Shown here: one piece after another, positions 1 to 64,000 of the stretch
Numbering within the stretch: position 1 is the first letter of the stretch
Layout: every line of letters starts with the position of its first letter
From: Trichormus variabilis 0441
GTDB taxonomy: Bacteria > Cyanobacteriota > Cyanobacteriia > Cyanobacteriales > Nostocaceae
Assembly (NCBI RefSeq): GCF_009856605.1
Contig: NZ_CP047242.1
Coordinates: 6,313,768 to 6,377,767, forward strand
Direction of reading: 5' to 3'
Length of the DNA: 64,000 nt
Translations under genes and position numbers: made by a program
The notes under the pieces: generated by a model
Told to the model about the DNA's origin: nothing
The model's input: the letters and a program-made list of their open reading frames with translations, nothing else
Databases searched by the model: none

Positions 1-29
1 TCATTATGCCCGCCTCGACGGTAATGAGT

Positions 30-542
30 TCATGAAAGTGCCAGATTGTTAATAATTAATACGAAATCCGTGAGAATTTCTATCAAGTTATCTTGATTCA
101 AGATGGGAACATGAACAAAAACACAATGAGCTGATAGTTTATTTTGTTCTAAGTAGTCCAGTATGGAATAATAAAGACCCTCGCAGACAAATTTACCGCA
201 GTCGTCACTAATATCAGTTGCTGTTGCTCCTATTAGTAATTTTTTTAGATCAACTGTGGTCTGTAAAAAGATTTCTCCACAGCTAGCACCTACTTCTACA
301 CTTAATTTTTTCCGGCTTGCGGCCATGCCACAACAGATAATGTAATCTGGTTGGGATTCCTCTATTTTTGCCATTACTAGGGAACTGGCCAGCCCAATAT
401 CAACAGGTAACAAGCGCAAAAATTGTAAATCTAATGGAAGTGAGTTAAGTTGAGTGACTTCAAATAATAAATCATCAGAGGAATTTGACTTTTGATCTTC
501 TAGCCAAGTGTCAAAAGAAGTTAATAGAATTCTTTTCTTCAT
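30..542 (-). CDS. Pyroglutamyl-peptidase I-like protein (peptidase C15 family)
   Basis: The 170-residue protein looks like a pyrrolidone-carboxylate peptidase, which removes N-terminal pyroglutamate from peptides in the cytoplasm. It opens with the ILLTSF strand typical of the family, and all three catalytic positions can be matched: E83 in LSVEVGA, C120 in GKFVCEGLYY and H144 in VFVHVPIL. It is shorter than usual (about 200-215 residues), and the stretch after the Glu is divergent, so substrate preference is open. It is divergent from hisH, with 58 bp between the two start codons. No signal peptide is seen. The family call is good; actual activity is inferred. Confidence 0.72.
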   Translation of the reverse strand: MKKRILLTSFDTWLEDQKSNSSDDLLFEVTQLNSLPLDLQFLRLLPVDIGLASSLVMAKIEESQPDYIICCGMAASRKKLSVEVGASCGEIFLQTTVDLKKLLIGATATDISDDCGKFVCEGLYYSILDYLEQNKLSAHCVFVHVPILNQDNLIEILTDFVLIINNLALS

Positions 543-600
543 GGAAAATATTATTTAGAATAGAAAAACCCTCCATAAACAATTTACAAGGAGAAGGTCA

Positions 601-1236
601 ATGCCAGTTGTTGCTGTTATAGATTATGAGATGGGAAATTTGCATTCGGTTTGCAAAGGATTAGAAAAAGCGGGGGCGACTCCTATAATTACTCATTCTC
701 ATCAGGAATTAACTAAGGCCGATGCAGTCATATTGCCGGGAGTGGGAGCATTTGACCCAGCAGTGCAGAGTTTGCGATCGCGTGATTTAGAACAACCAAT
801 TAAAGATACAATCGCTTCAGGCAAACCCTTCTTAGGTATCTGTTTAGGGCTGCAAATTCTGTTTGAATCGAGTGCGGAAGGTACTCAACCAGGACTAGGA
901 ATTATCAAAGGAAAAGTGCGGCGGTTTATTTCTGAACCAGGAATTACCATTCCCCACATGGGTTGGAATCAGTTGGAATTAACCCAACCAAAAAGCATTT
1001 TGTGGGAGCATTTGCCACCCCAACCTTGGGTATATTTTGTACATTCCTACTATGTTGACCCAGTTGAGCCTCAAGTTCGTGCTGCAACTGTTACTCACGG
1101 TACGCAAACCGTTACGGCAGCTATTGCCCATGAAAACCTGATGGCAGTACAATTTCATCCCGAAAAATCGTCAAATATTGGGCTGCAAATCCTGTCTAAT
1201 TTTGTCTCCCAAGTACGGGAAAAAATTGCTGCATAA
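601..1236 (+). CDS. hisH: Imidazole glycerol phosphate synthase, glutaminase subunit HisH
   Basis: HisH releases ammonia from glutamine and channels it to HisF, which makes imidazole glycerol phosphate and AICAR in histidine synthesis. The 211-residue protein is a full-length class I glutamine amidotransferase: oxyanion loop LPGVGAF (45-51), nucleophile elbow GICLGLQ with C81, and the His/Glu pair in QFHPEKS (H186, E188). A clear ribosome binding site (AAGGAG) lies 9 bases before the ATG. hisF is not adjacent, which is normal for cyanobacteria with scattered his genes. The following gene, rsmD, is on the same strand after an 84-bp repeat-filled gap. Confidence 0.96.
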   Translation: MPVVAVIDYEMGNLHSVCKGLEKAGATPIITHSHQELTKADAVILPGVGAFDPAVQSLRSRDLEQPIKDTIASGKPFLGICLGLQILFESSAEGTQPGLGIIKGKVRRFISEPGITIPHMGWNQLELTQPKSILWEHLPPQPWVYFVHSYYVDPVEPQVRAATVTHGTQTVTAAIAHENLMAVQFHPEKSSNIGLQILSNFVSQVREKIAA

Positions 1237-1320
1237 TATTAGTTTGTCAGTCGTCAGTTGTCACTTGTCAGTAGACTAATGATTAATAACTAATGATTAA
1301 TGACTAATGACCATTGACCA
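1237..1320 (+). repeat. Short tandem repeats between hisH and rsmD
   Basis: The gap is built of near-copies of GTCAGT(C/T)GTCA and of TAATGATTAATGACTAA units, the degenerate short repeats common in heterocystous cyanobacteria. No promoter or terminator can be singled out. Confidence 0.6.
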
Positions 1321-1875
1321 ATGAGTCTAAAAATTTACGGGAATCGCCAAATTAAAACTTTACCAGGGCAAGAAACCAGACCCACCACTGGGAGGGTGAG
1401 GGAAGCTGTTTTTAATATTTGGCAGGGAGAAATAGAAGGGTGTCGCTGGCTAGATTTGTGCGCCGGTAACGGTTCAATGGGTGCAGAGGCTTTGTGTCGA
1501 GGTGCTAGCTTGGTGGTCGGAATTGAAAAATCAAGCCGAGCCTGTGCAATTATCCAAGAAAACTGGCAGCGCATAGCCAATAACGAACAAAAATGGCGAG
1601 TATTGCGCGGAGATGTCCTTCAGCAATTAAAAAACTTATCAGGGCAGCAATTCGACAGAATTTATTTTGACCCACCCTATGCTAGTGGATTATATCAGCC
1701 AGTGCTAGAGGCGATCGCTCTTTATCAATTATTAGATCCAAGTGGGGAAATAGCGATCGAACATAATCCCCAAGGATGGGTAGATATATTAATTCCTAAC
1801 TGGGAAATTTGCCGCCAGAAAGTCTACGGTAACACGGCGCTTACTTTTTATCGCAGCGAGGAATTAGGGGGGTAG
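1321..1875 (+). CDS. rsmD: 16S rRNA (guanine-966-N2)-methyltransferase RsmD
   Basis: RsmD methylates G966 of 16S rRNA in the assembling 30S subunit, using S-adenosylmethionine. The 184-residue protein has the expected length and motifs: N-terminal TRPTTGRVREAVFN (19-32), SAM-binding loop LDLCAGNGSMG (44-54), and the N-methyltransferase catalytic motif DPPY (117-120). The start ATG follows a stretch of short repeats with no good Shine-Dalgarno sequence, so it is chosen because it gives the standard RsmD N terminus. The 3' flank (1876-2048) is again short AT-rich repeats (AAAGTAAAAAG types). Confidence 0.94.
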   Translation: MSLKIYGNRQIKTLPGQETRPTTGRVREAVFNIWQGEIEGCRWLDLCAGNGSMGAEALCRGASLVVGIEKSSRACAIIQENWQRIANNEQKWRVLRGDVLQQLKNLSGQQFDRIYFDPPYASGLYQPVLEAIALYQLLDPSGEIAIEHNPQGWVDILIPNWEICRQKVYGNTALTFYRSEELGG

Positions 1876-2048
1876 GGATTGGGGACAAGAAAGTAAAAAG
1901 TAAAAAGGTAGAAGATTTTTTTGACTTTTGCCTTTTGACTTTTGCCTTGGATTGGGGATTGGGGAGATGAGGAAGAATTTTTATCTACTTTATTCCTCAT
2001 ACTCCCCACCCAGTAGCTAAGGCGCTTTAGCACTCAGCACTCCAATAC

Positions 2049-2162
2049 TCAACCACCCAACTCATTGGGGCGCTTGTATTGCTTATAGGCGGCGTAGAAC
2101 AGCCCAGAGAGGGTGACAACAATCAAACCAAGAACGATGCCTGAAAGTAGGGGTTCAACCAC
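2049..2162 (-). CDS. petG: Cytochrome b6-f complex subunit V (PetG)
   Basis: This is a 37-residue single-span subunit of the thylakoid cytochrome b6f complex, needed for assembly or stability of the complex. The protein starts [20 protein letters not shown] and ends YKRPNELGG, an almost invariant PetG sequence with one membrane helix (about 5-26) and a basic cytosolic tail. It begins with GTG at 2162, preceded by AGGAG, and stops with TGA at 2049. It lies divergently to cytM, with about 210 bp between the starts. The gene is easy to miss because of its size and GTG start, but the call is firm. Confidence 0.96.
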
Positions 2163-2371
2163 TTTAAAATCTCCTGTTACGATTATTCATTATTTATTTC
2201 CCGTCTTTGATTTTACCAAATTGCGGATGAATCCCGCTTCCTACAGTATTTTTAGGCGACCCCTGGAGAGAAAAAAACTGTAGTTCATGCTTGCAGACAT
2301 CATCAAGAACTTTTAAGCTATGTGTAGGAAATGAAAAATTTGAGTAAACCTAGACTTTTACAGCACACCTT

Positions 2372-2746
2372 TTGGATAACCAGATTACTAAACCTGAAAT
2401 TCTGATTCAGCGTATCGCTTTAGTGGCGCTAGTGATACTGCTAGCAATCCCTTTGGGCTTTTTTGGTGTTCAGTTGGTGAAAGCCTCTGACCCTTATGTT
2501 AAGAGTGTTCTTGCCATGAAAGGAGACCCAATACAGGGACACGCTATTTTTCAAATAAATTGTGCTGGTTGTCATGGTTTAGAAGCCGATGGCCGAGTAG
2601 GCCCCAGCTTACAAGCAGTTTCTAAGCGTAAGTCCAAGTATGGACTAATTCACCAAGTTATTAGCGGTGATACACCACCAATGCCAAAATTTCAGCCCAA
2701 CACTCAAGAAATGGCAGACCTTTTAAGCTTTTTGGAGACTTTATAG
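2372..2746 (+). CDS. cytM: Cytochrome cM (membrane-anchored class I c-type cytochrome)
   Basis: This small cyanobacterial c-type cytochrome is held in the membrane by an uncleaved N-terminal helix and is linked to respiratory or photosynthetic electron flow. The 124-residue protein has one hydrophobic segment (about 13-36), then DPYVKSVLAM, a CAGCH heme motif (C64, C67, H68) and a TPPMPKF loop supplying the axial Met (M104). The start is a TTG at 2372, since no ATG or GTG gives the conserved N terminus; no strong Shine-Dalgarno sequence precedes it. It is followed by an intrinsic terminator. The fit to CytM rather than soluble c6 rests on the anchor and the DPYV...GDPIQG segment. Confidence 0.88.
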   Translation: MDNQITKPEILIQRIALVALVILLAIPLGFFGVQLVKASDPYVKSVLAMKGDPIQGHAIFQINCAGCHGLEADGRVGPSLQAVSKRKSKYGLIHQVISGDTPPMPKFQPNTQEMADLLSFLETL

Positions 2747-2775
2747 CTCAATCAAGTTTAGATGCGCGCAGACCT

Positions 2776-2810
2776 AAAACCCCAATTTCTTCGAGAAATC
2801 GGGGTTTTCT
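2776..2810 (+). terminator. Rho-independent terminator of cytM
   Basis: AAAACCCC (2776-2783) pairs with GGGGTTTT (2801-2808), and the inner arms ATTTCT/AGAAAT continue the stem around a TCG loop. It starts 30 bp after the cytM stop and has T residues at the 3' side. Confidence 0.85.
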
Positions 2811-2924
2811 GTATCATTAACGTGAATTCGACGAAACCTAACCCCAACCCCTTCCCTACAAGGATACTGTTGGCGAATTGATAGAGGGCAAAACCAATCA
2901 TCACAAAATAGAAAATCAGGAATA

Positions 2925-4580
2925 CTATGAGGCAGTGGGAGCAATTCGAGCAAAGTGAGAAACGCGAGTCTGACTGCGTGGGACATGTTGCCACCAATCC
3001 CACATCCGACTGAAGTTGATAGCAGCAGCAGTAATGACATGCTGCAAGAGAGTTTTGGCAAGACCAATGTAGCGACAACGGCGTAATTGGTAGCGACCAG
3101 TAGCTTGGGAAATCAAGCCTTCAACGCCAGCACGTTGGTGATAAATTTGTTGAAAAGATTCAGTTTTTTGGCGAATGCGAGCATCATGTAATGCAAGATG
3201 TAGTTCCTGTGGTTTGAGGGTCAGAAGACGCGGTAGTTTTTTGGAGCGAGTGCATTTTGAGCGACTTGAACAAAGCGAACAATCGGATTTGTCAAATTGT
3301 ATTTTGACTACTGGATTGTCATGGCTATCGACAGTTGTACGCCAGGACTTACTTTGTTTACCCATTGGGCAATCAACACGCATCAAATCCCAATGAATAG
3401 TGAAGCAATTTTGCTCAAAGCCGGATTGTGCTGTTGCTTGCCAACTAGTTCCGGGGGGAACTTTTCCTACTAAATCAACATGAAAATGGGATTGACTATC
3501 GACTAAGTTTTGAGCATTGACATAGCCAGTATCGACAACATGTTCTTGTGGCAAAAGATTGTTCTGGTTTAAACGAGAATGAATTACTGGTGTCATCTCA
3601 ACATCCGCACTTGTGGCCACGGACGTTTCCACATTGATAATTAAGTTTGGCAGTATGGGGTGACAAATTTCTGTCAGATGCAGATTATAACCAGTCCAGT
3701 TGATTTCTCGCTTGCTGGAATTGCGTGCATCAACATCGTAAGGAGATTCAATCTGTAGTCTATTTGGTGGTAAGTTATCTTGTTCTCGCCAATAGACTTG
3801 TTGCAATTGAATATAGTATTGTTGCACCCAAACTATACGTAATGTTTCCACTGATGGAATCTGCCACAGCCAATTACAAGTTGAGTCTGCATACAAAGCG
3901 GATAGCAAATGATGACCATCCTCACCAATTTTTCGCCTCAATTTCTCACGTTCGGCTTTTGATTTGGGCAAGCGGTATTGCTCAAATCTCAGGGAGTAAC
4001 GTTCAAACCAATCAACGTCAACTCTCGATTTGAGCCAATCAGGGGCAAAATAAGCCAAGTCATTTAAGGTATGACGTAAAGTTTCTCCCACTAATTCCAA
4101 ACGATTTAACTGTCGTACTGCGGCTAATACGTGAGTTGAATCAGTTCTGACACGGCCGCGATTTTTGAGCCAACCTAGTTCTTGGAAACGAGCTAGCATT
4201 TGGTTGAGTAACTCTCGCTCTCGTCCTGCTTTGATTAATCGCTGACGAAATTCTGAAAGTACTGAATAATCAAACCCTGGGTCATTTAATTCCAACGATA
4301 GTGCGTATTTCCAATCAATATGACCCCTCACTGCATCCGCCGCTTGTCTATCCGTTAAACCTTCGATAAATTGCATTACTGTCACTAATGCCAGTTGTCC
4401 TGCTGATATTCCACTTTGACCACAATCTGCGCGGTAAAGTTTGACAAAATCCTCATCCTTATATAACACTCCTATTTCATCCCGCATCTTCATATATATG
4501 TTCCCTTTGGGAAATGAATTCCGGGCTACTTGCGCTGTTGTTTCAGGAATCTGCGACATATCACGCGGGTGCAGGGTCAT
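2925..4580 (-). CDS. IS1182-family transposase
   Basis: The DDE-type transposase moves the surrounding element by cutting and rejoining DNA at its inverted repeats. I chose the start at 4580 (MTLHPRD), the standard N terminus of this family; the frame stays open upstream to 4718, but that part is outside the family and crosses the element's end. The N-terminal domain reads VTVMQFIEGLTDRQAADAVRG followed by IDWKYALSLELNDPGFDYSVLSEFR, the IS1182 hallmark. A Cys-rich segment (DCSLCSSRSKC) and a C-terminal YHQRAGVEGLISQ block with the last acidic residue are also present. About 551 residues, no frameshift, so it appears functional. Confidence 0.93.
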   Translation of the reverse strand: MTLHPRDMSQIPETTAQVARNSFPKGNIYMKMRDEIGVLYKDEDFVKLYRADCGQSGISAGQLALVTVMQFIEGLTDRQAADAVRGHIDWKYALSLELNDPGFDYSVLSEFRQRLIKAGRERELLNQMLARFQELGWLKNRGRVRTDSTHVLAAVRQLNRLELVGETLRHTLNDLAYFAPDWLKSRVDVDWFERYSLRFEQYRLPKSKAEREKLRRKIGEDGHHLLSALYADSTCNWLWQIPSVETLRIVWVQQYYIQLQQVYWREQDNLPPNRLQIESPYDVDARNSSKREINWTGYNLHLTEICHPILPNLIINVETSVATSADVEMTPVIHSRLNQNNLLPQEHVVDTGYVNAQNLVDSQSHFHVDLVGKVPPGTSWQATAQSGFEQNCFTIHWDLMRVDCPMGKQSKSWRTTVDSHDNPVVKIQFDKSDCSLCSSRSKCTRSKKLPRLLTLKPQELHLALHDARIRQKTESFQQIYHQRAGVEGLISQATGRYQLRRCRYIGLAKTLLQHVITAAAINFSRMWDWWQHVPRSQTRVSHFARIAPTAS

Positions 4581-4639
4581 AATCTTTGTAGATGCTACGC
4601 TCAATATACTTATTCTCTTTTTTCCACTGTTCCAAACTC

Positions 4640-4660
4640 TTGAGGGGCTTAACCCCTCAA
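4640..4660. terminator. Perfect hairpin inside the IS end, upstream of the transposase
   Basis: TTGAGGGG (4640-4647) and CCCCTCAA (4653-4660) form an 8-bp perfect stem with a 5-base loop, between the IS right end and the transposase start. It could block read-through from flanking genes or hide the transposase start in such read-through RNA. This is inferred from position only. Confidence 0.5.
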
Positions 4661-4824
4661 TAATTCGCCAACAGTATCCTACAAGGGAAGGGGCTGAAAA
4701 TCTATAATTGAGTACCAAATAATCAAGGTTTTAAGCCTCTCTCCGCGTCGGGGAGAGGTACTCTACGAGAAGCGCTCCGCGCTATGGAGAGGGGTTCTTC
4801 CGAATTTATCGAACTCACGTATCA

Positions 4825-5826
4825 TTAAAATTTATTACGACGAATTAATGATTCTAATTCGCTGGTCTGACTATCAATTACCCCAATGACGGGACTGTGA
4901 AGGGTATATTGTGTCAAGAGTTGCGATCGCTCTATTTTTAAAGTATCTATTTTCTCATAGGCCGCATTGGCTATCAGGTTTTTTACTACCCTTTGGTCTA
5001 CTTGTGGTTGTGTGTTTGCTAGTTGCTTATACAAATCCTGAAGTTGAGCATCAAAATTTTTCACGGTAGGATGTTGAGACTGGAGTTTAGCTAAATTTAA
5101 TGCCCGTTCAACTTCTGTTTTAGCAATTGTGCGTAAAATATTACCAGTAGTAGTCTTGGGTACTGTGACAGCTACACCCATACTTGATAGCTCATTTCTG
5201 ACTTGATCCAACATCTGTTGATATCTGGTGTCCATCATCCCAGTGTCAAAAACACCATCCGTGTATTGCTGTAAGAGTTTTTCTGCTATCTTGTAGTCAG
5301 CGATCGCACTTTCTTTATTTCCCAAATCCCTGTAAAGATTCGCTCTTAATAAATATTCATCAGCATTAGAACTTGTATTCTTCCCAATTAATTGAGTTAA
5401 ATCGGAAATTGCTTTCTGTTCTTCCCCCAACTTTTCATAAGCTCTAGCTCTATTCCAATATGCAGCACTACTCAAACCAAATCTACCCGTATTTTGCCTA
5501 ATCACTTCGGTATAGTCTGTCACGGCTGCCTGATAGTTACCCATTGCAGCGTAAGCATTCGCTCGATGATAGTATGGTTTTTCAGCTTGGGGATTAAGTT
5601 TAATCGCTTGGGTGAAAGCAGCAACCGCCGCCGACAAATCTTTTTTACAGTCTTGCTGAAAGTGTCCCATACCTAAGAAATGGTCTACAGAATTAACATT
5701 TGGTGGGATCGGCATTTGGCAATCAGCAGAGAGACCAGAATCCGGTGTTTGTGCAAATACTAAAGGTATCGAAAAGCCCAGCAGCAAAACAGCAGACAAT
5801 GTATAGGTGATTGAGGTGAATTTCAT
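4825..5826 (-). CDS. Exported TPR-repeat protein
   Basis: The protein begins with a signal peptide (MKFTSITYTLSAVLLLGFSIPLVFAQ, cleavage probably after AQ). It then has at least three tetratricopeptide repeats in the first half (AAVAAFTQAIKLNPQ, YQAAVTDYTEVI, KAISDLTQLI), followed by a helical C-terminal half without a recognised domain. TPRs are protein-binding scaffolds, so a periplasmic or membrane-facing assembly role is likely but no partner is visible. I prefer ATG 5826 to the upstream TTG 5835 because it gives a normal signal peptide. The gene ends just inside the flank of the MITE. Function unknown. Confidence 0.8.
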   Translation of the reverse strand: MKFTSITYTLSAVLLLGFSIPLVFAQTPDSGLSADCQMPIPPNVNSVDHFLGMGHFQQDCKKDLSAAVAAFTQAIKLNPQAEKPYYHRANAYAAMGNYQAAVTDYTEVIRQNTGRFGLSSAAYWNRARAYEKLGEEQKAISDLTQLIGKNTSSNADEYLLRANLYRDLGNKESAIADYKIAEKLLQQYTDGVFDTGMMDTRYQQMLDQVRNELSSMGVAVTVPKTTTGNILRTIAKTEVERALNLAKLQSQHPTVKNFDAQLQDLYKQLANTQPQVDQRVVKNLIANAAYEKIDTLKIERSQLLTQYTLHSPVIGVIDSQTSELESLIRRNKF

Positions 5827-6095
5827 ACTTGTCAAAGTATAGAAGTATTTTTCCTGAGGTTTGTTGAGTGTTGTGATCTACATCTATCACCACACCCCTA
5901 CAGGACTAATTTAACGGTGACCGCGATTGATTTGCCATAAGAATAGGTCGAGGATTATCATTGATGTCTTTTAGCTAAAAGCAAATGTACTACTTACAGA
6001 CAAATACGGATGATTTTCGTTAAAACTTTACATAAATTGCGTACTGTTGCTATTAATATTTTAAAGCCATAGAAGAATGTCACACCGTTACTCCT

Positions 6096-6878
6096 ATGCG
6101 GGAACTAACTCAGCATCTATCAACCCCAGAGAGCCAAACCCAACAGATAATGACTGAAGTGCTGCAAATCGGCAACCGTACTATTCAAGCTAGTGAACTC
6201 ATTCCCTTACTGGCTAATTATCAACTTCTACCGCAATTATTACGGGAGTTAATTATCGATGAGGCAATAGCAGCAGTAGAGTGTAAGCCTGAGGAGTTAG
6301 CCCAAGCTAAACAAAGGTTTTACGCCGATAAGCAGTTAGCTCAAGAAACAGACATTCAAGCATGGCTGGTACAACAAGGTTTGAGTGCCGAACAACTAGA
6401 CAATATTATTGTTCGCAAAATCAAGCTAGAAAAGTACAAGCAAGCCACATGGGGAGCAAAACTGGAATCTTATTTTTTCCAGTTAAAAGCGAAATTAGAT
6501 AAAGTAATTTACTCTCTACTGCGAACTCAAGACCCAGGACTGGCACAGGAACTCTATTTTCGCCTACAAGCAAAAGAACAATCCTTCGCAGAAGTAGCAC
6601 AAAAATACTCCCAAGGCCCAGAATCTCAAACCGGTGGATTAGTCGGGCCAGTGGAGCAGAGTTCACTACATCCGGCAATGGTACAACTACTTTCTAATTG
6701 CCAACCAGGACAAATCTCATCTCCATCTCGGATTGCTGAGTGGTATGTCATTGTGCGGGTGGAAAAGTTTATTCCCGCCCAATTAGATGAACCAATGAAA
6801 GCACGCCTACTCAATGAATTATTTGAGGGTTGGATGCAGGAAAAGCAAAGGCAAGTAAATATAATTCCATCCGCTTAA
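6096..6878 (+). CDS. Parvulin-type peptidyl-prolyl isomerase (PpiC/SurA domain)
   Basis: This is a foldase that catalyses cis-trans isomerisation of Xaa-Pro bonds. The 260-residue protein has an N-terminal helical domain of the SurA/PrsA type (about 20-125), then a PpiC domain (about 135-240) with the FAEVAQKYSQGPESQTGG signature and the VGPVEQSSLHPAMVQ segment. No signal peptide or membrane segment is present, so it is probably cytoplasmic. In Nostoc, relatives often sit beside HlyD/HlyB-type exporters, but none lies here. The start may be ATG 6096 or the internal ATG 6150 (MTEVLQIGNR), where family similarity begins. A 260-bp gap precedes it with no clear promoter. Confidence 0.85.
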   Translation: MRELTQHLSTPESQTQQIMTEVLQIGNRTIQASELIPLLANYQLLPQLLRELIIDEAIAAVECKPEELAQAKQRFYADKQLAQETDIQAWLVQQGLSAEQLDNIIVRKIKLEKYKQATWGAKLESYFFQLKAKLDKVIYSLLRTQDPGLAQELYFRLQAKEQSFAEVAQKYSQGPESQTGGLVGPVEQSSLHPAMVQLLSNCQPGQISSPSRIAEWYVIVRVEKFIPAQLDEPMKARLLNELFEGWMQEKQRQVNIIPSA

Positions 6879-6902
6879 TTCTAGGGTAATTTTAGTTCTG
6901 AC

Positions 6903-7739
6903 TTACTTGGAAACTCCATACTGTTTAAACCATGCTTGGAGGCGTTTCCAGCCGTCTTGAGCTTCTTTTTCTCTGTAAGAAGGACGATAATCGGCAAAAA
7001 AGGCGTGGGGTGCATCAGGATACACAACAATTTCCGATTTACTACTGCTGGATTTTAAGCGCTCGCGCATTTGCTCTACTGTATCTAATGGAATGCCTGT
7101 ATCCTTTCCTCCATACAATCCCAGCACTGGAACTGTCAAATTAGGGGCGATATCTACAGGATGTTTCGGGGTTAATTCTGTAGAATTGCCCACCAATCGA
7201 CCATACCAAGCGACACCTGCCTTAACTTTGGGGTTGTGTGCTGAGTATAACCAGGTAATCCGACCACCCCAACAAAAGCCTGTAATGGCTAATTGATCAG
7301 CATTACCCTTGGATGATTTGACAGCCCAACCGACGGTAGCATCCAGATCAGAAAATACCTGAGCATCTGGCACTTTTGCCACCACCTGGCGAATTTCATC
7401 GATATTACTTAACTTCGAGACATCACCTTGACGAGCAAATAACTCTGGTGCGATCGCTAAATATCCCAACTTGGCAAAACGACGACAGATATCTTGAATG
7501 TGTTCATGTACACCGAAGATTTCTTGAATCACCAACACAATCGGAAAATTCTCACCAGTAGCAGGTAATGCTCTGTAAGCTGGAATTTCACCATCTTGGA
7601 CGGGAATTTTCACCGCACCTGCAACTAATCCTTGTGTATCAGTAGTAATCACTTGGGCTGAAATTGGTTTGACGGCTAAAGCAAAGCCAGTTGTTAAAGT
7701 AGCCGTAGCGATAAATTGGCGACGGGTGATCTGTTTCAT
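6903..7739 (-). CDS. Tat-exported dienelactone hydrolase-family protein
   Basis: This alpha/beta-hydrolase family includes carboxymethylenebutenolidase, which opens dienelactone rings; many members have unknown substrates. The protein starts with a twin-arginine signal ([18 protein letters not shown]) ending near SAQ, so it is exported folded. The catalytic set is visible: nucleophile C156 in GFCWGG, acid D213 in GGKD and H245 in APHAFF. The length of 278 residues is normal for the exported subfamily. It is convergent with the upstream isomerase gene (24-bp gap). The Cys nucleophile and Tat signal are seen; the substrate cannot be told. Confidence 0.88.
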
Positions 7740-7883
7740 CGTCTGTACCTTGAATTATTTGGGTTCAGTTTTATTTGCTCAGAAAATGTAAAGTTTTGTC
7801 AACTTACTTTAAGTATAGTTCTATTTAAAAATACTTTTAGATTGACTAAATATTAGATTAACTTAATGCTTAAGACTTAAATT

Positions 7884-8342
7884 TTACTTAGTATAGTGCG
7901 ATCGCGCCTTCTCAATTACCGCCAGCCAGTCATCCGTAAATGGGTTAAGCCCGAATTGCGGAAAAAAATTTCCCGGCGCAAGTAAAATTGCAAGATGTAT
8001 GCTATTCTTTACATATAAGGAATCAAAAGCGTAAAGCTTAACAGGTCGATTCTGGCATAGATATTGACCCCCCCAGTGCTTGTGTTGTTGTAGTAGAAGA
8101 ATCAAATCCTGTGAGTTAGCCAATCATTTGGTGAACTGATGACCTGACTTCACAAATTTCTGGAGGTATTTGTGGGGTAATTGGATCTGTAACAGTTTGA
8201 AAGTATGTGGAGAACTTGCATCTGTTTGCAGTTCATCAATGTGATTGGAGTCAAAAGCATGATCACCAAAACCACATTCTGCACCTTGTGGTGTGGTAGA
8301 TGCAGGAGATAACTCACTGGAAACTTTTGCTACTGATAACAT
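7884..8342 (-). pseudogene. Hypothetical gene interrupted by an in-frame TGA
   Basis: Two open stretches of 72 and 79 codons lie in the same frame and are separated only by a TGA at 8124-8126. Read through, they would give about 152 residues starting MLSVAKVSSELSP and ending KARSHYTK. I do not recognise the sequence. Either this is a gene killed by one nonsense change, or both pieces are chance. The pattern (same frame, no other stop, ATG start at 8342) slightly favours a decayed gene. It is divergent from the ModA-like gene at 8604. Confidence 0.3.
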
Positions 8343-8363
8343 CTGCCAATCAATTTTATGTTA

Positions 8364-8433
8364 ACTCTCAAAAGTAGTGTTCCGCCTTGATTGCGTGAGG
8401 TTCTATAGCAAAAGAACCACAGTGTTTGAGAGT
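8364..8433 (+). promoter_or_regulatory. Paired dyads in the promoter region of the vnf operon
   Basis: ACTCTCAAA (8364-8372) is mirrored by TTTGAGAGT (8425-8433), and inside it GGTTCT (8399-8404) is mirrored by AGAACC (8413-8418). This is 170-240 bp before the ModA-like start, where an operon promoter would lie. Candidate repressor-binding or RNA-folding region; no -10/-35 pair could be assigned with confidence. Confidence 0.4.
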
Positions 8434-8603
8434 AAAACCTGTGAAATAAGTTTGATTCGTGGCTATTATGCTGTTTGTTTGTAAGTGAAATAATGCAGGT
8501 GGAATTGCAGTTTGCACTCCATCTGCCATTTATTTTCTACGGAACTATTACTTCTCCTTAAATCGTTATCACTCATCGTTTACCAATTTTGAGGTACTAA
8601 TTC

Positions 8604-9401
8604 ATGGGCGTATCTATGCAATTAAGTAATAATCTGGTTTTATTTGAAGATAACGATCGCCTATCAGTTAGATTATACGCAGCTAGTAGCTTAAAAGCTG
8701 TTCTCTCGGAAATTGCCCAAGCGTTTACGAGGAAATACAAGATTCCCATAAAACTAGAGTTTGATGATGCTGAGTTGCTTCGGGAACGTCTTCTAGCTGG
8801 TGAGAGGGCCGATATATTTGCTGCGGATGATCTGCAAAATCCCAGTGCATTAATGCAAGCCAATCAAAGTAGCCCTGTCGTAAATTTTACTAGTAATAGA
8901 ATATGTGCGATCGCTAAACCAGGGATAATTATTAATTCAGATACTTTATTAGATTTGATGTTATCCTCTGAAATCAGATTAGGGACATCAACACCTCATC
9001 CCAACCTTTTTGAAGACTATACACAAGCAGTTTTTCATAAAGCTGAAAAGTTACGAGCAGGGAGCTTTGACAAATTAAATAGTAAAGCTTTGCGTTTGGG
9101 AAACGGAAGTAATTATCCTATTATCTCAGAGAGAAGAAACAAGTTTGTTTACTTTATTCTAGAAACACAACAAGTAGATATATTTTTAAGCTATTATACT
9201 GACGCTCGGCTAGCACATTTAGAGGCACCAGATTTACAGATAATAAACCTGCCTAAAAATTTATGTTTTTATGTCAATTATGGCATGACTATTATCAATA
9301 AATCTCATAGTGCTGCGGTTATGCTGGCTATGTATATACTTTCTCAAGATGGGCAAGAAATTTTAGCTAAATATGGGTTTTTTACATCTGTTATGAGATG
9401 A
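8604..9401 (+). CDS. ModA-like molybdate/oxyanion-binding protein without a signal peptide
   Basis: The 265-residue protein belongs to the periplasmic molybdate-binding (ModA) family: SVRLYAASSLKAVLSEIAQAF (21-41), the ADIFAADD loop, VVNFTSNRICAIAKPG, and a C-terminal SQDGQEILAKYGF all match. Family members bind an oxyanion between two lobes and deliver it to ModBC. Here no signal peptide or lipobox precedes the mature-type sequence and no in-frame start lies upstream, so the product should stay in the cytoplasm. A GAGGT element precedes the ATG. It lies 700 bp ahead of vnfDG on the same strand and may be its first operon gene; I recall reports that A. variabilis vnfDG mRNA arises by processing of a longer transcript, but cannot verify details. 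A cytosolic oxyanion buffer or sensor is plausible. Confidence 0.82.
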   Translation: MGVSMQLSNNLVLFEDNDRLSVRLYAASSLKAVLSEIAQAFTRKYKIPIKLEFDDAELLRERLLAGERADIFAADDLQNPSALMQANQSSPVVNFTSNRICAIAKPGIIINSDTLLDLMLSSEIRLGTSTPHPNLFEDYTQAVFHKAEKLRAGSFDKLNSKALRLGNGSNYPIISERRNKFVYFILETQQVDIFLSYYTDARLAHLEAPDLQIINLPKNLCFYVNYGMTIINKSHSAAVMLAMYILSQDGQEILAKYGFFTSVMR

Positions 9402-9433
9402 AACTTCTCATGTTAAGCATATTTCATTTTTGG

Positions 9434-9462
9434 AATATATGTTGCACAAGGTAACATATATT
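9434..9462. promoter_or_regulatory. Perfect inverted repeat AATATATGTT-N9-AACATATATT
   Basis: The 10-bp arms (9434-9443, 9453-9462) match without error and lie 33 bp after the ModA-like stop. The stem is AT-rich with no T-run after it, so an operator or RNA processing site is more likely than a terminator. Confidence 0.5.
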
Positions 9463-9577
9463 ATGAGCTTTATAGTGTTTTAAAACTTATAAATAACAGG
9501 TCTTATATATACTATGTTTCACATCGCTTTATATTTATTTTTTCTATACAAATATGCTCTTCGTGAGTGTTATTGTG

Positions 9578-9643
9578 CAGGGTGTGCCAGATATAAATAA
9601 TCTAACTATAGATTGCATTTGAACCGTCTGACGCACCTTACTA
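9578..9643 (+). repeat. Dispersed hairpin repeat (copy 1) in the vnfDG leader
   Basis: Left arm GCAGGGTGTGCCAG and right arm CTGACGCACCTTAC flank an AT-rich core with ATATAAATAAT. The same plan is seen at 35095-35160 and, reversed, at 51540-51663. A small MITE-like repeat. Confidence 0.5.
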
Positions 9644-10040
9644 ATATGCCATTTGTGTAAATCATGATGGATTCTTATTACATAAATATGCTCTTGATTA
9701 GTCGCAAATTTATAACTAAAACTCTTAGCAATAGTCTTTAAAATTAGAGGTTAAATTTACAGCAGTTTCAATCGTTTGCATAGATTAACTATCTATTTAT
9801 TTAGCCAATAAATTTAAACCACTTAATTTATCGGCTTTTCAAGAGGATGTATAGGCTCAATCTATTAGTTTTTTATGGCGAATAGTATTGTTTTTGAATT
9901 ACTATACAGACCTGTCTTTATAAATTAAAAGTCTCGATTTATATGGATACTAATTTATATTTTTGTCATCCAAAATACTGTTTAATAATTAGAAGAATTG
10001 TTAATCTTTAGAAAGACAAAAGAAAAAGATTTCTTCTTGA

Positions 10041-11864
<1,824 letters not shown>

Positions 11865-11872
11865 AATTATGC

Positions 11873-11955
11873 AGCGTTGCTGAATCCAGGTATGAATCTG
11901 GCGCAGATACGTTACAAGCGCGAAAAAAGATTTTTGATTTTAATTCAGCAACGCT
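11873..11955 (+). repeat. MITE-like inverted repeat after vnfDG
   Basis: AGCGTTGCTGAAT (11873-11885) and ATTCAGCAACGCT (11943-11955) are perfect 13-bp arms around a 57-bp core, beginning 8 bp after the vnfDG stop. In mRNA it would form a stable hairpin that could protect the vnfDG 3' end or limit read-through to vnfK. Confidence 0.7.
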
Positions 11956-12025
11956 AGAAATTGGTAGTTCTCTTGCATCTCCTAGCAATTTCTCTCTCCC
12001 CAAGCCGTTCGCACACTCAAACACC

Positions 12026-12081
12026 AAGACTTACGACGCGATCACTCTCAACTTAATTCTTGTTGCGAGTACGTAAGTCTT
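12026..12081 (+). promoter_or_regulatory. Second inverted repeat in the vnfDG-vnfK gap
   Basis: AAGACTTACG (12026-12035) pairs with CGTAAGTCTT (12072-12081): perfect 10-bp arms with a 36-base loop. Confidence 0.5.
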
Positions 12082-12090
12082 CCCTAACCT

Positions 12091-12148
12091 AGAACTCAGA
12101 ACTGCAAAATTTAGGCGGAATTCGATTCAAATATCGGTTCTGAGTTCT
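12091..12148 (+). promoter_or_regulatory. Third inverted repeat, 40 bp before vnfK
   Basis: AGAACTCAGAAC (12091-12102) pairs with GTTCTGAGTTCT (12137-12148): perfect 12-bp arms with a 34-base loop. Together with the two preceding repeats it fills most of the 323-bp gap, suggesting a processing or translation-control region rather than a promoter. Confidence 0.55.
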
Positions 12149-12187
12149 ATTTACCCCTCATTTCACCCTATTTTGGAGGCAATTTAG

Positions 12188-13579
<1,392 letters not shown>

Positions 13580-13588
13580 GAGGTTTCT

Positions 13589-13686
13589 AAACGCATAGGT
13601 ACGCGAAGTATAACGCAAAGGTACGCAGAGTTTCTCATCACTTCCTCTGTGTTCCTTTGCGCTTACCTTAGCGACCCTCTGCGTTT
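13589..13686 (+). repeat. Long imperfect hairpin repeat between vnfK and vnfE
   Basis: AAACGCA (13589-13595) pairs with TGCGTTT (13680-13686), and inside CGCAAAGGTACGCAGAG (13614-13630) pairs imperfectly with CTCTGTGTTCCTTTGCG. It belongs to the palindromic repeats rich in CGCAAAGG/CTCTGCG that recur elsewhere (for example 29660-29740). In mRNA it makes a large stem between vnfK and vnfE. Confidence 0.65.
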
Positions 13687-13711
13687 TCATAAAAAATGGG
13701 AGAGAGGTATT

Positions 13712-15241
13712 ATGGCAACAAATATGGATGCGAATGTCGTATTTTACGGACATTTAAGCGAACTGTACCAACTGGCAAAGGAAGGTAAGATTAAAACCAC
13801 TTTACAAGGTAGTCATACTCGACCCTGTAAATTTTGGGCTGCAACCAAGATTTTAAGTGGGATTAAAGATGCGATCGTCATTTCTCACGGGCCGAGTGGC
13901 TGTGCTTATGGGGTGAAGCGGGCGTATAAACTCACCAATAGCCGTAACAGTGGTTCTCCTTATGAACCCGTTGTCACCACCAACATGAGTGAGAAAGCGG
14001 TAATTTTTGGGGGTGAAAAAGAATTACGCGGTGCAATTCTGGAAGTAGATCAAAAATATCATCCTGATGCGATCGTTGTTGCTACCAGTTGCGCGTCGGG
14101 GATTATTGGCGATTGTGTAGATGAAGTAGTGGGTAAAGCGCGTAGCGAAATCGACGCAGAAATCATGACGATACACTGCGAAGGCTTCGCCGGAGAGTAT
14201 CGTAGTGGCTTTGATATTGTCTTCCGCCAAATTGTAGACTTCATGGAGCCACCCACCCCAGAACGCCAAGCACAACTAGCTGATTCTGTCAATATTGTGG
14301 GCGCAAAGATGGGGCCAGAAAGGACGGAAGTAGAAGGAGATGTCAAGGAACTGAAACGACTGATCAAAGGGATGGGTGCAAGAGTTCACAGCGTGATTGC
14401 AGGGGACTGCACATTAGAAGAACTCAAACAAGCACCAAGCGCAGCCGTTAACTGTACCTTATGTTTGGATCTGGGCTATACCATCGGTAAAGCTATGTCA
14501 GATAGATTTGGTACACCTTTAAATTCGACAATTCTGCCCTATGGTATCAGTGCTACAGAAAAATGGTTGCGCGGGGCGGCAAAATATTTAAAGATGGAAG
14601 CACAAGCAGAAGCCCTGATGGAACGGGAATATGCAGCCATCAAAACAGAATTTGAAGCAGCCAAGAAATATATCGAAGGTAAGTTAGCCATTATCGAAGG
14701 ACATGACGCTATTAAGTGCTTGTCTATCGCCCATATGTTGGAACGCGATTTTGGGATGCGTGCTGTTATTTATAACTTCCATCCCTGGAGTACGGAAGCA
14801 CGAGAAACCAGTGTAGATTATTTGCTAGAAACAGGCTTAGACCCAGAAATTTTAATTACCAAAGGGACTTTAGCTTTTGGTAAGTACGAATCAATGAAAC
14901 AAACTGAAGATGAATTACTAGAATTTATCGGTGGTTTAGATGCTGATTCTGTAGTTTACTTCGGTTCTTCCTTGAGTTTCCCCCACATTCCCGTTGTGGA
15001 TTTAAACGCCATCTTAAATCGTCCCAGATTTGGCTATCGCGGAGCTTTAAAGGTCGCTAAGTGTATTAAAACCGCCCTTGAATATGGTTTTAGACCCCGC
15101 AGTTCCCTAACCAAGCAAATGGTATTCCCGAAAAACTCAGGATTAGCATCTGCTCAATCACTCACCGGAAAATTAGCCCAAGACTTGCCAGATTGCACCG
15201 TATACGCAGGTAAGAAACGGGGCAAATGTTTTAACGAGTAA
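13712..15241 (+). CDS. vnfE: FeV-cofactor scaffold protein VnfE
   Basis: VnfE forms with VnfN the scaffold on which the iron-vanadium cofactor is finished before transfer to VnfDG. The start is ATG 13712 (MATNMDAN) after GGGAGAGAGG; the upstream TTG frame at 13649 is repeat-derived. The 509-residue protein has cluster-ligating cysteines C39 (THTRPCKFWA region), C64 (GPSGCAYGVK) and C127 (TSCASGIIGD). The C-terminal tail DCTVYAGKKRGKCFNE is partly duplicated in the spacer that follows, just before vnfN. The gene is co-directional with vnfDG, vnfK and vnfN. Confidence 0.95.
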   Translation: MATNMDANVVFYGHLSELYQLAKEGKIKTTLQGSHTRPCKFWAATKILSGIKDAIVISHGPSGCAYGVKRAYKLTNSRNSGSPYEPVVTTNMSEKAVIFGGEKELRGAILEVDQKYHPDAIVVATSCASGIIGDCVDEVVGKARSEIDAEIMTIHCEGFAGEYRSGFDIVFRQIVDFMEPPTPERQAQLADSVNIVGAKMGPERTEVEGDVKELKRLIKGMGARVHSVIAGDCTLEELKQAPSAAVNCTLCLDLGYTIGKAMSDRFGTPLNSTILPYGISATEKWLRGAAKYLKMEAQAEALMEREYAAIKTEFEAAKKYIEGKLAIIEGHDAIKCLSIAHMLERDFGMRAVIYNFHPWSTEARETSVDYLLETGLDPEILITKGTLAFGKYESMKQTEDELLEFIGGLDADSVVYFGSSLSFPHIPVVDLNAILNRPRFGYRGALKVAKCIKTALEYGFRPRSSLTKQMVFPKNSGLASAQSLTGKLAQDLPDCTVYAGKKRGKCFNE

Positions 15242-15312
15242 TAACTGAGCCGATTGTACCGTATATGCAGAGAAGAGAACAGGAAAATGTTGTCAGCAAT
15301 AACAAGTGAAAA
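15191..15312 (+). repeat. 61-bp degenerate tandem duplication across the vnfE-vnfN junction
   Basis: The unit at 15191-15251 (end of vnfE) is repeated at 15252-15312 (spacer and start of vnfN). GATTGCACCGTATACGCAGG in the first copy is GATTGTACCGTATATGCAGA in the second. Translated in register, DCTVYAGKKRGKC corresponds to DCTVYAEKRTGKC. The vnfN start codon lies inside the second copy. Confidence 0.8.
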
Positions 15313-16687
15313 CTCCCAGAAACTCAATGTCATACCCTCCCACACCGAGCCACTAACCTTTGATAATTGCGACCACAGCAAAGACCCAATTGTCGGCTGT
15401 GCGTTGGAAGGTATCGCTAACATGGTGGCGGGGATTAAAGATGTCAGTATTGTGATTCACTCTCCCCAAGGTTGCGCCTCTACGGTGGCGGCTGGCTATG
15501 ATAACCATGAGGTTGATTTCACTAAGCGCAAAGTCGGTTGTACGCGCCTGTTTGAGTCAGATATTGTCATGGGTGCGTCTGAGAAACTCAAAGGTTTGAT
15601 TAAAGAGGCGGATCAATCTTTCAAAGCTAAAGTGATGTTTGTCGTTGGTACTTGCGCCGCAGATATTATCGGTGAAGATATTCAAGGATTATGCAATAGT
15701 ATCCAACCAGAAATCAACGCCAAGCTTGTACCTCTGCTGGCTGGTGGTTTTCGCGGTAATGCTTACGATGGCTTGGAAATGGGCTTAGAAGCTTTACTTC
15801 CTTTCATCCAAAAAAGACAGAAGCGGCGCGGCGGTAAAAAACCCAGAATTGTGAATATTATTGCACCCCAAGCAAATGTCAATCCTACTTGGTGGGCTGA
15901 TTTGCAATGGGTAACGCAGATGTTAAAATCTTTAAGGATTAAAGTACAGACCGTAATTTCTCATGGTACTTCCTTTGAAGAACTGGAAAAAGCGGGTAAT
16001 GCAACTGCCAATATTCTTCTCAGCCATGATGTGGGGTATAAGTTTGCGCGGAAAATGCAAGAAACCCATAATATCCCCCTAATTCTGGATGATATACCTT
16101 TACCCATTGGTGTGCAGAATACTACACGCTGGTTGAAGGCTTTAGCAGCACATTTCAAAATAGACGAAAAAAGAGTAGAACCTCTCATCAACGAAGGTGA
16201 AAACAGGGTTGTAGAAACTCTTCGCAAACGCGCATTGATGATTATTCCCCGATATCGTAACTGTAGAATTGCTGTGTCTGCGGATGGGACAATGGGTATT
16301 GGGTTGGTGAGAATGCTGTTTGAAGAATTGGAAATGATTCCAGAAGTGTTGTTGTTCCGTTCAGGAATGCGCGAATCTCGTTCAATTCTAGAGCGAGAAT
16401 TACAAAGTATGGGGATTTCTCCCCGTGTAGTGTTTTCTGCTGATGGGTATCAGATTAAACAAGCCTTAGCTGATGTTGATACTGATGCTGTCATTGGCTC
16501 GGCTTGGGAAAAATACATGGCGGAAGAATTGGGAATTAAAATTGCTTTTGATGTATTTAGTCCGACAAACAGAGAGACTTACCTTGATAGACCATATTTT
16601 GGCTATGAAGGTATGATTAACATGATGGAAGTTGTTGCTAACGATTGGGAAAGAGCATTTCGTTCCAAACATATTCATTGGACTTAG
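15287..16687 (+). CDS. vnfN: FeV-cofactor scaffold protein VnfN
   Basis: VnfN is the second subunit of the VnfEN cofactor scaffold. The start is ATG 15287 (MLSAITSEN), which gives 466 residues; the frame is open to a TTG at 15254, but that part is the duplicated tail of vnfE. Conserved cysteines are C38 (DPIVGCALEG), C63 (SPQGCASTV) and C123 (VGTCAADIIGED), and the C-terminal YFGYEGMINMMEVVANDWE matches the NifN/VnfN and NifK end region. It is the last gene of the operon and is followed by a terminator-like HIP1 hairpin. Confidence 0.95.
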   Translation: MLSAITSENSQKLNVIPSHTEPLTFDNCDHSKDPIVGCALEGIANMVAGIKDVSIVIHSPQGCASTVAAGYDNHEVDFTKRKVGCTRLFESDIVMGASEKLKGLIKEADQSFKAKVMFVVGTCAADIIGEDIQGLCNSIQPEINAKLVPLLAGGFRGNAYDGLEMGLEALLPFIQKRQKRRGGKKPRIVNIIAPQANVNPTWWADLQWVTQMLKSLRIKVQTVISHGTSFEELEKAGNATANILLSHDVGYKFARKMQETHNIPLILDDIPLPIGVQNTTRWLKALAAHFKIDEKRVEPLINEGENRVVETLRKRALMIIPRYRNCRIAVSADGTMGIGLVRMLFEELEMIPEVLLFRSGMRESRSILERELQSMGISPRVVFSADGYQIKQALADVDTDAVIGSAWEKYMAEELGIKIAFDVFSPTNRETYLDRPYFGYEGMINMMEVVANDWERAFRSKHIHWT

Positions 16688-16690
16688 ATG

Positions 16691-16733
16691 GAGTGCGATC
16701 GCTCTCTAAGAAGGTAGGGGCGATCGCTCTTTT
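16691..16733 (+). terminator. Probable terminator of the vnf operon
   Basis: GAGTGCGATCG (16691-16701) can pair with CGATCGCTC (16721-16729), followed by TTTT. The stem is made of two HIP1 octamers. It begins 4 bp after the vnfN stop. Confidence 0.55.
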
Positions 16734-16756
16734 GGTCAGTGCAGGCAAGAAAAAAC
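16720..16756 (+). repeat. 37-bp direct repeat, left copy
   Basis: The 37 bases from GCGATCGCTCTTTTGGTCA to AAAAAC recur at 17567-17603 with three mismatches. The two copies bracket the minus-strand antitoxin-toxin pair. Confidence 0.75.
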
Positions 16757-17250
16757 TAAGTTTCGTTCACTATGATCAAAATTTGGTTGTACAGGGCTGA
16801 AGATACTCGAAACTCTGAGGTAGCAATCAAAGCATCCATCAGAGGTTGCACAGCTAAAATTAAATTTTTTCGTTTTGCCTCAACCAAAATACCCAGTAGC
16901 CCAGTAATTTTGATTCCTAAACGGTCGGCTTCTGCTCTACCGCGACGCTCATCAATTAGTAGTAAATCTGCTTGAAGTTCCAAAGCTAGGGTAATTGCTT
17001 CAGATTCCCCAGGATCTAATCTCACCTCACTTTGAAGCCGTTCCACAAATTCACGGTTAGCAATTAATTTGACTTCTAACCAAGTAGCTGTTTGGACTTC
17101 CACAGTTCCTGGTACGGGCGGATCGATGTCTACAAGTTCACGATACACTGCCTCTGGAATTATGACTTGCTTGTAGAGAAGAGGCAGAAGCCTTAGCTGG
17201 TCTATTGCTGCCAAGTTCGTGATTGCTGATGTGTCGCTAATGACAATCAC
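16756..17250 (-). CDS. PIN-domain protein (DUF3368 type), probable toxin
   Basis: The 164-residue protein has the PIN fold signature: VISDTSAITNLAAI at the N terminus with the first acidic residue, a central E in LDPGESEAITLAL, and DLLLIDERRGRAEA. PIN proteins are Mg-dependent ribonucleases, often toxins; the DUF3368 group is usually encoded just after a UPF0175 antitoxin. That is the case here, with a 4-bp overlap. The start is GTG at 17250. Its stop codon lies at the edge of the left 37-bp direct repeat. Enzymatic activity is inferred from the family. Confidence 0.82.
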   Translation of the reverse strand: MIVISDTSAITNLAAIDQLRLLPLLYKQVIIPEAVYRELVDIDPPVPGTVEVQTATWLEVKLIANREFVERLQSEVRLDPGESEAITLALELQADLLLIDERRGRAEADRLGIKITGLLGILVEAKRKNLILAVQPLMDALIATSEFRVSSALYNQILIIVNET

Positions 17251-17495
17251 AATCGCCCCAACTCCTGTAAGTTTTTCAAATCCAATTCCAAATCTTCAAC
17301 ATCATAGGAATACAGGGCAATTTTTCGCTGTTTCAGAAGTTGGCGAAACGCATTGAGGGGCATATCTGCTAACTGGCTGGCGTAGCCAAGGGTTAAACGA
17401 CCACTTTGAAACAGATATATGGCAATTTCCTGGCGAAACTCACTTGGTGTCAGTTGTGAGGCTTGCAGGATTTCATCTGAGATGACAACGCTCAT
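17247..17495 (-). CDS. UPF0175 family antitoxin-like protein
   Basis: The 82-residue protein starts MSVVISDEILQASQLT and continues EFRQEIAIYLFQSGRLTLGYASQLADM, the classic UPF0175 sequence with a helix-turn-helix-like segment, ending in an acidic LELDLKNLQELGRL tail that would bind the toxin. It overlaps the PIN gene start by 4 bp, so the pair is translationally coupled. These proteins probably neutralise the PIN partner and repress their own promoter. The call rests on sequence style and pairing. Confidence 0.83.
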   Translation of the reverse strand: MSVVISDEILQASQLTPSEFRQEIAIYLFQSGRLTLGYASQLADMPLNAFRQLLKQRKIALYSYDVEDLELDLKNLQELGRL

Positions 17496-17566
17496 AAGAA
17501 AACTAACTTATATATCACCCTTTCATTTTAATCTGGGCGATCGCTTCCACAGTCACAGTCTTAAAT

Positions 17567-17603
17567 GCGATCGCTCTTTTGGTCAATGCTGGCAAGGAAA
17601 AAC
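17567..17603 (+). repeat. 37-bp direct repeat, right copy
   Basis: Partner of 16720-16756, same orientation, 34 of 37 bases identical. It lies 71 bp upstream of the antitoxin start. Confidence 0.75.
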
Positions 17604-17845
17604 AATGGTACGGCGATAAGCGATCGCAGCCACCAACTTCACTTGCACATACTTTAAAGTCTATAGTTGAGAGGTCGATAACAACATAACCTATAACTCA
17701 GCAAACTAACGTTCCTAGTCAGATATTCTCAAATACTTTGGCACTTTACTAGCGGACAGTGACAATCCGCAGCACTCTAGTTTACTAAACAGCTTGACTT
17801 TGGAGTTTTGGGAAATACAACTTTTTTTGCAATTATAACTATACT

Positions 17846-18490
17846 CTATTCAAAGTCCAGATTAGAACTTAACTGAGATGAAAATTTAACCGTCTTTTTA
17901 GATTCAATATTGAATGCGAATACATCGACAATATTGTTTAGTGACTCTTGGCGAATTACCTGTGTTGTGTAGGGTGAAAGTAAATTAACTAGCTCTTGTT
18001 TTGTAGAGACAATAGCTCCCTGTTTGCAACTTAGTAAACTTTCATAAAAAACAGCCCATCGAGTGTAATAAACATTGTTGTTAGCTGGAAATTTATCTGG
18101 AATAGGTTTTTGATTTTCATATACTCTTAAATAGTGCAAGCTATTTCTAAAGTCTGAAGCTTTCTTGATATCTGAAAGACCGTAGTAAATCCAGGGAAAA
18201 TTGGTAAGAGTTGTATGCTGACGTTGGTCAAGCTTCCAGTAGTCAATGCCATTGTGGTACAGAGCTTTGTACTGTATACCAAACATCTTTACGGAAGTTC
18301 CCATATTATATAGAAAATCGGCAGGTAGATATCTTTCAGTTCGTTGGTCAATAGGATAAACAAGGATTTCATGACCAGCATTAAGGAGGAATTCTTCTAT
18401 TTGTCTGCTTGTCCAGTATTCAACCTGTCGTTCAGCAATATAAGTAGCATCTGTCATCTTTACATTACTTAGCTTCAATAATTTCCACAT
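17846..18490 (-). CDS. Hypothetical protein, possible nuclease-fold
   Basis: I do not recognise this 214-residue protein. Residues about 12-90 read MTDATYIAERQVEYWTSRQI, then a hydrophobic strand HEILVYPID, LPADFLYNMG and KMFGIQYKALYH. A D in PAD followed by a (Q)xK in GIQYK resembles the core of PD-(D/E)XK nucleases and DUF4365-type proteins, which is only suggestive. The rest has many aromatic residues (YTRWAVFYESLL). It may start at 18490 or at the internal ATG 18457. It stands alone between two toxin-antitoxin pairs. The 240 bp before it on the plus side (17604-17845) hold nothing recognisable. Confidence 0.6.
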   Translation of the reverse strand: MWKLLKLSNVKMTDATYIAERQVEYWTSRQIEEFLLNAGHEILVYPIDQRTERYLPADFLYNMGTSVKMFGIQYKALYHNGIDYWKLDQRQHTTLTNFPWIYYGLSDIKKASDFRNSLHYLRVYENQKPIPDKFPANNNVYYTRWAVFYESLLSCKQGAIVSTKQELVNLLSPYTTQVIRQESLNNIVDVFAFNIESKKTVKFSSQLSSNLDFE

Positions 18491-18639
18491 TACTCTAACT
18501 GATGACTTTTGAACTAATTGCTGTCTAAATGTCTTTTGTATGAAAATTTTACATATAATTTTCTATCATCTCTTCAGTAGTGTCATAATTGAAAGGTTAA
18601 GACATAGAATAAAGACATAGTTTTTAAAGGTGGTGTATC

Positions 18640-18870
18640 ATGCAAATACCCATTGCAGACGCATCAGAAGAGTTAGTTCGTTTAGTGGAAGCGGCTTTGC
18701 AGGGGGAAGAAATTGTCATACTCAAAGATAATCAACCTGTGGTAAAGCTGACTGTAGTAGAACCAGTACAAAAGCGTCGTCCTGCTAAGGCTGGTAGTGC
18801 AAAAGGTCAAGTCTGGATGTCTGAGGGCTTTGACGAACCGCTTGAGGATTTCAAGGAATATATGGAATGA
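18640..18870 (+). CDS. Phd/YefM-type antitoxin
   Basis: The 76-residue protein begins IPIADASEELVRLVEAALQGEEIVILKDNQPVVKL, the compact DNA-binding fold of Phd/YefM antitoxins, and ends in an acidic tail (EGFDEPLEDFKEYME) that normally wraps the toxin. A GGTGG element precedes the ATG. The stop overlaps the start of the vapC gene by 4 bp. The usual role is to bind and silence VapC and to autorepress the operon, with conditional cooperativity. Confidence 0.88.
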   Translation: MQIPIADASEELVRLVEAALQGEEIVILKDNQPVVKLTVVEPVQKRRPAKAGSAKGQVWMSEGFDEPLEDFKEYME

Positions 18871-19253
18871 GATTTCTGCTCGATACTCATACATTTATCT
18901 GGTTTGTCACTGATAGTCCACAACTTAGCACTACTGCAAAGATACTGATTGAAGATGAGTACAATGAGAAATGCTTAAGCTTTGCTAGTGTTTGGGAAAT
19001 GGCAATCAAATGTAGTCTTGGCAAGTTGAGCTTCAATTTACCACTTCACACTTTTGTTGAACAACAGATACAGCAGAATAGTATTGACTTACTCAGCATT
19101 CAAATGCCCCATCTCGCAATTGTTGCCACCCTCCCGTTGCATCATCGTGATCCCTTCGACCGTTTGTTAATTGCACAGGCGATCGCAGAAGGGATTCCTA
19201 TTATCAGTGCTGATGTTGCTTTTGATGCCTACTCAATTAGGCGATTGTGGTAA
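18867..19253 (+). CDS. vapC: VapC-type PIN ribonuclease toxin
   Basis: The 128-residue toxin has the PIN acidic set: D6 in LLDTHTFIW, E in ASVWEMAIK, D in HRDPFDRLLIAQA and D in IISADVAF. VapC proteins cut tRNA or rRNA. The sequence FLLDTHTFIWFVTDSPQLS is the subgroup common in cyanobacteria, usually paired with a Phd-like antitoxin, as here (4-bp overlap). It is related to the minus-strand pair at 27697-28313, suggesting paralogous modules. Confidence 0.92.
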   Translation: MRFLLDTHTFIWFVTDSPQLSTTAKILIEDEYNEKCLSFASVWEMAIKCSLGKLSFNLPLHTFVEQQIQQNSIDLLSIQMPHLAIVATLPLHHRDPFDRLLIAQAIAEGIPIISADVAFDAYSIRRLW

Positions 19254-19378
19254 GGATTTTGATATCTAACTCATTTTTACCTGATTCATTTTCAAAGCAG
19301 AAAAACATAGCAAAAAGTTGAGCGCAGGAAACCCACGCTCAAGACTTTTCAAAGCAGAATTTTTCCTATTGAATGAAT

Positions 19379-20200
19379 TTACAATAACTTGAAGCCGAAG
19401 TTATTGAGAGTCTCACGCAAATTCTTGCAACCTTTGAGATAATCTAGAGTGGCGATTCTCTCGGCGGAATGTTCTGACCAATCACCGGCGACGTTCATGT
19501 TTTGTTCGGTGTAGAACTGTTTCATAATATCGTTGTAACGAGCGATCGCATCTTCTTGTTCTGCTAATTTATAAGTCTCTCGATGCAATATAGCCTGCTG
19601 GGGTAAACGTGGTTTTACTGCTGGTTGGACTTCAGGATTAGGAAAGCCTAAACACTGTCCAAATACGGGGAAGACGAAAGGCGGTAAGTTCAATAAGGTG
19701 GCGACTTCTTGGGTATGGTTGCGAATTGCACCTATGTATACTGTTCCTAAACCCAAGGATTCAGCAACTACAGTCACATTTTGCGCTGCTACGGAAGCAT
19801 CAACTATGGCTTTTACCAAAAGTTCAGTGTATTCCAACGCAACATGAGCTAGTCCACGACTATCAGCAATTTGAGCCAAACGACCTAAATCGGCTAACCA
19901 TACTAAGAATACCGGAGCTTGTTTGACATGGGCTTGATTATTGGAAAAACGATATAGTTCTTGTTTGCGTTCTTCGTCTTCAACCGCTACCACACTCCAG
20001 CTTTGCAAGTTTGCGGAAGTAGGCGCAGATTGAGCCGCAGCTACTAATAACTCGATAATTCCTGGTGGTAAAGGATCAGGTAAATAAGACCGGACTGAAC
20101 GGTGAGATAATATTGTTCCGATAGAGTCATTCCAGGGAATATTGTAATCAAAAGGAATTTCACCGTAGCGCGATCGCAAAACTTCCACAGGATTAGTCAT
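19379..20200 (-). CDS. NADPH-dependent nitroreductase / flavin reductase family (NfsA-like)
   Basis: FMN-dependent oxidoreductases of this group reduce nitroaromatics, quinones or flavins with NAD(P)H. The 273-residue protein starts MTNPVEVLRSRYG at 20200 after GGGAG; the frame stays open to 20323 only through repeat sequence. Family motifs: IGTILSHRSVRSY (FMN phosphate binding), APTSANLQSWSVV, and the central AESLGLGTVYIGAIRNH block. The C-terminal YNDIMKQFYTEQ is as in NfsA-like proteins. A physiological substrate cannot be assigned. The upstream region (20201-20340) is short repeats of the CGCAAAGG/CCGCAGGGTAGACGC type. Confidence 0.9.
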   Translation of the reverse strand: MTNPVEVLRSRYGEIPFDYNIPWNDSIGTILSHRSVRSYLPDPLPPGIIELLVAAAQSAPTSANLQSWSVVAVEDEERKQELYRFSNNQAHVKQAPVFLVWLADLGRLAQIADSRGLAHVALEYTELLVKAIVDASVAAQNVTVVAESLGLGTVYIGAIRNHTQEVATLLNLPPFVFPVFGQCLGFPNPEVQPAVKPRLPQQAILHRETYKLAEQEDAIARYNDIMKQFYTEQNMNVAGDWSEHSAERIATLDYLKGCKNLRETLNNFGFKLL

Positions 20201-20373
20201 AATTAAAAACTCCCAACATTTCAAAGTTAGACTTCTTGAATAAATCTTTTTTGTCTCACGCAAAGGCGCATTCGCCGTAAGGCGTTCCCGCAGGGTAGAC
20301 GCAAAGAAAGATGCTAGAAGCACGATTTTGCAAGATGTCTATTGTAAAAACCGTGTTCCTCTGTGTTTATCAA

Positions 20374-20565
20374 CTACTCAGGAAACAAAAACACAATCTT
20401 AGTCAAAGATTCCAATTCACCTGACGAATAATAATCAGAGTAAATATCCACTGCTAATATTTCTCTTACCGACACAATAAAAGAGATAAATATCAGCAAA
20501 ACAAACAGCGCCGGAATCATTTGTTTCCAAAGTCTTGAGAAATGATAAACTTTGCTATTCATCAT
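20374..20565 (-). CDS. Small single-span membrane protein, hypothetical
   Basis: The 63 residues have one strong hydrophobic helix (MIPALFVLLIFISFIVSV, about 16-33) with a basic N-terminal side and a Tyr/Ser-rich outer tail. It lies 34 bp downstream of the 2OG-oxygenase gene on the same strand and may be cotranscribed. I recognise no family. AGGAGG-like bases precede its start weakly. Could be chance, but the helix and ATG position favour a real gene. Confidence 0.45.
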   Translation of the reverse strand: MMNSKVYHFSRLWKQMIPALFVLLIFISFIVSVREILAVDIYSDYYSSGELESLTKIVFLFPE

Positions 20566-20599
20566 CCATTTTTCCTAGACAATAATTAGGAGGTATTCA

Positions 20600-21274
20600 C
20601 TAAACATTCCGAAAAAAGGCTACTCGTAAAGCCAAGCGACTTTCAGATGTAGGAGAAGTAACCGGAGTTACCATGTGCCAAGAATTATCAGAACGCACAA
20701 TCACAACTGAAGAATGACTCAAAGGTAAGATATCTTGAAAAGCCGAATCCGGTTCAGAGCCTTTAAGAATCCGCAAACAACCACCCCAATTTTCTGACCA
20801 TTCTTGATTGAAAAATAGCAGATGAGTTAAAACCTTATTCGGTTCATCTGTATGGGGAAAATGTTGATGTCCTGATTTATATTGACGAAATCCAATATCC
20901 ATTACACAATCTGTCAAATCTAAGCCAGTCATATCTCCCAAAGCTTGACGATAAGCATTTGTCCAGAGTCCTTCTATCAGATTTCGCCACGCATGACTGA
21001 GGTGTTTTAAGTCAGAAGTTAGTTTTCCTTGTGCAAGGCGTTGTCGCCAGCGATCGTCTTTAAATTTGAGTAGTAAAGGAATATCTTGACTAGAAGCAAT
21101 TATCTTTCCCCAGTAATAGCCGTAACCCTCCCCTGTTGATAGGAAAAAATCTTGTTTGGGAAAACTGGCGGTTAATTCTAGACTTACTTCTTTTGATAAT
21201 AAATCTTTAATTAAAGCCCAATGATACGGAACTTTTTGGATGACTGCGGTACGAATAGATTGGAGATTTATCAT
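20600..21274 (-). CDS. 2-oxoglutarate/Fe(II)-dependent oxygenase (prolyl 4-hydroxylase-like)
   Basis: The 224-residue protein carries the jelly-roll iron site: HTD in HFPHTDEP (His and Asp ligands), the distal His in SDNSWHMVTPV, and the 2-oxoglutarate Arg in SESRLALRVAFF. The GGCLRIL strand between them is typical of prolyl-hydroxylase-like enzymes that act on peptides or small molecules. It is divergent from a TetR regulator with only 16 bp between the starts, so the regulator probably controls it. The substrate is unknown. Confidence 0.85.
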   Translation of the reverse strand: MINLQSIRTAVIQKVPYHWALIKDLLSKEVSLELTASFPKQDFFLSTGEGYGYYWGKIIASSQDIPLLLKFKDDRWRQRLAQGKLTSDLKHLSHAWRNLIEGLWTNAYRQALGDMTGLDLTDCVMDIGFRQYKSGHQHFPHTDEPNKVLTHLLFFNQEWSENWGGCLRILKGSEPDSAFQDILPLSHSSVVIVRSDNSWHMVTPVTSPTSESRLALRVAFFRNV

Positions 21275-21290
21275 GATTTGGTTAAGGTAG

Positions 21291-21893
21291 ATGACTAAAC
21301 TAAAAACAAAACGTAAATCTGTCTACGATCGCATTTTGCAAACAGCATCAGATTTGTTTTATCGGGAGGGTATTCGCAATGTCGGTATTGACAGAATCAT
21401 TGCGGAATCTGGTGTAGCAAAAATGTCGCTGTACAATCATTTCAAATCAAAAGATGCTTTGATTGAAGCTTGGTTACGACAAGAGGATGAAAAATGGTGT
21501 CGATGGCTAAAAACCACAGTTGAACAACAAACCTCTGAGCCTGCTAAACAACTTTTGGCAATCTTTGATGCTTTAAGAGAATGGTTTGAAAGCCCAGATT
21601 TTCGGGGTTGTGCATTTATTAACGCCTCCGTAGAATTAGCTAATCCTGACCATCCTGGGTATCGAGTAGCACTAGAACATCAACACGCGATTTACCACTA
21701 CATCAAAACTCTCGCGCAAGCCGCAGCCCTGACATCACCAGAACAACTAGCCAGACAATTGCTTTTGCTTGTACAAGGTGCGATCGTAGTTGCCATGATG
21801 GAAGGCAGTTGGTCAACCGCATCCCAAGCGAAGAAAGCGGCATTAATTCTCATTCAAACAGCATCAACATCAACTCTGCGCCCCTCTGCGTAA
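21291..21893 (+). CDS. TetR-family transcriptional regulator
   Basis: The 200-residue protein has an N-terminal helix-turn-helix (YDRILQTASDLFYREG, then GVAKMSLYNHFKSKDALIEAWL) and a ligand-binding C-terminal half with FRGCAFINASVELA, as in the TetR_C group often found near oxidoreductases. TetR proteins usually repress a divergent neighbour and release DNA on binding a small molecule. The neighbour is the 2OG oxygenase, whose start is 16 bp away, so their promoters and 5' regions must overlap. The gene ends with repeat-derived codons (TSTLRPSA). Confidence 0.92.
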   Translation: MTKLKTKRKSVYDRILQTASDLFYREGIRNVGIDRIIAESGVAKMSLYNHFKSKDALIEAWLRQEDEKWCRWLKTTVEQQTSEPAKQLLAIFDALREWFESPDFRGCAFINASVELANPDHPGYRVALEHQHAIYHYIKTLAQAAALTSPEQLARQLLLLVQGAIVVAMMEGSWSTASQAKKAALILIQTASTSTLRPSA

Positions 21894-21927
21894 AACTCCG
21901 CGCCCCTCCGCGTTTAAAAACTCCCAC

Positions 21928-23082
21928 TCATACAAAATGAGCATCTCTTGGATGAAAAGCCAACTTAATCAAACTGTGATGGTAAACATTCTCTGACACA
22001 TCATTACGAGGAACTCTAGCCGTTAAAGTTTGTTCTCCCACCTTCACCTTGATGGTATAAGTTCCCACACCCCGCACAATCCGTTCTACCCTGCCTTGAA
22101 TAGAGACTGATCCTGGCTGTTGCGGAATTGCAGAACGTGTATCGTCAATATGGAACGCATCGCCGGATAGACAACAGGCTGTGATGGGTGCATTGATTTC
22201 GCCATAATAAGAAAACTCCATAGTGTTAGCTAACTTAATCAAATAACCACGGTGTTCTGGTTCTATTTGACAAGGGATGACGTTATCCATACCGACAAGT
22301 CTGGCGAGTTGTTGGTTAGCTGGACGACGGATAAGCATTTCTAACTTATCGTCTTGGATAATTCCACCGTCAAATAATGCGATCGCGCGATCGGCAAAAT
22401 TCAAGATATCTGTAAAGTTATGGCTGACTAATATCACCGCAGCCCCTCTAGCTTCCGCCCATTGGCGAATTTTCTCGATGATTTGCGGACGAATCGCCAC
22501 ATCTAAGTAGGCGGAAGGCTCATCTAATAACAGCAATTCTGGATCAGCTACCAACCCACAGGCAATACACACCCGCTTACCTTCGCCACCAGAAAGGGCG
22601 CGGGCTTGTCGATGTGCTAAATGTTCACAGCCGAATGTTTCCAGGGCAGTATATACCCTATGCTTAATTTGGTGCTTGGGTACACCGCGAAACTGTAAGA
22701 CTCTGGCAACATTATTAAATACAGTGTCATCCAACAGTAATGTTTCTTGAAACACCAATGCAGAACGACGACGCAAGGCTGTTTGATTCACTTGACGAGC
22801 ATCCTGTCCAAATAATTGCATTTCCCCACAATAGGATTGCAACATATTGATGGTTCTTAACAGGGTGCTTTTACCCGCACCATTAGGGCCAACTACAGCG
22901 ACTAATTCCCCTGGACGCACAGCGAAATTATCAATTGATAGAAGATTTTTGCGGCTTTTACTATCAACGTTCACCTGACGCATATTCAGGATATATTGAT
23001 TGATTTCCTCCTGATTTTCCTGTGATTTCATAGGAGGGGATTCTAAATTGATAAACGACCTTAACTTATGCAATTTACTCAT
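21928..23082 (-). CDS. vupC: Vanadate/tungstate-type ABC transporter ATPase (VupC-like)
   Basis: This is the ATP-hydrolysing subunit that drives oxyanion import. The 384-residue protein has Walker A GPNGAGKST, a Q-loop (ALVFQETLLL), signature LSGGEGKR, Walker B LLLLDEPS and the H-loop (VSHN). The C-terminal third (about 285-384) resembles the TOBE/molybdopterin-binding domain of ModC, which senses oxyanion and controls transport. It overlaps the permease stop by 4 bp (ATGA). The Vup name follows the gene set next to the vnf operon in A. variabilis; a tungstate (TupC) label would also fit sequence alone. Confidence 0.86.
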   Translation of the reverse strand: MSKLHKLRSFINLESPPMKSQENQEEINQYILNMRQVNVDSKSRKNLLSIDNFAVRPGELVAVVGPNGAGKSTLLRTINMLQSYCGEMQLFGQDARQVNQTALRRRSALVFQETLLLDDTVFNNVARVLQFRGVPKHQIKHRVYTALETFGCEHLAHRQARALSGGEGKRVCIACGLVADPELLLLDEPSAYLDVAIRPQIIEKIRQWAEARGAAVILVSHNFTDILNFADRAIALFDGGIIQDDKLEMLIRRPANQQLARLVGMDNVIPCQIEPEHRGYLIKLANTMEFSYYGEINAPITACCLSGDAFHIDDTRSAIPQQPGSVSIQGRVERIVRGVGTYTIKVKVGEQTLTARVPRNDVSENVYHHSLIKLAFHPRDAHFV

Positions 23083-23777
23083 AACATCTTCTTATCGTGC
23101 TGCAAGATAGTCAGCGACACCACAATGCTGTAGGTGATGAACAGGAGAATGTACGCGATCGCCATCGCCACCTCAAAGTTACCTTTTTCTACTTCTGTGA
23201 CAATAGCTGTAGTTAAAACTCGCGTCTGTCCTTTGATATTTCCCCCCACCATCATCGATGCGCCAACTTCCGAAATGACGCGACCAAAACCCGCAATAAT
23301 GGCAGCTATCAAGCCTAATCGTGCTTCCTTAATTAATAACCAATGAGCTTGCCAAGGTGTCGCCCCCATTGATAATAATTGCCAACGTAGTTTCGGATTA
23401 ATACTGAGGATGGCAGCAAAACTAAAACCCGCAACTATCGGGAAAGCAATAATAGTTTGAGCGATAATCATGGCTGTGGTTGTGTACATTAAATCCAAGT
23501 CACCCAAAGGGCCAGAACGCCACAAAAATAGACTCACCACCAAGCCAACCACCACAGGCGGTAATCCCATTCCGAAGTTAACGACGCTGTTCAATACAGG
23601 TTTCCCGATGAAATCTTCTAAAGCCAACCACAAACCCAAAGGTACACCCAACAACACACTAATAGTTGTCGCCACTCCAGAGACTAGCAATGTCATCGTC
23701 ATTACCTCGATAACATCGCGATCGCCACTAATTAATAACTCTAGAGCCTTATTCGCTCCATCAATGATTGTATCCAC
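23079..23777 (-). CDS. vupB: Vanadate/tungstate-type ABC transporter permease (VupB-like)
   Basis: This inner-membrane permease has several hydrophobic spans (VIEVMTMTLLVSGVATTISVLLG, GLPPVVVGLVVSLFLW, TTAMIIAQTIIAFPIVAGF, LIAAIIAGFGRVISEVGASMMVGG, IAYILLFITYSIVVSL) and the coupling segment EARLGLIAAI...GRVISEVG typical of TupB. I propose GTG 23777 (MDTIIDGANKALELL) as the start, because the frame upstream to 23831 begins with a TTG inside a palindromic repeat. No strong ribosome binding site is seen, so the start is uncertain. It lies between the ATPase and binding-protein genes. Confidence 0.84.
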   Translation of the reverse strand: MDTIIDGANKALELLISGDRDVIEVMTMTLLVSGVATTISVLLGVPLGLWLALEDFIGKPVLNSVVNFGMGLPPVVVGLVVSLFLWRSGPLGDLDLMYTTTAMIIAQTIIAFPIVAGFSFAAILSINPKLRWQLLSMGATPWQAHWLLIKEARLGLIAAIIAGFGRVISEVGASMMVGGNIKGQTRVLTTAIVTEVEKGNFEVAMAIAYILLFITYSIVVSLTILQHDKKML

Positions 23778-23814
23778 GAGTTTCTTATGAATCGAAAATA
23801 AACGTGATGTCCTC

Positions 23815-23912
23815 TCTAACCTAACCCCCAACCCCTTCCCTACAAGGGGAAGGGGAGTAGAAAATAAAGCCTCTCTCCTTGTAGGGGAGAGGTTTGGAGA
23901 GGGGTTTTAAGA
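23815..23912. repeat. Palindromic repeat between vupA and vupB
   Basis: CCTAACCCCCAACCCCTTCC and CTACAAGGGGAAGGGG on the left face AGCCTCTCTCC, TTGTAGGGGAGAGG and TTTGGAGAGGGG on the right. It shares long blocks with the MITE at 57236-57389 but lacks its ACGTGA ends. Inside an operon it could form a stable mRNA hairpin that lowers vupBC relative to vupA. Confidence 0.65.
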
Positions 23913-23921
23913 ATAAGTAAT

Positions 23922-24803
23922 CTAAAACCCATAATCCTTTTCACTCTTACCCCCATCAGCAAAAAACAATGGCTGTCCAAGTTCTTTCCTACCGTGAGCA
24001 GCAATTATTCTCTGTCCTTCAGGAGATAAAACAAAATCAATAAAAGCCTTAGCTCCTGCACTATTAACTCTGGGGAATTTCTGCGGATTTACTTGCATTA
24101 CATGGTACAGATTTAATAATTTCCTGTCTCCTTCTACCAACACCTGCAAAGAATCAAGATTCTTTTTCTGAAATAGATAGGTGGCTCTATCTGCTAATGT
24201 ATATCCTAGTTTTTGATTAGCAACCTGTAAAGTTCTCGCCATTCCTGAACCTGTTTGTTGATACCAACTACCAGCAGGGTTAATATTAGCTTGTTGCCAT
24301 AAGTCTTTTTCTAATTTATTCGTCCCTGAATCATCACCTCTTGATACAAATAATGCTTGATTTTTGGCAATTGCATTAAACGCTTGGACAACATTTTTGC
24401 TACCTCGAATCTTGGCTTTGTCAGGATTACCCGGCCCTACAATTACAAAGTCATTGTGCATAACTAAACGGCGGTTAGTCACTGCACCACCTTGTAAAAC
24501 TTTGCGTTCGGCTTTGGGTGAATTGACAAATAGCATGTCAACTTCGCCTTTTTCTGCTAAGGCTAATGCTTGTCCAGTTCCTACGGCAACTTTTTTGAGT
24601 CGATAGCCTGTTGTTTTCTCAAATGCTGGAACTAAATCATCAAGTAATCCGCTATCTTCGATGCTAGTTGTCATGGCGACAATGACATTGCGATTTGTAG
24701 GAGATTGAGCGTTGGCTTGTGGTGTTAAAAAATTACCAATGTCAGCAGTTACAACTGCTAAACAAGAAGCTAAAGCTGCAATTACGAATCTTCTTTGAAC
24801 CAT
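23922..24803 (-). CDS. vupA: Vanadate/tungstate-type substrate-binding protein (VupA-like)
   Basis: The periplasmic receptor captures the oxyanion for VupBC. The 293-residue protein has a signal peptide (MVQRRFVIAALASCLAVVTA, cleavage likely near ANA or AQS) and TupA motifs: VIVAMTTSIEDSGLLDDLVPAFEK, VGTGQALALAEKGEVDMLFV, and SRGDDSGTNKLE, whose TTS and SRGDDSGT segments bind the anion in tungstate receptors. It is the first gene of the minus-strand vup set. Discrimination of vanadate from tungstate or molybdate cannot be read from sequence; the neighbouring vnf genes argue for vanadate. Confidence 0.87.
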   Translation of the reverse strand: MVQRRFVIAALASCLAVVTADIGNFLTPQANAQSPTNRNVIVAMTTSIEDSGLLDDLVPAFEKTTGYRLKKVAVGTGQALALAEKGEVDMLFVNSPKAERKVLQGGAVTNRRLVMHNDFVIVGPGNPDKAKIRGSKNVVQAFNAIAKNQALFVSRGDDSGTNKLEKDLWQQANINPAGSWYQQTGSGMARTLQVANQKLGYTLADRATYLFQKKNLDSLQVLVEGDRKLLNLYHVMQVNPQKFPRVNSAGAKAFIDFVLSPEGQRIIAAHGRKELGQPLFFADGGKSEKDYGF

Positions 24804-25031
24804 ATACCCTCTCAGGATTTACACAGATTAAACCAAACGATAATTTTGGTTGATTTTTATAGTTGGTAAATTAAATATGCTTTGAATTTTTTTATAAAAA
24901 TCTGAGTCTTTTTACTAACTCAGCAAGTATGGAACGCAGATGTAGACGCGCAAGCGGCTTGCCGCAGGCTACGCAGATAATACCTCCGCAGACTAGAAAG
25001 GCTATAATTTCCCCTCTACTCATTCAGGTTT

Positions 25032-26150
25032 TTATCTTTGAGGAACTAAACTTAGTAGTTCTTCAACGGTGAGGCTGCGTTTGGTTTTGACTGATTGATG
25101 GCGGACTGCATCTAATACTGATTGAATTTCGGCTTGGCCGAGGGTGATACCGTGTTGTTCCAGGACGCTGAGTAGGAGATGGCGACCGGAATGTTTACCT
25201 ACTACTAAGCGTCGTTCCCAACCTACGTCTTCTGGTGCGAATGGTTCATAGGTGATGGGGTTTTGCAGTACGCCATGAGCATGAATCCCTGATTCGTGTG
25301 CAAAGGTATTTTCACCAACGATCGCTTTCCAAGGAAGTACAGGGAAATTAGTCGCTTTGGAGACTAGTCTTGATACTTCTACGAGTCGTTTGGTATCAAT
25401 ACCTGTGGGTATATCGTAGAGATATTTGAGTCCCATCACTACTTCTTCTAAGGGTGCATTTCCGGCTCGTTCACCTATACCATTGACGGTGGTGTTCACA
25501 GATATCGCGCCAGCTTTTACACCGGCTAAGGTGTTCGCTAAGGCCATACCAAAGTCGTCATGTGTGTGCATTTCGATAACAATTGATAGGTGCGATACCA
25601 AATGACTAACTTTTTTGTAGGTGGTTGTGGGGTCGAGAATTCCTACGGTATCACAGAAGCGAAACCGAAACGCGCCCCATTCTTGGGCAGATTGGGCAAC
25701 TTCTAGTAGGAAGGATTCATCGGCTCTGGAAGAGTCTTCGCCACCGACGGAGACAGATAAACCGCGATCGCAGGCAAAATTAATTGCATCCCGTAGTTTA
25801 TCTAAGACTAACTGTCGTTGTCCTTTGAATTTAGCAGCTATCTGAATATCGGAGACGGGAACAGAAACATGAACTCTATCCAAACCACAATCGATAGATG
25901 CTTGGATATCTGACAAATTCGCCCGATTCCAGCCGAGTAGTTTGGCATTTAATCCTAATTTGGCAATCCTTGTAATCGATTCAGCTTCTTCATGTCCCAT
26001 TGCGGGAATGCCAACTTCTAATTCGTGAACACCGATAGAATCGAGTAGAGAGGCGATCGCAATTTTTTCTTCCACATTAAAGGCTATACCCGCCGCCTGT
26101 TCCCCATCTCGCAAGGTTGTATCGTTAATGTGAATAACCACGTTGTTCAT
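25032..26150 (-). CDS. nifV: Homocitrate synthase NifV
   Basis: NifV condenses acetyl-CoA with 2-oxoglutarate to homocitrate, the organic acid of FeMo-co and FeV-co. The 372-residue protein has the DRE-TIM metallolyase signature DTTLRDGEQAAG (10-21), the metal-binding HTHDD segment, NGIGERAGNAPLEEVV and the FAHESGIHAHG loop. It starts 27 bp after the stop of the VnfR-type gene, so both are probably in one transcript. This copy presumably serves the V system; a separate nifV for Mo-nitrogenase would be expected outside the window. The 228-bp gap to vupA contains short repeats (GCAAGCGGCTTGCCGCAGG) and the vupA promoter region. Confidence 0.94.
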   Translation of the reverse strand: MNNVVIHINDTTLRDGEQAAGIAFNVEEKIAIASLLDSIGVHELEVGIPAMGHEEAESITRIAKLGLNAKLLGWNRANLSDIQASIDCGLDRVHVSVPVSDIQIAAKFKGQRQLVLDKLRDAINFACDRGLSVSVGGEDSSRADESFLLEVAQSAQEWGAFRFRFCDTVGILDPTTTYKKVSHLVSHLSIVIEMHTHDDFGMALANTLAGVKAGAISVNTTVNGIGERAGNAPLEEVVMGLKYLYDIPTGIDTKRLVEVSRLVSKATNFPVLPWKAIVGENTFAHESGIHAHGVLQNPITYEPFAPEDVGWERRLVVGKHSGRHLLLSVLEQHGITLGQAEIQSVLDAVRHQSVKTKRSLTVEELLSLVPQR

Positions 26151-26177
26151 AGTAAATAGATAACTAATTGTTTAACT

Positions 26178-27308
26178 CTAAATAGTTGCGACAACTTCAC
26201 CAATGTCGCTGATGTCATAGCCGCCTAGAACTTCTAATTGTGATTGCACTAATCGATGTCCCAAGATACTCAAAAATTGCTGTACTGGTGCTTCTTCCAA
26301 GTATTCCTTGAGAATCACTAAGTCATACCGCGCTTGATGCAAGGGGATAAATCCCAAACCAAAAGCCGCCGCTACAGAAGCCGTACTCACCCCCGCATCA
26401 GCGATACCTGCGGCGATAGATAAGGCTACATCCTGATGGCTATGGACAATATGCTCATATCCTTTAATTGTGTTTGCTGATACTTTTTCCTCTTTGAGTT
26501 TGCGTTCTAATAGCATCCGACTACCAGAACCAGGTTCGCGGTTAATGATTGTGGCTTCTAGTTCCACCAAGTCAGATAAGGATTTGATTTCCATTGGATT
26601 CCCCGGTGCAACTACTAGTCCCTCTTCCCAAATGCCCAGAGTGATTAAAACTGCACTTCTACCATCCAAAGCTTCTCGCGCAAAAGGAATGTTATGTTCT
26701 CCTGTTTGCGGATCGTACAAGTGCATCCCTGCAATGTGGACTTCACCCCGATTTAAACTACGCAAGGCAGCCATACTATTAGCAAAATGATAATGGACGC
26801 GTAGCTGGGGATGCCAGCGTTCAGTCGCTCTGGCTAAGAAGGAAATAACTGGTGTACAACCAGCAATGACGACTGTATTTTGTAATTTGTCCAAATCATC
26901 AAGCAGCCGCACCTGGACTTTATTCGTATGTGTCTGACTCTCTGCTCTTCCATCAGCAGGAATCATTTCCATCCGAAAAGCTTCCTTGCCCACGAGAGGA
27001 TAAGCTATCCATTGACCGCCAACCTTTGCTAGACTCACTCTCAGTTGTTGTCCAGTGGGGACTGGTTTAGCCAGAACTGCTTCAATTTCAGGTAAATCAT
27101 CTTCTAACCAGAATAAGTTTTCGACTTGACAACCCAGTGCTTTAGCTAAACGTAAAGTAATGGCGACAGAAGGCGCATATTGTCCAGATTCCACACCACT
27201 AATCGTCTGACGGGTTACGCCAGCTATATTAGCCAAATCTTGCTGGCTCATGCCTAAACGGGTTCTGATAGACTTGATGTTGTTGCAGATATTGATATCT
27301 AGCTTCAT
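26178..27308 (-). CDS. vnfR: VnfR-type repressor: XRE HTH plus oxyanion-binding-like domain (copy 1)
   Basis: The 376-residue protein has an XRE-type helix-turn-helix (about 9-65: LGMSQQDLANIAGVTRQTIS) and a C-terminal PBP-like substrate domain (about 130-370: TVVIAGCTPVISFLARA, GEVHIAGMHLYDP, NREPGSGSRMLLER), the layout of MoeR/ModE-like regulators that sense molybdate. Two such proteins, VnfR1 and VnfR2, are known as Mo-dependent repressors of V-nitrogenase genes in A. variabilis; I cannot say which number this is. Its near twin is at 39333-40466. It is followed at 27 bp by nifV and then vupABC. Strong call for the family, inferred for the ligand. Confidence 0.87.
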   Translation of the reverse strand: MKLDINICNNIKSIRTRLGMSQQDLANIAGVTRQTISGVESGQYAPSVAITLRLAKALGCQVENLFWLEDDLPEIEAVLAKPVPTGQQLRVSLAKVGGQWIAYPLVGKEAFRMEMIPADGRAESQTHTNKVQVRLLDDLDKLQNTVVIAGCTPVISFLARATERWHPQLRVHYHFANSMAALRSLNRGEVHIAGMHLYDPQTGEHNIPFAREALDGRSAVLITLGIWEEGLVVAPGNPMEIKSLSDLVELEATIINREPGSGSRMLLERKLKEEKVSANTIKGYEHIVHSHQDVALSIAAGIADAGVSTASVAAAFGLGFIPLHQARYDLVILKEYLEEAPVQQFLSILGHRLVQSQLEVLGGYDISDIGEVVATI

Positions 27309-27696
27309 GAGACTTTATTTACTCCGTGACAAGAAGCTACCACGAGCAAATTGCATCTGCCGAGGTAATAGCACAGCCTTCTACTATATATTTGAGAAGA
27401 CTGGTGATTGAGTTGAGATGACTGCATACATATTCCATTACTTGCTGGATTGCTATGCTCACAGCAAATAATTTGTCAGTTGAATTGATTGCGAGTTGAT
27501 TTACAGGTTTTGTCCCCCCTTAACGCAAGTTTAACATACATTTCGCCAAAATAATTGCTAAAGAAAAAACTTTTTATACCTGTATTTTGTGTCAGTAATG
27601 TATATGTAGTTACAGAAATTTGTGACTTTTATAGTTTTAACAAGCCAAGACCGTCGAAACGAGTAAAAAAGCACGCAGAATTGTTGGGCTGCACTG
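27309..27696. promoter_or_regulatory. Upstream region of the vnfR-nifV unit
   Basis: 388 bp without a gene. It should contain the vnfR promoter on the minus strand. It is AT-rich near 27490-27640, but I could not assign -10/-35 boxes or a convincing operator, and saw no long inverted repeat. Confidence 0.35.
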
Positions 27697-28080
27697 CTAT
27701 ATAACACTGACTGAATAGGCACGAACTGCTGAATCTACTGTCGCAATTATCAGACCATTTTGTAAGGCTTGACAGATAAGCATTCTGTCAAATGGATCAC
27801 GATGTAATAATGGTAATTTAGCCAGTTGAATCACACTATTTTCATCCAGAGCAAGACTGGCAATCTGATGAAGATCGCGCTGTTTGGGTAAATAAGTTTC
27901 CGGCTGCTCCGGCAGAGGTAGCTTACCCAACTGGTACTTAACAATTGCTTCCCAAATTGAAACTGAACTCAGATAGACATCATTGTCTGGATCACGAATC
28001 GCATCCCGAACATCTGTTGACAACTGAGTATCGCCACTAATGAACCATAAAAAGATGTGCGTATCCAGCAGAATCCTCAT
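27697..28080 (-). CDS. vapC: VapC-type PIN ribonuclease toxin
   Basis: The 127-residue protein has the PIN acidic residues in LLDTHIFLWFISG (D6), VSIWEAIVK, HRDPFDRMLICQA and IIATVDSAV. It overlaps its antitoxin gene by 4 bp. It aligns along its length with the toxin at 18867-19253 (LLDTH, S(V/I)WE, HRDPFDR), so the two modules are paralogues. In the last acidic segment ATVD replaces SAD; the Asp is kept. Expected function is RNA cleavage when the antitoxin is lost. Confidence 0.9.
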   Translation of the reverse strand: MRILLDTHIFLWFISGDTQLSTDVRDAIRDPDNDVYLSSVSIWEAIVKYQLGKLPLPEQPETYLPKQRDLHQIASLALDENSVIQLAKLPLLHRDPFDRMLICQALQNGLIIATVDSAVRAYSVSVI

Positions 28081-28313
28081 TTGCCCTCAAATGTACTGAG
28101 AATATCTTCTGGCAAAGGAGCATCGAAATCATCTGGAACAGTAAACTCACCTGAACACAAACCAAATGGTCGCAATTGCTTATTACTGGCGATAGGTCTA
28201 AGTTCAGCGATCGCTTTATCTGCTTGAACAATTACAATTGTTTCACCTGCCTCCACTTGACGCAGATACTTGGAAGGATTGCGCTGAATTTCATCAACTG
28301 TCACGCTTAACAT
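28077..28313 (-). CDS. Phd/YefM-type antitoxin
   Basis: The 78-residue protein MLSVTVDEIQRNPSKYLRQVEAGETIVIVQADKAIAELRPI is a typical Phd/YefM fold with a strand-helix N terminus, and an acidic tail (DDFDAPLPEDILSTFEG) for toxin binding. It is the upstream partner of the PIN toxin (4-bp overlap). It probably autorepresses the pair. Confidence 0.88.
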   Translation of the reverse strand: MLSVTVDEIQRNPSKYLRQVEAGETIVIVQADKAIAELRPIASNKQLRPFGLCSGEFTVPDDFDAPLPEDILSTFEGK

Positions 28314-28380
28314 AAAAAGCCTCAGTATAAGCTCAAGGGATAATAATCTACCTGATTCAATTGTAAATGATGAATAATTC

Positions 28381-28737
28381 CTAGTGTTCTAAATACTGTG
28401 ATACTAAAAATTGCAGTTCTAACCAGAGAATGGGGTCTTTTTGTTTTAATGTAGAACAGCGATCGCGGATAATGCGTGTAGCATCCATACAAATTGCATT
28501 GGCTATTCCCATATCCTCAGCGACACTTCTGAAAGTTTCTGCAAAACCAGTAACCGTAGCAAAAACCTGATGAGGAGCAAAAATCACAAAATATTGTAGA
28601 AGTTTTTGCGGTTTTCCCCAATAAGAGTTCACAAGTTCGACATGGCAATATGGCAAAAAAGCACTCAGTTCAGGACAGCGTTCTTTCACTACAGTAGTAA
28701 ATTTCTCAACTAAGGTTTCTTCTGTCAGCATCATCAA
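28381..28737 (-). CDS. Hypothetical protein downstream of the NifH paralogue
   Basis: I do not recognise this 118-residue soluble protein. It starts MMMLTEETLVEKFTTVVKERCPELSAFLPYCHVELVNSYWGKPQ and has four cysteines (in ERCPEL, PYCHVE, AICMDA and DRCSTL), without a regular CxxC pattern. It begins 65 bp after the NifH-like gene on the same strand, so it may share its transcript and function. A GGAGCATTT element precedes the ATG. Cysteine content could suit a metal or cluster role, but that is speculation. Confidence 0.6.
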   Translation of the reverse strand: MMMLTEETLVEKFTTVVKERCPELSAFLPYCHVELVNSYWGKPQKLLQYFVIFAPHQVFATVTGFAETFRSVAEDMGIANAICMDATRIIRDRCSTLKQKDPILWLELQFLVSQYLEH

Positions 28738-28802
28738 AATGCTCCTTGATTTAGAATATGTGGGTGTGGGGGTTTAGCGGTATAAGGGTGTAGGGGGAAC
28801 AT

Positions 28803-29657
<855 letters not shown>

Positions 29658-29743
29658 TCACGCCAAGGCGCAAAGGCGCAAAGGCGCAAAGGTTAAGATA
29701 ACTCTGCGTACCTCTGCGCTTACCTTAGCGTCCCTCCGCGTTT

Positions 29744-30757
29744 CTACTCCCCATAATGAGGGCTAACAACCTTACCTCTAAATACTCGGTAAAGATAAAT
29801 GTTGTAGAACAGTAGAATCGGCACAAAAAAGCCGATGAAAGCAATCATGAAGGCTTGGGAACTCAAAGAGGAAGAAGCCTGATAGATTGTGATTTGGAAA
29901 GGAATGATGTAGGGAAATACTACGAAAGCTAACGCCAGAATAGTGATCAAGAAAAGTACAATTGTCCAGATAAAGGGCTTGATTTCTTGACGGCGGTTGA
30001 TACTATTCATCAGTAGTCCGGCTGCAACGGTCGCTAAGACAGGAATAGCAGCAAATATCACTACTTCTGGTTGATGGAATAGCCTTTCTTTGACTTGTTC
30101 GTAAAACATTGGTGTCGCAATTGTCAGCACTAATGCACCCAAGTATGTGGTGAAGGCACTAAATTTGGCGGTGATGTAGTGATATCGTTTGAGTTCACCT
30201 TCTGTTTTGGTAATCAAATAAGTTGAGCCAATCAATACATAGCCTTGAACAACTGTTATCGCTACTAATATTGATGGTAAATTCAACCAATCCCAAGTCC
30301 CACCAATAAAGTTTCCGGCTGCATCTACTTTAATTCCCGCAATCACGCCACCTAATACTAATCCTTGGGAAAAAGCTACTAACAAACTACCGCCACCAAA
30401 ACCAATGTTCCAAAAGGTTTTGTCTAAGGAGTGTTCCCGAAATTCAAAGGCGACGGCGCGGAAGATAAACCCAATCACCATCAGGGTAATCGGAATGTAG
30501 AGGGCATTAACGATAGTAGCGTAAGCCAGGGGGAAAGCTCCATACAACAAACCTCCCGTACATACTAGCCAAGTTTCATTGGCATCCCAAACGGTGCTGA
30601 GAGTATTGATAATGATTCCCCGTCGTGCTTCGTTAGCAGCAGTTAGGGTCAAAATGCCTACGCCTAAATCAAAGCCATCGGTAATTAAGTACAAGGTGAG
30701 GAACAGGGCAACAAGTCCAAACCAGAGCAATGGTAGAGTGGTGCTTACGGATTCCAT
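29744..30757 (-). CDS. cydB: Cytochrome bd-type quinol oxidase subunit II (CydB)
   Basis: CydB is the second subunit of the bd-type oxidase, which reduces O2 to water with quinol without pumping protons. The 337-residue protein has eight or nine hydrophobic spans and the conserved N-terminal segment LYLITDGFDLGVGILTL and VWDANETWLV. It follows cydA after 21 bp. Downstream, after a repeat-rich 100-bp gap (GGCGCAAA in tandem three times), comes the NifH paralogue. In a diazotroph a high-affinity oxidase may help keep the nitrogenase compartment anoxic. Confidence 0.96.
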   Translation of the reverse strand: MESVSTTLPLLWFGLVALFLTLYLITDGFDLGVGILTLTAANEARRGIIINTLSTVWDANETWLVCTGGLLYGAFPLAYATIVNALYIPITLMVIGFIFRAVAFEFREHSLDKTFWNIGFGGGSLLVAFSQGLVLGGVIAGIKVDAAGNFIGGTWDWLNLPSILVAITVVQGYVLIGSTYLITKTEGELKRYHYITAKFSAFTTYLGALVLTIATPMFYEQVKERLFHQPEVVIFAAIPVLATVAAGLLMNSINRRQEIKPFIWTIVLFLITILALAFVVFPYIIPFQITIYQASSSLSSQAFMIAFIGFFVPILLFYNIYLYRVFRGKVVSPHYGE

Positions 30758-30778
30758 GAGAGTTGTGATAATTGGGTA

Positions 30779-32197
30779 TTAGTTGTGTACGCTTTCTGTG
30801 ATTTGTCCTATGTCGCTGTGCTGTCCATCTTGATTGGGTAAGGGTAGTCCGAAATTCGGCCCTTGGAGAACTATCCGACGACCAAAATATAAGGCGCAGG
30901 CGAACAATAATAGGTAAATACTGGTGTAACCCAAGAGTGAAACTAAGACGTTGCTGGCTGGGACATTAGAAACAGCATCGGCTGTGCGAATTTGTCCATA
31001 CACAATCCAAGGTTGTCTACCAACTTCTCGTACCATCCAACCAGATTCCACGGCGACATAACCCAAGGGTGCAGCTAATATCCACGCCCGCATTAACCAA
31101 GTTTGTTTGGTAATATTTTCCGCACTCAGCTTACCGCGCAACCATTGGACAACGCTGACACCCATCAAACCCAGGAAAAAGAAGGCAATACCTACCATGA
31201 TGCGGAAGGTATAGAATATCAGGGAAACTGCGTGGGGTCTGTCTTCTGGTTTCCACTCATTTAAACCCAGTACAGGTTCGGAAAGTGTGGGCTTCATTTC
31301 CAAAACCATACCTAAACCATTAGGAACACTGAGTGACCAATTATTCTTGTTCTCTTTATCGTTAGGTGCAACTAAAACATTCCAAGGTGCTGCTTCGCCT
31401 GCGGGTACAGTGTCCCATAAAGCCTCGATCGCAGCTAATTTACTGGGTTGGTTGTGGTATACTTCCTCACCACTGAAGTGACCAATGACAATTTGTAGGG
31501 GTGTGACGAGAATAGCTAAGGCGATCGCAATCTTGAAAGACTTGCTAAAAAACTCTTGATAACGCTGTTTGAGAATGTACCAAGCACTAATCCCACCAAT
31601 CACAAACAAAGCGGTTTCGAGAATCGCCAAGATCATGTGAAACCAACTATTCAAAGCTGCGGGGTTAAAAATGGCTTCTAGATAACTGTGAACCAGAAAT
31701 TTACCATTCACCATTTCCCCACCGGCTGGTGTTTGCATCCAAGAGTTAGCAACAATAATCCAGAAAGATGAGAGACTAGCACCAACCGCTACACATAAGG
31801 TTGCGAAGAGGTGCATCAGTGGTGGTATTTTATTCCAGCCATAAATCATAATCCCTAAAAAAGCAGCTTCTAGCATAAAGGCCATCGTACCTTCAAAGCC
31901 TAAAATACTACCTAAAAAATCACCCACAGCCAGAGAAAATGGGGCCCAGTTTGCACCAAATTCAAATTCAATAGCTACACCAGAAGCCACACCAAGACCA
32001 AAATTGAGAATGTAGAGTTTTGACCAAAAACGTGCATGGTAATAAAAAGTAGGATTTTTGGTTTTTAGCCATAAAATCTCGACAACAAACAAATACCAAG
32101 ACATCCCAATTGTGAGGATAGGCCAAAACATATGAAAGATGCTGGTGACTGCAAATTGAAGACGCGACAGCATCACTGTATCTGAAAGAAAATTCAT
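30779..32197 (-). CDS. cydA: Cytochrome bd-type quinol oxidase subunit I (CydA)
   Basis: CydA holds the hemes and the quinol site. The 472-residue protein has heme ligands H22 (SIFHMFWP) and H187 (NSWFHMIL), the acidic pair E102 and E110 in [14 protein letters not shown], and the GRQPW motif. The Q-loop is short, as in the cyanide-insensitive (CIO) subgroup rather than E. coli CydA (about 520 residues). It is the first gene of cydAB; the ATG at 32197 is preceded by GGAGAACACACG. Its 788-bp upstream region is repeat-rich, so its promoter is not clear. Confidence 0.96.
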
Positions 32198-32985
32198 CGT
32201 GTGTTCTCCAATATTCTCTCCATGAGCCGGTTGTGATCAATCCAAATCTTGAATCCGTCAAACACCACGAGATTTACGCACATTATTTGAGATGAAGGGA
32301 TGATTATTCAAGAGTAATATCCAAAGCTAATCAGGCAACTTTTACGAAAAAACCATCTCCTGATTTTGAACTTCAACTCTTTCAATCTGAACGTAAATAT
32401 TAATCTTACACTAGATAATTTTTGTTGCTTTTTCTGTATTTAGTGTCACCAAATATGCTAAATATCATAATTTTTAAGTGAATAAATCTCTAATAAATCC
32501 CTCTATAAACCTGCTCTATTACTCAGAAATCAACATTTAATTAATGAGTAGTAAACTTCGACTATTCGTCTTATTAAATTATCAATATTTTTCATATAAT
32601 AATAGTGCCTTCTAAGATGCTTCTTCGACACTTTGTCTTTTGACAATAGCACTCTCATACAGTATTTAATATATTAGTTATCTCGTTTATTCTCTGTGCC
32701 TCCCTTCGGGTTTGCAGTTCCTTCAAGTCGGCAAAGCCGCCCAATGGACTGCTCACTGTGCCTCTGCGTGAGACTTTTAGACCCTATATTCAATGACAAT
32801 GAGTCGTGTGAAAAATTGTAGGTTGGTTTGACGTAAAGAAACCCAACACCAACATCTATGTTGATTTTCCAAAATTTATGTTGGGTTTTGCTGTGCTGAA
32901 CTCAACCTACATCTTTCGGTGCGTTATGACTTACGCTTAACACACCCTACATATAAGACAATTGAAAATTGACTGAAAACCCTAA
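32198..32985. other. Gene-free repeat-rich region between cydA and the chimeric gene
   Basis: 788 bp without a supported gene. AT-rich near 32400-32640 (possible cydA promoter on the minus strand), then short repeats (CCTCCCTTCGGGTTTGCAG, CCTCTGCGTGAGAC) around 32690-32780, and a palindromic repeat at 32817-32911: TGTAGGTTG mirrored by CAACCTACA, with inner arms AAACCCAACA and TGTTGGGTTT. This palindrome type is common in Nostoc. Confidence 0.6.
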
Positions 32986-33693
32986 TTAACCTTCATCACC
33001 ATCAACAATTTCTTGCTTGATGAAGCGGATTTTTGTAGCTAATTCCTTGCGTGTAGAAGCTTTGAGTAAATAGCGCAAGAAAAACCATGTCACCGAAACC
33101 ATGCCAATGAACTCAAAACTTAAATTGACCACAGGAATATCATTAACAGTGTATAGTAAAACCATGAGTAGTTTTACCGCAAATAGCATTACCAAAATTA
33201 AGCTAATGCCAATAATGATGCGCTTATATTCTACAGAGAAATTACCCAGATATTGAGAGGATTTAGCTAAAAATCCCCAAATATTCTTCCCAACTTCCAT
33301 CCATTGAATAACCTGCTCATTATTTGGTAATACCTGAGCTTCAACCTGAGCAACTTCCGATTCTAATATCACTTCATCGGAAGTTAAATCAATGCGCCTT
33401 AATTGTTCTAGTCTGCTTTCCATAATGTTCCTATTGTCGGTAGTGGCAACGTTGTTAATTTCTAAATTCAGGTATTGTCTATCTGGTGTAGAAAGATATG
33501 ACATATCAGTGACATAAGCTTTGGCATCTACACAATTACTGTTATCACTAGATATTGCCAAAATAGTCTGTTCATCAATGTGTTCTTTGGATTGACTGAC
33601 TCCGGTAAATCCGGGACATTCTACACAATAGATGTATACGTGCTTCTCCCTTTCTGGAATTGTTTCGTCGCACCTTAATAGTTTTAGAGGCAT
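32986..33693 (-). CDS. Chimeric protein: VnfD N-terminal pieces fused to a CAAD membrane domain
   Basis: The first 21 residues ([19 protein letters not shown]...) copy the VnfD N terminus with one change, and residues 22-38 (YCVECPGFTGVSQSKEH) copy VnfD 164-180; VnfD 22-163 is missing in frame. The copy includes the vnfDG ribosome binding site (GCCAAGGAGAATAAAGGA). After a unique linker (about 39-90) comes a membrane protein with two hydrophobic spans and an ending FFLRYLLKASTRKELATKIR that fits the CAAD domain, found in cyanobacterial thylakoid proteins and appended to aminoacyl-tRNA synthetases. M91 (MESRLEQLRR) may be the original CAAD start. The 235-codon frame is intact. Whether it is translated is unknown. 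Confidence 0.8.
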   Translation of the reverse strand: MPLKLLRCDETIPEREKHVYIYCVECPGFTGVSQSKEHIDEQTILAISSDNSNCVDAKAYVTDMSYLSTPDRQYLNLEINNVATTDNRNIMESRLEQLRRIDLTSDEVILESEVAQVEAQVLPNNEQVIQWMEVGKNIWGFLAKSSQYLGNFSVEYKRIIIGISLILVMLFAVKLLMVLLYTVNDIPVVNLSFEFIGMVSVTWFFLRYLLKASTRKELATKIRFIKQEIVDGDEG

Positions 33694-34160
33694 TCCTTTA
33701 TTCTCCTTGGCTAGTTTTTAATTTAAAAAATAGGTAAGGATAATTAAACGCAGATGAACACAGATAGACGCAGATAATTTTGTCCGTTATTAGGGTAGAA
33801 AATGCCATAAAGGACTAAAGTCCTGACTACAAGCTTGAATTAGCAATGTTGTAAACATAGATCAGAACAAAGTCGAAAAAGGTTGGGTTGCGCGCGTTCA
33901 ACCCAACTTACTTTTCAGCCTCATTGAAAGTCGTTGAAATTCAATTCACTGTCTCAACTATTTAAATAATAATGTTCTCGTTGATTAGTGATAGTAACTA
34001 GAATGACAATTATAAAAATAAATTCGAGAATTTTATAATATATTTTATGTATTTTTAAACAAAAAAATATTCTGTCTATTAATCATTTTTATGGATGCGC
34101 GTAGACAGAATATGTAAATATGAGTGTTGTTATATTCTATATATATTATTGACTTTGATA
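33694..34160. other. Gene-free region upstream of the chimeric gene
   Basis: 467 bp without a gene. The first 18 bp are copied vnfDG leader; beyond, similarity to the vnfDG leader stops. There are small repeats: AAAGGACTAAAGTCCT at about 33811-33826 and a palindrome GTTGGGTTG/CAACCCAAC near 33881-33907. The rest (33960-34160) is very AT-rich. Confidence 0.5.
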
Positions 34161-34358
34161 TTACCTATTATTTTTATTTTGTAGTTTTTTAGTTGGTTTT
34201 GATTGAAGCGATCGCCTGTAATTTCCACTCAGACTTCTGAGCAGTTCTCGCAGAACCTCTGTTTTGGTACGTTGAGACTTTTGGCATAGTTCTTCCAACA
34301 ATTCTATTTCTTCTGGCGAAGCCTGAAATGTAATCCAGCCTTGTTCTTTCCTTGGCAT
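34161..34358 (-). CDS. Small ribbon-helix-helix-like DNA-binding protein
   Basis: The 65-residue protein MPRKEQGWITFQASPEEIELLEELCQKSQRTKTEVLRELLRSL has the strand-helix-helix plan of CopG/Arc repressors: beta strand WITFQAS, helix A PEEIELLEELCQKS, helix B KTEVLRELLRSL, and a basic tail. Similar short proteins occur in many Nostocales genomes. It may regulate itself or neighbours; no antitoxin partner toxin is adjacent. ATG 34358 is the natural start. Confidence 0.7.
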   Translation of the reverse strand: MPRKEQGWITFQASPEEIELLEELCQKSQRTKTEVLRELLRSLSGNYRRSLQSKPTKKLQNKNNR

Positions 34359-34793
34359 ATATTATTACCAAACTGTTGATTGTGTTACATCGGTCACATT
34401 TGACCTTATAAACTTTAGGCAAACAAATGCCTTACTAAGATATGTCTACCTTTTGAGGAATTAATCCATGACAAGTGCGATCGCAGTGGTTGATAAAATT
34501 GCAGTTGTCTGTTTTACTAGCTTCTGTTGGCTTGTATAAGGCTTTTGCTCCTTATTTAAAATCACCCTTCTGTAAAACGAGTGTTAATCTGTGGCGATCT
34601 CTTCCCCGGAACTAAAGCATCATCATAAGTCATTGCAGGCAATGTATATGTGTTACGCAATTATTTTAGCACAATGTTAGGTTAACTTGCATAATTCCGA
34701 TTTTAATAAGTATTTCTACTAAAAAAATAGTTTTTCGTGATGAAATTCAAAAAAAGGCAAGTAATATGGCAATATGTATGATATACTTGCACT

Positions 34794-34880
34794 AGAAAGG
34801 ATAAAAATAGCGAAAGCGTAACAGGTCTTCCAACAATACCGGAATGCGTTAGAAGACTTGGCTGTTTCTATCTGAGTGAT
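34794..34880 (+). ncRNA. Candidate structured RNA
   Basis: A -10-like TATACT (34782-34787) is followed by a segment that folds by nested arms: AATAG (34806-34810) with CTAT (34868-34871), AACAG/GTCTTC (34820-34830) with GAAGAC/CTGTT (34852-34866), and a small GCGAAAGC hairpin at 34810-34817. A T-run (ATTTTTT) follows. No reading frame fits. It may be a small RNA or a leader element for the NifE-like gene, 350 bp downstream. I do not recognise a named family. Confidence 0.35.
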
Positions 34881-35050
34881 TTTTTAGCTATTTCACATGG
34901 TATTGAAAAGTTTTTTTCGCTATGTTCAACTATTAGCTTGATAACTTTTCGCTCAATATAAAAGCTTGCTGGTTAGGGTGCATTTATCTTGGGTAAAGGG
35001 CAATTACCCTTTCCCACTTTCTCTAATTTCTAGAATTTTAGAGAACTTAA

Positions 35051-35167
35051 TTTAGGGAACACCAGAAAATCAATTATCCGAAATTGACGCTTTAGTAAGG
35101 TGCGTCAGTATAAATAATTCTTGGGTATGGTTAAGTTTTCTCCCACTGACGCACTCTACATCTTTAA
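35051..35167 (+). repeat. Dispersed hairpin repeat (copy 2)
   Basis: It starts TTTAGGGAACACCAG and CAATTATCCGAAATTGACG, then has arms GGTGCGTCAGT (35099-35109) and ACTGACGCAC (35145-35154). The reverse complement of 51540-51663 follows the same order (TAAGGGAACA, ATTATCCGAAATTGA, GGTGCGTCAGTG, ACTGACCCACTCTACAT). A shorter relative lies in the vnfDG leader at 9578-9643. Confidence 0.65.
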
Positions 35168-35236
35168 CGGTAAATTGCTAGAAAATATAGGTTGTCTTGT
35201 GATAGGGACTGTATTGAATTATTTATCTTAACTAAC

Positions 35237-36607
35237 ATGAGAAATACTCAGGAAGAAATCAACAAACTACTCAACGAAATAGCCTGCGAATATAACGTCA
35301 AGAAATTGCAGAGCAAGCCCAATAAAACTACTTGTAAAAAACCACCAAAACCAGGTGCAGCGCAGGGAAATTGTCCTTTTGAGGGGGCGATGGTGGCTCT
35401 TGGTCCAATTACTGATGCAGTGCATTTAGTACATGGCCCTGTTGGTTGCACGCGCAATCCTTGGGGTAGTCGGGGTAGTCTTTCTTCTAGCTCTGAACTC
35501 TACCAAATGGGTTTCTCTACTGATTTGAGTGAGAATGAAATCATTTTTGGCGGTGAAAAGAAGCTAGAAAAATCTATTTTACATATTGCTCAACGTTATA
35601 ATCCGGCTGCTATTTTTGTCTATTCTACTTGTGTCACGGCTTTGATTGGTGACGATATCGAAAGTGTTTGTAAAAAAGCTACAAATCAAGTCGGGATTCC
35701 GGTTGTTTATATCAACGCACCTGGATTTCTTGGGAGTAAAAATTTAGGCAATCGTATTGCCGGGGAAGCTTTATTAGATTATGTAGTGGGAACAGCCGAA
35801 CCAGAATTTACTACGCCATTTGATATCAATATTATTGGTGATTATAATGTTGCTGGGGAAATCTGGAATATTTTACCACTGTTGCAGAAATTAGGTATTC
35901 GCGTTCTTTCCAAAATTACCGGTGATGCACGTTATCAAGAAATTTGCTATGCTCACCGCGCGAAATTAAATGTGGTAATTTGCTCGAATGTGTCACTAAA
36001 AATGGCACAAACAATGCAGGAGCGTTACGGCATTCCTTATATTGAAGAGTCTTTCTTTGGCATAGAGAACATGAATAGTTGTTTGCGAAATATTGCAGCA
36101 GCATTCGGTGATCAATACTTACAAGAAAGAACGGAATGGTTAATTGCGGAGGAAACCGCAGCTTTAGATATTGCCCTTGCTCCTTATCGTTCTCAGTTAC
36201 AAGGAAAACGTATTGTCCTTTATAGTGGAGGTGTGAAAAGTTGGTCAGTAATTTTAGCAGCAAAAGACTTGGGTATGAAGGTTGTTGCTACTAGTGATAG
36301 GAAGAATACTCAAGATGAAAAAGTTAAAATTAAGGAATTACTTGGTCAAGATGGCATGGTTTTGGCTAAGGGTGGCCCCAAGGCTTTATTACAAGTAATA
36401 GAAGATATGAATGCGGATATTTTAGTTGCTGGTGCTAGTAATCAATACACAGCAATTAAAGCACGTATTCCTTTTTTAGATATTAATCATGAGCGTCATC
36501 ATGCTTACGCTGGTTATGCGGGAATGGTGGAAATGGCGCGGGAATTTTATGAAGCCTTGTATAGTCCTGTGTGGAAACAAGTTAGGCAACCTGCTCCTTG
36601 GGAGTAG
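35237..36607 (+). CDS. NifE-like nitrogenase cofactor scaffold paralogue
   Basis: The 456-residue protein is closest in style to NifE: cluster-ligand cysteines C46 (GNCPFEGA), C71 (GPVGCTRNPWG) and C132 (YSTCVTALIGDD), a cofactor-site Cys C249 (VVICSNVSLKMA), YGIPYIEESFFGIENM, and the NifE-type ending ERHHAYAGYAGMVEMAREFYEAL. The start is ATG 35237 (MRNTQEEINK) or TTG 35192; neither has a clear ribosome binding site. Its NifN partner is not intact here: only a broken nifN remains, on the opposite strand at 37234-37783. A nifX-like gene follows after 62 bp. It may use VnfN or a remote NifN, or act as a homo-oligomer. Separate from vnfE at 13712. Confidence 0.86.
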   Translation: MRNTQEEINKLLNEIACEYNVKKLQSKPNKTTCKKPPKPGAAQGNCPFEGAMVALGPITDAVHLVHGPVGCTRNPWGSRGSLSSSSELYQMGFSTDLSENEIIFGGEKKLEKSILHIAQRYNPAAIFVYSTCVTALIGDDIESVCKKATNQVGIPVVYINAPGFLGSKNLGNRIAGEALLDYVVGTAEPEFTTPFDINIIGDYNVAGEIWNILPLLQKLGIRVLSKITGDARYQEICYAHRAKLNVVICSNVSLKMAQTMQERYGIPYIEESFFGIENMNSCLRNIAAAFGDQYLQERTEWLIAEETAALDIALAPYRSQLQGKRIVLYSGGVKSWSVILAAKDLGMKVVATSDRKNTQDEKVKIKELLGQDGMVLAKGGPKALLQVIEDMNADILVAGASNQYTAIKARIPFLDINHERHHAYAGYAGMVEMAREFYEALYSPVWKQVRQPAPWE

Positions 36608-36669
36608 GAAAAATTAAGGGTGTAGGGGAATGGGATGAAAAACAATCACTTTTTTTACGGAGTAAATCA

Positions 36670-37071
36670 ATGAAAGTAGCTTTTACGACTAGCGACGGAA
36701 CTCATATTGACACTCATTTCGGTGTAGCCAAGGAAATTGATGTTTATGAGGTAACTAAGGATGGATTTAATTTTGTGGAAACTTTAACCTTTGAAGGTGA
36801 CTTAGAAGAAGCTACCCATGAGGATAAAATTACACCAAAAATGGAGGCAATTCTTGACTGTAAAATTGTCTATGTTAAAGCTATTGGTAAGCCGGTAGGT
36901 AATAAGTTAATTAAGCAGGGTATAACTCTTGTGAGAGCGCAGGAATATGATAAGATTCCTGATATTTTGCACGTATTAGTACAGAGTCTCAACGGTGATG
37001 CACCACCTCTTCTACGTAAGGCTCTATCTGAGGAAAATAAGGAATTGGTATATGCTTATGATGAGGAGTAA
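36670..37071 (+). CDS. nifX: NifX-like cofactor carrier protein
   Basis: NifX-type proteins bind NifB-co and other cofactor intermediates and pass them between NifB, NifEN and apo-nitrogenase. The 133-residue protein starts MKVAFTTSDGTHIDTHFG at ATG 36670 after ACGGAG, and has AKEIDVYEVTKDGFNFVETL and a C-terminal PPLLRKAL, all NifX marks. The frame is open to 36598 but that part overlaps the NifE-like end and repeats. In the window it could serve as the V system's VnfX. It ends 160 bp before the nifN remnant on the other strand. Confidence 0.92.
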   Translation: MKVAFTTSDGTHIDTHFGVAKEIDVYEVTKDGFNFVETLTFEGDLEEATHEDKITPKMEAILDCKIVYVKAIGKPVGNKLIKQGITLVRAQEYDKIPDILHVLVQSLNGDAPPLLRKALSEENKELVYAYDEE

Positions 37072-37233
37072 TTCAAGTTTTTAATTATTTAAGCGATACT
37101 AAACTTTAGTATCGCTTTGTTTTTGGTTGGAAGGTTGTTAAACGCGGAGATAAACGCAGAGGGGTGCGGAGATCATGAGATTCTTCTTCCCCTGCTTTCC
37201 AAAGCGATAGTATATTTTTTAGTCGCAAATCTC

Positions 37234-37783
37234 TTAACGGGTTAGGAGGAGGTTGGCGATCGCAAATAGAGTTTGCATTGTTCCTTGGTAGCCAACTTTT
37301 GTTAACATGGCGTTACCTACGCGATGACCTACGGTCGGTCGAAGACCATCGCAAATAGGAATCCCTTGGCGATAAAGGGGGATTTGTAAGCGTTGAGAGA
37401 TGGTGTCTGCATGAGAATTGGCAATTAATAAGTCAGCACCTGTGGCTAATTGCTCAAAGTCTTCTAAATCACCGATGTTCACACAAGGAATTGCTAGTTT
37501 TTCTAAGACGGGGGAACTTTGCAGCGTTCCGCATACTCTCACCTAACGCGATGGTGAAAACAGAATCGGCGATCGCCCTCAGTTGCGTTACGGTTGTTCC
37601 ACTGCTTGTAATATGGCTAGATGTGTGAGCCACATGACTATCTAGTAAAGCAGAAAGATCAGGAATGGCGATGCCTTCGGCGGGCTACGCCTACGCTTCC
37701 AACCCAAAAGCAGCGATAATCTCTTTAACCTCTTCTATATCCCCTGGTGTAAACGTAGAACTCGCCAACAAAGTAACTTGTTG
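37234..37783 (-). pseudogene. nifN pseudogene: 5' truncated, repeat-interrupted, frameshifted
   Basis: Read on the minus strand from 37783, QQVTLLASSTFTPGDIEEVK and IIAAFGLEA match the central part of NifN, then a stop lies in an inserted short repeat (37674-37700, GCGTAGGCGTAGCCCGCCG type). After it the reading resumes as IAIPDLSALLDSHVAHTSSH and TIALGESMRNAA, then shifts frame to LEKLAIPCVNIGDLEDFEQL, SHADTISQRLQIPLYRQGIP and GYQGTMQTLFAIANLL, the NifN C terminus. The N-terminal half is missing. So at least three lesions: truncation, insertion and frameshift. Its relation to the adjacent NifE-NifX pair suggests a former nifENX set. Confidence 0.85.
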
Positions 37784-38011
37784 TGAACATTTTAAAAATA
37801 AAAAAATTAGGGAATAGGAAGCAGGAATTCCCAATTCCCTATGTAACAAAAAACCAACGTAGCAGAGAAGGAGAAAAAATAAGATAATTTACTAATTCAA
37901 CATTAAAAAAGCGAAAAGAAAAAAGATGTGGTAAAGACGAGAAGTGTAAAAAACAAAGAGTTGATTTCAGCTATAAGAGTACCTCCAGATTTTGATGAAT
38001 TTGGTCTTTAA

Positions 38012-38034
38012 GGGTGGATAGAAATAATCCACCC
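38012..38034 (-). terminator. Hairpin downstream of vnfH
   Basis: GGGTGGAT (38012-38019) and ATCCACCC (38027-38034) form a perfect 8-bp stem with a 7-base loop, 36 bp after the vnfH stop. On the minus strand it is followed by TTAAAG rather than a T-run, so it may act as mRNA 3' protector as well as terminator. Confidence 0.6.
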
Positions 38035-38070
38035 CATAGTTTATTTAGACGCTAATAATGAACAATAGCT

Positions 38071-39051
<981 letters not shown>

Positions 39052-39091
39052 TTAGTCTCCTAGTAATGGTGTAATTTTGGTATGTCTGTCA

Positions 39092-39166
39092 TCTGAAGCG
39101 TTCAGACTGTTAAGTTACAGTCGTGACTTGTTGTAGAACGTCTTTGGAGGTGCGCGTTCTACAACA
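39092..39166 (-). promoter_or_regulatory. Three consecutive inverted repeats in the vnfH leader
   Basis: TCTGAA-GCG-TTCAGA (39092-39106), GACTGT-N6-ACAGTC (39105-39122) and TGTTGTAGAACG-N14-CGTTCTACAACA (39129-39140 with 39155-39166) are all perfect. They lie 47-121 bp upstream of the vnfH start and would form successive hairpins in its 5' leader, or serve as repressor sites. Confidence 0.6.
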
Positions 39167-39289
39167 CAAGGTGTGTAAATCCAAAACATATTCCTGTGTT
39201 AGTACAAGTATTTAGTCAAGCGATGTCTGAAGAGCAACCGCTTTGGGTGTAGAGAGGGGTGTAGGGATGTAGGGGTTTAGGGGATAATT

Positions 39290-39331
39290 TTCCCAGTCCC
39301 CAATCCCCAGTCCCCAATCCCCAGTCCCCAA
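39290..39331. repeat. Heptamer tandem repeat (CCCCAAT/CCCCAGT)
   Basis: About six 7-base units alternating AGTCCCC and AATCCCC, the same family as the 19-unit array at 55374-55506. It touches the 3' end of the VnfR-type gene. Confidence 0.85.
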
Positions 39332-39332
39332 T

Positions 39333-40466
39333 CTAAACCGTTGCTACAACTTCCCCAATTTTTGTAATGTCATAGCCACCGAGGACTTCTAGTTGCGAGT
39401 GAACCATGCGATGTCCCAAGGTACTCAACAATTGTTGTATAGGTGCTTCTTCTAAATATTCCTTCAGAATCACTAAATCATATCTTGATTGATGCAGAGG
39501 TACAAATCCTAAGCCAAAGGTAGCAGCGACGGATGCTGTACTAATACCTGCATCCACAAACCCTAGTGCGACGGCTTGGGCAACATCTTGATGGCTAGTG
39601 GCAATCTGCTCAAATCCTTTGACTGCTGCAAATGGTATGTGTTCTTGTTGCAGTTTTTGCTCTAAAAGCATTCGACTACCAGCACCAACTTCACGATTGA
39701 CGATGGTTGCTTGTGCTTCTACTACATCGTTTAGTGTTTTAAAACCCTTGGGATTACCCGATGGGACTATCAGCCCTTCTTCCCATAAACCTAGAGTTAC
39801 TAAAACAGCTTCCCTTCCTGCTAAGATTTCACGGGCAAACGGCACGTTATGTTCGTCAGTTTTGGGATCATATAGGTGCATCCCAGCAATGTGCGCTTCA
39901 CCTCTGCATAGACTTTGCAGGGCATCTATGCTGTTGGCAAAGGTAAAATGTACTCGCAGTTGTGGATGCCAGCGTTCGGTAGCTCTTGCCCAGAGTGCAA
40001 TTACAGGCGAGCAACCTGCAATCACTACTGTGTTATGCAGTGCGGCTAAGTTATCATCTAACAGCCTCACTTGCACTTTACCGCTTCCTGTTTGGCTCAC
40101 TCCTTCCCCATCTGCCGGAATCATATCTTGGCGAAAGGCATCTTTACCCAATAGGGGATAAGCGACCCATTGTCCGCCAACCCTTGCTAAACTCAGGCGT
40201 ATGGACTGATCTGCGGGTATGGGTTTTGTGAGGACTGCTTCAATTGTAGGTAAGTCTTGGTCTAGCCAGAATAGATCCTCAACTTGACAACCAAGTGCTT
40301 TAGCTATGCGTAGTGCGATCGCCACTGAGGGGGCATATTGTCCCGATTCCACACCACTAATGGTCTGACGAGTTACACTAGCAATGTTAGCCAAATCTTG
40401 CTGGCTCATCCCTAAGCGCGTTCTGATTGCTTTCAAGTTATTAAGGAGGCCACTATCCTGCTTCAT
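39333..40466 (-). CDS. vnfR: VnfR-type repressor: XRE HTH plus oxyanion-binding-like domain (copy 2)
   Basis: The 377-residue protein is a close paralogue of the one at 26178-27308 over its full length (shared LKAIRTRLGMSQQDLANIA against IKSIRTRLGMSQQDLANIA; VRLLDD, NTVVIAGC, HPQLRVH, IAGMHLYDP, ILKEYLEEAP). HTH at about 10-66, binding domain about 130-372 with NREVGAGSRMLL. It lies upstream of vnfH on the same strand with 287 bp between them. Two copies fit the described dual repressors VnfR1/VnfR2; which is which is not shown by the sequence. The ligand is presumably molybdate. Confidence 0.87.
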   Translation of the reverse strand: MKQDSGLLNNLKAIRTRLGMSQQDLANIASVTRQTISGVESGQYAPSVAIALRIAKALGCQVEDLFWLDQDLPTIEAVLTKPIPADQSIRLSLARVGGQWVAYPLLGKDAFRQDMIPADGEGVSQTGSGKVQVRLLDDNLAALHNTVVIAGCSPVIALWARATERWHPQLRVHFTFANSIDALQSLCRGEAHIAGMHLYDPKTDEHNVPFAREILAGREAVLVTLGLWEEGLIVPSGNPKGFKTLNDVVEAQATIVNREVGAGSRMLLEQKLQQEHIPFAAVKGFEQIATSHQDVAQAVALGFVDAGISTASVAATFGLGFVPLHQSRYDLVILKEYLEEAPIQQLLSTLGHRMVHSQLEVLGGYDITKIGEVVATV

Positions 40467-41105
40467 TGGCTTTTTATTTCTACTGTACTTTACGCAAAGC
40501 CGTGGCGGATTTACTTCTTTGACTTAGACAATAGTCGTGGGTTTGAGTTTACCCAATACTTTTGCTTTTTTGATTCCCTATAAGTAAAGCATAGCATACA
40601 AATCGCTAGTTTACTTGCGAGAGATAAAAATTTTTGACAAAATTTGCAGAAAGTTATCCAAACTCTTGTTTAGTAGGGGCTTTAGCCGGACGAATCAATT
40701 CAAAATCCAAAATAAAGACTCCAACCACATGGGGATTAGAGTTTTGTCAGTGGTCAGTGGTCAGTGGTTAGTGGCAAAGAGTTTATACCAGGAGTGCTTT
40801 GGTGTGTTTGGCAATGGATATGTATATCCTTTAATAATGCACTTGTTATTTGGTGCGATCGCTGGCATTATTGGCTCTGGTCTAATTATTGTGGACTAAA
40901 AAATATAAGCTTGGGGTGTAGATGGAACCTGAGTCTGTGCTTTTACAGATTCGTGAACAATAAATAATGCACTACTGGTAATTAAACCAAACAATGAAAA
41001 CGTCTTTAAAACAATTCCTCACACACACAAAGTTTGTAGTAAGCACTTTAGTGCTTAGAAATTTAGGAATAAAGTCCTTACTACCAACAGATTCAACTGC
41101 AAAAA
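40467..41105. other. Gene-free region with small repeats
   Basis: 639 bp without a supported gene. The first 130 bp should hold the promoter of the VnfR-type gene. A GTCAGTGGTCAGTGGTCAGTGG tandem lies at about 40745-40766 and a MITE-like palindrome around 41026-41090 (GTAGTAAG ... TTACTAC arms, ACTTTAGTGCTTA). A 94-codon frame through 40615-40899 is partly repeat-derived and not believed. Confidence 0.5.
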
Positions 41106-41882
41106 TTAATTAAATTGGCGGCGGCTTCTCCGCAATTTTCTAGTCATTAAACCTGATGCAATCAGCAGCGATAAACCTGATATTGTGGGTTCTGGGACTT
41201 GAGTAATTACTAATGAGAGGTTATCAGCATAAGAGTCGTTGACTCGACCTCCTGTATGATTGGCATTTAGAACTACATTAATTTGACGTGTTCCGGCAGG
41301 AACAAAACCATTAGTTCCTCGCAAAAATAACCCTGTAACGTTATTTCTTTCGGCTGCATTTGGCGCAGAAATATTAGCAATTCCTAGAGATTGGTTTGTC
41401 TGCCCAAGGAAAGTAATATTGAGTGTTGCAATATCGTCATCATCATCATATCCACCTAACCAACCACTCAAATCAAAAACTGCTTTACCTGCATCAATTA
41501 CTGAAGCAATACTATTGACATCAATAGATTGGGAAGCACTAGATGAGGCTCTACTAGCACCACCAAAAAAGAGATTTTTACCTCTGTCATCTGGGCCAGG
41601 AACATTAACATCTGGTAGGTTAACTCTCACGACATTACCAAGGCCATTAGTAAATTCAAAGCCTGTTGCTCCATATTCCAACACACTAAAATTACCAGTT
41701 GTAGTCCAACCTGGAATCAAGGGAATGTCAGCACCGACTGCATTACCTATGGAGTCTCCTAATCCTTGCTCTGCATCACCATTGATAATTAAATTTTGAC
41801 CTAGTGTGGCAGCATGAGTAGGTTGAGCCAGTAAAAAACTAGATGCTAATCCGGCTATTAAAGAAAGACTAATTTTGTTCAT
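41106..41882 (-). CDS. PEP-CTERM sorted extracellular protein
   Basis: The 258-residue protein has a signal peptide (MNKISLSLIAGLASSFLLAQ, cleavage near THA) and a C-terminal sorting tag: VPEPTISGLSLLIASGL followed by basic TRKLRRSRR. PEP-CTERM tags are processed by an exosortase at the cell envelope. The middle has an acidic YDDDDDIATLNI stretch and beta-rich repeats. It begins 81 bp after the ModA/PEP-CTERM gene on the same strand, so it is likely cotranscribed. The start at 41882 is preferred to GTG 41918 for signal peptide shape. Function unknown; probably surface or biofilm related. Confidence 0.88.
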   Translation of the reverse strand: MNKISLSLIAGLASSFLLAQPTHAATLGQNLIINGDAEQGLGDSIGNAVGADIPLIPGWTTTGNFSVLEYGATGFEFTNGLGNVVRVNLPDVNVPGPDDRGKNLFFGGASRASSSASQSIDVNSIASVIDAGKAVFDLSGWLGGYDDDDDIATLNITFLGQTNQSLGIANISAPNAAERNNVTGLFLRGTNGFVPAGTRQINVVLNANHTGGRVNDSYADNLSLVITQVPEPTISGLSLLIASGLMTRKLRRSRRQFN

Positions 41883-41963
41883 GTTTTGTGAGATTTTTTT
41901 CAAGATAATTTGATTCACAGTCGCGTCTTTGTGAAATTGATAGTTTCTCTATACAAGCGATAG

Positions 41964-42908
41964 TTAAACTTTGGTAGTTGCTGTTGATTTTCTGCTATGA
42001 GATAACTTTTTCTGAACAGCAAAAGCCACACTTAAGGCTAATAAAGTTCCATACGCACCTTGATGTTCAGGAATAGAAGTTGAAGGAGTGCCAAATCCAT
42101 ATTTTGCTAGGATGGCTTGCCCTTTTGATGAGAGGATATATGCAGCTAATTTCTCTCCGTCGGGATCTGCATTTTTAATTACAGTCAAACCATAATCAGC
42201 CTTTGTGGCTAAATAATTCGGTAACTCTACTATTTGTAAATCTTTACCTGCTTCTAGTTCTTGAGCAGTTTTACCACTGGTGTAATAAGCTAAAAAGATA
42301 TCTGCAAGGGGATTGGTTTTGAGGAAATAGACGAGATTATTTTCTCCGGTGGGAACTGAGGGTGCAGAGGGATTCCCACCTACTAATTGCAAGGCTTTAG
42401 TTTTGAGAGTTTGCGAACTACCTGGTTTAATGGCATCAGCTTTATCAAATATCTGCCAGGCGTAGTCTCCAGAAGGGTCAGCTAATGGTGTTGATGTGCC
42501 TACCTTGATGATTGGATCGAGTAAGAATTCTAAGATATTATCTGATGTGACACCAGTTAACCCTGGTCTGACAATAGCAACCATACGATTGCTAGTAAAA
42601 TTCTGTCCAGAATTACTCAAACCTTTTTGAAATAGTTGTTGGGGATTTCCTAAATCAGCACTGGCAAAGACATCTGCGGTTTTTACATTGCTAGATAATT
42701 CATCCTCTATTTTGACTCTTGTTAAACCTGAAGGGCCAAAATAAGTCTCTACAGTGATGCCATAATCTGCTGTAAAAGCTTGTGCTACTTCCGTCAGGCT
42801 ATTCCGCAAACTACCAGCACCATATAAAGTGACGGCAGATACTGGGGTTGGTAATGTAACATTGACAGCAAAGGCCATCAATGAAAAGGCACAAAACTGC
42901 TTTTTCAT
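41964..42908 (-). CDS. ModA-family oxyanion-binding protein with PEP-CTERM-like C terminus
   Basis: The 314-residue protein has a signal peptide (MKKQFCAFSLMAFAVNVTLP), then a ModA-type core: VTLYGAGSLRNSLTEVAQAF, GPSGLTRVKIEDE, ADVFASADLGNPQQL, FTSNRMVAIVRPG, and SSKGQAILAKYGFG. Unusually, the core is followed by IPEHQGAYGTLLALSVAFAV and KKLSHSRKS, a PEP-CTERM-like anchor (Pro-Glu, hydrophobic helix, basic end). No ModB/ModC permease or ATPase is adjacent. Its core is related to the cytosolic protein at 8604. A palindrome (43042-43060) sits in its promoter region, shared with the divergent porin gene. It may hold oxyanion or another ligand at the surface. Confidence 0.85.
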   Translation of the reverse strand: MKKQFCAFSLMAFAVNVTLPTPVSAVTLYGAGSLRNSLTEVAQAFTADYGITVETYFGPSGLTRVKIEDELSSNVKTADVFASADLGNPQQLFQKGLSNSGQNFTSNRMVAIVRPGLTGVTSDNILEFLLDPIIKVGTSTPLADPSGDYAWQIFDKADAIKPGSSQTLKTKALQLVGGNPSAPSVPTGENNLVYFLKTNPLADIFLAYYTSGKTAQELEAGKDLQIVELPNYLATKADYGLTVIKNADPDGEKLAAYILSSKGQAILAKYGFGTPSTSIPEHQGAYGTLLALSVAFAVQKKLSHSRKSTATTKV

Positions 42909-43041
42909 GGTTGGTATATAATCACGCAATATTCATAACTACTGCTTGATTATCTGGTGAATTACACTCAAGTAGTAATTAATTAGAGATTGAAAGCCTC
43001 ATCTGGAAAGGAACACTGGTCATTTAACAGACAACAATACA

Positions 43042-43060
43042 TTACCAACGTAATTGGTAA
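43042..43060. promoter_or_regulatory. Palindrome TTACCAA-N5-TTGGTAA, site 1
   Basis: Perfect 7-bp arms with a 5-base spacer (CGTAA), in the divergent promoter region between the ModA/PEP-CTERM gene and the porin. The same motif occurs at 47581-47599 and 49593-49611. Candidate operator for an unknown dimeric regulator. Confidence 0.65.
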
Positions 43061-43222
43061 AAATCAATCCATTAAGTCAGGGAATAGCAACAATTGAGCG
43101 ATCGCCTCAAAAATATCTCTCTATAAAAATTAGTAGCAAAAAGTACTTTTTACAGTTAATAATGTATATTAACTTATTTTATACCAACTAGATTGGTAGC
43201 AAGTTGTTCAGGTGTGAGGCAA

Positions 43223-44968
43223 ATGTTTAACATCGTATGTAAGTCTTTGTTTATAGCTCCCGTACTGCTGGGAGTGAATGTGTTAATGGCTCAAGTTGTA
43301 TCAGCATCTCCGGTAGCAGGAGACGTTGAAACACAACAAGAAGCGGATGATAACTCATCAATCACTCAGGTGACATCTGTTTCGCAACTATCTGATGTGC
43401 AACCGACAGACTGGGCTTTTCAAGCTTTACAATCTTTAGTTGAGCGTTATGGTTGTATTGCTGGATATCCCGACAGCAGCTTTCGGGGTAATCGCGCCAT
43501 AACTCGCTATGAGTTTGCTGCTGGTTTGAATGCTTGCTTGAATCGGATTAACGAACTGATTGGGACAAGTACGGCGGATTTAGTCACAAAAGAAGATTTA
43601 GCCACACTACAAAGACTGCAAGAAGAGTTTGCCGAAGGACTAGCAGAACTGCGGGGAAGGGTAGATGGACTAGAAGGGCGTACAGCCATCTTAGAAAGTC
43701 AACAATTTTCTACCACTACCAAGTTGAATGCAGAGGTAATTCTTACTGTTGGTAGTGTGTTTGGTGGAGATAGAGCGTTAAACTCTGACCAATGGCGAAC
43801 CATAAATGCACAGCCTGCTGGTACTGCACGGGAGAATGCTAAAAATAGTGCCTATGGAGCCGCAGGAAGGAATCTGCAAGATAATGCTATTTTAAGCGAT
43901 CGCGTCCGCTTGAATTTAGTCTCTAGTTTCACTGGCAAAGACCGCTTGTTTGCTCGGCTAGAAGCAAACAACACTACCGCATTTAATGCTCCAGTGACAG
44001 GCACTAATATGAGTCGTCTGGGGTGGGATGCAACTGGTAACTTAGATAACAGTGTTCAATTAGGCAAGCTATTTTACCGCTTTCCTGTAGGTGATAAACT
44101 CAACATCATTATTGATGCCATTGGTGGAGAATTTTACGATAACTTCAATACGATCAATCCCCTGTTAGCATCAGCTCCTACCGGTGCAGTATCCCGTTTT
44201 GGTCGCTTCTCGCCTATTTACCGAGCGAGTAACACTGGTTCTGCTAGCAATACCGGTTCAGGAATTAGCGCCATATTTCAATTGAGTAATGCTGTGACTT
44301 TCTCGGCGGGATATCTAGCCAGACGAGGCAGTGAGCCGACACCCGGTAGAGGTTTATTTGATGGTAGTTATGGAGCCTTGGCGCAGTTAGAATTTCAACC
44401 AAACACAAACTTAACCCTGGGTTTGAGCTATGCTCACTCCTACTTTAGTGGTGAAGCCGGGGATGTTACCGTTTCCGGCGCTTATGGTAGTGCTTTCGCT
44501 AATACCCCGTTTGGTTCTGCGGTGTCTACTTCCGCCAATTATTATGGTTTACAAACGAGTTACCGTTTCAATCCCCAGTTTATAGTCTCTGGATGGGTCG
44601 GATATACCCAAGCTATAGCCGAAGCCAGTTCCGGTACTACAGTCAACCGTGGTGATCAAGCAGATATTTGGAACTGGGCAGTAACTTTAGCTTTCCCCGA
44701 TTTGGGGAAAAAGGGGAATTTGGGTGGTTTAATTTTTGGACAACCGCCAAGAGTTACCAGTAATGACTTTGGCCCCGCTAATTTGACTGCTACCAGCGCT
44801 CGGCGTGAAGATACAGATACATCTTTCCATGTGGAGGCTTTGTATCGCTACCAACTGAACAATAATATCTCGATTACACCAGGGTTAATTGTCATATTTA
44901 ACCCAGAAAATAACAGCAACAACGATACTATCTATACCGGTGTTGTTCGCACTACGTTTAGATTTTAG
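43223..44968 (+). CDS. SLH-domain outer-membrane porin (cyanobacterial iron-uptake porin/OprB type)
   Basis: The 581-residue protein has a signal peptide (MFNIVCKSLFIAPVLLGVNV), an S-layer homology domain (about 65-120: VQPTDWAFQALQSLVERYG, FRGNRAITRYEFAAGL), a coiled coil (about 125-170: LQRLQEEFAEGLAELRGRVD) and a beta-barrel ending in aromatic TGVVRTTFRF, as outer-membrane proteins do. The SLH part binds pyruvylated peptidoglycan-linked polymer. Such porins pass small ions and nutrients. ATG 43223 is preferred to TTG 43193. It is divergent from the ModA/PEP-CTERM gene and shares a regulatory region with the palindrome, which fits a role in oxyanion or metal entry. Confidence 0.9.
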   Translation: MFNIVCKSLFIAPVLLGVNVLMAQVVSASPVAGDVETQQEADDNSSITQVTSVSQLSDVQPTDWAFQALQSLVERYGCIAGYPDSSFRGNRAITRYEFAAGLNACLNRINELIGTSTADLVTKEDLATLQRLQEEFAEGLAELRGRVDGLEGRTAILESQQFSTTTKLNAEVILTVGSVFGGDRALNSDQWRTINAQPAGTARENAKNSAYGAAGRNLQDNAILSDRVRLNLVSSFTGKDRLFARLEANNTTAFNAPVTGTNMSRLGWDATGNLDNSVQLGKLFYRFPVGDKLNIIIDAIGGEFYDNFNTINPLLASAPTGAVSRFGRFSPIYRASNTGSASNTGSGISAIFQLSNAVTFSAGYLARRGSEPTPGRGLFDGSYGALAQLEFQPNTNLTLGLSYAHSYFSGEAGDVTVSGAYGSAFANTPFGSAVSTSANYYGLQTSYRFNPQFIVSGWVGYTQAIAEASSGTTVNRGDQADIWNWAVTLAFPDLGKKGNLGGLIFGQPPRVTSNDFGPANLTATSARREDTDTSFHVEALYRYQLNNNISITPGLIVIFNPENNSNNDTIYTGVVRTTFRF

Positions 44969-45482
44969 GAACTGGCTAGCAACTTAGTGTTGAGTATTGA
45001 TACCAATTCTCTATGAAGTTGCGCCAGATAAATGATGTAGAGACGTTTCATGCAACGTCTCTACAGTAAAGAATAAAGTGCATCTATGGCTACGTCAGGC
45101 AAGCTACATCAAGAAACGGTATGAGCGAATAAAAATTACTCAACACTTTTTATTTATTTGAATAGCAATCCAGAATTGGTCGTAAATTCAAGGGTTCAAC
45201 ACCCCTCTCTTACAAGGTTCTGTGACGCTCTCTACGAGACGCTAAAAGCGAACGCAGACTCGCTACCGCTACGCTAACGCCGGAAACTGACGCACCCTGC
45301 GGGATCTTGCTACAGACTTTGCGCTAAGTCTACACGTAGTGTCAGTTAAGTTGGGATTTAAATCACCAACTCCAACCGTCTTTAATTTTGAATTTTGTAG
45401 CTTTAGCTTCCCGTAGGGTATTTTGAATTTTGAATTGTTAATAATGATTGTATTTTGAGTTTTGAATTATTAGCGGTAGAAT
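44969..45482. other. Gene-free region with short repeats
   Basis: 514 bp without a gene. It holds the palindrome GTAGAGACGTTTCATGCAAC continuing GTCTCTAC (45038-45065), and a cluster of short repeats (45220-45345: CTCTACGAGACGC, CTCGCTACCGCTACGC, CGCACCCTGCGGGATC). TTTTGAATTTTGAATT units lie just before the subtilase gene. Confidence 0.55.
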
Positions 45483-47366
45483 ATGCAAGTTAAATTTACT
45501 CCAATAAATAACAATATTATTCATGGAGTTACTAGCAATGGTAACTCTTTTCCAGAACATAATGATGCTTATAGCTCTGAACTCAGGATTGACGATATAT
45601 TAAGCTCAAACTTTCATAGTAGTTTTTCAACTCAGCAAGATAATACATTATTGTCGGCAACTGTCTCAAATACTAATACTCATCTCACTGCTCAAACAAT
45701 TGATGTTACATCTAGTCAACCAGACTTAATCATCCAAAATGCTGTAGTTCCTAGTACAGCATCAATTGGAACTACTATCCAAGTAAACTATGTAGTTAAG
45801 AACCAAGGCTCGGAGAATACTTTCTCTAGCTATACTATGTTTTTCTTATCGAGAGATAGAAATGTGAGTGATGATGATTATTACTTAGGTTCAGACTATG
45901 TTGACGGTATTGCAGCAGGCGCTTACAGTTCAGAATCAAGCACACTCAGAATTGATAATGGTATTGTCGCTGGTAGCTATTATTTATTGTGCCAAGCTGA
46001 TGGCAATGGAGATTTTATTGAAAGTAATGAAACCAACAACATTTTAGCGACAGCCATCAATATTAATCTGATTCAGACAGATTTAGTTGTTCAGAATCCT
46101 GTAGCACCTAGTTCAGTAACTGTTGGGTATAGCTTTAGAATTAGTTATCGAGTTAAAAACCAGAGTGTGGGTAATGCTTTTCCTAGCTCTACGATGTTTT
46201 ATATATCTAAAGATAAAACTATCAGCAATGATGATCTATATTTAGGTTCCCAGGATGTTGGTAGTATTCCAGCAGGTGCTTATAGTTCACAAACAACTTC
46301 ACTGAGGATTGTGAATAATATCACCGCAGGTAAATATTATCTGCTGTACAAAGCTGATGGTAACAACAATTTGATTGAAACCAATGAAGGCAATAACATT
46401 GTTGCTAAAGCTATCAACATCAAGAATAGTTTTCGCTCTACCAATGGTTATGGCTTAATTAATGCCGCCGCCGCAGTAGCTCAAGCCTTAGGTCAGACAA
46501 CCTTTGGTGATGTTGTTAATTTAGGTGGTAACAATTGGGGTGCAGACCTCATTAACGCACCAGAAGTCTGGGCAAAAGGATATACAGGTCAAGGAATTAC
46601 TGTCGCTGTTGTAGATGGTGGGGTTGACCGCAACCATACCGATTTGAGCAGTAATATCTGGAAAAATCTTAAAGAAATTGCTGGTAACGGTAAGGATGAT
46701 GATGGCAATGGCTATATTGATGATGTTTACGGCTGGAACTTTGTTGACAACAACAACAATACCTTAGACAAAAATGGACATGGGACTCATGTAGCTGGGA
46801 CTATTGCCGGGGTAAGAAATAGCTTTGGTGTTACAGGTATTGCCTATAATGCCAAGATTATGCCAGTGAAGGTTTTGGCTGATAATGGTTCAGGTGCTGA
46901 TAATGCTATCGCTCAAGGTATTCGTTATGCGGCAAACAATGGAGCCAATGTGATTAACTTGAGTTTAGGTAAAGAGCAACCTAGTATTAATATCCAATCG
47001 GCTATTCAATATGCTAGCAGCAAAGGCGCGATCGTGGTTATGGCAGCAGGAAACGGTGGTCAGCTAACACCATACTACCCTGCTAGATATGCCACAGACT
47101 GGGGGCTAGCGGTAGGCGCAGTTGATAAGTCTGGAATTATGGCTAGCTTCTCTAACCTCGCCGGAAATGAGCTATTGAGCTATGTCACAGCCCCTGGTGT
47201 TGGTATTTATTCGACACTTCCTGGTAACAAATATGCTTCTTGGAATGGAACATCTATGTCCACTCCTTATGTTGCTGGGGTAGTCGCTTTGATGCTGAGT
47301 GCTAATAAAAATTTAACTGATTCCCTCGTGCGTCAAATCCTTACATCTACCGCAGCCAATAGATAA
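45483..47366 (+). CDS. Subtilisin-like serine protease with two CARDB domains
   Basis: The 627-residue protein has about 70 unstructured N-terminal residues, two CARDB-type beta domains (about 78-195 and 198-312; each starts PDLIIQN or TDLVVQN and ends NETNNI/NEGNNI), then an S8 protease domain. The catalytic triad is D378 (VAVVDGGVD), H433 (GHGTHVAG) and S591 (NGTSMSTPYVAG). A calcium-binding-like DDDGNGYIDDVYG is present. No classical signal peptide exists, which suggests another secretion route or an unannotated start. The reverse order, CARDB before protease, suits a cell-surface or secreted enzyme. Target unknown. Confidence 0.9.
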   Translation: MQVKFTPINNNIIHGVTSNGNSFPEHNDAYSSELRIDDILSSNFHSSFSTQQDNTLLSATVSNTNTHLTAQTIDVTSSQPDLIIQNAVVPSTASIGTTIQVNYVVKNQGSENTFSSYTMFFLSRDRNVSDDDYYLGSDYVDGIAAGAYSSESSTLRIDNGIVAGSYYLLCQADGNGDFIESNETNNILATAININLIQTDLVVQNPVAPSSVTVGYSFRISYRVKNQSVGNAFPSSTMFYISKDKTISNDDLYLGSQDVGSIPAGAYSSQTTSLRIVNNITAGKYYLLYKADGNNNLIETNEGNNIVAKAINIKNSFRSTNGYGLINAAAAVAQALGQTTFGDVVNLGGNNWGADLINAPEVWAKGYTGQGITVAVVDGGVDRNHTDLSSNIWKNLKEIAGNGKDDDGNGYIDDVYGWNFVDNNNNTLDKNGHGTHVAGTIAGVRNSFGVTGIAYNAKIMPVKVLADNGSGADNAIAQGIRYAANNGANVINLSLGKEQPSINIQSAIQYASSKGAIVVMAAGNGGQLTPYYPARYATDWGLAVGAVDKSGIMASFSNLAGNELLSYVTAPGVGIYSTLPGNKYASWNGTSMSTPYVAGVVALMLSANKNLTDSLVRQILTSTAANR

Positions 47367-47733
47367 AAAGGAGTCAGAAAACTGGAGTCAGAATTCAGAA
47401 TACTCCACCCATAAAGGGATAGAGTTTACATAAGGAAAAAGTCTCAGATTTGTTTCCCCCACGTTTGCGTAGCGGACGCACCAGAGGGGCGAGGTTTTAA
47501 CCAATATTCATCCGCCAGTCGCACAGAATTAATACTGAATTCTGGCTCCTGACTCCTGAATTCTGTTTGATAAACTTTTTTTACCAAAATTTTTGGTAAA
47601 GTCTAGCTTTAGTAGCTTTGCCATTTTTAGTATAAAAAATTACTTTTAAAATAAAGTTGATTACATATCTTTTGAGGGGCGAATATATTGCGCCCCTACC
47701 TGTTCACCTTATTCAAATGCAATCACATAAGAA
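47367..47733. other. Convergent intergenic region with a palindrome
   Basis: 367 bp between the ends of the subtilase and PEP-CTERM genes. It contains GAATTCTGGCTCCTGACTCC-type repeats (47375-47400, 47530-47570), a short repeat CGTTTGCGTAGCGGACGCAC at about 47463-47482, and the second TTACCAA-N5-TTGGTAA palindrome at 47581-47599. No gene or clear terminator. Confidence 0.55.
47581..47599. promoter_or_regulatory. Palindrome TTACCAA-N5-TTGGTAA, site 2
   Basis: Perfect 7-bp arms, spacer AATTT; arms extend outward as TTTACCAAAA/TTTTGGTAAA. It lies between two convergent gene ends, so its target is unclear (unknown short transcript, or the region's chromatin or terminator function). Confidence 0.5.
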
Positions 47734-48477
47734 TCAAACAAGCTCAAATTGGGACTTACCACTACTAGCCAAACGGTTTTTTCTATGACGCATTCCCATC
47801 ATAGTTACAACGGCTAGTCCAGCCATGATTGATGGTTCAGGTACAGAAGTAGATTGTTGACCGTCATCATTAATCCGAACGACGCTGATATTATCGATGT
47901 TGTACCAAGCTTTTTGTTGGAAACTGGCAAACTTTAACTCTGTGATTTTTGAGGTGGCTATAAAATCTAGTGTGTATTGCGTAAAATCTTGGAATGGAAT
48001 ATCACTTCTTTCCTCTACCAAGTTACCGCCTATATATGTCCGAAAAGTGCTTAAGTTCTCCTCATCTGAGTTAGCTAAGTAGTAGGTCAATCGATATCTT
48101 TGATTCTTCTTGGTGTTCAAGTTTTGGGATATGTAAGTAAAGTCGGCTGATGCTGCCATACGTACACTTCTAGAATAATCAGATTCCCTATCGACGGTAT
48201 AATTCTCTAGATAAGTGGTGTAGAAAGTTTCATTTTGCGTACTATTGAACCATCCTCTAATAAAAGGATTAGCACGAGTAGGGTCGTTAGGATTCAATAG
48301 TTCATTGGGGTCACAGACGTTTTGTGGACAGTATGTAAAGTCGCCATTCTGCACAATATTTCCTAACTTGGCAGCTTGTGCCTGAGAAGTATAACCACCT
48401 ATGCCTACAGCAGTACTGACAAAAGCACTGGTAATAGTTAGTAACAAATGTTTGAAAGTTTTGTTGGTCGATTTCAT
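47734..48477 (-). CDS. PEP-CTERM sorted extracellular protein
   Basis: The 247-residue protein starts at ATG 48477 (MKSTNKTFKHLLLTITSAF) after CGGAG with a signal peptide ending near AQA, and ends with VPEPSIMAGLAVVTMMGMRH plus RKNR, a PEP-CTERM tag. The core (GNIVQNGDFTYCPQNVC, RYRLTYYLANSDEEN, WYNIDNISVV) resembles carbohydrate-binding-module-like jelly rolls used in surface proteins. It begins 88 bp after the third ModA-like gene and on the same strand, so a ModA-like plus PEP-CTERM gene order is seen twice in this island. Confidence 0.88.
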   Translation of the reverse strand: MKSTNKTFKHLLLTITSAFVSTAVGIGGYTSQAQAAKLGNIVQNGDFTYCPQNVCDPNELLNPNDPTRANPFIRGWFNSTQNETFYTTYLENYTVDRESDYSRSVRMAASADFTYISQNLNTKKNQRYRLTYYLANSDEENLSTFRTYIGGNLVEERSDIPFQDFTQYTLDFIATSKITELKFASFQQKAWYNIDNISVVRINDDGQQSTSVPEPSIMAGLAVVTMMGMRHRKNRLASSGKSQFELV

Positions 48478-48565
48478 GAAAAATTTCTCCGAATCTGGCT
48501 GAAAGATCATAGATATTTCTGGAAGCGAATTATCGATAGGATCGGTGGTATCCATTACCTATGAT

Positions 48566-49522
48566 TTAAGGTGCTAGAAATCCACGATTGGTTAAGGCAT
48601 TTCTGGCTGCTGTATTGGTAGCAACAAAGTTAGCAAAGGAATTAGCAGCTGTAACATTTGTAGTTCTGTTAAGTACAGCTTCTGGATAGACTATGGGAGT
48701 AGTTAGGCAAGTTGAGGGAGCAGCTAGGCCTACTTGTGTTACTAGAGTAGAAACCTGTTTATCTGTCGCATACACTATACCTGCATCAATGACATTTCCA
48801 CCGAGAGTTTTAGTCTCAACTGCACTCAAAACGTTACGGACGTTAGTGGCAAAGATAAGCTTATTAGGTAGTGGGTTATTCAGCAGCGTATTGTAGGTAC
48901 CTCCACCGCAACCACTAGCGGTACTAGTCAGGACTTGTCTGGCATATTCTCCAGCTGGAACAGTTGAGGGGCTACCTATAGCAATACCGCGAATACCAGC
49001 TCTCGTTGGAGGACTATTAACAAGGGTGCTGAAACTCGAAATAGCGTTACCTGTGGGAGCAGGTGCAGTAGGGGTATTTGGTTTGATTAAGACGAGCCTA
49101 TTTCTAGCAATGTTCTGTGGCCAACCAGCAGCTAGTTTTTCAGCCGTCTGCAAACTGGTCATCTGAGAGGTAGCAGCCGAAATAAACACATCTGGAATCC
49201 CAGCTGTTTCATTTGGTGCATAGTTGATGTTTTGTAGCAAAATCCCTGAAGAATCTAGGCTATTTGTAAAGTTAATCTTTGGTGTGGAGGTGCTGTTATT
49301 GTAAGCATTCTCCACGTCTGTTAGTGCTTCCAATAAACTAACCGCAGCGTAAACTCTCAGACTGGCTGTAGCACTTGGTGATGTGACGGTTGTCGTCACC
49401 TGTGGTGTTGGGGGGGGTGTCTGTGCTGTAACTGGTGCAGACATCAACAATGGGAAGGCGATCGCCACTATTAAGCTGGTAATCGCCCCAGTCATCCAAG
49501 CAATAAATTTTTTCTTGCTCAT
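48566..49522 (-). CDS. Exported ModA-like substrate-binding protein
   Basis: The 318-residue protein has a signal peptide (SLIVAIAFPLLMSAPVTAQ) and a ModA-type fold: SLRVYAAVSLLEALTDVENAY, GIPDVFISAATSQM, NIARNRLVLIKPN, IAIGSPSTVPAGEYARQVL, and DAGIVYATDKQV. It is more diverged from ModA than the two other orphans, with Cys pair loops (SGCGGG, STCLTT) of its own. No permease or ATPase genes are nearby. Two tandem palindromes lie 51-89 bp upstream of its start. It is followed by a PEP-CTERM gene. The ligand may be an oxyanion or something else. Confidence 0.8.
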   Translation of the reverse strand: MSKKKFIAWMTGAITSLIVAIAFPLLMSAPVTAQTPPPTPQVTTTVTSPSATASLRVYAAVSLLEALTDVENAYNNSTSTPKINFTNSLDSSGILLQNINYAPNETAGIPDVFISAATSQMTSLQTAEKLAAGWPQNIARNRLVLIKPNTPTAPAPTGNAISSFSTLVNSPPTRAGIRGIAIGSPSTVPAGEYARQVLTSTASGCGGGTYNTLLNNPLPNKLIFATNVRNVLSAVETKTLGGNVIDAGIVYATDKQVSTLVTQVGLAAPSTCLTTPIVYPEAVLNRTTNVTAANSFANFVATNTAARNALTNRGFLAP

Positions 49523-49572
49523 AGAAAATGCTTCAGTGAAGTTACTTACGTGTGGTAAGCATTAGGAAAACA

Positions 49573-49611
49573 ATACCAAAAAAGTTGGAATATTACCAAT
49601 ATTTTTGGTAA
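49573..49611. promoter_or_regulatory. Tandem palindromes TACCAA-N5-TTGG and TTACCAA-N5-TTGGTAA, site 3
   Basis: A perfect copy at 49593-49611 (spacer TATTT) is joined to a weaker copy at 49573-49591 (ATACCAA-N5-TTGGAAT), repeated on a 20-bp period. They lie upstream of the ModA-like start at 49522 and about 355 bp before the P450. Confidence 0.7.
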
Positions 49612-49965
49612 TGCAAGATATTCTGACCCAGTAAACTTCACGATGTAGATGGCAGTCTTGTGGGCTATTAGCTGACGAATGAAGTTTTAAAAACAATCTC
49701 CTAAGTGTAATTACATAGCAACCAGTTGTGCTTCTACTGGCGATCGCATCCTTGTGGCTGATGGTTCTGGAAGTAAGCCAACAGCAATGTCTTGGATAAT
49801 AACAAAGCTTTTAGTTACATCGTCACCGATGTTCACACAATTAAACGCGAATTTACTCTTATTTTTTAGTGTAGTATCGTATTGTAAATGTAGTACAAAG
49901 ATTGCAGTGAAAGAATACGTTAGTATCTGGGTGATTTGAAGTTTTTGGTTGACAAAGGCGGATTC

Positions 49966-51519
49966 ATGCTCCAATACGTTACTGCTCAGATGAATAATTC
50001 TTCCTCTTTTCCCTATTTAGTGACAATCTTCAGTTTTACTACCATAGCGGGAACATTTGCCTGGCGTTGGTGGAAACAAAAGAAAAAATACAAATCCCTA
50101 CAATCACTCCCCTCCCCTCCTCAACACTGGCTGTTAGGAAATCTTCCGCAAGTTTTAGCAGCAGTGAAACAAAAAAAATTATTCCAATTATTTTTTGATT
50201 GGAGCCAGCAGCTAGGCCCGATGTATGTTGTCTGGAATGGTAGTTCTCCGGTTGTCATTTTAAGTAAACCAAAAGTTATCGAAGATACCATCGTCAATGG
50301 AATGAGAGATGGTAGCTTAATCAGATCCGCACGATTGCGCCAAGCGTGGAACGATATCAGTGGCCCCATTCTTATAGGAGAAACAGGAAATGAGTGGCAG
50401 TGGCGACGCAAAGTTTGGAACCCAGAATTCAGTTCTAGCAGTCTCGCCAAATATCTTAAAATTATTCACCAAGCCTGTGAACAAGTAATTGACACACTCA
50501 AGGAAACTGCACCACCAAAAGAAGTTGAGGTAGATCCCCTGTTTGTAGAACTAACAATGAGGGTGATTTCCTCTCTTGTACTAGGTATCCCTGTGGATAG
50601 AACGATTACTACTAATGAAGGGCCTCCCCTGGAAGTTCTCAAGGTGTACGAAGCGATGTGTGTTGTAGGCTATCGATTTCTACGACAAGCTACAGGTGAG
50701 AAGATATGGATGAAATATTTGCCAACCAAGAATTCACAAGATTATTGGGCATCAAGACGATATTTAGAGGAATTTTTAACTCCCCGTGTAGATTTAGCTT
50801 TACAGATGAGAGAACAAAAAACTGATTTTCCGCAAGTCAGTCCTTTGTTTCGTGAATCAATGTTAGTCAGAATTGCAGCTAAAGAACCAAAATATAATCG
50901 CCAAACATTAATAGCCGAATCTGTTGAATTCCTCATAGCTGGTACCGACACAACAGCTCATACTCTATCTTTTGCCGTAGGAGAGTTAAGCTTAAATCCA
51001 AGGGTTTTTCAGAAAGCACGGGACATTGTTGACCAAGCTTGGCAAAGTCAAGACAATATTAATACAGAAAGCTTTAAGGAATTGGCTTATATTAGCGCAA
51101 TTCTCAAGGAGACGTTACGCCTTTATTCAGTCGCTTCAGGCTCGACTTCCTTGGAAGCTCAACGCGACACGGTAATTGAGGGTAAAGTGATCCCTAGTGG
51201 TACAAGAATATCCTGGTCAATGCTTGCTGCTGGAAGAGATCCAGAAGTCTATGCTCATCCTGAGGAATTTCTGCCCGAACGTTGGTTAGACAAGAGTAAG
51301 GAAACTAGTAGTCTGCCAATGATAGACTTTGGCTCAGGGCCTCATCGTTGCTTGGGAGAGCATCTATCAATGCTGGAAGGGACTATGATGCTAGCATTAT
51401 TGCTCCGTCACTTCGACTGGGAGTTAGTCAACGGTCGTTCTTCCCTGGAACAGTTACAGCAAAACCTGTTAATTTATCCGTCCGATAAAATGCCAGTGCG
51501 CTTTCGGTTGAGAAATTGA
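49966..51519 (+). CDS. Cytochrome P450 monooxygenase
   Basis: The 517-residue protein has an N-terminal membrane helix (about 15-31, SFTTIAGTFAW) and a Pro-rich hinge (SLPSPPQHW), then P450 motifs: I-helix AGTDTTAHT, ExxR in KETLRLYS, PERW, and the heme loop FGSGPHRCLGE with ligand C462. A membrane-anchored bacterial P450 is uncommon and recalls eukaryote-like cyanobacterial CYPs. Substrate unknown; no redox partner gene is adjacent. I prefer ATG 49966 (MLQYVTAQM) to the upstream TTG 49936. The 250 bp before it contain only short unclear frames. Confidence 0.92.
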   Translation: MLQYVTAQMNNSSSFPYLVTIFSFTTIAGTFAWRWWKQKKKYKSLQSLPSPPQHWLLGNLPQVLAAVKQKKLFQLFFDWSQQLGPMYVVWNGSSPVVILSKPKVIEDTIVNGMRDGSLIRSARLRQAWNDISGPILIGETGNEWQWRRKVWNPEFSSSSLAKYLKIIHQACEQVIDTLKETAPPKEVEVDPLFVELTMRVISSLVLGIPVDRTITTNEGPPLEVLKVYEAMCVVGYRFLRQATGEKIWMKYLPTKNSQDYWASRRYLEEFLTPRVDLALQMREQKTDFPQVSPLFRESMLVRIAAKEPKYNRQTLIAESVEFLIAGTDTTAHTLSFAVGELSLNPRVFQKARDIVDQAWQSQDNINTESFKELAYISAILKETLRLYSVASGSTSLEAQRDTVIEGKVIPSGTRISWSMLAAGRDPEVYAHPEEFLPERWLDKSKETSSLPMIDFGSGPHRCLGEHLSMLEGTMMLALLLRHFDWELVNGRSSLEQLQQNLLIYPSDKMPVRFRLRN

Positions 51520-51539
51520 GTTAGGGACTTCCAGATAAA

Positions 51540-51663
51540 AAAATATCCCAAATGTAGAGTGGGTCAGTAGGAATATTTTCTGAGTACAGTTAGGTTCTAT
51601 GGCACTGACGCACCCTACCAAACCATCAATTTCGGATAATTTATTTTTTTTGTTCCCTTAGTT
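51540..51663 (-). repeat. Dispersed hairpin repeat (copy 3)
   Basis: Reverse-complement relative of 35051-35167, with the shared blocks GGGAACA, TTATCCGAAATTGA, GGTGCGTCAGT and ACTGACCCACTCTACAT in the same order. It lies just after the P450 stop. Confidence 0.65.
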
Positions 51664-51746
51664 GTGCTGAAGATAAGGGGCTTGAGACACAATTATAGTT
51701 TTACTGTTGCCTACTTGTACTAGCCCCTAGTCTTAACTCTGTGGGA

Positions 51747-52496
51747 TTACTTCCCGTAGTAAACCCTAGCATTAGCAAATCCCATATTTCGCAGATAATT
51801 GCTCCATTGTTCTGCTTCTGTCCTTTGAACAAAAGGCCCGACTGCTACGTGTGGCCCTAGAGGTTGTCTTCTTTCTCTGACAAAACTATTTCGTCCCACA
51901 GCTAATCTAATACGATTGGCAATTGAAGGAACCTCTTCTGGTTTTGCGGGGATAGTCACATAATACCTAGACCGTTCACTTCCATAATTTCCCCCACCAG
52001 GAGAGTTGGGTATTCCCTGTCCATCTCCACTACCAGCAATTCTGGCACCATAAATACCAGATGACTCTAGTTCTCTGACTCGCTGTTGGGCATTTGATTC
52101 TCTATTAAAAACTCCCGACTGGATCACAGAACGACCATTGTACTGGCGGATGTAAGCGCTGGGTTCAATGCGCCGTACTCTTTGTAGAGTGTCGTAACTA
52201 TTATTGTCAACATATACAAAATAACGCTGAAAGTTTTGTCCAGATTGATATTGATACTGTACTGGTTGATAGGGCTGATAATCTTGTTGATATTGGTTGA
52301 ATTCCACTTCCTGTTCCTGGGTGGGGACATTAGGTGGTGGTGGTAAACTTTCAAATACCCCAGATTGAGTTAGCAAAACCCTATCATTGTTTTTAATTTG
52401 TCCTTTTGCTGGGCTAGGAACTAGTGTTAACCAACTGCCTAATAACAATGGCATTATAGGCAATGTAATATATTTACTCGTTATCTGAATAGACAT
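51747..52496 (-). CDS. Exported SPOR-like domain protein
   Basis: The 249-residue protein has a signal peptide (LPIMPLLLGSWLTLVPSPAKG), a Gln/Tyr-rich linker (about 60-90: YQQDYQPYQPVQYQYQ) and two SPOR-like half domains: VIQSGVFNRESNAQQRVRELESSGIYGARI and VAVGPFVQRTEAEQWSNYLRNMGFANARV. SPOR domains bind denuded peptidoglycan glycans, often at division sites. In cyanobacteria several such proteins of unknown role occur. It is a single gene, divergent from mnmA with 390 bp between. Confidence 0.82.
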   Translation of the reverse strand: MSIQITSKYITLPIMPLLLGSWLTLVPSPAKGQIKNNDRVLLTQSGVFESLPPPPNVPTQEQEVEFNQYQQDYQPYQPVQYQYQSGQNFQRYFVYVDNNSYDTLQRVRRIEPSAYIRQYNGRSVIQSGVFNRESNAQQRVRELESSGIYGARIAGSGDGQGIPNSPGGGNYGSERSRYYVTIPAKPEEVPSIANRIRLAVGRNSFVRERRQPLGPHVAVGPFVQRTEAEQWSNYLRNMGFANARVYYGK

Positions 52497-52886
52497 GGTA
52501 GAAACAAAATTTATGGACTATTGCCTTGAGACACTAAATTAGTAGAACTTTATACTGCTAGCTTAAAGGGACTATGCTCAGGTGGCAACGGATACATGAA
52601 AAAATATGCAGTTCCTGTGAATGATGCCAGAGATTTGAGACAAATTTAGTCAGGGTTAATGCCGTCGTCAAACCCTTTAATTTTCAACGCGCCGAAAATT
52701 ATCTATGATTGGGAACTGAAGCGCTTTACTAATAAGGCTTGTAAGGGATATATGCTACAATTGAGCAGTTAAAAATTTATCAACCTACGATTAATTTAGT
52801 AGATAAAAACAGCCGAAATTATTATATAGCGTAGATTTTTAAATTTCAAATTCCGCAAAGCGCTATTTTGTACAAAATTTAGAACT
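52497..52886. other. Gene-free region upstream of mnmA
   Basis: 390 bp without a gene; it should carry the divergent promoters of the SPOR gene and mnmA. AT-rich with TATATAGCG at about 52824-52832, near where an mnmA promoter might be. No inverted repeat or riboswitch was recognised. Confidence 0.4.
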
Positions 52887-53945
52887 ATGAAAAAAGTTGT
52901 CGTCGGTCTTTCTGGTGGCGTTGACAGTTCCACAGCCGCCGCTATCCTCCATAATCAGGGCTATGAAGTAATTGGTTTAACCCTTTGGCTAATGAAAGGC
53001 AAAGGTCAGTGTTGCTCTGAAGGGATGATCGACGCGGCTTATATTTGTGAACAGTTAGGCATTCCCCATGAAGTGGTGGATATGCGGGATGTGTTTCAAA
53101 CTCATATTGTCGATTATCTAGTAACTGGTTATGGTGCTGGGATTACGCCATTGCCTTGCTCTCAGTGCAACAAAACGGTAAAGTTCGGCCCAATGGTACA
53201 GTATGCCAGGGAACAATTGGGATGCGATCGCATCGCTACAGGTCATTATGCCCGTATTAGTTACGACGAAGCAAGTGGACGTTACCAACTATTAAGGGCT
53301 GTTGACCGCAACAAAGACCAATCTTATTTTCTGTATGATTTGTCTCAAGATTTACTGGCAGCCTCGCTATTTCCTCTAGGGGAAATGGAAAAAGCTGATA
53401 CCCGTCGCATTGCCACGGAACATGGACTAAAAACTGCCGATAAGCCAGAAAGCCAAGACCTGTGCCTAGTTGAAAGTAACGGTTCCATGCGAGCTTTTCT
53501 GGATAAGTATATCGCACCCAAAAAAGGCGATATTGTGGATACCGCAGGCAAAATTTTAGGGCAACATGATGGTGTCCATCATTACACGATTGGGCAACGT
53601 AAGGGCTTAGGGATTGCAGCACCTGAACCACTGTATGTGGTGGAATTGGATGCAGTCAATAATAAAGTAGTAGTAGGCGATCGCACTAAAGCTACTCAAG
53701 AAGAATGTACTGTCAGCCGAGTCAATTGGGTTTCCATCCCTGAACCATCCACACCAATTCGTGCAGCCGTACAAATCCGCTATCGTTCTGCACCTGAACC
53801 AGTGACAGTCATTCCTCTGGAAAACTCCCGCGTCCGCTTGGTATTTGATGAACCCCAATTCAGCATCACCCCCGGACAAGCAGCAGTGTGGTATGACGGC
53901 GATAAAGTTTTGGGTGGTGGGATTATTGAACAATTTAGTAATTAA
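52887..53945 (+). CDS. mnmA: tRNA-specific 2-thiouridylase MnmA
   Basis: MnmA puts sulfur on U34 of Lys, Glu and Gln tRNAs, activating the uridine with ATP. The 352-residue protein is full length: PP-loop [11 protein letters not shown] (8-18), catalytic C94 in [11 protein letters not shown] with the partner Cys in SQDLCLV, TGHYAR, and the C-terminal beta domain ending [12 protein letters not shown]. The ATG follows AAATTTAGAACT, without a strong ribosome binding site. Sulfur is usually supplied by IscS and carriers, here not adjacent. Confidence 0.96.
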
Positions 53946-54047
53946 AATTACTCACCCACAAGAGGATAGAGTTTTGTCAGTGATCAGTGGCAAAGGTATG
54001 TAAAAACCACACACTAAGGGTTGGGGTATTAGACCAGATCATTTTGT

Positions 54048-54078
54048 AGAGACGCGATTAATCGCGTCTCTTTTCTTT
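54048..54078 (+). terminator. Perfect palindrome with T-tract downstream of mnmA
   Basis: AGAGACGCGATT/AATCGCGTCTCT (54048-54071) is an exact 24-bp palindrome followed by TTTCTTT. It is also a known type of short repeat (GTAGAGACG relatives at 45038), but the T-run makes termination plausible. Confidence 0.65.
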
Positions 54079-54324
54079 AAAAGTTCACCTAAAGATTCAA
54101 ACAACAAATATTCCTAGAAATTATTAGCTGTAAAGCATCACAATCTGTCGCATCTGCTTGCTTTTACTGCTTATGTATGTGAATATTTTACCATTCAAAT
54201 ACGGTAAATTGCTCAAAATATCGTAGTATTTGTTTTGGTTATGTAGTTAAGTGTGCTTATGTGGAGTCAGTTTGTATTGCCTCAACTAATGAAGACGGTC
54301 AGCCGCTTTCTTCAAAATTATGAG

Positions 54325-55329
54325 ATGTCTAGAATACGTAAATTTATCTGCTGGTTTACATTGGGGCTAAGTTTGAGTCTGGTTATTTCTGCCTGTTCTC
54401 CTAGCAATACAAACAACTCTGCGGTAACGTCAACAGCAAGCCCCACCCCTACAACTCAAGGTGTTGCAATTCGCATTGGTTATCAAAAAGCAGCCACAGT
54501 TCTCAATGCAATGCGAAGCAGGGGAGAAGTAGAAAAAGCCTTGACTGCTGCCGGTGCAACGGTTACATGGACAGAATTTCCCGCCGGGCCACCGATGCTA
54601 GAAGCGATGAATGCAGGTAGTATCGACTTTGGTTATACAGGAGAATCACCCCCCATTTTTGCTCAAGCTGGTGGTGTTCCCCTATTGTATGTAGCTTACG
54701 ACCCTTGGAGTCCCAAAGCCGAAGCAATTATCGTACCGAAAAATTCACCAATTAAAACTGTCGCTGAACTCAAGGGTAAAAGAGTCGCCTTTGCCAAAGG
54801 TTCTAATACTAACTATTTAGTAGTCAAAGCCCTAGAAGCAGCCGGACTAAACTATAGTGACATCAAACCCGCCTATCTCACCCCCGCAGATGCCCGCGCA
54901 GCTTTTGAAGGTGGTAACGTTGATGCTTGGGCAATTTGGGACCCTTTTCTAGCAGCAGTTGAACAGGCTACAGGTGCAAGGATTCTCACCGATGCCACAA
55001 ATTTAGCACCCAATCGAGGTTACTATCTGGTGCGTCAAGCCTTTGTGAATACTCATGGAGATGTATTGAAAACCCTGTTAGATGAAGTTACCAAAGTCGA
55101 TAAATGGGCAGCCAATAACCCCCAAGAAGTAGCTAAATTTTTAGAACCAGAATTAGGCATTCCCGCCGCCGCCTTGGAAGTTGCCGAGAAACGCCGACAG
55201 TATGGGGTTTTCCCGTTAACAGATGAAGTAATTAGCAAGCAGCAAGATATTGCCGATACCTTTTACAAAATCCAACTAATTCCCAAACAAATTCAAGTAA
55301 AAGACATCGTTTGGCAAGGCAAGAAATAA
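54325..55329 (+). CDS. SsuA/TauA-type substrate-binding lipoprotein (orphan)
   Basis: This is an NMT1/SsuA-family receptor for sulfonates or similar compounds. I prefer ATG 54325 (MSRIRKF), which gives a lipoprotein signal with lipobox LVISAC; the frame is open to 54253. Motifs: [56 protein letters not shown], and [12 protein letters not shown], as in aliphatic-sulfonate receptors. No SsuB or SsuC lies in the window. It is followed, after a heptamer array, by an FAD enzyme on the same strand, which suggests the ligand is its substrate or related to it. Confidence 0.87.
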
Positions 55330-55373
55330 GGCAGGGGGCAGGTAGAGGGCAGGGGGCAGGGAGCAGGGGGAGA

Positions 55374-55506
55374 AATCCCCAATCCCCAGTCCCCAATCCC
55401 CAGTCCCCAATCCCCAATCCCCAATCCCCAGTCCCCAATCCCCAATCCCCAGTCCCCAGTCCCCAGTCCCCAGTCCCCAGTCCCCAATCCCTAGTCCCCA
55501 ATCCCC
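55374..55506 (+). repeat. 19-unit heptamer array (CCCCAAT/CCCCAGT)
   Basis: Nineteen contiguous 7-base units of AATCCCC or AGTCCCC, one with a T change (AATCCCT), run from 55374 to 55506 and end 7 bp before the flavoprotein ATG. The preceding 55331-55372 is a related GGGGCAG repeat. It is a short tandem repeat typical of the genus, not a CRISPR array. Its length probably varies between strains. Confidence 0.95.
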
Positions 55507-55513
55507 AAAAATT

Positions 55514-57223
55514 ATGGATATCAATACTCAAAAGATCAAAACTGATGTACTCGTTATAGGTGGAGGTACTGCGGGAACAATGGCAGGTATTAAAGCCAAG
55601 CAAGCAAATCCTGATGCAGAGGTGCTGATATTAGAAAAGGCTAACATACGTCGGAGTGGTGCGATCGCAATGGGGATGGATGGCGTAAACACCGCAGTCA
55701 TCCCCGGACATTCCACCCCAGAACAGTACGTCCGGGAAATCACCCTCGCTAACGATGGTATTCTCAACCAAAAAGCTATATATCAAACAGGTAAATTAGG
55801 TCACGAAGTCATTCAAGAATTAGAAAGCTGGGGCGTGAAATTTCAAAAAGATGCCCAAGGTAATTATGACTTAAAACAAGTGCATCGTGTGGGTAAATAC
55901 GTCTTACCCATGCCAGAAGGTAAAGACCTGAAAACCATCCTCACCCGCCAAGTTAAACGCCACAAAGTCAAAGTCACAAACCGTGTGATGGCTACTCGTA
56001 TTTTAGTCAAAGACGGACGTGCTGTTGGCGCGGTAGGATTTGATGTGAGAAACGGCGACTACATAATCATTCAAGCCAAAGCCGTCATTTTGTGTACAGG
56101 CGCTTGTGGCAGACTCGGCTTACCCGCTTCCGGCTATCTCTACGGCACTTACGAAAATCCTACCAACGCTGGCGATGGCTATTCAATGGCTTATCACGCA
56201 GGCGCAGAACTCAGCAACATTGAATGTTTTCAAATTAATCCCTTAATTAAAGATTACAACGGCCCTGCCTGCGCCTATGTCGCTGGGCCATTTGGCGCAC
56301 ATACAGCCAACGCCGAAGGAAATCGCTTCATTAGTTGCGACTATTGGAGTGGTCAAATGATGTTGGAAATCTGGAAAGAATTAAACTCAGGAAAAGGGCC
56401 AGTCCAACTCAAAATGACCCATCTTGATGAAGATACAATTGCCGAAATTGAATCTATACTTTGGGCAAATGAAAGACCAAGTAGAGAACGTTTTCATCAA
56501 GGGAGAAATGAAGATTACCGCACCCACGGCGTAGAAATGCACATTTCTGAAATCGGCTTATGTAGTGGTCATAGTGCTTCTGGGGTGTGGGTAAATGAAA
56601 ACGCCCAAACCACAGTTCCCGGTCTATATGCAGCCGGCGACATGGCCAGCGTTCCCCATAATTATATGATTGGCGCATTTGTTTTTGGTCGCATAGCCGG
56701 AACTCATGCCATTGAATATATTCAAGATTTAGATTTTGTCGAACCAGATGCCGAGTTTCTAGAAACAGAAAAAGCCAGAATTTATGCCCCATTAACTAGA
56801 GCAAATGGCATACCCCATACTCAAGTAGAATATAAACTCAGACGCTTAGTTAATGATTATCTCCAACCACCGAAATCAGGCAACAAAATAGAGATTGGCT
56901 TGAAACAGTTTGTTCAATATCAACAAACATTAGATTTAATGGGTGCGCGTGACCCCCATGAATTAATGCGTTCTCTGGAAGTACATTTTATTCGAGACTG
57001 TGCAGAAATGGCAGCCAGAGCATCATTATATCGTCAAGAAACTCGTTGGGGACTATATCATTACCGCTTAGATTATCCAGAAAAAAATGATGATGAATGG
57101 TTCTGTCACGTCAATTTAAAGAAAGACGATTCAGGACAAATGGTATTATTCAAGCGTCCTGTAGAGCCTTATATTGTGGAAGTAGATACAGTTAAAGAAT
57201 TATACAGTGTAGCTGTAAAGTGA
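55514..57223 (+). CDS. FAD-dependent oxidoreductase, AprA/fumarate reductase-like flavoprotein
   Basis: The 569-residue protein has an N-terminal FAD dinucleotide fold ([20 protein letters not shown]) and belongs to the flavoprotein superfamily of fumarate reductase, L-aspartate oxidase and APS reductase alpha; [30 protein letters not shown], and a late [19 protein letters not shown] (second FAD segment) are seen. The C-terminal helical domain resembles that of AprA. The natural partner would be a small two-cluster ferredoxin, found 2.8 kb on at 60020. No Shine-Dalgarno sequence precedes the ATG because the heptamer array ends there. The reaction is unknown; a sulfur compound or sulfonate is suggested by the SsuA-like gene upstream. 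Confidence 0.86.
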
Positions 57224-57235
57224 GGCACTAAAAAA

Positions 57236-57389
57236 ACGTGAATTCGACGGAACCTAACCCCAACCCCTTCCCTACAAGGGAAGGGGCTGGAAATCTATAA
57301 CTGAGTACCAAATAATCAGGGTTTTAAGCCTCTCCCCGATGCGGGGAGAGGTTTGGAGAGGGGTTCTTCCGAATTTATCGAACTCACGT
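57236..57389. mobile_element. Intact 154-bp MITE-like element
   Basis: It starts ACGTGAATTCGACGG and ends ATCGAACTCACGT, inverted ends. TAAAAA flanks it on both sides (a likely target duplication). The interior has AACCCCTTCCCTACAAGGG and GGGGAGAGGTTTGGAGAGGG arms. It is the undisturbed form of the element at 2820-4820 and lies 12 bp after the flavoprotein stop. Confidence 0.82.
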
Positions 57390-57451
57390 TAAAAAGCATA
57401 AATAAATAGTTCTAGGAAAGCGTAACGTACATCAATGATTCAATTAGTAAA

Positions 57452-57976
57452 ATGCTTGAATTAATTAAACCAACTTATAATTTATATTCAGAGTTTATTG
57501 ATATGGTAGCAGAATATCAAAAACATGGTGAGTCACGCCTATTTGATCAGAATAATTTAACGTTAATTCAAGAAGATTTTTCAGCCTACATCCAATACTT
57601 AGAAAATAATTCAAAAGGTATTGATTTAAAACCTGGTTTTGTACCTGCAACAACTTTTTGGTTGGTGGCACAGAGCAAGATTATTTTGGGCGAAAGCCAA
57701 TTACGTCATTGGTTAATACCTACATTGGAACGTCGAGGAGGACATATTGGATATATGATTCGCCCTCTCCAAAGAAGGAAAGGATATGGTACACAAATAC
57801 TAACTAAGACTTTAGAAAAAGCTAGAAATATGGGCTTAAGTCGCGTTCTTTTAACCTGCAATAAAGATAATGTTGCTTCCGCCAGTGTAATTCAAAAAAA
57901 TCAAGGTCAATTGACAAGTGAAGAATTTGTGGAAAATTCTGACATAATTATTTCCCGTTATTGGATTGATTTATGA
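57452..57976 (+). CDS. GNAT-family N-acetyltransferase
   Basis: The 174-residue protein has the GNAT acetyl-CoA fold: IGYMIRPLQRRKGYGTQILTKTLEKA (motif A with RRKGYG) and motif B LTCNKDNVASASVIQKN. It transfers an acetyl group to an amine on an unknown acceptor. Similarity to the phosphinothricin or aminoglycoside types cannot be judged by eye. It is the first of four genes on the same strand that stand between the flavoprotein and the ferredoxin. Confidence 0.88.
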   Translation: MLELIKPTYNLYSEFIDMVAEYQKHGESRLFDQNNLTLIQEDFSAYIQYLENNSKGIDLKPGFVPATTFWLVAQSKIILGESQLRHWLIPTLERRGGHIGYMIRPLQRRKGYGTQILTKTLEKARNMGLSRVLLTCNKDNVASASVIQKNQGQLTSEEFVENSDIIISRYWIDL

Positions 57977-58005
57977 AAATCTAATTTAGTTCTAATAAAA
58001 TAAAA

Positions 58006-58701
58006 ATGAGTTATCAAGCCATAATTTTTGATCTCGACAATACACTGTTAAATTTTGAACTATGTGAACGTCAAGCAATTCTTGGCGCGTTATCAGATTG
58101 TGCAGTATCTTTAGATATATATAAAATAACTGAGACTATTTTTTTAGAAGTATTTGAAAGCTATAATTCTCAGTATTGGCAAAAGAGAGATGTTTTATCT
58201 CCTATCGAAATAACAGAATTATCTTATCAAAGCACACTGGCTCACTTAAATATAAACACAGATAAAACTAACCATCTCAGTCAAAGCTTTTGGCATATTT
58301 TTAATCATTCAGCCGTCACAGAATCTGGTGTATATGAACTTCTAACCTTCCTGAAACGCAATTATCGTTTAGCTGTCATTACCAATGGTTTTATATCAGC
58401 ACAAGTACCAAGGATGCAGGCTGCGGGAATTGATCACTTTTTTGAGGAGGTGGTAGTTTCGGAAGCAATTGGTTTTGCTAAACCATCACCGGAAATATTT
58501 CATTATGCTTTATCAAAGTTAGATTTAACGCCATCACAAGTCCTTTATGTTGGAGATTCTCTAAGTCATGACTATGCAGGTACAACACAAGTCAATATTG
58601 ATTTTTGTTACTACAACAGAAAAAATCAAGCTTTACCAAAAGAAGTTAAACCAAAATTTATCGTAAATCAACTTTTAGATTTACTAGAACTAGTCAAATA
58701 A
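58006..58701 (+). CDS. HAD-family hydrolase (YjjG-like phosphatase)
   Basis: The 231-residue protein has HAD motif I FDLDNTLL (D9 nucleophile, D11), motif II ITNGF, motif III K in FAKPSPEIF and motif IV GDSLSHDY. The helical cap inserts after motif I, as in subclass I (YjjG, which removes phosphate from noncanonical nucleotides, or phosphoglycolate-like enzymes). It follows the GNAT gene by 29 bp. Substrate unknown; housekeeping damage control or a tailoring step are both possible. Confidence 0.88.
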   Translation: MSYQAIIFDLDNTLLNFELCERQAILGALSDCAVSLDIYKITETIFLEVFESYNSQYWQKRDVLSPIEITELSYQSTLAHLNINTDKTNHLSQSFWHIFNHSAVTESGVYELLTFLKRNYRLAVITNGFISAQVPRMQAAGIDHFFEEVVVSEAIGFAKPSPEIFHYALSKLDLTPSQVLYVGDSLSHDYAGTTQVNIDFCYYNRKNQALPKEVKPKFIVNQLLDLLELVK

Positions 58702-58728
58702 TTTTTAACCATTGAATATTTCCCAAAA

Positions 58729-59511
58729 ATGTCTATTTATAATTCCATCGGTAAACAATATTCCCAAACTCGTGTTCCTGACATTCGCATCGTCAATGCA
58801 ATAATTAATCTACTCAATTTACCAAAGGGTAGCGTTATCGCTGATATTGGTGCTGGTACTGGTGGTTATAGTGTAGCCTTGGCTAACCAAGGATTGTTTG
58901 TTTATGCTGTTGAACCTTCTATTGTGATGCGACAGCAAGCGGTTGTACATCCTCAAGTGGAATGGTTTACTGGCTATGCAGAAAATTTAGCTTTACCAGA
59001 TAAATCTGTTGATGGTGTTATCAGTATTTTAGCGATACATCACTTTTCGCATCTTGAAAAATCCTTCCAAGAAATGCAAAGAATTATTAGAGATGGGACA
59101 ATCGTTTTACTAACTTTTGATATTAGACTCGCTCAAAGAATTTGGCTGTATGATTATTTTCCCTTTTTGTGGGAAGACGCTTTACGATTTTTACCCCTTG
59201 ACGAACAAATTAATTTACTTCAGGAAAATACTAAAAGGCGTGTTGAAGCCATACCATTTTTATTACCACACGACTTGTCTGATTTATTCGCCGCCGCAGC
59301 TTGGAGACGACCAGAATTATATCTGAAAGCCGAAGTACGGGCGGGTATATCATCTTTTGCGTTAGCTAATCAAGATTTAGTAGAAAAAGGATTAGAGTTA
59401 CTTACAGCCGATTTAAATAATGGAGAATGGATAAGAAAATATGGTGAAATTCATCATCTGCAAGAAATTGATATAGGCTATCGCTTTATTTATACAACAC
59501 TCGATAAATGA
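58729..59511 (+). CDS. Class I SAM-dependent methyltransferase
   Basis: The 260-residue protein has SAM motif I VIADIGAGTGGYSVALA, motif post-I FVYAVEPS, acidic and hydrophobic motif II region GVISILAIHHFSH, and a C-terminal region with no signature. It most resembles Ubie/COQ5-type small-molecule methyltransferases. Within the four-gene block (28 bp after the HAD gene, 15 bp before the next GNAT), it may modify a common small substrate. Confidence 0.88.
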   Translation: MSIYNSIGKQYSQTRVPDIRIVNAIINLLNLPKGSVIADIGAGTGGYSVALANQGLFVYAVEPSIVMRQQAVVHPQVEWFTGYAENLALPDKSVDGVISILAIHHFSHLEKSFQEMQRIIRDGTIVLLTFDIRLAQRIWLYDYFPFLWEDALRFLPLDEQINLLQENTKRRVEAIPFLLPHDLSDLFAAAAWRRPELYLKAEVRAGISSFALANQDLVEKGLELLTADLNNGEWIRKYGEIHHLQEIDIGYRFIYTTLDK

Positions 59512-59526
59512 TGATGGGTAATAATT

Positions 59527-59988
59527 ATGGTAAATAAAGTTGCTTTAGTTGAAGAGGTTACAATTAAACAAGCTAATATTAAAGATGCAGAAAGAATTAC
59601 TACCCTTGGTGAACAACTAGGATATTCCCTCACAATTCAACAGGTAGAGCAACGTTTGAATAAAATTCAAAACGATGCAGAACATATTGTTTATGTTGCA
59701 ACTTTAGCAAATGAATATGTAATTGGTTGGGCGCACGCTCATATTTGTGATTTACTCATTATGCCAAAGCAAGCAATTCTTTTAGGCTTAGTGGTAGATA
59801 AAGATTATCATCATCACGGAATTGGTCGTTATTTAATGCAGTATATTGAACAATGGGCTGTCTTAAAAGAATGTGATGGTGTAATGTTACGGTCTAATAT
59901 TAAACGCAAAGAGGCATATTTATTTTATGAGAAAATTGGTTATATCAATATCAAACAGTCATTAGCTTTTTATAAGCAATTAATTTAA
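59527..59988 (+). CDS. GNAT-family N-acetyltransferase
   Basis: The 153-residue protein has the GNAT core AILLGLVVDKDYHHHGIGRYLMQYIEQWA (motif A with HGIG) and VMLRSNIKRKEAYLFYEKIGY (motif B). It acetylates an unknown amine. It is the second GNAT of the block and clearly a different subfamily from that at 57452. The ferredoxin gene begins 31 bp later. Confidence 0.88.
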   Translation: MVNKVALVEEVTIKQANIKDAERITTLGEQLGYSLTIQQVEQRLNKIQNDAEHIVYVATLANEYVIGWAHAHICDLLIMPKQAILLGLVVDKDYHHHGIGRYLMQYIEQWAVLKECDGVMLRSNIKRKEAYLFYEKIGYINIKQSLAFYKQLI

Positions 59989-60019
59989 TGTCTAAATTAT
60001 AAAATTGGAGCATGATGTT

Positions 60020-60247
60020 ATGGCTTTAATCAATCAAAGAGTAGATGTACCTGTAATTGTTGATGAATCAAAATGTTTGGAAAAATGTACGGCTTGTATT
60101 GAGGTTTGTCCTTTAGATGTGTTGGCTAAGAATCCAGAGACGGGGAAAGCATATATGAAATATGATGAGTGTTGGTTTTGTTTACCTTGTGAAAAGGAAT
60201 GTCCTGCTAATGCTATTACGGTGCAGATTCCTTTTTTGTTGCGGTAA
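60020..60247 (+). CDS. Two [4Fe-4S] ferredoxin, AprB-like partner
   Basis: The 75-residue protein has two cluster motifs: CLEKCTACIEVCP (near 21-33) and CWFCLPCEKECP (near 53-64). The first has an irregular spacing (C-x3-C-x2-C-x3-C), and the extra Cys between, with DVLAKNPETGK, recalls the small beta subunit of APS reductase. ATG 60020 (MALINQR) is preferred to 60005 for the conserved start of VPVIVDESKC. It is likely the electron acceptor or donor of the flavoprotein at 55514, from which it is separated by four unrelated genes. Confidence 0.88.
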   Translation: MALINQRVDVPVIVDESKCLEKCTACIEVCPLDVLAKNPETGKAYMKYDECWFCLPCEKECPANAITVQIPFLLR

Positions 60248-60307
60248 TTATGTAAATTTATATCACGCAGAGGCGCGGAGAGTAAGAGTTAGAGGAGAGA
60301 TTAAATT

Positions 60308-61285
60308 ATGTCTATAAGTGCTGATTCTGAATTAAATCAATGGTTGGAAATGTTGCGATCGCCTGATGTCAATGACCGCTTAGTAGCTGTAAAAACTCTA
60401 CAGCATCTCGGCGAAGAAGAGACAATTGATGCTTTAATTATTGCCCTCAAAGATGAAAGTGTAGCTGTCCAGAAAATAGCTATATCTGCTCTTTGGGAAA
60501 TTGCCAATCCTGTGGCGATTCCTGCTTTAATTGAATGCTTGAGTTTGCAAGATGAAGATATTAGGAGTGAAGCTGCATCAGCATTAAATGAGTTAGTTAG
60601 TCAAGATGATTTATTACTTTTATTAGATAAACTCCAAATTGATGATATCAATACACAACTCAATATTTTAGTGCTGCTGCGTAAAATTCATGATATTCAA
60701 TCTTTACCCTATATATTACCATTTTTACAATCACATAATTCTGAGTTAAGAGAAGCTGCAATCACTACATTGCGATATCTTAATCAACTAGAAAAATGCT
60801 CCGAAGCTTTAGATTTAATCTTTGATGAATCAGCAGTTGTGCGACGGGCTGCGGCTTTAACTCTGGGACATTTACAAGATACAGAAGTAATTACTAAACT
60901 CAGTCAAGCACTGACTAATGATAGTGACTGGCAAGTGCGGCGTAATGCGGCTAAATCTCTAGCTATTCATGCAAATCATCAAGCAATTTTAGCCTTAGAA
61001 ACTGCTTTAAGTGATGAACATTGGCAAGTCAGGAAAGCATCTGCACAAGCCTTACAAAAAATCCCAGATACTCAAGTTATGCCGCAATTAATTCAAGCTT
61101 TAACAGATGAATATGCAGATGTTCGCAAAGAAGCTGTAATTGCTCTTGTTAACTTGGCTCATTCTGATGTGATCATCCCTCTGCAACAGGCTTTAGATGA
61201 TCCTGATAGGGAGGTTGCTATTCAAGCGCAACGAGCGATTAACAAGATACAAACAGATATTGTTTTTAACGCGGAGGAACGCTAA
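60308..61285 (+). CDS. HEAT-repeat protein
   Basis: The 325-residue protein is built almost wholly of HEAT/PBS-lyase-type repeats of about 31 residues (DRLVAVKTLQHLGEEETIDALI, VRRAAALTLGHLQDTEVI, WQVRRNAAKSLAI, VRKASAQALQKI, VRKEAVIALVNLA). Such proteins act as binding scaffolds; in cyanobacteria some join bilins to phycobiliproteins (CpcE/F, NblB) and others assist cofactor enzymes. Placed between the ferredoxin and the Mrp ATPase, a chaperone role for this redox set is plausible but inferred. Confidence 0.87.
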   Translation: MSISADSELNQWLEMLRSPDVNDRLVAVKTLQHLGEEETIDALIIALKDESVAVQKIAISALWEIANPVAIPALIECLSLQDEDIRSEAASALNELVSQDDLLLLLDKLQIDDINTQLNILVLLRKIHDIQSLPYILPFLQSHNSELREAAITTLRYLNQLEKCSEALDLIFDESAVVRRAAALTLGHLQDTEVITKLSQALTNDSDWQVRRNAAKSLAIHANHQAILALETALSDEHWQVRKASAQALQKIPDTQVMPQLIQALTDEYADVRKEAVIALVNLAHSDVIIPLQQALDDPDREVAIQAQRAINKIQTDIVFNAEER

Positions 61286-61363
61286 GTAAGCGCGGAGGAA
61301 CGCTAAGTTTTTTAGAGTTAGTTTGCTACTGTTGAATTAAGATTTTTAAGAGAGTTAGCAATA

Positions 61364-62374
61364 GTGGGCCAATCAGAAGTTAATTTTTATCAACAAGAAG
61401 TAGTTGAACTGCTCAAGCAGGTAATCGAACCAAACTTAAAAAATGACATAGTTAGTTTGGGAATGGTGCGGAATCTCCGCATAGTTGATGACTATGTTTA
61501 CTTGCGTTTATATATTGGTTCTCATCAGCAGCAATTACAAACAGAAGTTGAAGCTAAATTATCAGCTTTGTCTTGGTGTAAAAAGACTTATATTCAAATT
61601 TGTACAATTCCTGGGGTGAAAATCACTCTGGGAATTTCTAGTGGTAAAGGTGGTGTTGGTAAATCAACTACAGCCGTAAATATAGCCGCCGCTTTAAGTT
61701 TACAAGGGGCAAAAGTTGGGCTATTAGATGCGGATGTTTATGGGCCGAATGTGCCGCAAATGCTGGGTTTAGGACAAGCTGATGTTGAGGTAATTCAGAC
61801 TCCTACAGGTGAGAAGTTTTTACCTCTGGAAGTCCAAGGAATTAAATTAATGTCGGTGGGTTTACTAGCAGAAGAAAATCGTCCTTTGGCTTGGCGGGGG
61901 CCTGTACTGCACAAAATTATTACCCAATTTATCAATGATGTGGAATGGGGCGAATTAGATTATTTATTAATAGATTTACCCCCAGGTACGGGTGATGCTC
62001 AAATTACGATTATTCAAGAAAGTCCAATTTGTGGGGTGATTTTGGTGACGACTCCGCAGCAAGTAGCTGTTGCAGATGTTCGACGTAATATATATATGTT
62101 CCGCCAAGTCGGTGTTCCAGTGCTGGGGATTGTGGAAAATATGAGTTATTTAATTTGTGGCGATTGTGGTTCACGCACCTATATTTTTGGTAGTGGTGGG
62201 GGTGAACAACTTGCAACGGAATTACAAGCGCCTCTACTGGGACAAATCCCCATTGATCAGCGTATTTGTAGCGGTGGTGATAGCGGAAATCCCATCGCCA
62301 TTAGTGAACAAACTTCCCCAGCTAGTGAGGTTTTTAGAAATATTGCGATCGCTATAGGTTTAAGCTTCCCTTAG
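61364..62374 (+). CDS. Mrp/ApbC-type Fe-S cluster carrier ATPase
   Basis: These P-loop ATPases deliver Fe-S clusters to target enzymes. The 336-residue protein has an N-terminal MIP18-like (DUF59) domain (about 10-75), Walker A SGKGGVGKST (93-102), LIDLPPGTGDAQ, and the cluster-binding CxxC (ICGDCG). The start is GTG 61364. It follows the ferredoxin and HEAT genes on the same strand, so it may insert clusters into the ferredoxin or flavoprotein complex. Cyanobacteria usually have another Mrp for general use. It is convergent with the next gene; the stops are adjacent (gap of 1 bp). Confidence 0.9.
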   Translation: MGQSEVNFYQQEVVELLKQVIEPNLKNDIVSLGMVRNLRIVDDYVYLRLYIGSHQQQLQTEVEAKLSALSWCKKTYIQICTIPGVKITLGISSGKGGVGKSTTAVNIAAALSLQGAKVGLLDADVYGPNVPQMLGLGQADVEVIQTPTGEKFLPLEVQGIKLMSVGLLAEENRPLAWRGPVLHKIITQFINDVEWGELDYLLIDLPPGTGDAQITIIQESPICGVILVTTPQQVAVADVRRNIYMFRQVGVPVLGIVENMSYLICGDCGSRTYIFGSGGGEQLATELQAPLLGQIPIDQRICSGGDSGNPIAISEQTSPASEVFRNIAIAIGLSFP

Positions 62375-62375
62375 C

Positions 62376-63275
62376 CTAGAAATTTTGGGCTGGCGAACTA
62401 ATAGTTTCATCAGAAAGAGTAGTGATGATGTCTTTCAATCGGCGATCGCGATCGCTTTCTTCTGGTGTTTCCTTACCTAAAGAGGTATCTTTTACTAAGC
62501 GATAAATATCGGCTGCTCCGTAGAAAATCTGCTCAGTCAGACCTAACTCTTTGAAAGTTTCTGCAATCTCTTCCATTTCCCCTACCCAACGATGTGCCTT
62601 TGGTGTCATAGATGGAATGGAGCGTAGTAATATACCAGCAAGTGCAGGCTGGCTATTAGTTACTTCATTCCATAGTTGCTCATCCAAGCCTAAACGATGG
62701 GCAGCAATGAGTAATTCTGTCGCAATTGCTGTCAGTCCTTTTGTTAAAGCTGCATAAGACATCTTTAACCCAGAAGCTTGACCTATTTCATCACTGATGA
62801 CTCGGATATCCAATCCATAATTACTCAGTTGTTGAAATTCTACGGCTTGTTTACCAGAAGCATATATGCGAGTACTACCGGGAACTCTGGGAGGCGGGCC
62901 GATGATGGAAGCATCTACAAATGTTGCACCTGATGATTCGATGATTTGGGCAATACTTTTGACTTTTGCGGGTGCGACTGCATTAGCATCAACATAGAGA
63001 ATTTGTTTCCCTACATTACTTATGACTTCAGCCACTTGCTGGGCTACTTCTGCGGCGGCTGCGGGGACTAAAACTGATAACACCACATCAGATTCAATTA
63101 CCAATTGTGTAAGAGAACCCACATCTTGAATATTAGCGGCGGCTGCTAATCGCTGAGTTCGTTGAGTGCGATGATCTAGAGCAGCTATTGTCCTCAGCCC
63201 ATTTTGATTGAGAACAGATGCTATGGCCTGCCCCATATCACCTGGACTTAAAATACCAACAGTTTTGATTTGCAT
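62376..63275 (-). CDS. NAD(P)-binding dehydrogenase of the 6-phosphogluconate/beta-hydroxyacid type
   Basis: The 299-residue protein has an N-terminal Rossmann fold VGILSPGDMGQAIASVL and a helical C-terminal part of the DUF1932 type. The conserved beta-hydroxyacid dehydrogenase residues appear as FVDASIIGPPPRVPGSTRIYASG and SGLKMSYAALTKG (K likely catalytic). Substrate unknown: such proteins act on phosphogluconate-like or hydroxyisobutyrate-like acids. It stands alone; 166 bp separate it from metX. Confidence 0.87.
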   Translation of the reverse strand: MQIKTVGILSPGDMGQAIASVLNQNGLRTIAALDHRTQRTQRLAAAANIQDVGSLTQLVIESDVVLSVLVPAAAAEVAQQVAEVISNVGKQILYVDANAVAPAKVKSIAQIIESSGATFVDASIIGPPPRVPGSTRIYASGKQAVEFQQLSNYGLDIRVISDEIGQASGLKMSYAALTKGLTAIATELLIAAHRLGLDEQLWNEVTNSQPALAGILLRSIPSMTPKAHRWVGEMEEIAETFKELGLTEQIFYGAADIYRLVKDTSLGKETPEESDRDRRLKDIITTLSDETISSPAQNF

Positions 63276-63441
63276 GGAAAGCCTAACTTTACCTTGACTC
63301 AGCTTTTAATTGGCTGATTTTGGTGATTGAGTTCGTAACAAAACTACTGTAAGTTGATGGAATTGCCGTATTTAGCTTACATAGAAAACTATCATAAATC
63401 ATTGCCAAAAAGCAAGCAAGCTACCCCATGATGGCTCTGAG

Positions 63442-64000
63442 CTAGGTTGTCACATCAGAAAAGGTTTTTAAACTTAAAGATTGTCGAAAGTTAATCACTA
63501 GCTGACTGAGGGTGGCTATATCAATTAAAAAAGCATCGTGACCATAACTGGATTGTAGCCAACCTAGTTGAGCATCAGGAATGAAATCTGCGAGTTCTTG
63601 TTGTTCTGTCGGCGGATAAAGAATATCAGAATCAATAGCCACAACTAAAGCAGGTTGTTTAATGCTTTGCAAAACAGATTTATAGTCTCGACCTTGAGCA
63701 ACATCATGGCTATCCATCGCTTGGGTGAGAGTGATGTAAGTGTTAGCATCAAATCTCTGCACTAGCTTTTGACCATGATGTTGTAGATAACTAGCGATCG
63801 CAAATTGATCGGCCACAGCATCATATTGTCTTCCAAAACGTGCTGTAAAGCTTTGCCAAGAACGATAAGCACTCATCGCCATCATCCGTGCTACCGCTAA
63901 GCCTTGGCTGGGTGGTTGTTCTTTTGTGTAGTTACCCCCCTTCCAGTTGGGATCAGCATAAATAGCTTGTCTTTGGGCTTCACTCAAGCCGATACACCAA
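63442..64000 (-). CDS. metX: Homoserine O-acetyltransferase MetX, C-terminal part (cut by the window edge)
   Basis: MetX acetylates homoserine in methionine synthesis. Only the last about 186 residues are in the window; the frame is open to base 64000, reading WCIGLSEAQRQAIYADPNW at the edge, which is the conserved MetX family block. The catalytic Asp and His of the alpha/beta-hydrolase are in AIDSDILYPPTEQ and SSYGHDAFLID. The TTG at 63987 is not a real start. The gene therefore begins beyond the window on the minus strand. Confidence 0.92.
   Translation of the reverse strand, partial: WCIGLSEAQRQAIYADPNWKGGNYTKEQPPSQGLAVARMMAMSAYRSWQSFTARFGRQYDAVADQFAIASYLQHHGQKLVQRFDANTYITLTQAMDSHDVAQGRDYKSVLQSIKQPALVVAIDSDILYPPTEQQELADFIPDAQLGWLQSSYGHDAFLIDIATLSQLVINFRQSLSLKTFSDVTT

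Follow-up and report, generated by a model that had tools for sequence, protein, structure and literature searches.

Do ModA-like exported proteins that are encoded next to PEP-CTERM proteins capture an oxyanion at the cell surface, or do they serve ordinary import? Molybdenum can limit nitrogen fixation, and the question is raised by segment 41106-49522 of the window, by which we mean the whole 64,000-nucleotide stretch of Trichormus variabilis 0441 DNA that was analyzed. The first-pass annotation described two ModA-like/PEP-CTERM gene pairs in this segment with an SLH porin nearby; the coordinates, strands, and order of both pairs matched that description exactly, and the porin was also borne out.

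Two gene pairs within the vnf island

Both pairs sit within the vnf island. The features of the window that bear on them are given below, with the vup, vnfR2, and ava4025 names taken from the available part of PMC4284476.

8604..9401, plus strand: ModA paralogue of the ava4025 type, first gene of the vnfDG operon
21928..24803, minus strand: vupC, vupB, and vupA, a vanadate/tungstate-type ABC transporter
39333..40466, minus strand: vnfR2-type regulator, HTH plus PBP_like (sequence models)
41106..41918, minus strand: PEP1, exported protein with a PEP-CTERM tail; predicted CBM-like jelly roll
41964..42929, minus strand: ModA1, ModA-like protein of the PRK03537 type, probably starting from the ATG at 42908; has a signal peptide (judged by eye) and a PE-x tail of its own (IPEH)
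43043..43059: perfect copy of the palindrome TACCAA-N5-TTGGTA, between the ModA1 and porin genes
43182..43198: another perfect copy, some 25 bp ahead of the likely porin ATG at 43223
43193..44968, plus strand: SLH/OprB porin (NF033921, por_somb), divergent from ModA1
45483..47366, plus strand: S8 subtilase with CARDB domains (sequence models), convergent neighbor of PEP2
47582..47598: perfect copy where the S8 and PEP2 genes converge, lying between their 3′ ends and upstream of no gene
47734..48555, minus strand: PEP2, DUF642/choice-of-anchor-C-like PEP-CTERM protein; predicted CBM16-like jelly roll
48566..49522, minus strand: ModA2, ModA-like protein that keeps the canonical pocket residues, has a Sec-type signal (judged by eye), and lacks a sorting tail
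49574..49590: one-mismatch copy of the palindrome, ahead of ModA2
49594..49610: perfect copy, preceding the ModA2 ATG by 72 bp

The first-pass annotation suggested looking for the same pairing in other Nostocales and beyond, and the pairing was found in other Nostocaceae. ModA2-PEP2 occurred in 20/145 Nostocaceae genomes, spanning 12/56 genera, and the next called gene after ModA2 was a same-strand PEP2-family gene at 21/21 loci in those 20 genomes, with a gap of 11 to 372 bp (genes called by our own ORF picker at ≥80 aa). PEP2 likewise adjoined every one of the top 20 ModA2 places from the 145-genome search. ModA1 and PEP1 were adjacent in 8 of the 24 genomes with ModA1, which is 8 of the 13 that have both genes; PEP1 was missing from 11 of the 24, the two lay on separate contigs in 5 of the 13, and PEP1 adjoined ModA1 in only 5/12 named contigs. 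We conclude that the pairing of ModA2 with PEP2 exceeds chance.

Each ModA-like protein was assigned to ModA by a molybdate-binding sequence model, ModA2 by TIGR01256 (76.3 versus a cutoff of 62.5) and ModA1 by NF002920 (671.1 bits versus a cutoff of 470; PF13531, 132.6), ModA1 falling below the TIGR01256 cutoff at 53.2. Equivalents of S12, S39, A125, V152, and Y170, which we take to be the pocket positions in E. coli ModA numbering, were conserved in 21/21 ModA2 sequences. ModA1 of the window retained both Ser residues and the Tyr, lacked a clear V152 equivalent, and carried an Asp-Pro-Ser-Gly loop where Val-Pro-Ala-Gly was expected; the Asp-Pro-x-Gly loop is also present in archaeal molybdate/tungstate binders. 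We conclude from sequence that ModA1 and ModA2 retain oxyanion-pocket residues, and an oxyanion is the probable ligand.

Sorting tails were scored by a rule that combined a C-terminal PEP motif, a TM helix, and a basic tail. The ModA-like protein thought to carry a PEP-CTERM-like tail itself is ModA1, which ends in IPEH, a hydrophobic helix, and basic residues, and 24/26 ModA1-family ORFs satisfied the rule versus 11/505 other ORFs in the fetched loci (family analysis on 120 listed of 2417 ModA1 homologues). Several of the 11 others resemble true PEP-CTERM proteins. PEP-CTERM models gave zero matches to ModA1 of the window, the tail of which is PEH rather than PEP, and matched 3 to 4 of 31 relatives. 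The rule was satisfied by 0/21 ModA2 sequences, and thus a surface location for ModA2 is doubtful. PEP2 passed the TIGR02595 cutoff (17.3 versus 16) and missed that of Pfam PF07589 (14.2 versus 20.7), and PEP1 fell slightly under the former (14.6 versus 16); by rule, tails were present in 18/18 PEP1-family members within fetched loci, the window copy included, and in 24/33 of the PEP2 family. The genome contains a single exosortase match (PF09721, 201.7 versus 25.7). Thus, with tails and an exosortase both present, the PEP-CTERM proteins have the features of exosortase cargo, and their cleavage and export are predicted.

PEP1 and PEP2 are both predicted jelly rolls resembling carbohydrate-binding modules, the PEP2 model being CBM16-like and of low confidence outside its core. 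Homologues of PEP1 number 713 and extend into other phyla, which makes PEP1 a branch of a wider family. A class-wide profile search, in which at most 9 candidates were scored per genome, found PEP2 in 3/291 genomes, all Nostocaceae. The weakest match (G006, 66.5 bits) was a DUF642-like PEP-CTERM protein with neither a ModA gene nor a palindrome (≤1 mismatch) in the surrounding 17 kb, and thus PEP2 relatives without ModA exist. The SLH porin matched NF033921 at 710.8 bits and also PF00395 and PF04966 (sequence models); the name of the NF033921 model is "iron uptake porin."

A palindrome in common with canonical modA

The palindrome TACCAA-N5-TTGGTA precedes the genes for ModA1, ModA2, and the SLH porin as well as canonical modA, and its occurrence at the pairs, the porin, and modA alike is a new observation. 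Six perfect copies were found in the 7.1-Mb genome versus one for a control pattern; four of the six lie inside one 6.6-kb stretch here and one lies between the regulator gene and modA. One of the six is inside an unrelated ORF, and one is between convergent genes. Perfect sites across the 145 genomes numbered 639 versus 136 for the control, and the palindrome was borne by 134/145 Nostocaceae genomes, in which it offers a concrete way to list candidate coregulated genes. One-mismatch sites are common genomewide (81 versus 25 for the control in this genome), and such sites alone were therefore rejected as evidence.

Across the window and 56 fetched loci, we counted sites with at most one mismatch in the 350 bp upstream of genes, leaving out ORFs with <200 bases of upstream sequence. 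Such sites preceded ModA2 in 19/21 cases, ModA1-family genes in 14/26, other ModA genes in 6/9, and the porin in 5/6, counts that are not independent for ModA1 and the porin in the window and L103, where the two share one intergenic region. The nifDKEN genes had 0/16 and other genes had 22/594, the latter class including divergent neighbors whose intergenic region also belongs to a counted gene as well as the ORFs of L131, L134, and L135, loci free of ModA and PEP family genes. Averaged over three control patterns, the count was 0.0 for the ModA and porin classes and 1.0 for the 594 other genes; the other genes, at 22, are thus also above control. An S8 subtilase was the convergent neighbor of PEP2 in 9/21 ModA2-PEP2 loci, and a palindrome (≤1 mismatch) lay upstream of it in 6 of those 9; the window copy has none. 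The best site upstream of modBC in this genome (L143) had two mismatches. Scans for promoters and terminators yielded no more than shuffled sequence did.

Among genomes without PEP2, modA had the palindrome within 400 bp upstream in 8/11 loci, six of them perfect, and lacked it in 3/11 (L043 was excluded, as its genome has PEP2). An RHH-Mop-type gene adjoined modA in 4/8 palindrome-bearing and 0/3 palindrome-less loci, own locus excluded, numbers too few to conclude from. The regulator beside modA in this genome matched Mop (65.1 versus 55), and in its family TOBE was matched by 5/5 members and RHH_1 by 1/5 (L137, 24.5 versus 20.5). Like ModE, it has a Mop/TOBE (molybdate-binding) domain and is encoded beside modA; it differs in having a ribbon-helix-helix-like N-terminal part and a single Mop domain, and its identification as a true ModE was rejected (PRK10676, 20.5 versus 369 bits). 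We conclude that the palindrome is an operator-like site that may respond to molybdate and that its reader is likely the RHH-Mop-type protein.

Importer links and the role of the pairs

The pairs were originally said to stand without ABC transporters. No ABC permease or ATPase was recognized among the ORFs ≥100 aa long at positions 36000 to 55000, which were named partly by models and partly by eye; vupABC (TupABC type) is inside the window 16.3 kb away, and the one fused modBC of the genome is elsewhere (C1:1606690-1608489). Fused modBC was, however, found together with ModA1-PEP1 in 3 of their 8 fetched loci (L103, L108, and L109), and in two further loci (L110 and L112) it adjoined or lay near PEP1 where ModA1 was absent; ModA1 or PEP1 was linked to modA, fused modBC, or an RHH-Mop-type gene in L103, L108, L109, L110, L111, and L112. 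The claim is thus unsupported for pair 1. For ModA2-PEP2 it stands as far as the 20 flanks fetched (reaching up to ~9 kb per side, some cut by contig ends), none of which contained modBC. As for the proposed surface role, capture of an oxyanion fits the conserved pairs, the pocket residues, the export signals, and a porin with the same operator-like sites, but a system apart from the importer is not borne out for pair 1, and both pairs have a palindrome in common with canonical modA.

We consider it slightly better than an even prospect that segment 41106-49522 is part of a molybdate starvation regulon in which ModABC is supplemented by exported capture proteins and a porin. The modA1-pep1 and modA2-pep2 operons and the divergent porin would be controlled through the operator-like site that they have in common with modA. 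When molybdate is scarce, the RHH/Mop-type repressor encoded beside modA would release these sites, and extra ModA-type binding proteins would be produced along with CBM-like PEP-CTERM proteins. Exosortase processing would bring ModA1, PEP1, and PEP2 to the outer envelope or past it, probably in attachment to the polysaccharide coat, where they may concentrate molybdate or a similar oxyanion; the oxyanion could then cross the coinduced porin and be imported by ordinary ModABC, with modBC encoded elsewhere. The missing tail of ModA2 and the model name of the porin count against this reading, as do the PEH tail of ModA1, the incomplete ModA1-PEP1 pairing, the two mismatches in the site at modBC, the perfect copies that precede no gene of the pairs, the excess of sites at other genes, and the three modA loci that lack a site.

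A simpler possibility, to which we give a minor but real share of belief, is that ModA1 and ModA2 are additional periplasmic binding proteins of the usual kind, feeding ModBC, and that their PEP-CTERM neighbors are comade envelope or sheath proteins that capture nothing. The plain signal sequence and missing tail of ModA2, the loci that hold both ModA1 and modBC, and the palindrome common to the pairs and modA all agree with it, but it leaves unexplained the invariant ModA2-PEP2 pairing and the tail of ModA1. Moreover, Anabaena variabilis mutants in the known transport system, the gene being unspecified in the available part of PMC4284476, need high molybdate or vanadate to fix nitrogen; should these include a modA mutant, and should that strain have the pairs as well, ModA is not replaced by the extra ModAs. 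The pairs might instead hold or buffer an oxyanion, or sense it and signal, and not feed an importer at all, for example as a surface store or by denying molybdate to neighbors, in keeping with the modBC-free flanks of ModA2-PEP2 and with the binding-protein-like domain of the VnfR-type regulators of the island (PF12727 in 39333-40466). This we regard as improbable, as no conserved signaling gene lay beside the pairs among the named ORF clusters, a minority of clusters, and a mutant of the paralogue ava4025 had no phenotype in what is available of PMC4284476.

The vnf island itself suggests vanadate or tungstate as the ligand, with the pairs serving VupABC and the V-nitrogenase of the island. 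VnfD was present in 5/20 ModA2-PEP2 genomes versus 6/125 others and in 6/24 ModA1 genomes versus 5/121 others (one-sided Fisher P values of 0.008 and 0.003, phylogeny not corrected), and the ModA1 loop resembles that of archaeal molybdate/tungstate binders. On the other side, 15/20 ModA2-PEP2 and 18/24 ModA1 genomes lacked VnfD (E ≤ 1e-200), the 350 bp ahead of vupABC and of ava4025-vnfDG in the window contained no palindrome (≤2 mismatches), and the linkage in relatives runs to modA and modBC; we hold this reading to be improbable. Confinement of the pairs to V-nitrogenase genomes was rejected, as most carriers lack VnfD. The over-representation of both pairs with VnfD is not predicted by a pure molybdate reading. 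That the pairs are chance neighbors agrees with the nonuniversal ModA1-PEP1 pairing, but it is contradicted for ModA2-PEP2 by conservation across 12 genera and the shared palindrome, and we give it almost no credence.

Relation to described systems

Like ModABC of A. variabilis (modA and fused modBC; PMC4284476 and PMC3627308), the pairs include ModA-type proteins with retained pocket residues; they also have the palindrome found at modA in this genome and, in some relatives, modBC in the ModA1-PEP1 locus. They differ in comprising two extra ModAs with exported CBM-like partners, in the tail of ModA1, and in that modBC does not adjoin them in this genome. The molybdate starvation regulon, if real, would mean that the inner-membrane picture of molybdate uptake by ModABC omits an outer capture layer of surface binding proteins and a coinduced porin.

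The first-pass annotation knew of no described system of this plan, a view that needs amending in outline only. The closest precedent, by analogy, is ZepA of Anabaena sp. PCC 7120, a PEP-CTERM exoprotein that, per the available text of PMC10957091, is regulated by metal starvation, has a signal peptide and PEP-CTERM, is extracellular, and mediates uptake of zinc. The likeness is one of outline: ZepA is a single protein for a cation under Zur, whereas here a binding-protein/CBM-like pair presumably handles an oxyanion and has a different operator-like site. For uptake by the pairs under starvation, the palindrome in common with modA is indirect evidence. The PEP-CTERM tails and single exosortase gene likewise resemble the exosortase sorting system of Nostoc punctiforme, including CrtB; the main text of the paper on that system (PMC12188702) names no molybdenum-related cargo, and a term search of the available main text of two exoproteome papers (PMC4390845 and PMC11424642) found no molybdenum terms. 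Neither ava4056-4060 nor ava4063 was found in the literature search, and no description was found of an RHH/Mop regulator reading TACCAA-N5-TTGGTA. We tentatively propose, at somewhat less than even confidence, that Nostocaceae scavenge molybdate extracellularly with exosortase-sorted ModA and CBM-like partners in the polysaccharide coat under such a regulator. If so, some of the cyanobacterial PEP-CTERM cargo that has no assignment becomes testable for a nutrient role.

One further ModA-like gene of the island is the window counterpart of ava4025, described in the available part of PMC4284476 as heading vnfDG. It belongs to the ModA1 family and has no signal peptide, tail, or upstream palindrome, and its pocket loops are altered in this strain.

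The island and its two ModA/PEP-CTERM gene pairs

By model matches and inspection by eye, the window (C1:6313768-6377767) is a vanadium-nitrogenase island of vnf, vup and nif-type genes, within which the ModA-like genes lie as follows.

Features of the island and of the two gene pairs
8604-9401 (+): ModA paralogue of the ava4025 type, heading vnfDG
10101-16687: vnfDG, vnfK and vnfEN-like genes
21928-24803: vupCBA
26178 and 39333: two VnfR-type regulator genes
41106-41918 (-): PEP1, exported protein with a PEP-CTERM tail (pair 1)
41964-42929 (-): ModA1 (pair 1)
43193-44968 (+): SLH/OprB porin, divergent from ModA1
45483-47366 (+): S8 subtilase
47734-48555 (-): PEP2, exported protein with a PEP-CTERM tail (pair 2)
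48566-49522 (-): ModA2 (pair 2)
Further island members: a nifV-type gene and NifH, NifE and NifX genes

The gene order is that of the plan published for Anabaena variabilis ATCC 29413, in which vupABC separate vnfDGKEN from vnfH, and ava4042 and ava4055 are the regulator genes vnfR1 and vnfR2, respectively (PMC4284476). A 2019 report describes a conserved gene cluster linked to vnf, many members of which are uncharacterised; genes of the 41106-49522 segment may be among them (PMC6645180). Two remnants were seen in the island: an open reading frame at 32986-33693 (-), the start of which resembles VnfD by eye, and a C-terminal fragment of a nitrogenase-type protein at 37234-37542 (-) (PF00148, 37.4 bits). 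The ava4025-type paralogue lacks a signal peptide and has two altered pocket loops, both of which are intact in its nearest relative, from genome G091 (locus L137).

The first-pass annotation described two ModA/PEP-CTERM pairs, and both were confirmed at their coordinates. ModA1 falls in the PRK03537 group, at 671.1 bits against a cut-off of 470, and by eye carries a signal peptide, and ModA2 exceeds the ModA model threshold (76.3 against 62.5). PEP2 lies above the PEP-CTERM model threshold of 16 (17.3) and PEP1 slightly below it (14.6); by our own tail rule, the tail is present in 18/18 members of the PEP1 family, and it is missing from 9/33 PEP2-family open reading frames. The PEP-CTERM-like tail reported on a ModA itself was also borne out, as 24/26 ModA1-family open reading frames end in a PE-x motif, a hydrophobic helix and a basic end, the third residue of the motif being variable (VPEP, VPEH, VPES and others). 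When the 120 ModA1 homologues listed as matches are taken in list order, in three sets of 40, the sets include 39, 34 and 9 tailed proteins, respectively.

A PEP-CTERM tail is also present on two ModAs that do not belong to the ModA1 family (L128:4262-5185 and L138:11293-12294), with PF07589 scores of 11.8 and 23.2, respectively, against a cut-off of 20.7. This suggests that ModA proteins acquired the tail on more than one occasion. A further small exported PE-x-tailed family occurs 3′ of PEP1 or PEP2 (L103:8166-8780, L104:7876-8484 and L099:10380-12087), and two members scanned gave no Pfam match.

Distribution of the pairs and of molybdate transporters

Conservation was surveyed in 145 Nostocaceae genomes. 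PEP2 was present in 20, and at 21/21 loci it was the gene immediately 3′ of a ModA2-type gene and in the same orientation, with 11 to 372 bp between the two. The PEP2-linked ModA2 genes form a single group in the tree (support 97/80), and ten loci contain two or three PEP2-family genes. Pair 1 was more loosely kept: with ModA1 presence set at E ≤ 1e-60, PEP1 was found in 19 genomes, ModA1 in 24 and both in 13, the two genes being adjacent in 8 of the 13 and on separate contigs in the other 5. PEP1 adjoins ModA1 in 5/12 named contigs that have ModA1, and in three genomes without ModA1 at the cut-off (G019, G045 and G076) PEP1 lies no more than about 3 kb from a canonical modA.

Where PEP1 is not adjacent, a gene for a small exported protein, one domain of which resembles molybdopterin oxidoreductases, is often beside or near ModA1-family genes (L114, L115, L118, L119, L120, L121, L128, L132 and L138). 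PF00174 matched this protein in L128 (25.1 against 24) and gave no match in L132, and a site with two mismatches to the palindrome TACCAA-N5-TTGGTA was present upstream in 5/10.

VnfD was found in 11/145 genomes, including 5/20 with ModA2-PEP2 and 6/24 with ModA1, an enrichment of p 0.008 and p 0.003, respectively, uncorrected for kinship. Thus, both pair families occur mostly outside V-nitrogenase genomes yet are over-represented in them.

The annotation had stated that no ABC transporter is nearby. On one side the statement stands over about 16 kb and on the other, by eye, as far as the window reaches; for pair 2, modBC was absent from the 20 fetched ModA2-PEP2 flanks. For pair 1 it is misleading: a fused ModB-ModC protein (cluster c15; TIGR02141 244.9 against 182.6, with an ABC ATPase domain) shares the locus with ModA1-PEP1 in 3/8 cases, namely L103 (same genus), L108 and L109, and lies beside or near PEP1 in L110 and L112. 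In L108 the order is ModA1, PEP1, ModA and ModBC on one strand, with an intervening 81-aa short open reading frame on the opposite strand. In the window's own genome, fused modBC is found at C1:1606690-1608489 (two pieces, 74-75% identity to the query). The canonical modA, at C1:4288677, is 2.7 Mb away, a separation that agrees with the one published for A. variabilis (PMC4284476). According to PMC3627308, which cites earlier work, strains whose modBC is inactive transported molybdate supplied at 10 micromolar and failed to do so at 1 micromolar; therefore, a capture system would still need to feed ModBC or another importer.

A palindrome shared with modA and a candidate regulator

Alignment of nine ModA1 upstream regions revealed the conserved palindrome. 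Six perfect copies occur genome-wide, compared with one for a control pattern.

Perfect copies of the palindrome
43043 and 43182 (window): ModA1/porin intergenic region
47582-47598 (window): where the S8 and PEP2 genes converge, between their 3′ ends
49594 (window): upstream of ModA2
C1:4288470: between modA and the neighbouring regulator gene
C1:3821756: within an unrelated open reading frame

The copy at 47582-47598 may belong to a terminator hairpin or may be a relic. One-mismatch sites are frequent in this genome (81 against 25 for the control), and modBC has an upstream site only with two mismatches. The 145 genomes together contain 639 perfect sites, compared with 136 for the control pattern, and 134 genomes carry one or more.

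The window and 56 fetched loci were scored for sites with at most one mismatch lying no more than 350 bp upstream.

Genes with an upstream site
ModA2: 19/21
ModA1 family: 14/26
Other ModA: 6/9
Porins: 5/6
S8 proteases: 6/9
HSDR_N-domain cluster: 7/8
vnfR: 4/8
modBC: 1/5
PEP1: 3/18
PEP2: 0/33
nifDKEN: 0/16
nifH: 0/7
Other genes: 22/594

The PEP2 counts, and those of PEP1 in adjacent pairs, are to be read as counts for second genes of units. The mean for three control patterns was 0.0 across the ModA classes and 1.0 among the 594 other genes. At modA loci from genomes without PEP2, the site was present in 8/11 (6 perfect) and was not found in G080, G103 and G120. We conclude that both pairs very probably belong to one regulon with modA.

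The VnfR-type genes of the window have no upstream site; those of four relatives do (L099, L106, L108 and L137; three perfect, one with one mismatch), hinting that molybdate control and V-nitrogenase control may be wired together.

The gene adjoining modA is called a modE homologue in a review (PMC4284476). A true ModE was rejected, as the model score was 20.5 against a required 369, and the architecture is unlike that of ModE. The own-genome gene (L133:8019-8465 (-), at the modA locus) encodes 148 residues, with a C-terminal Mop molybdate-binding domain (65.1 against 55) and an N terminus resembling a ribbon-helix-helix. RHH_1 was not detected by Pfam scan in this copy and reached its cut-off in 1/5 family members scanned (L137, 24.5 against 20.5), and TOBE did so in 5/5. 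Ribbon-helix-helix proteins target short inverted repeats, and the palindrome therefore suits this protein. In the own genome, a perfect site starts 6 bp ahead of its start codon. The protein is the likely regulator, and the palindrome is its putative binding site.

Binding pockets, predicted folds and a possible capture mechanism

The residues that bind molybdate in E. coli ModA are kept in ModA2 (21/21) and in canonical ModAs. In ModA1, the two serines and the tyrosine of the pocket are retained, and its Asp-Pro-Ser-Gly loop aligns with Asp-Pro-Cys-Gly of the Archaeoglobus molybdate/tungstate binder; the alignment gives no clear counterpart of Val152. The predicted structure of PEP1 (mean pLDDT 85.9) matched F-box domains that recognise sugars (best E 1.9e-9), as well as carbohydrate-binding modules of families 16 and 4. 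The PEP2 model was of poor quality as a whole (mean pLDDT 62.7), and its residues 141-230 scored 80-94; its first match was an arabinanase, and carbohydrate-binding modules of families 16 and 61 also matched. By these fold similarities, PEP1 and PEP2 may bind glycans.

One way in which these genes could act together is surface capture of oxyanion. Scarce molybdate would free the operator sites, and ModA1, ModA2, their CBM-like partners and the porin would then be produced alongside ModA. The tailed proteins would be processed by exosortase, one gene for which is present in the genome, and would come to lie at the outer membrane or outside it, probably in the polysaccharide coat. Oxyanion captured there would raise the local supply for the porin and ModABC. 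We consider this full mechanism slightly more likely than not. Judged by title or abstract start, none of the open-access papers retrieved on PEP-CTERM and molybdate or on cyanobacterial modBC and ModE-type regulation describes the pairs or the palindrome. The nearest published parallel is ZepA, an exoprotein of the PEP-CTERM type through which Anabaena takes up zinc (PMC10957091).
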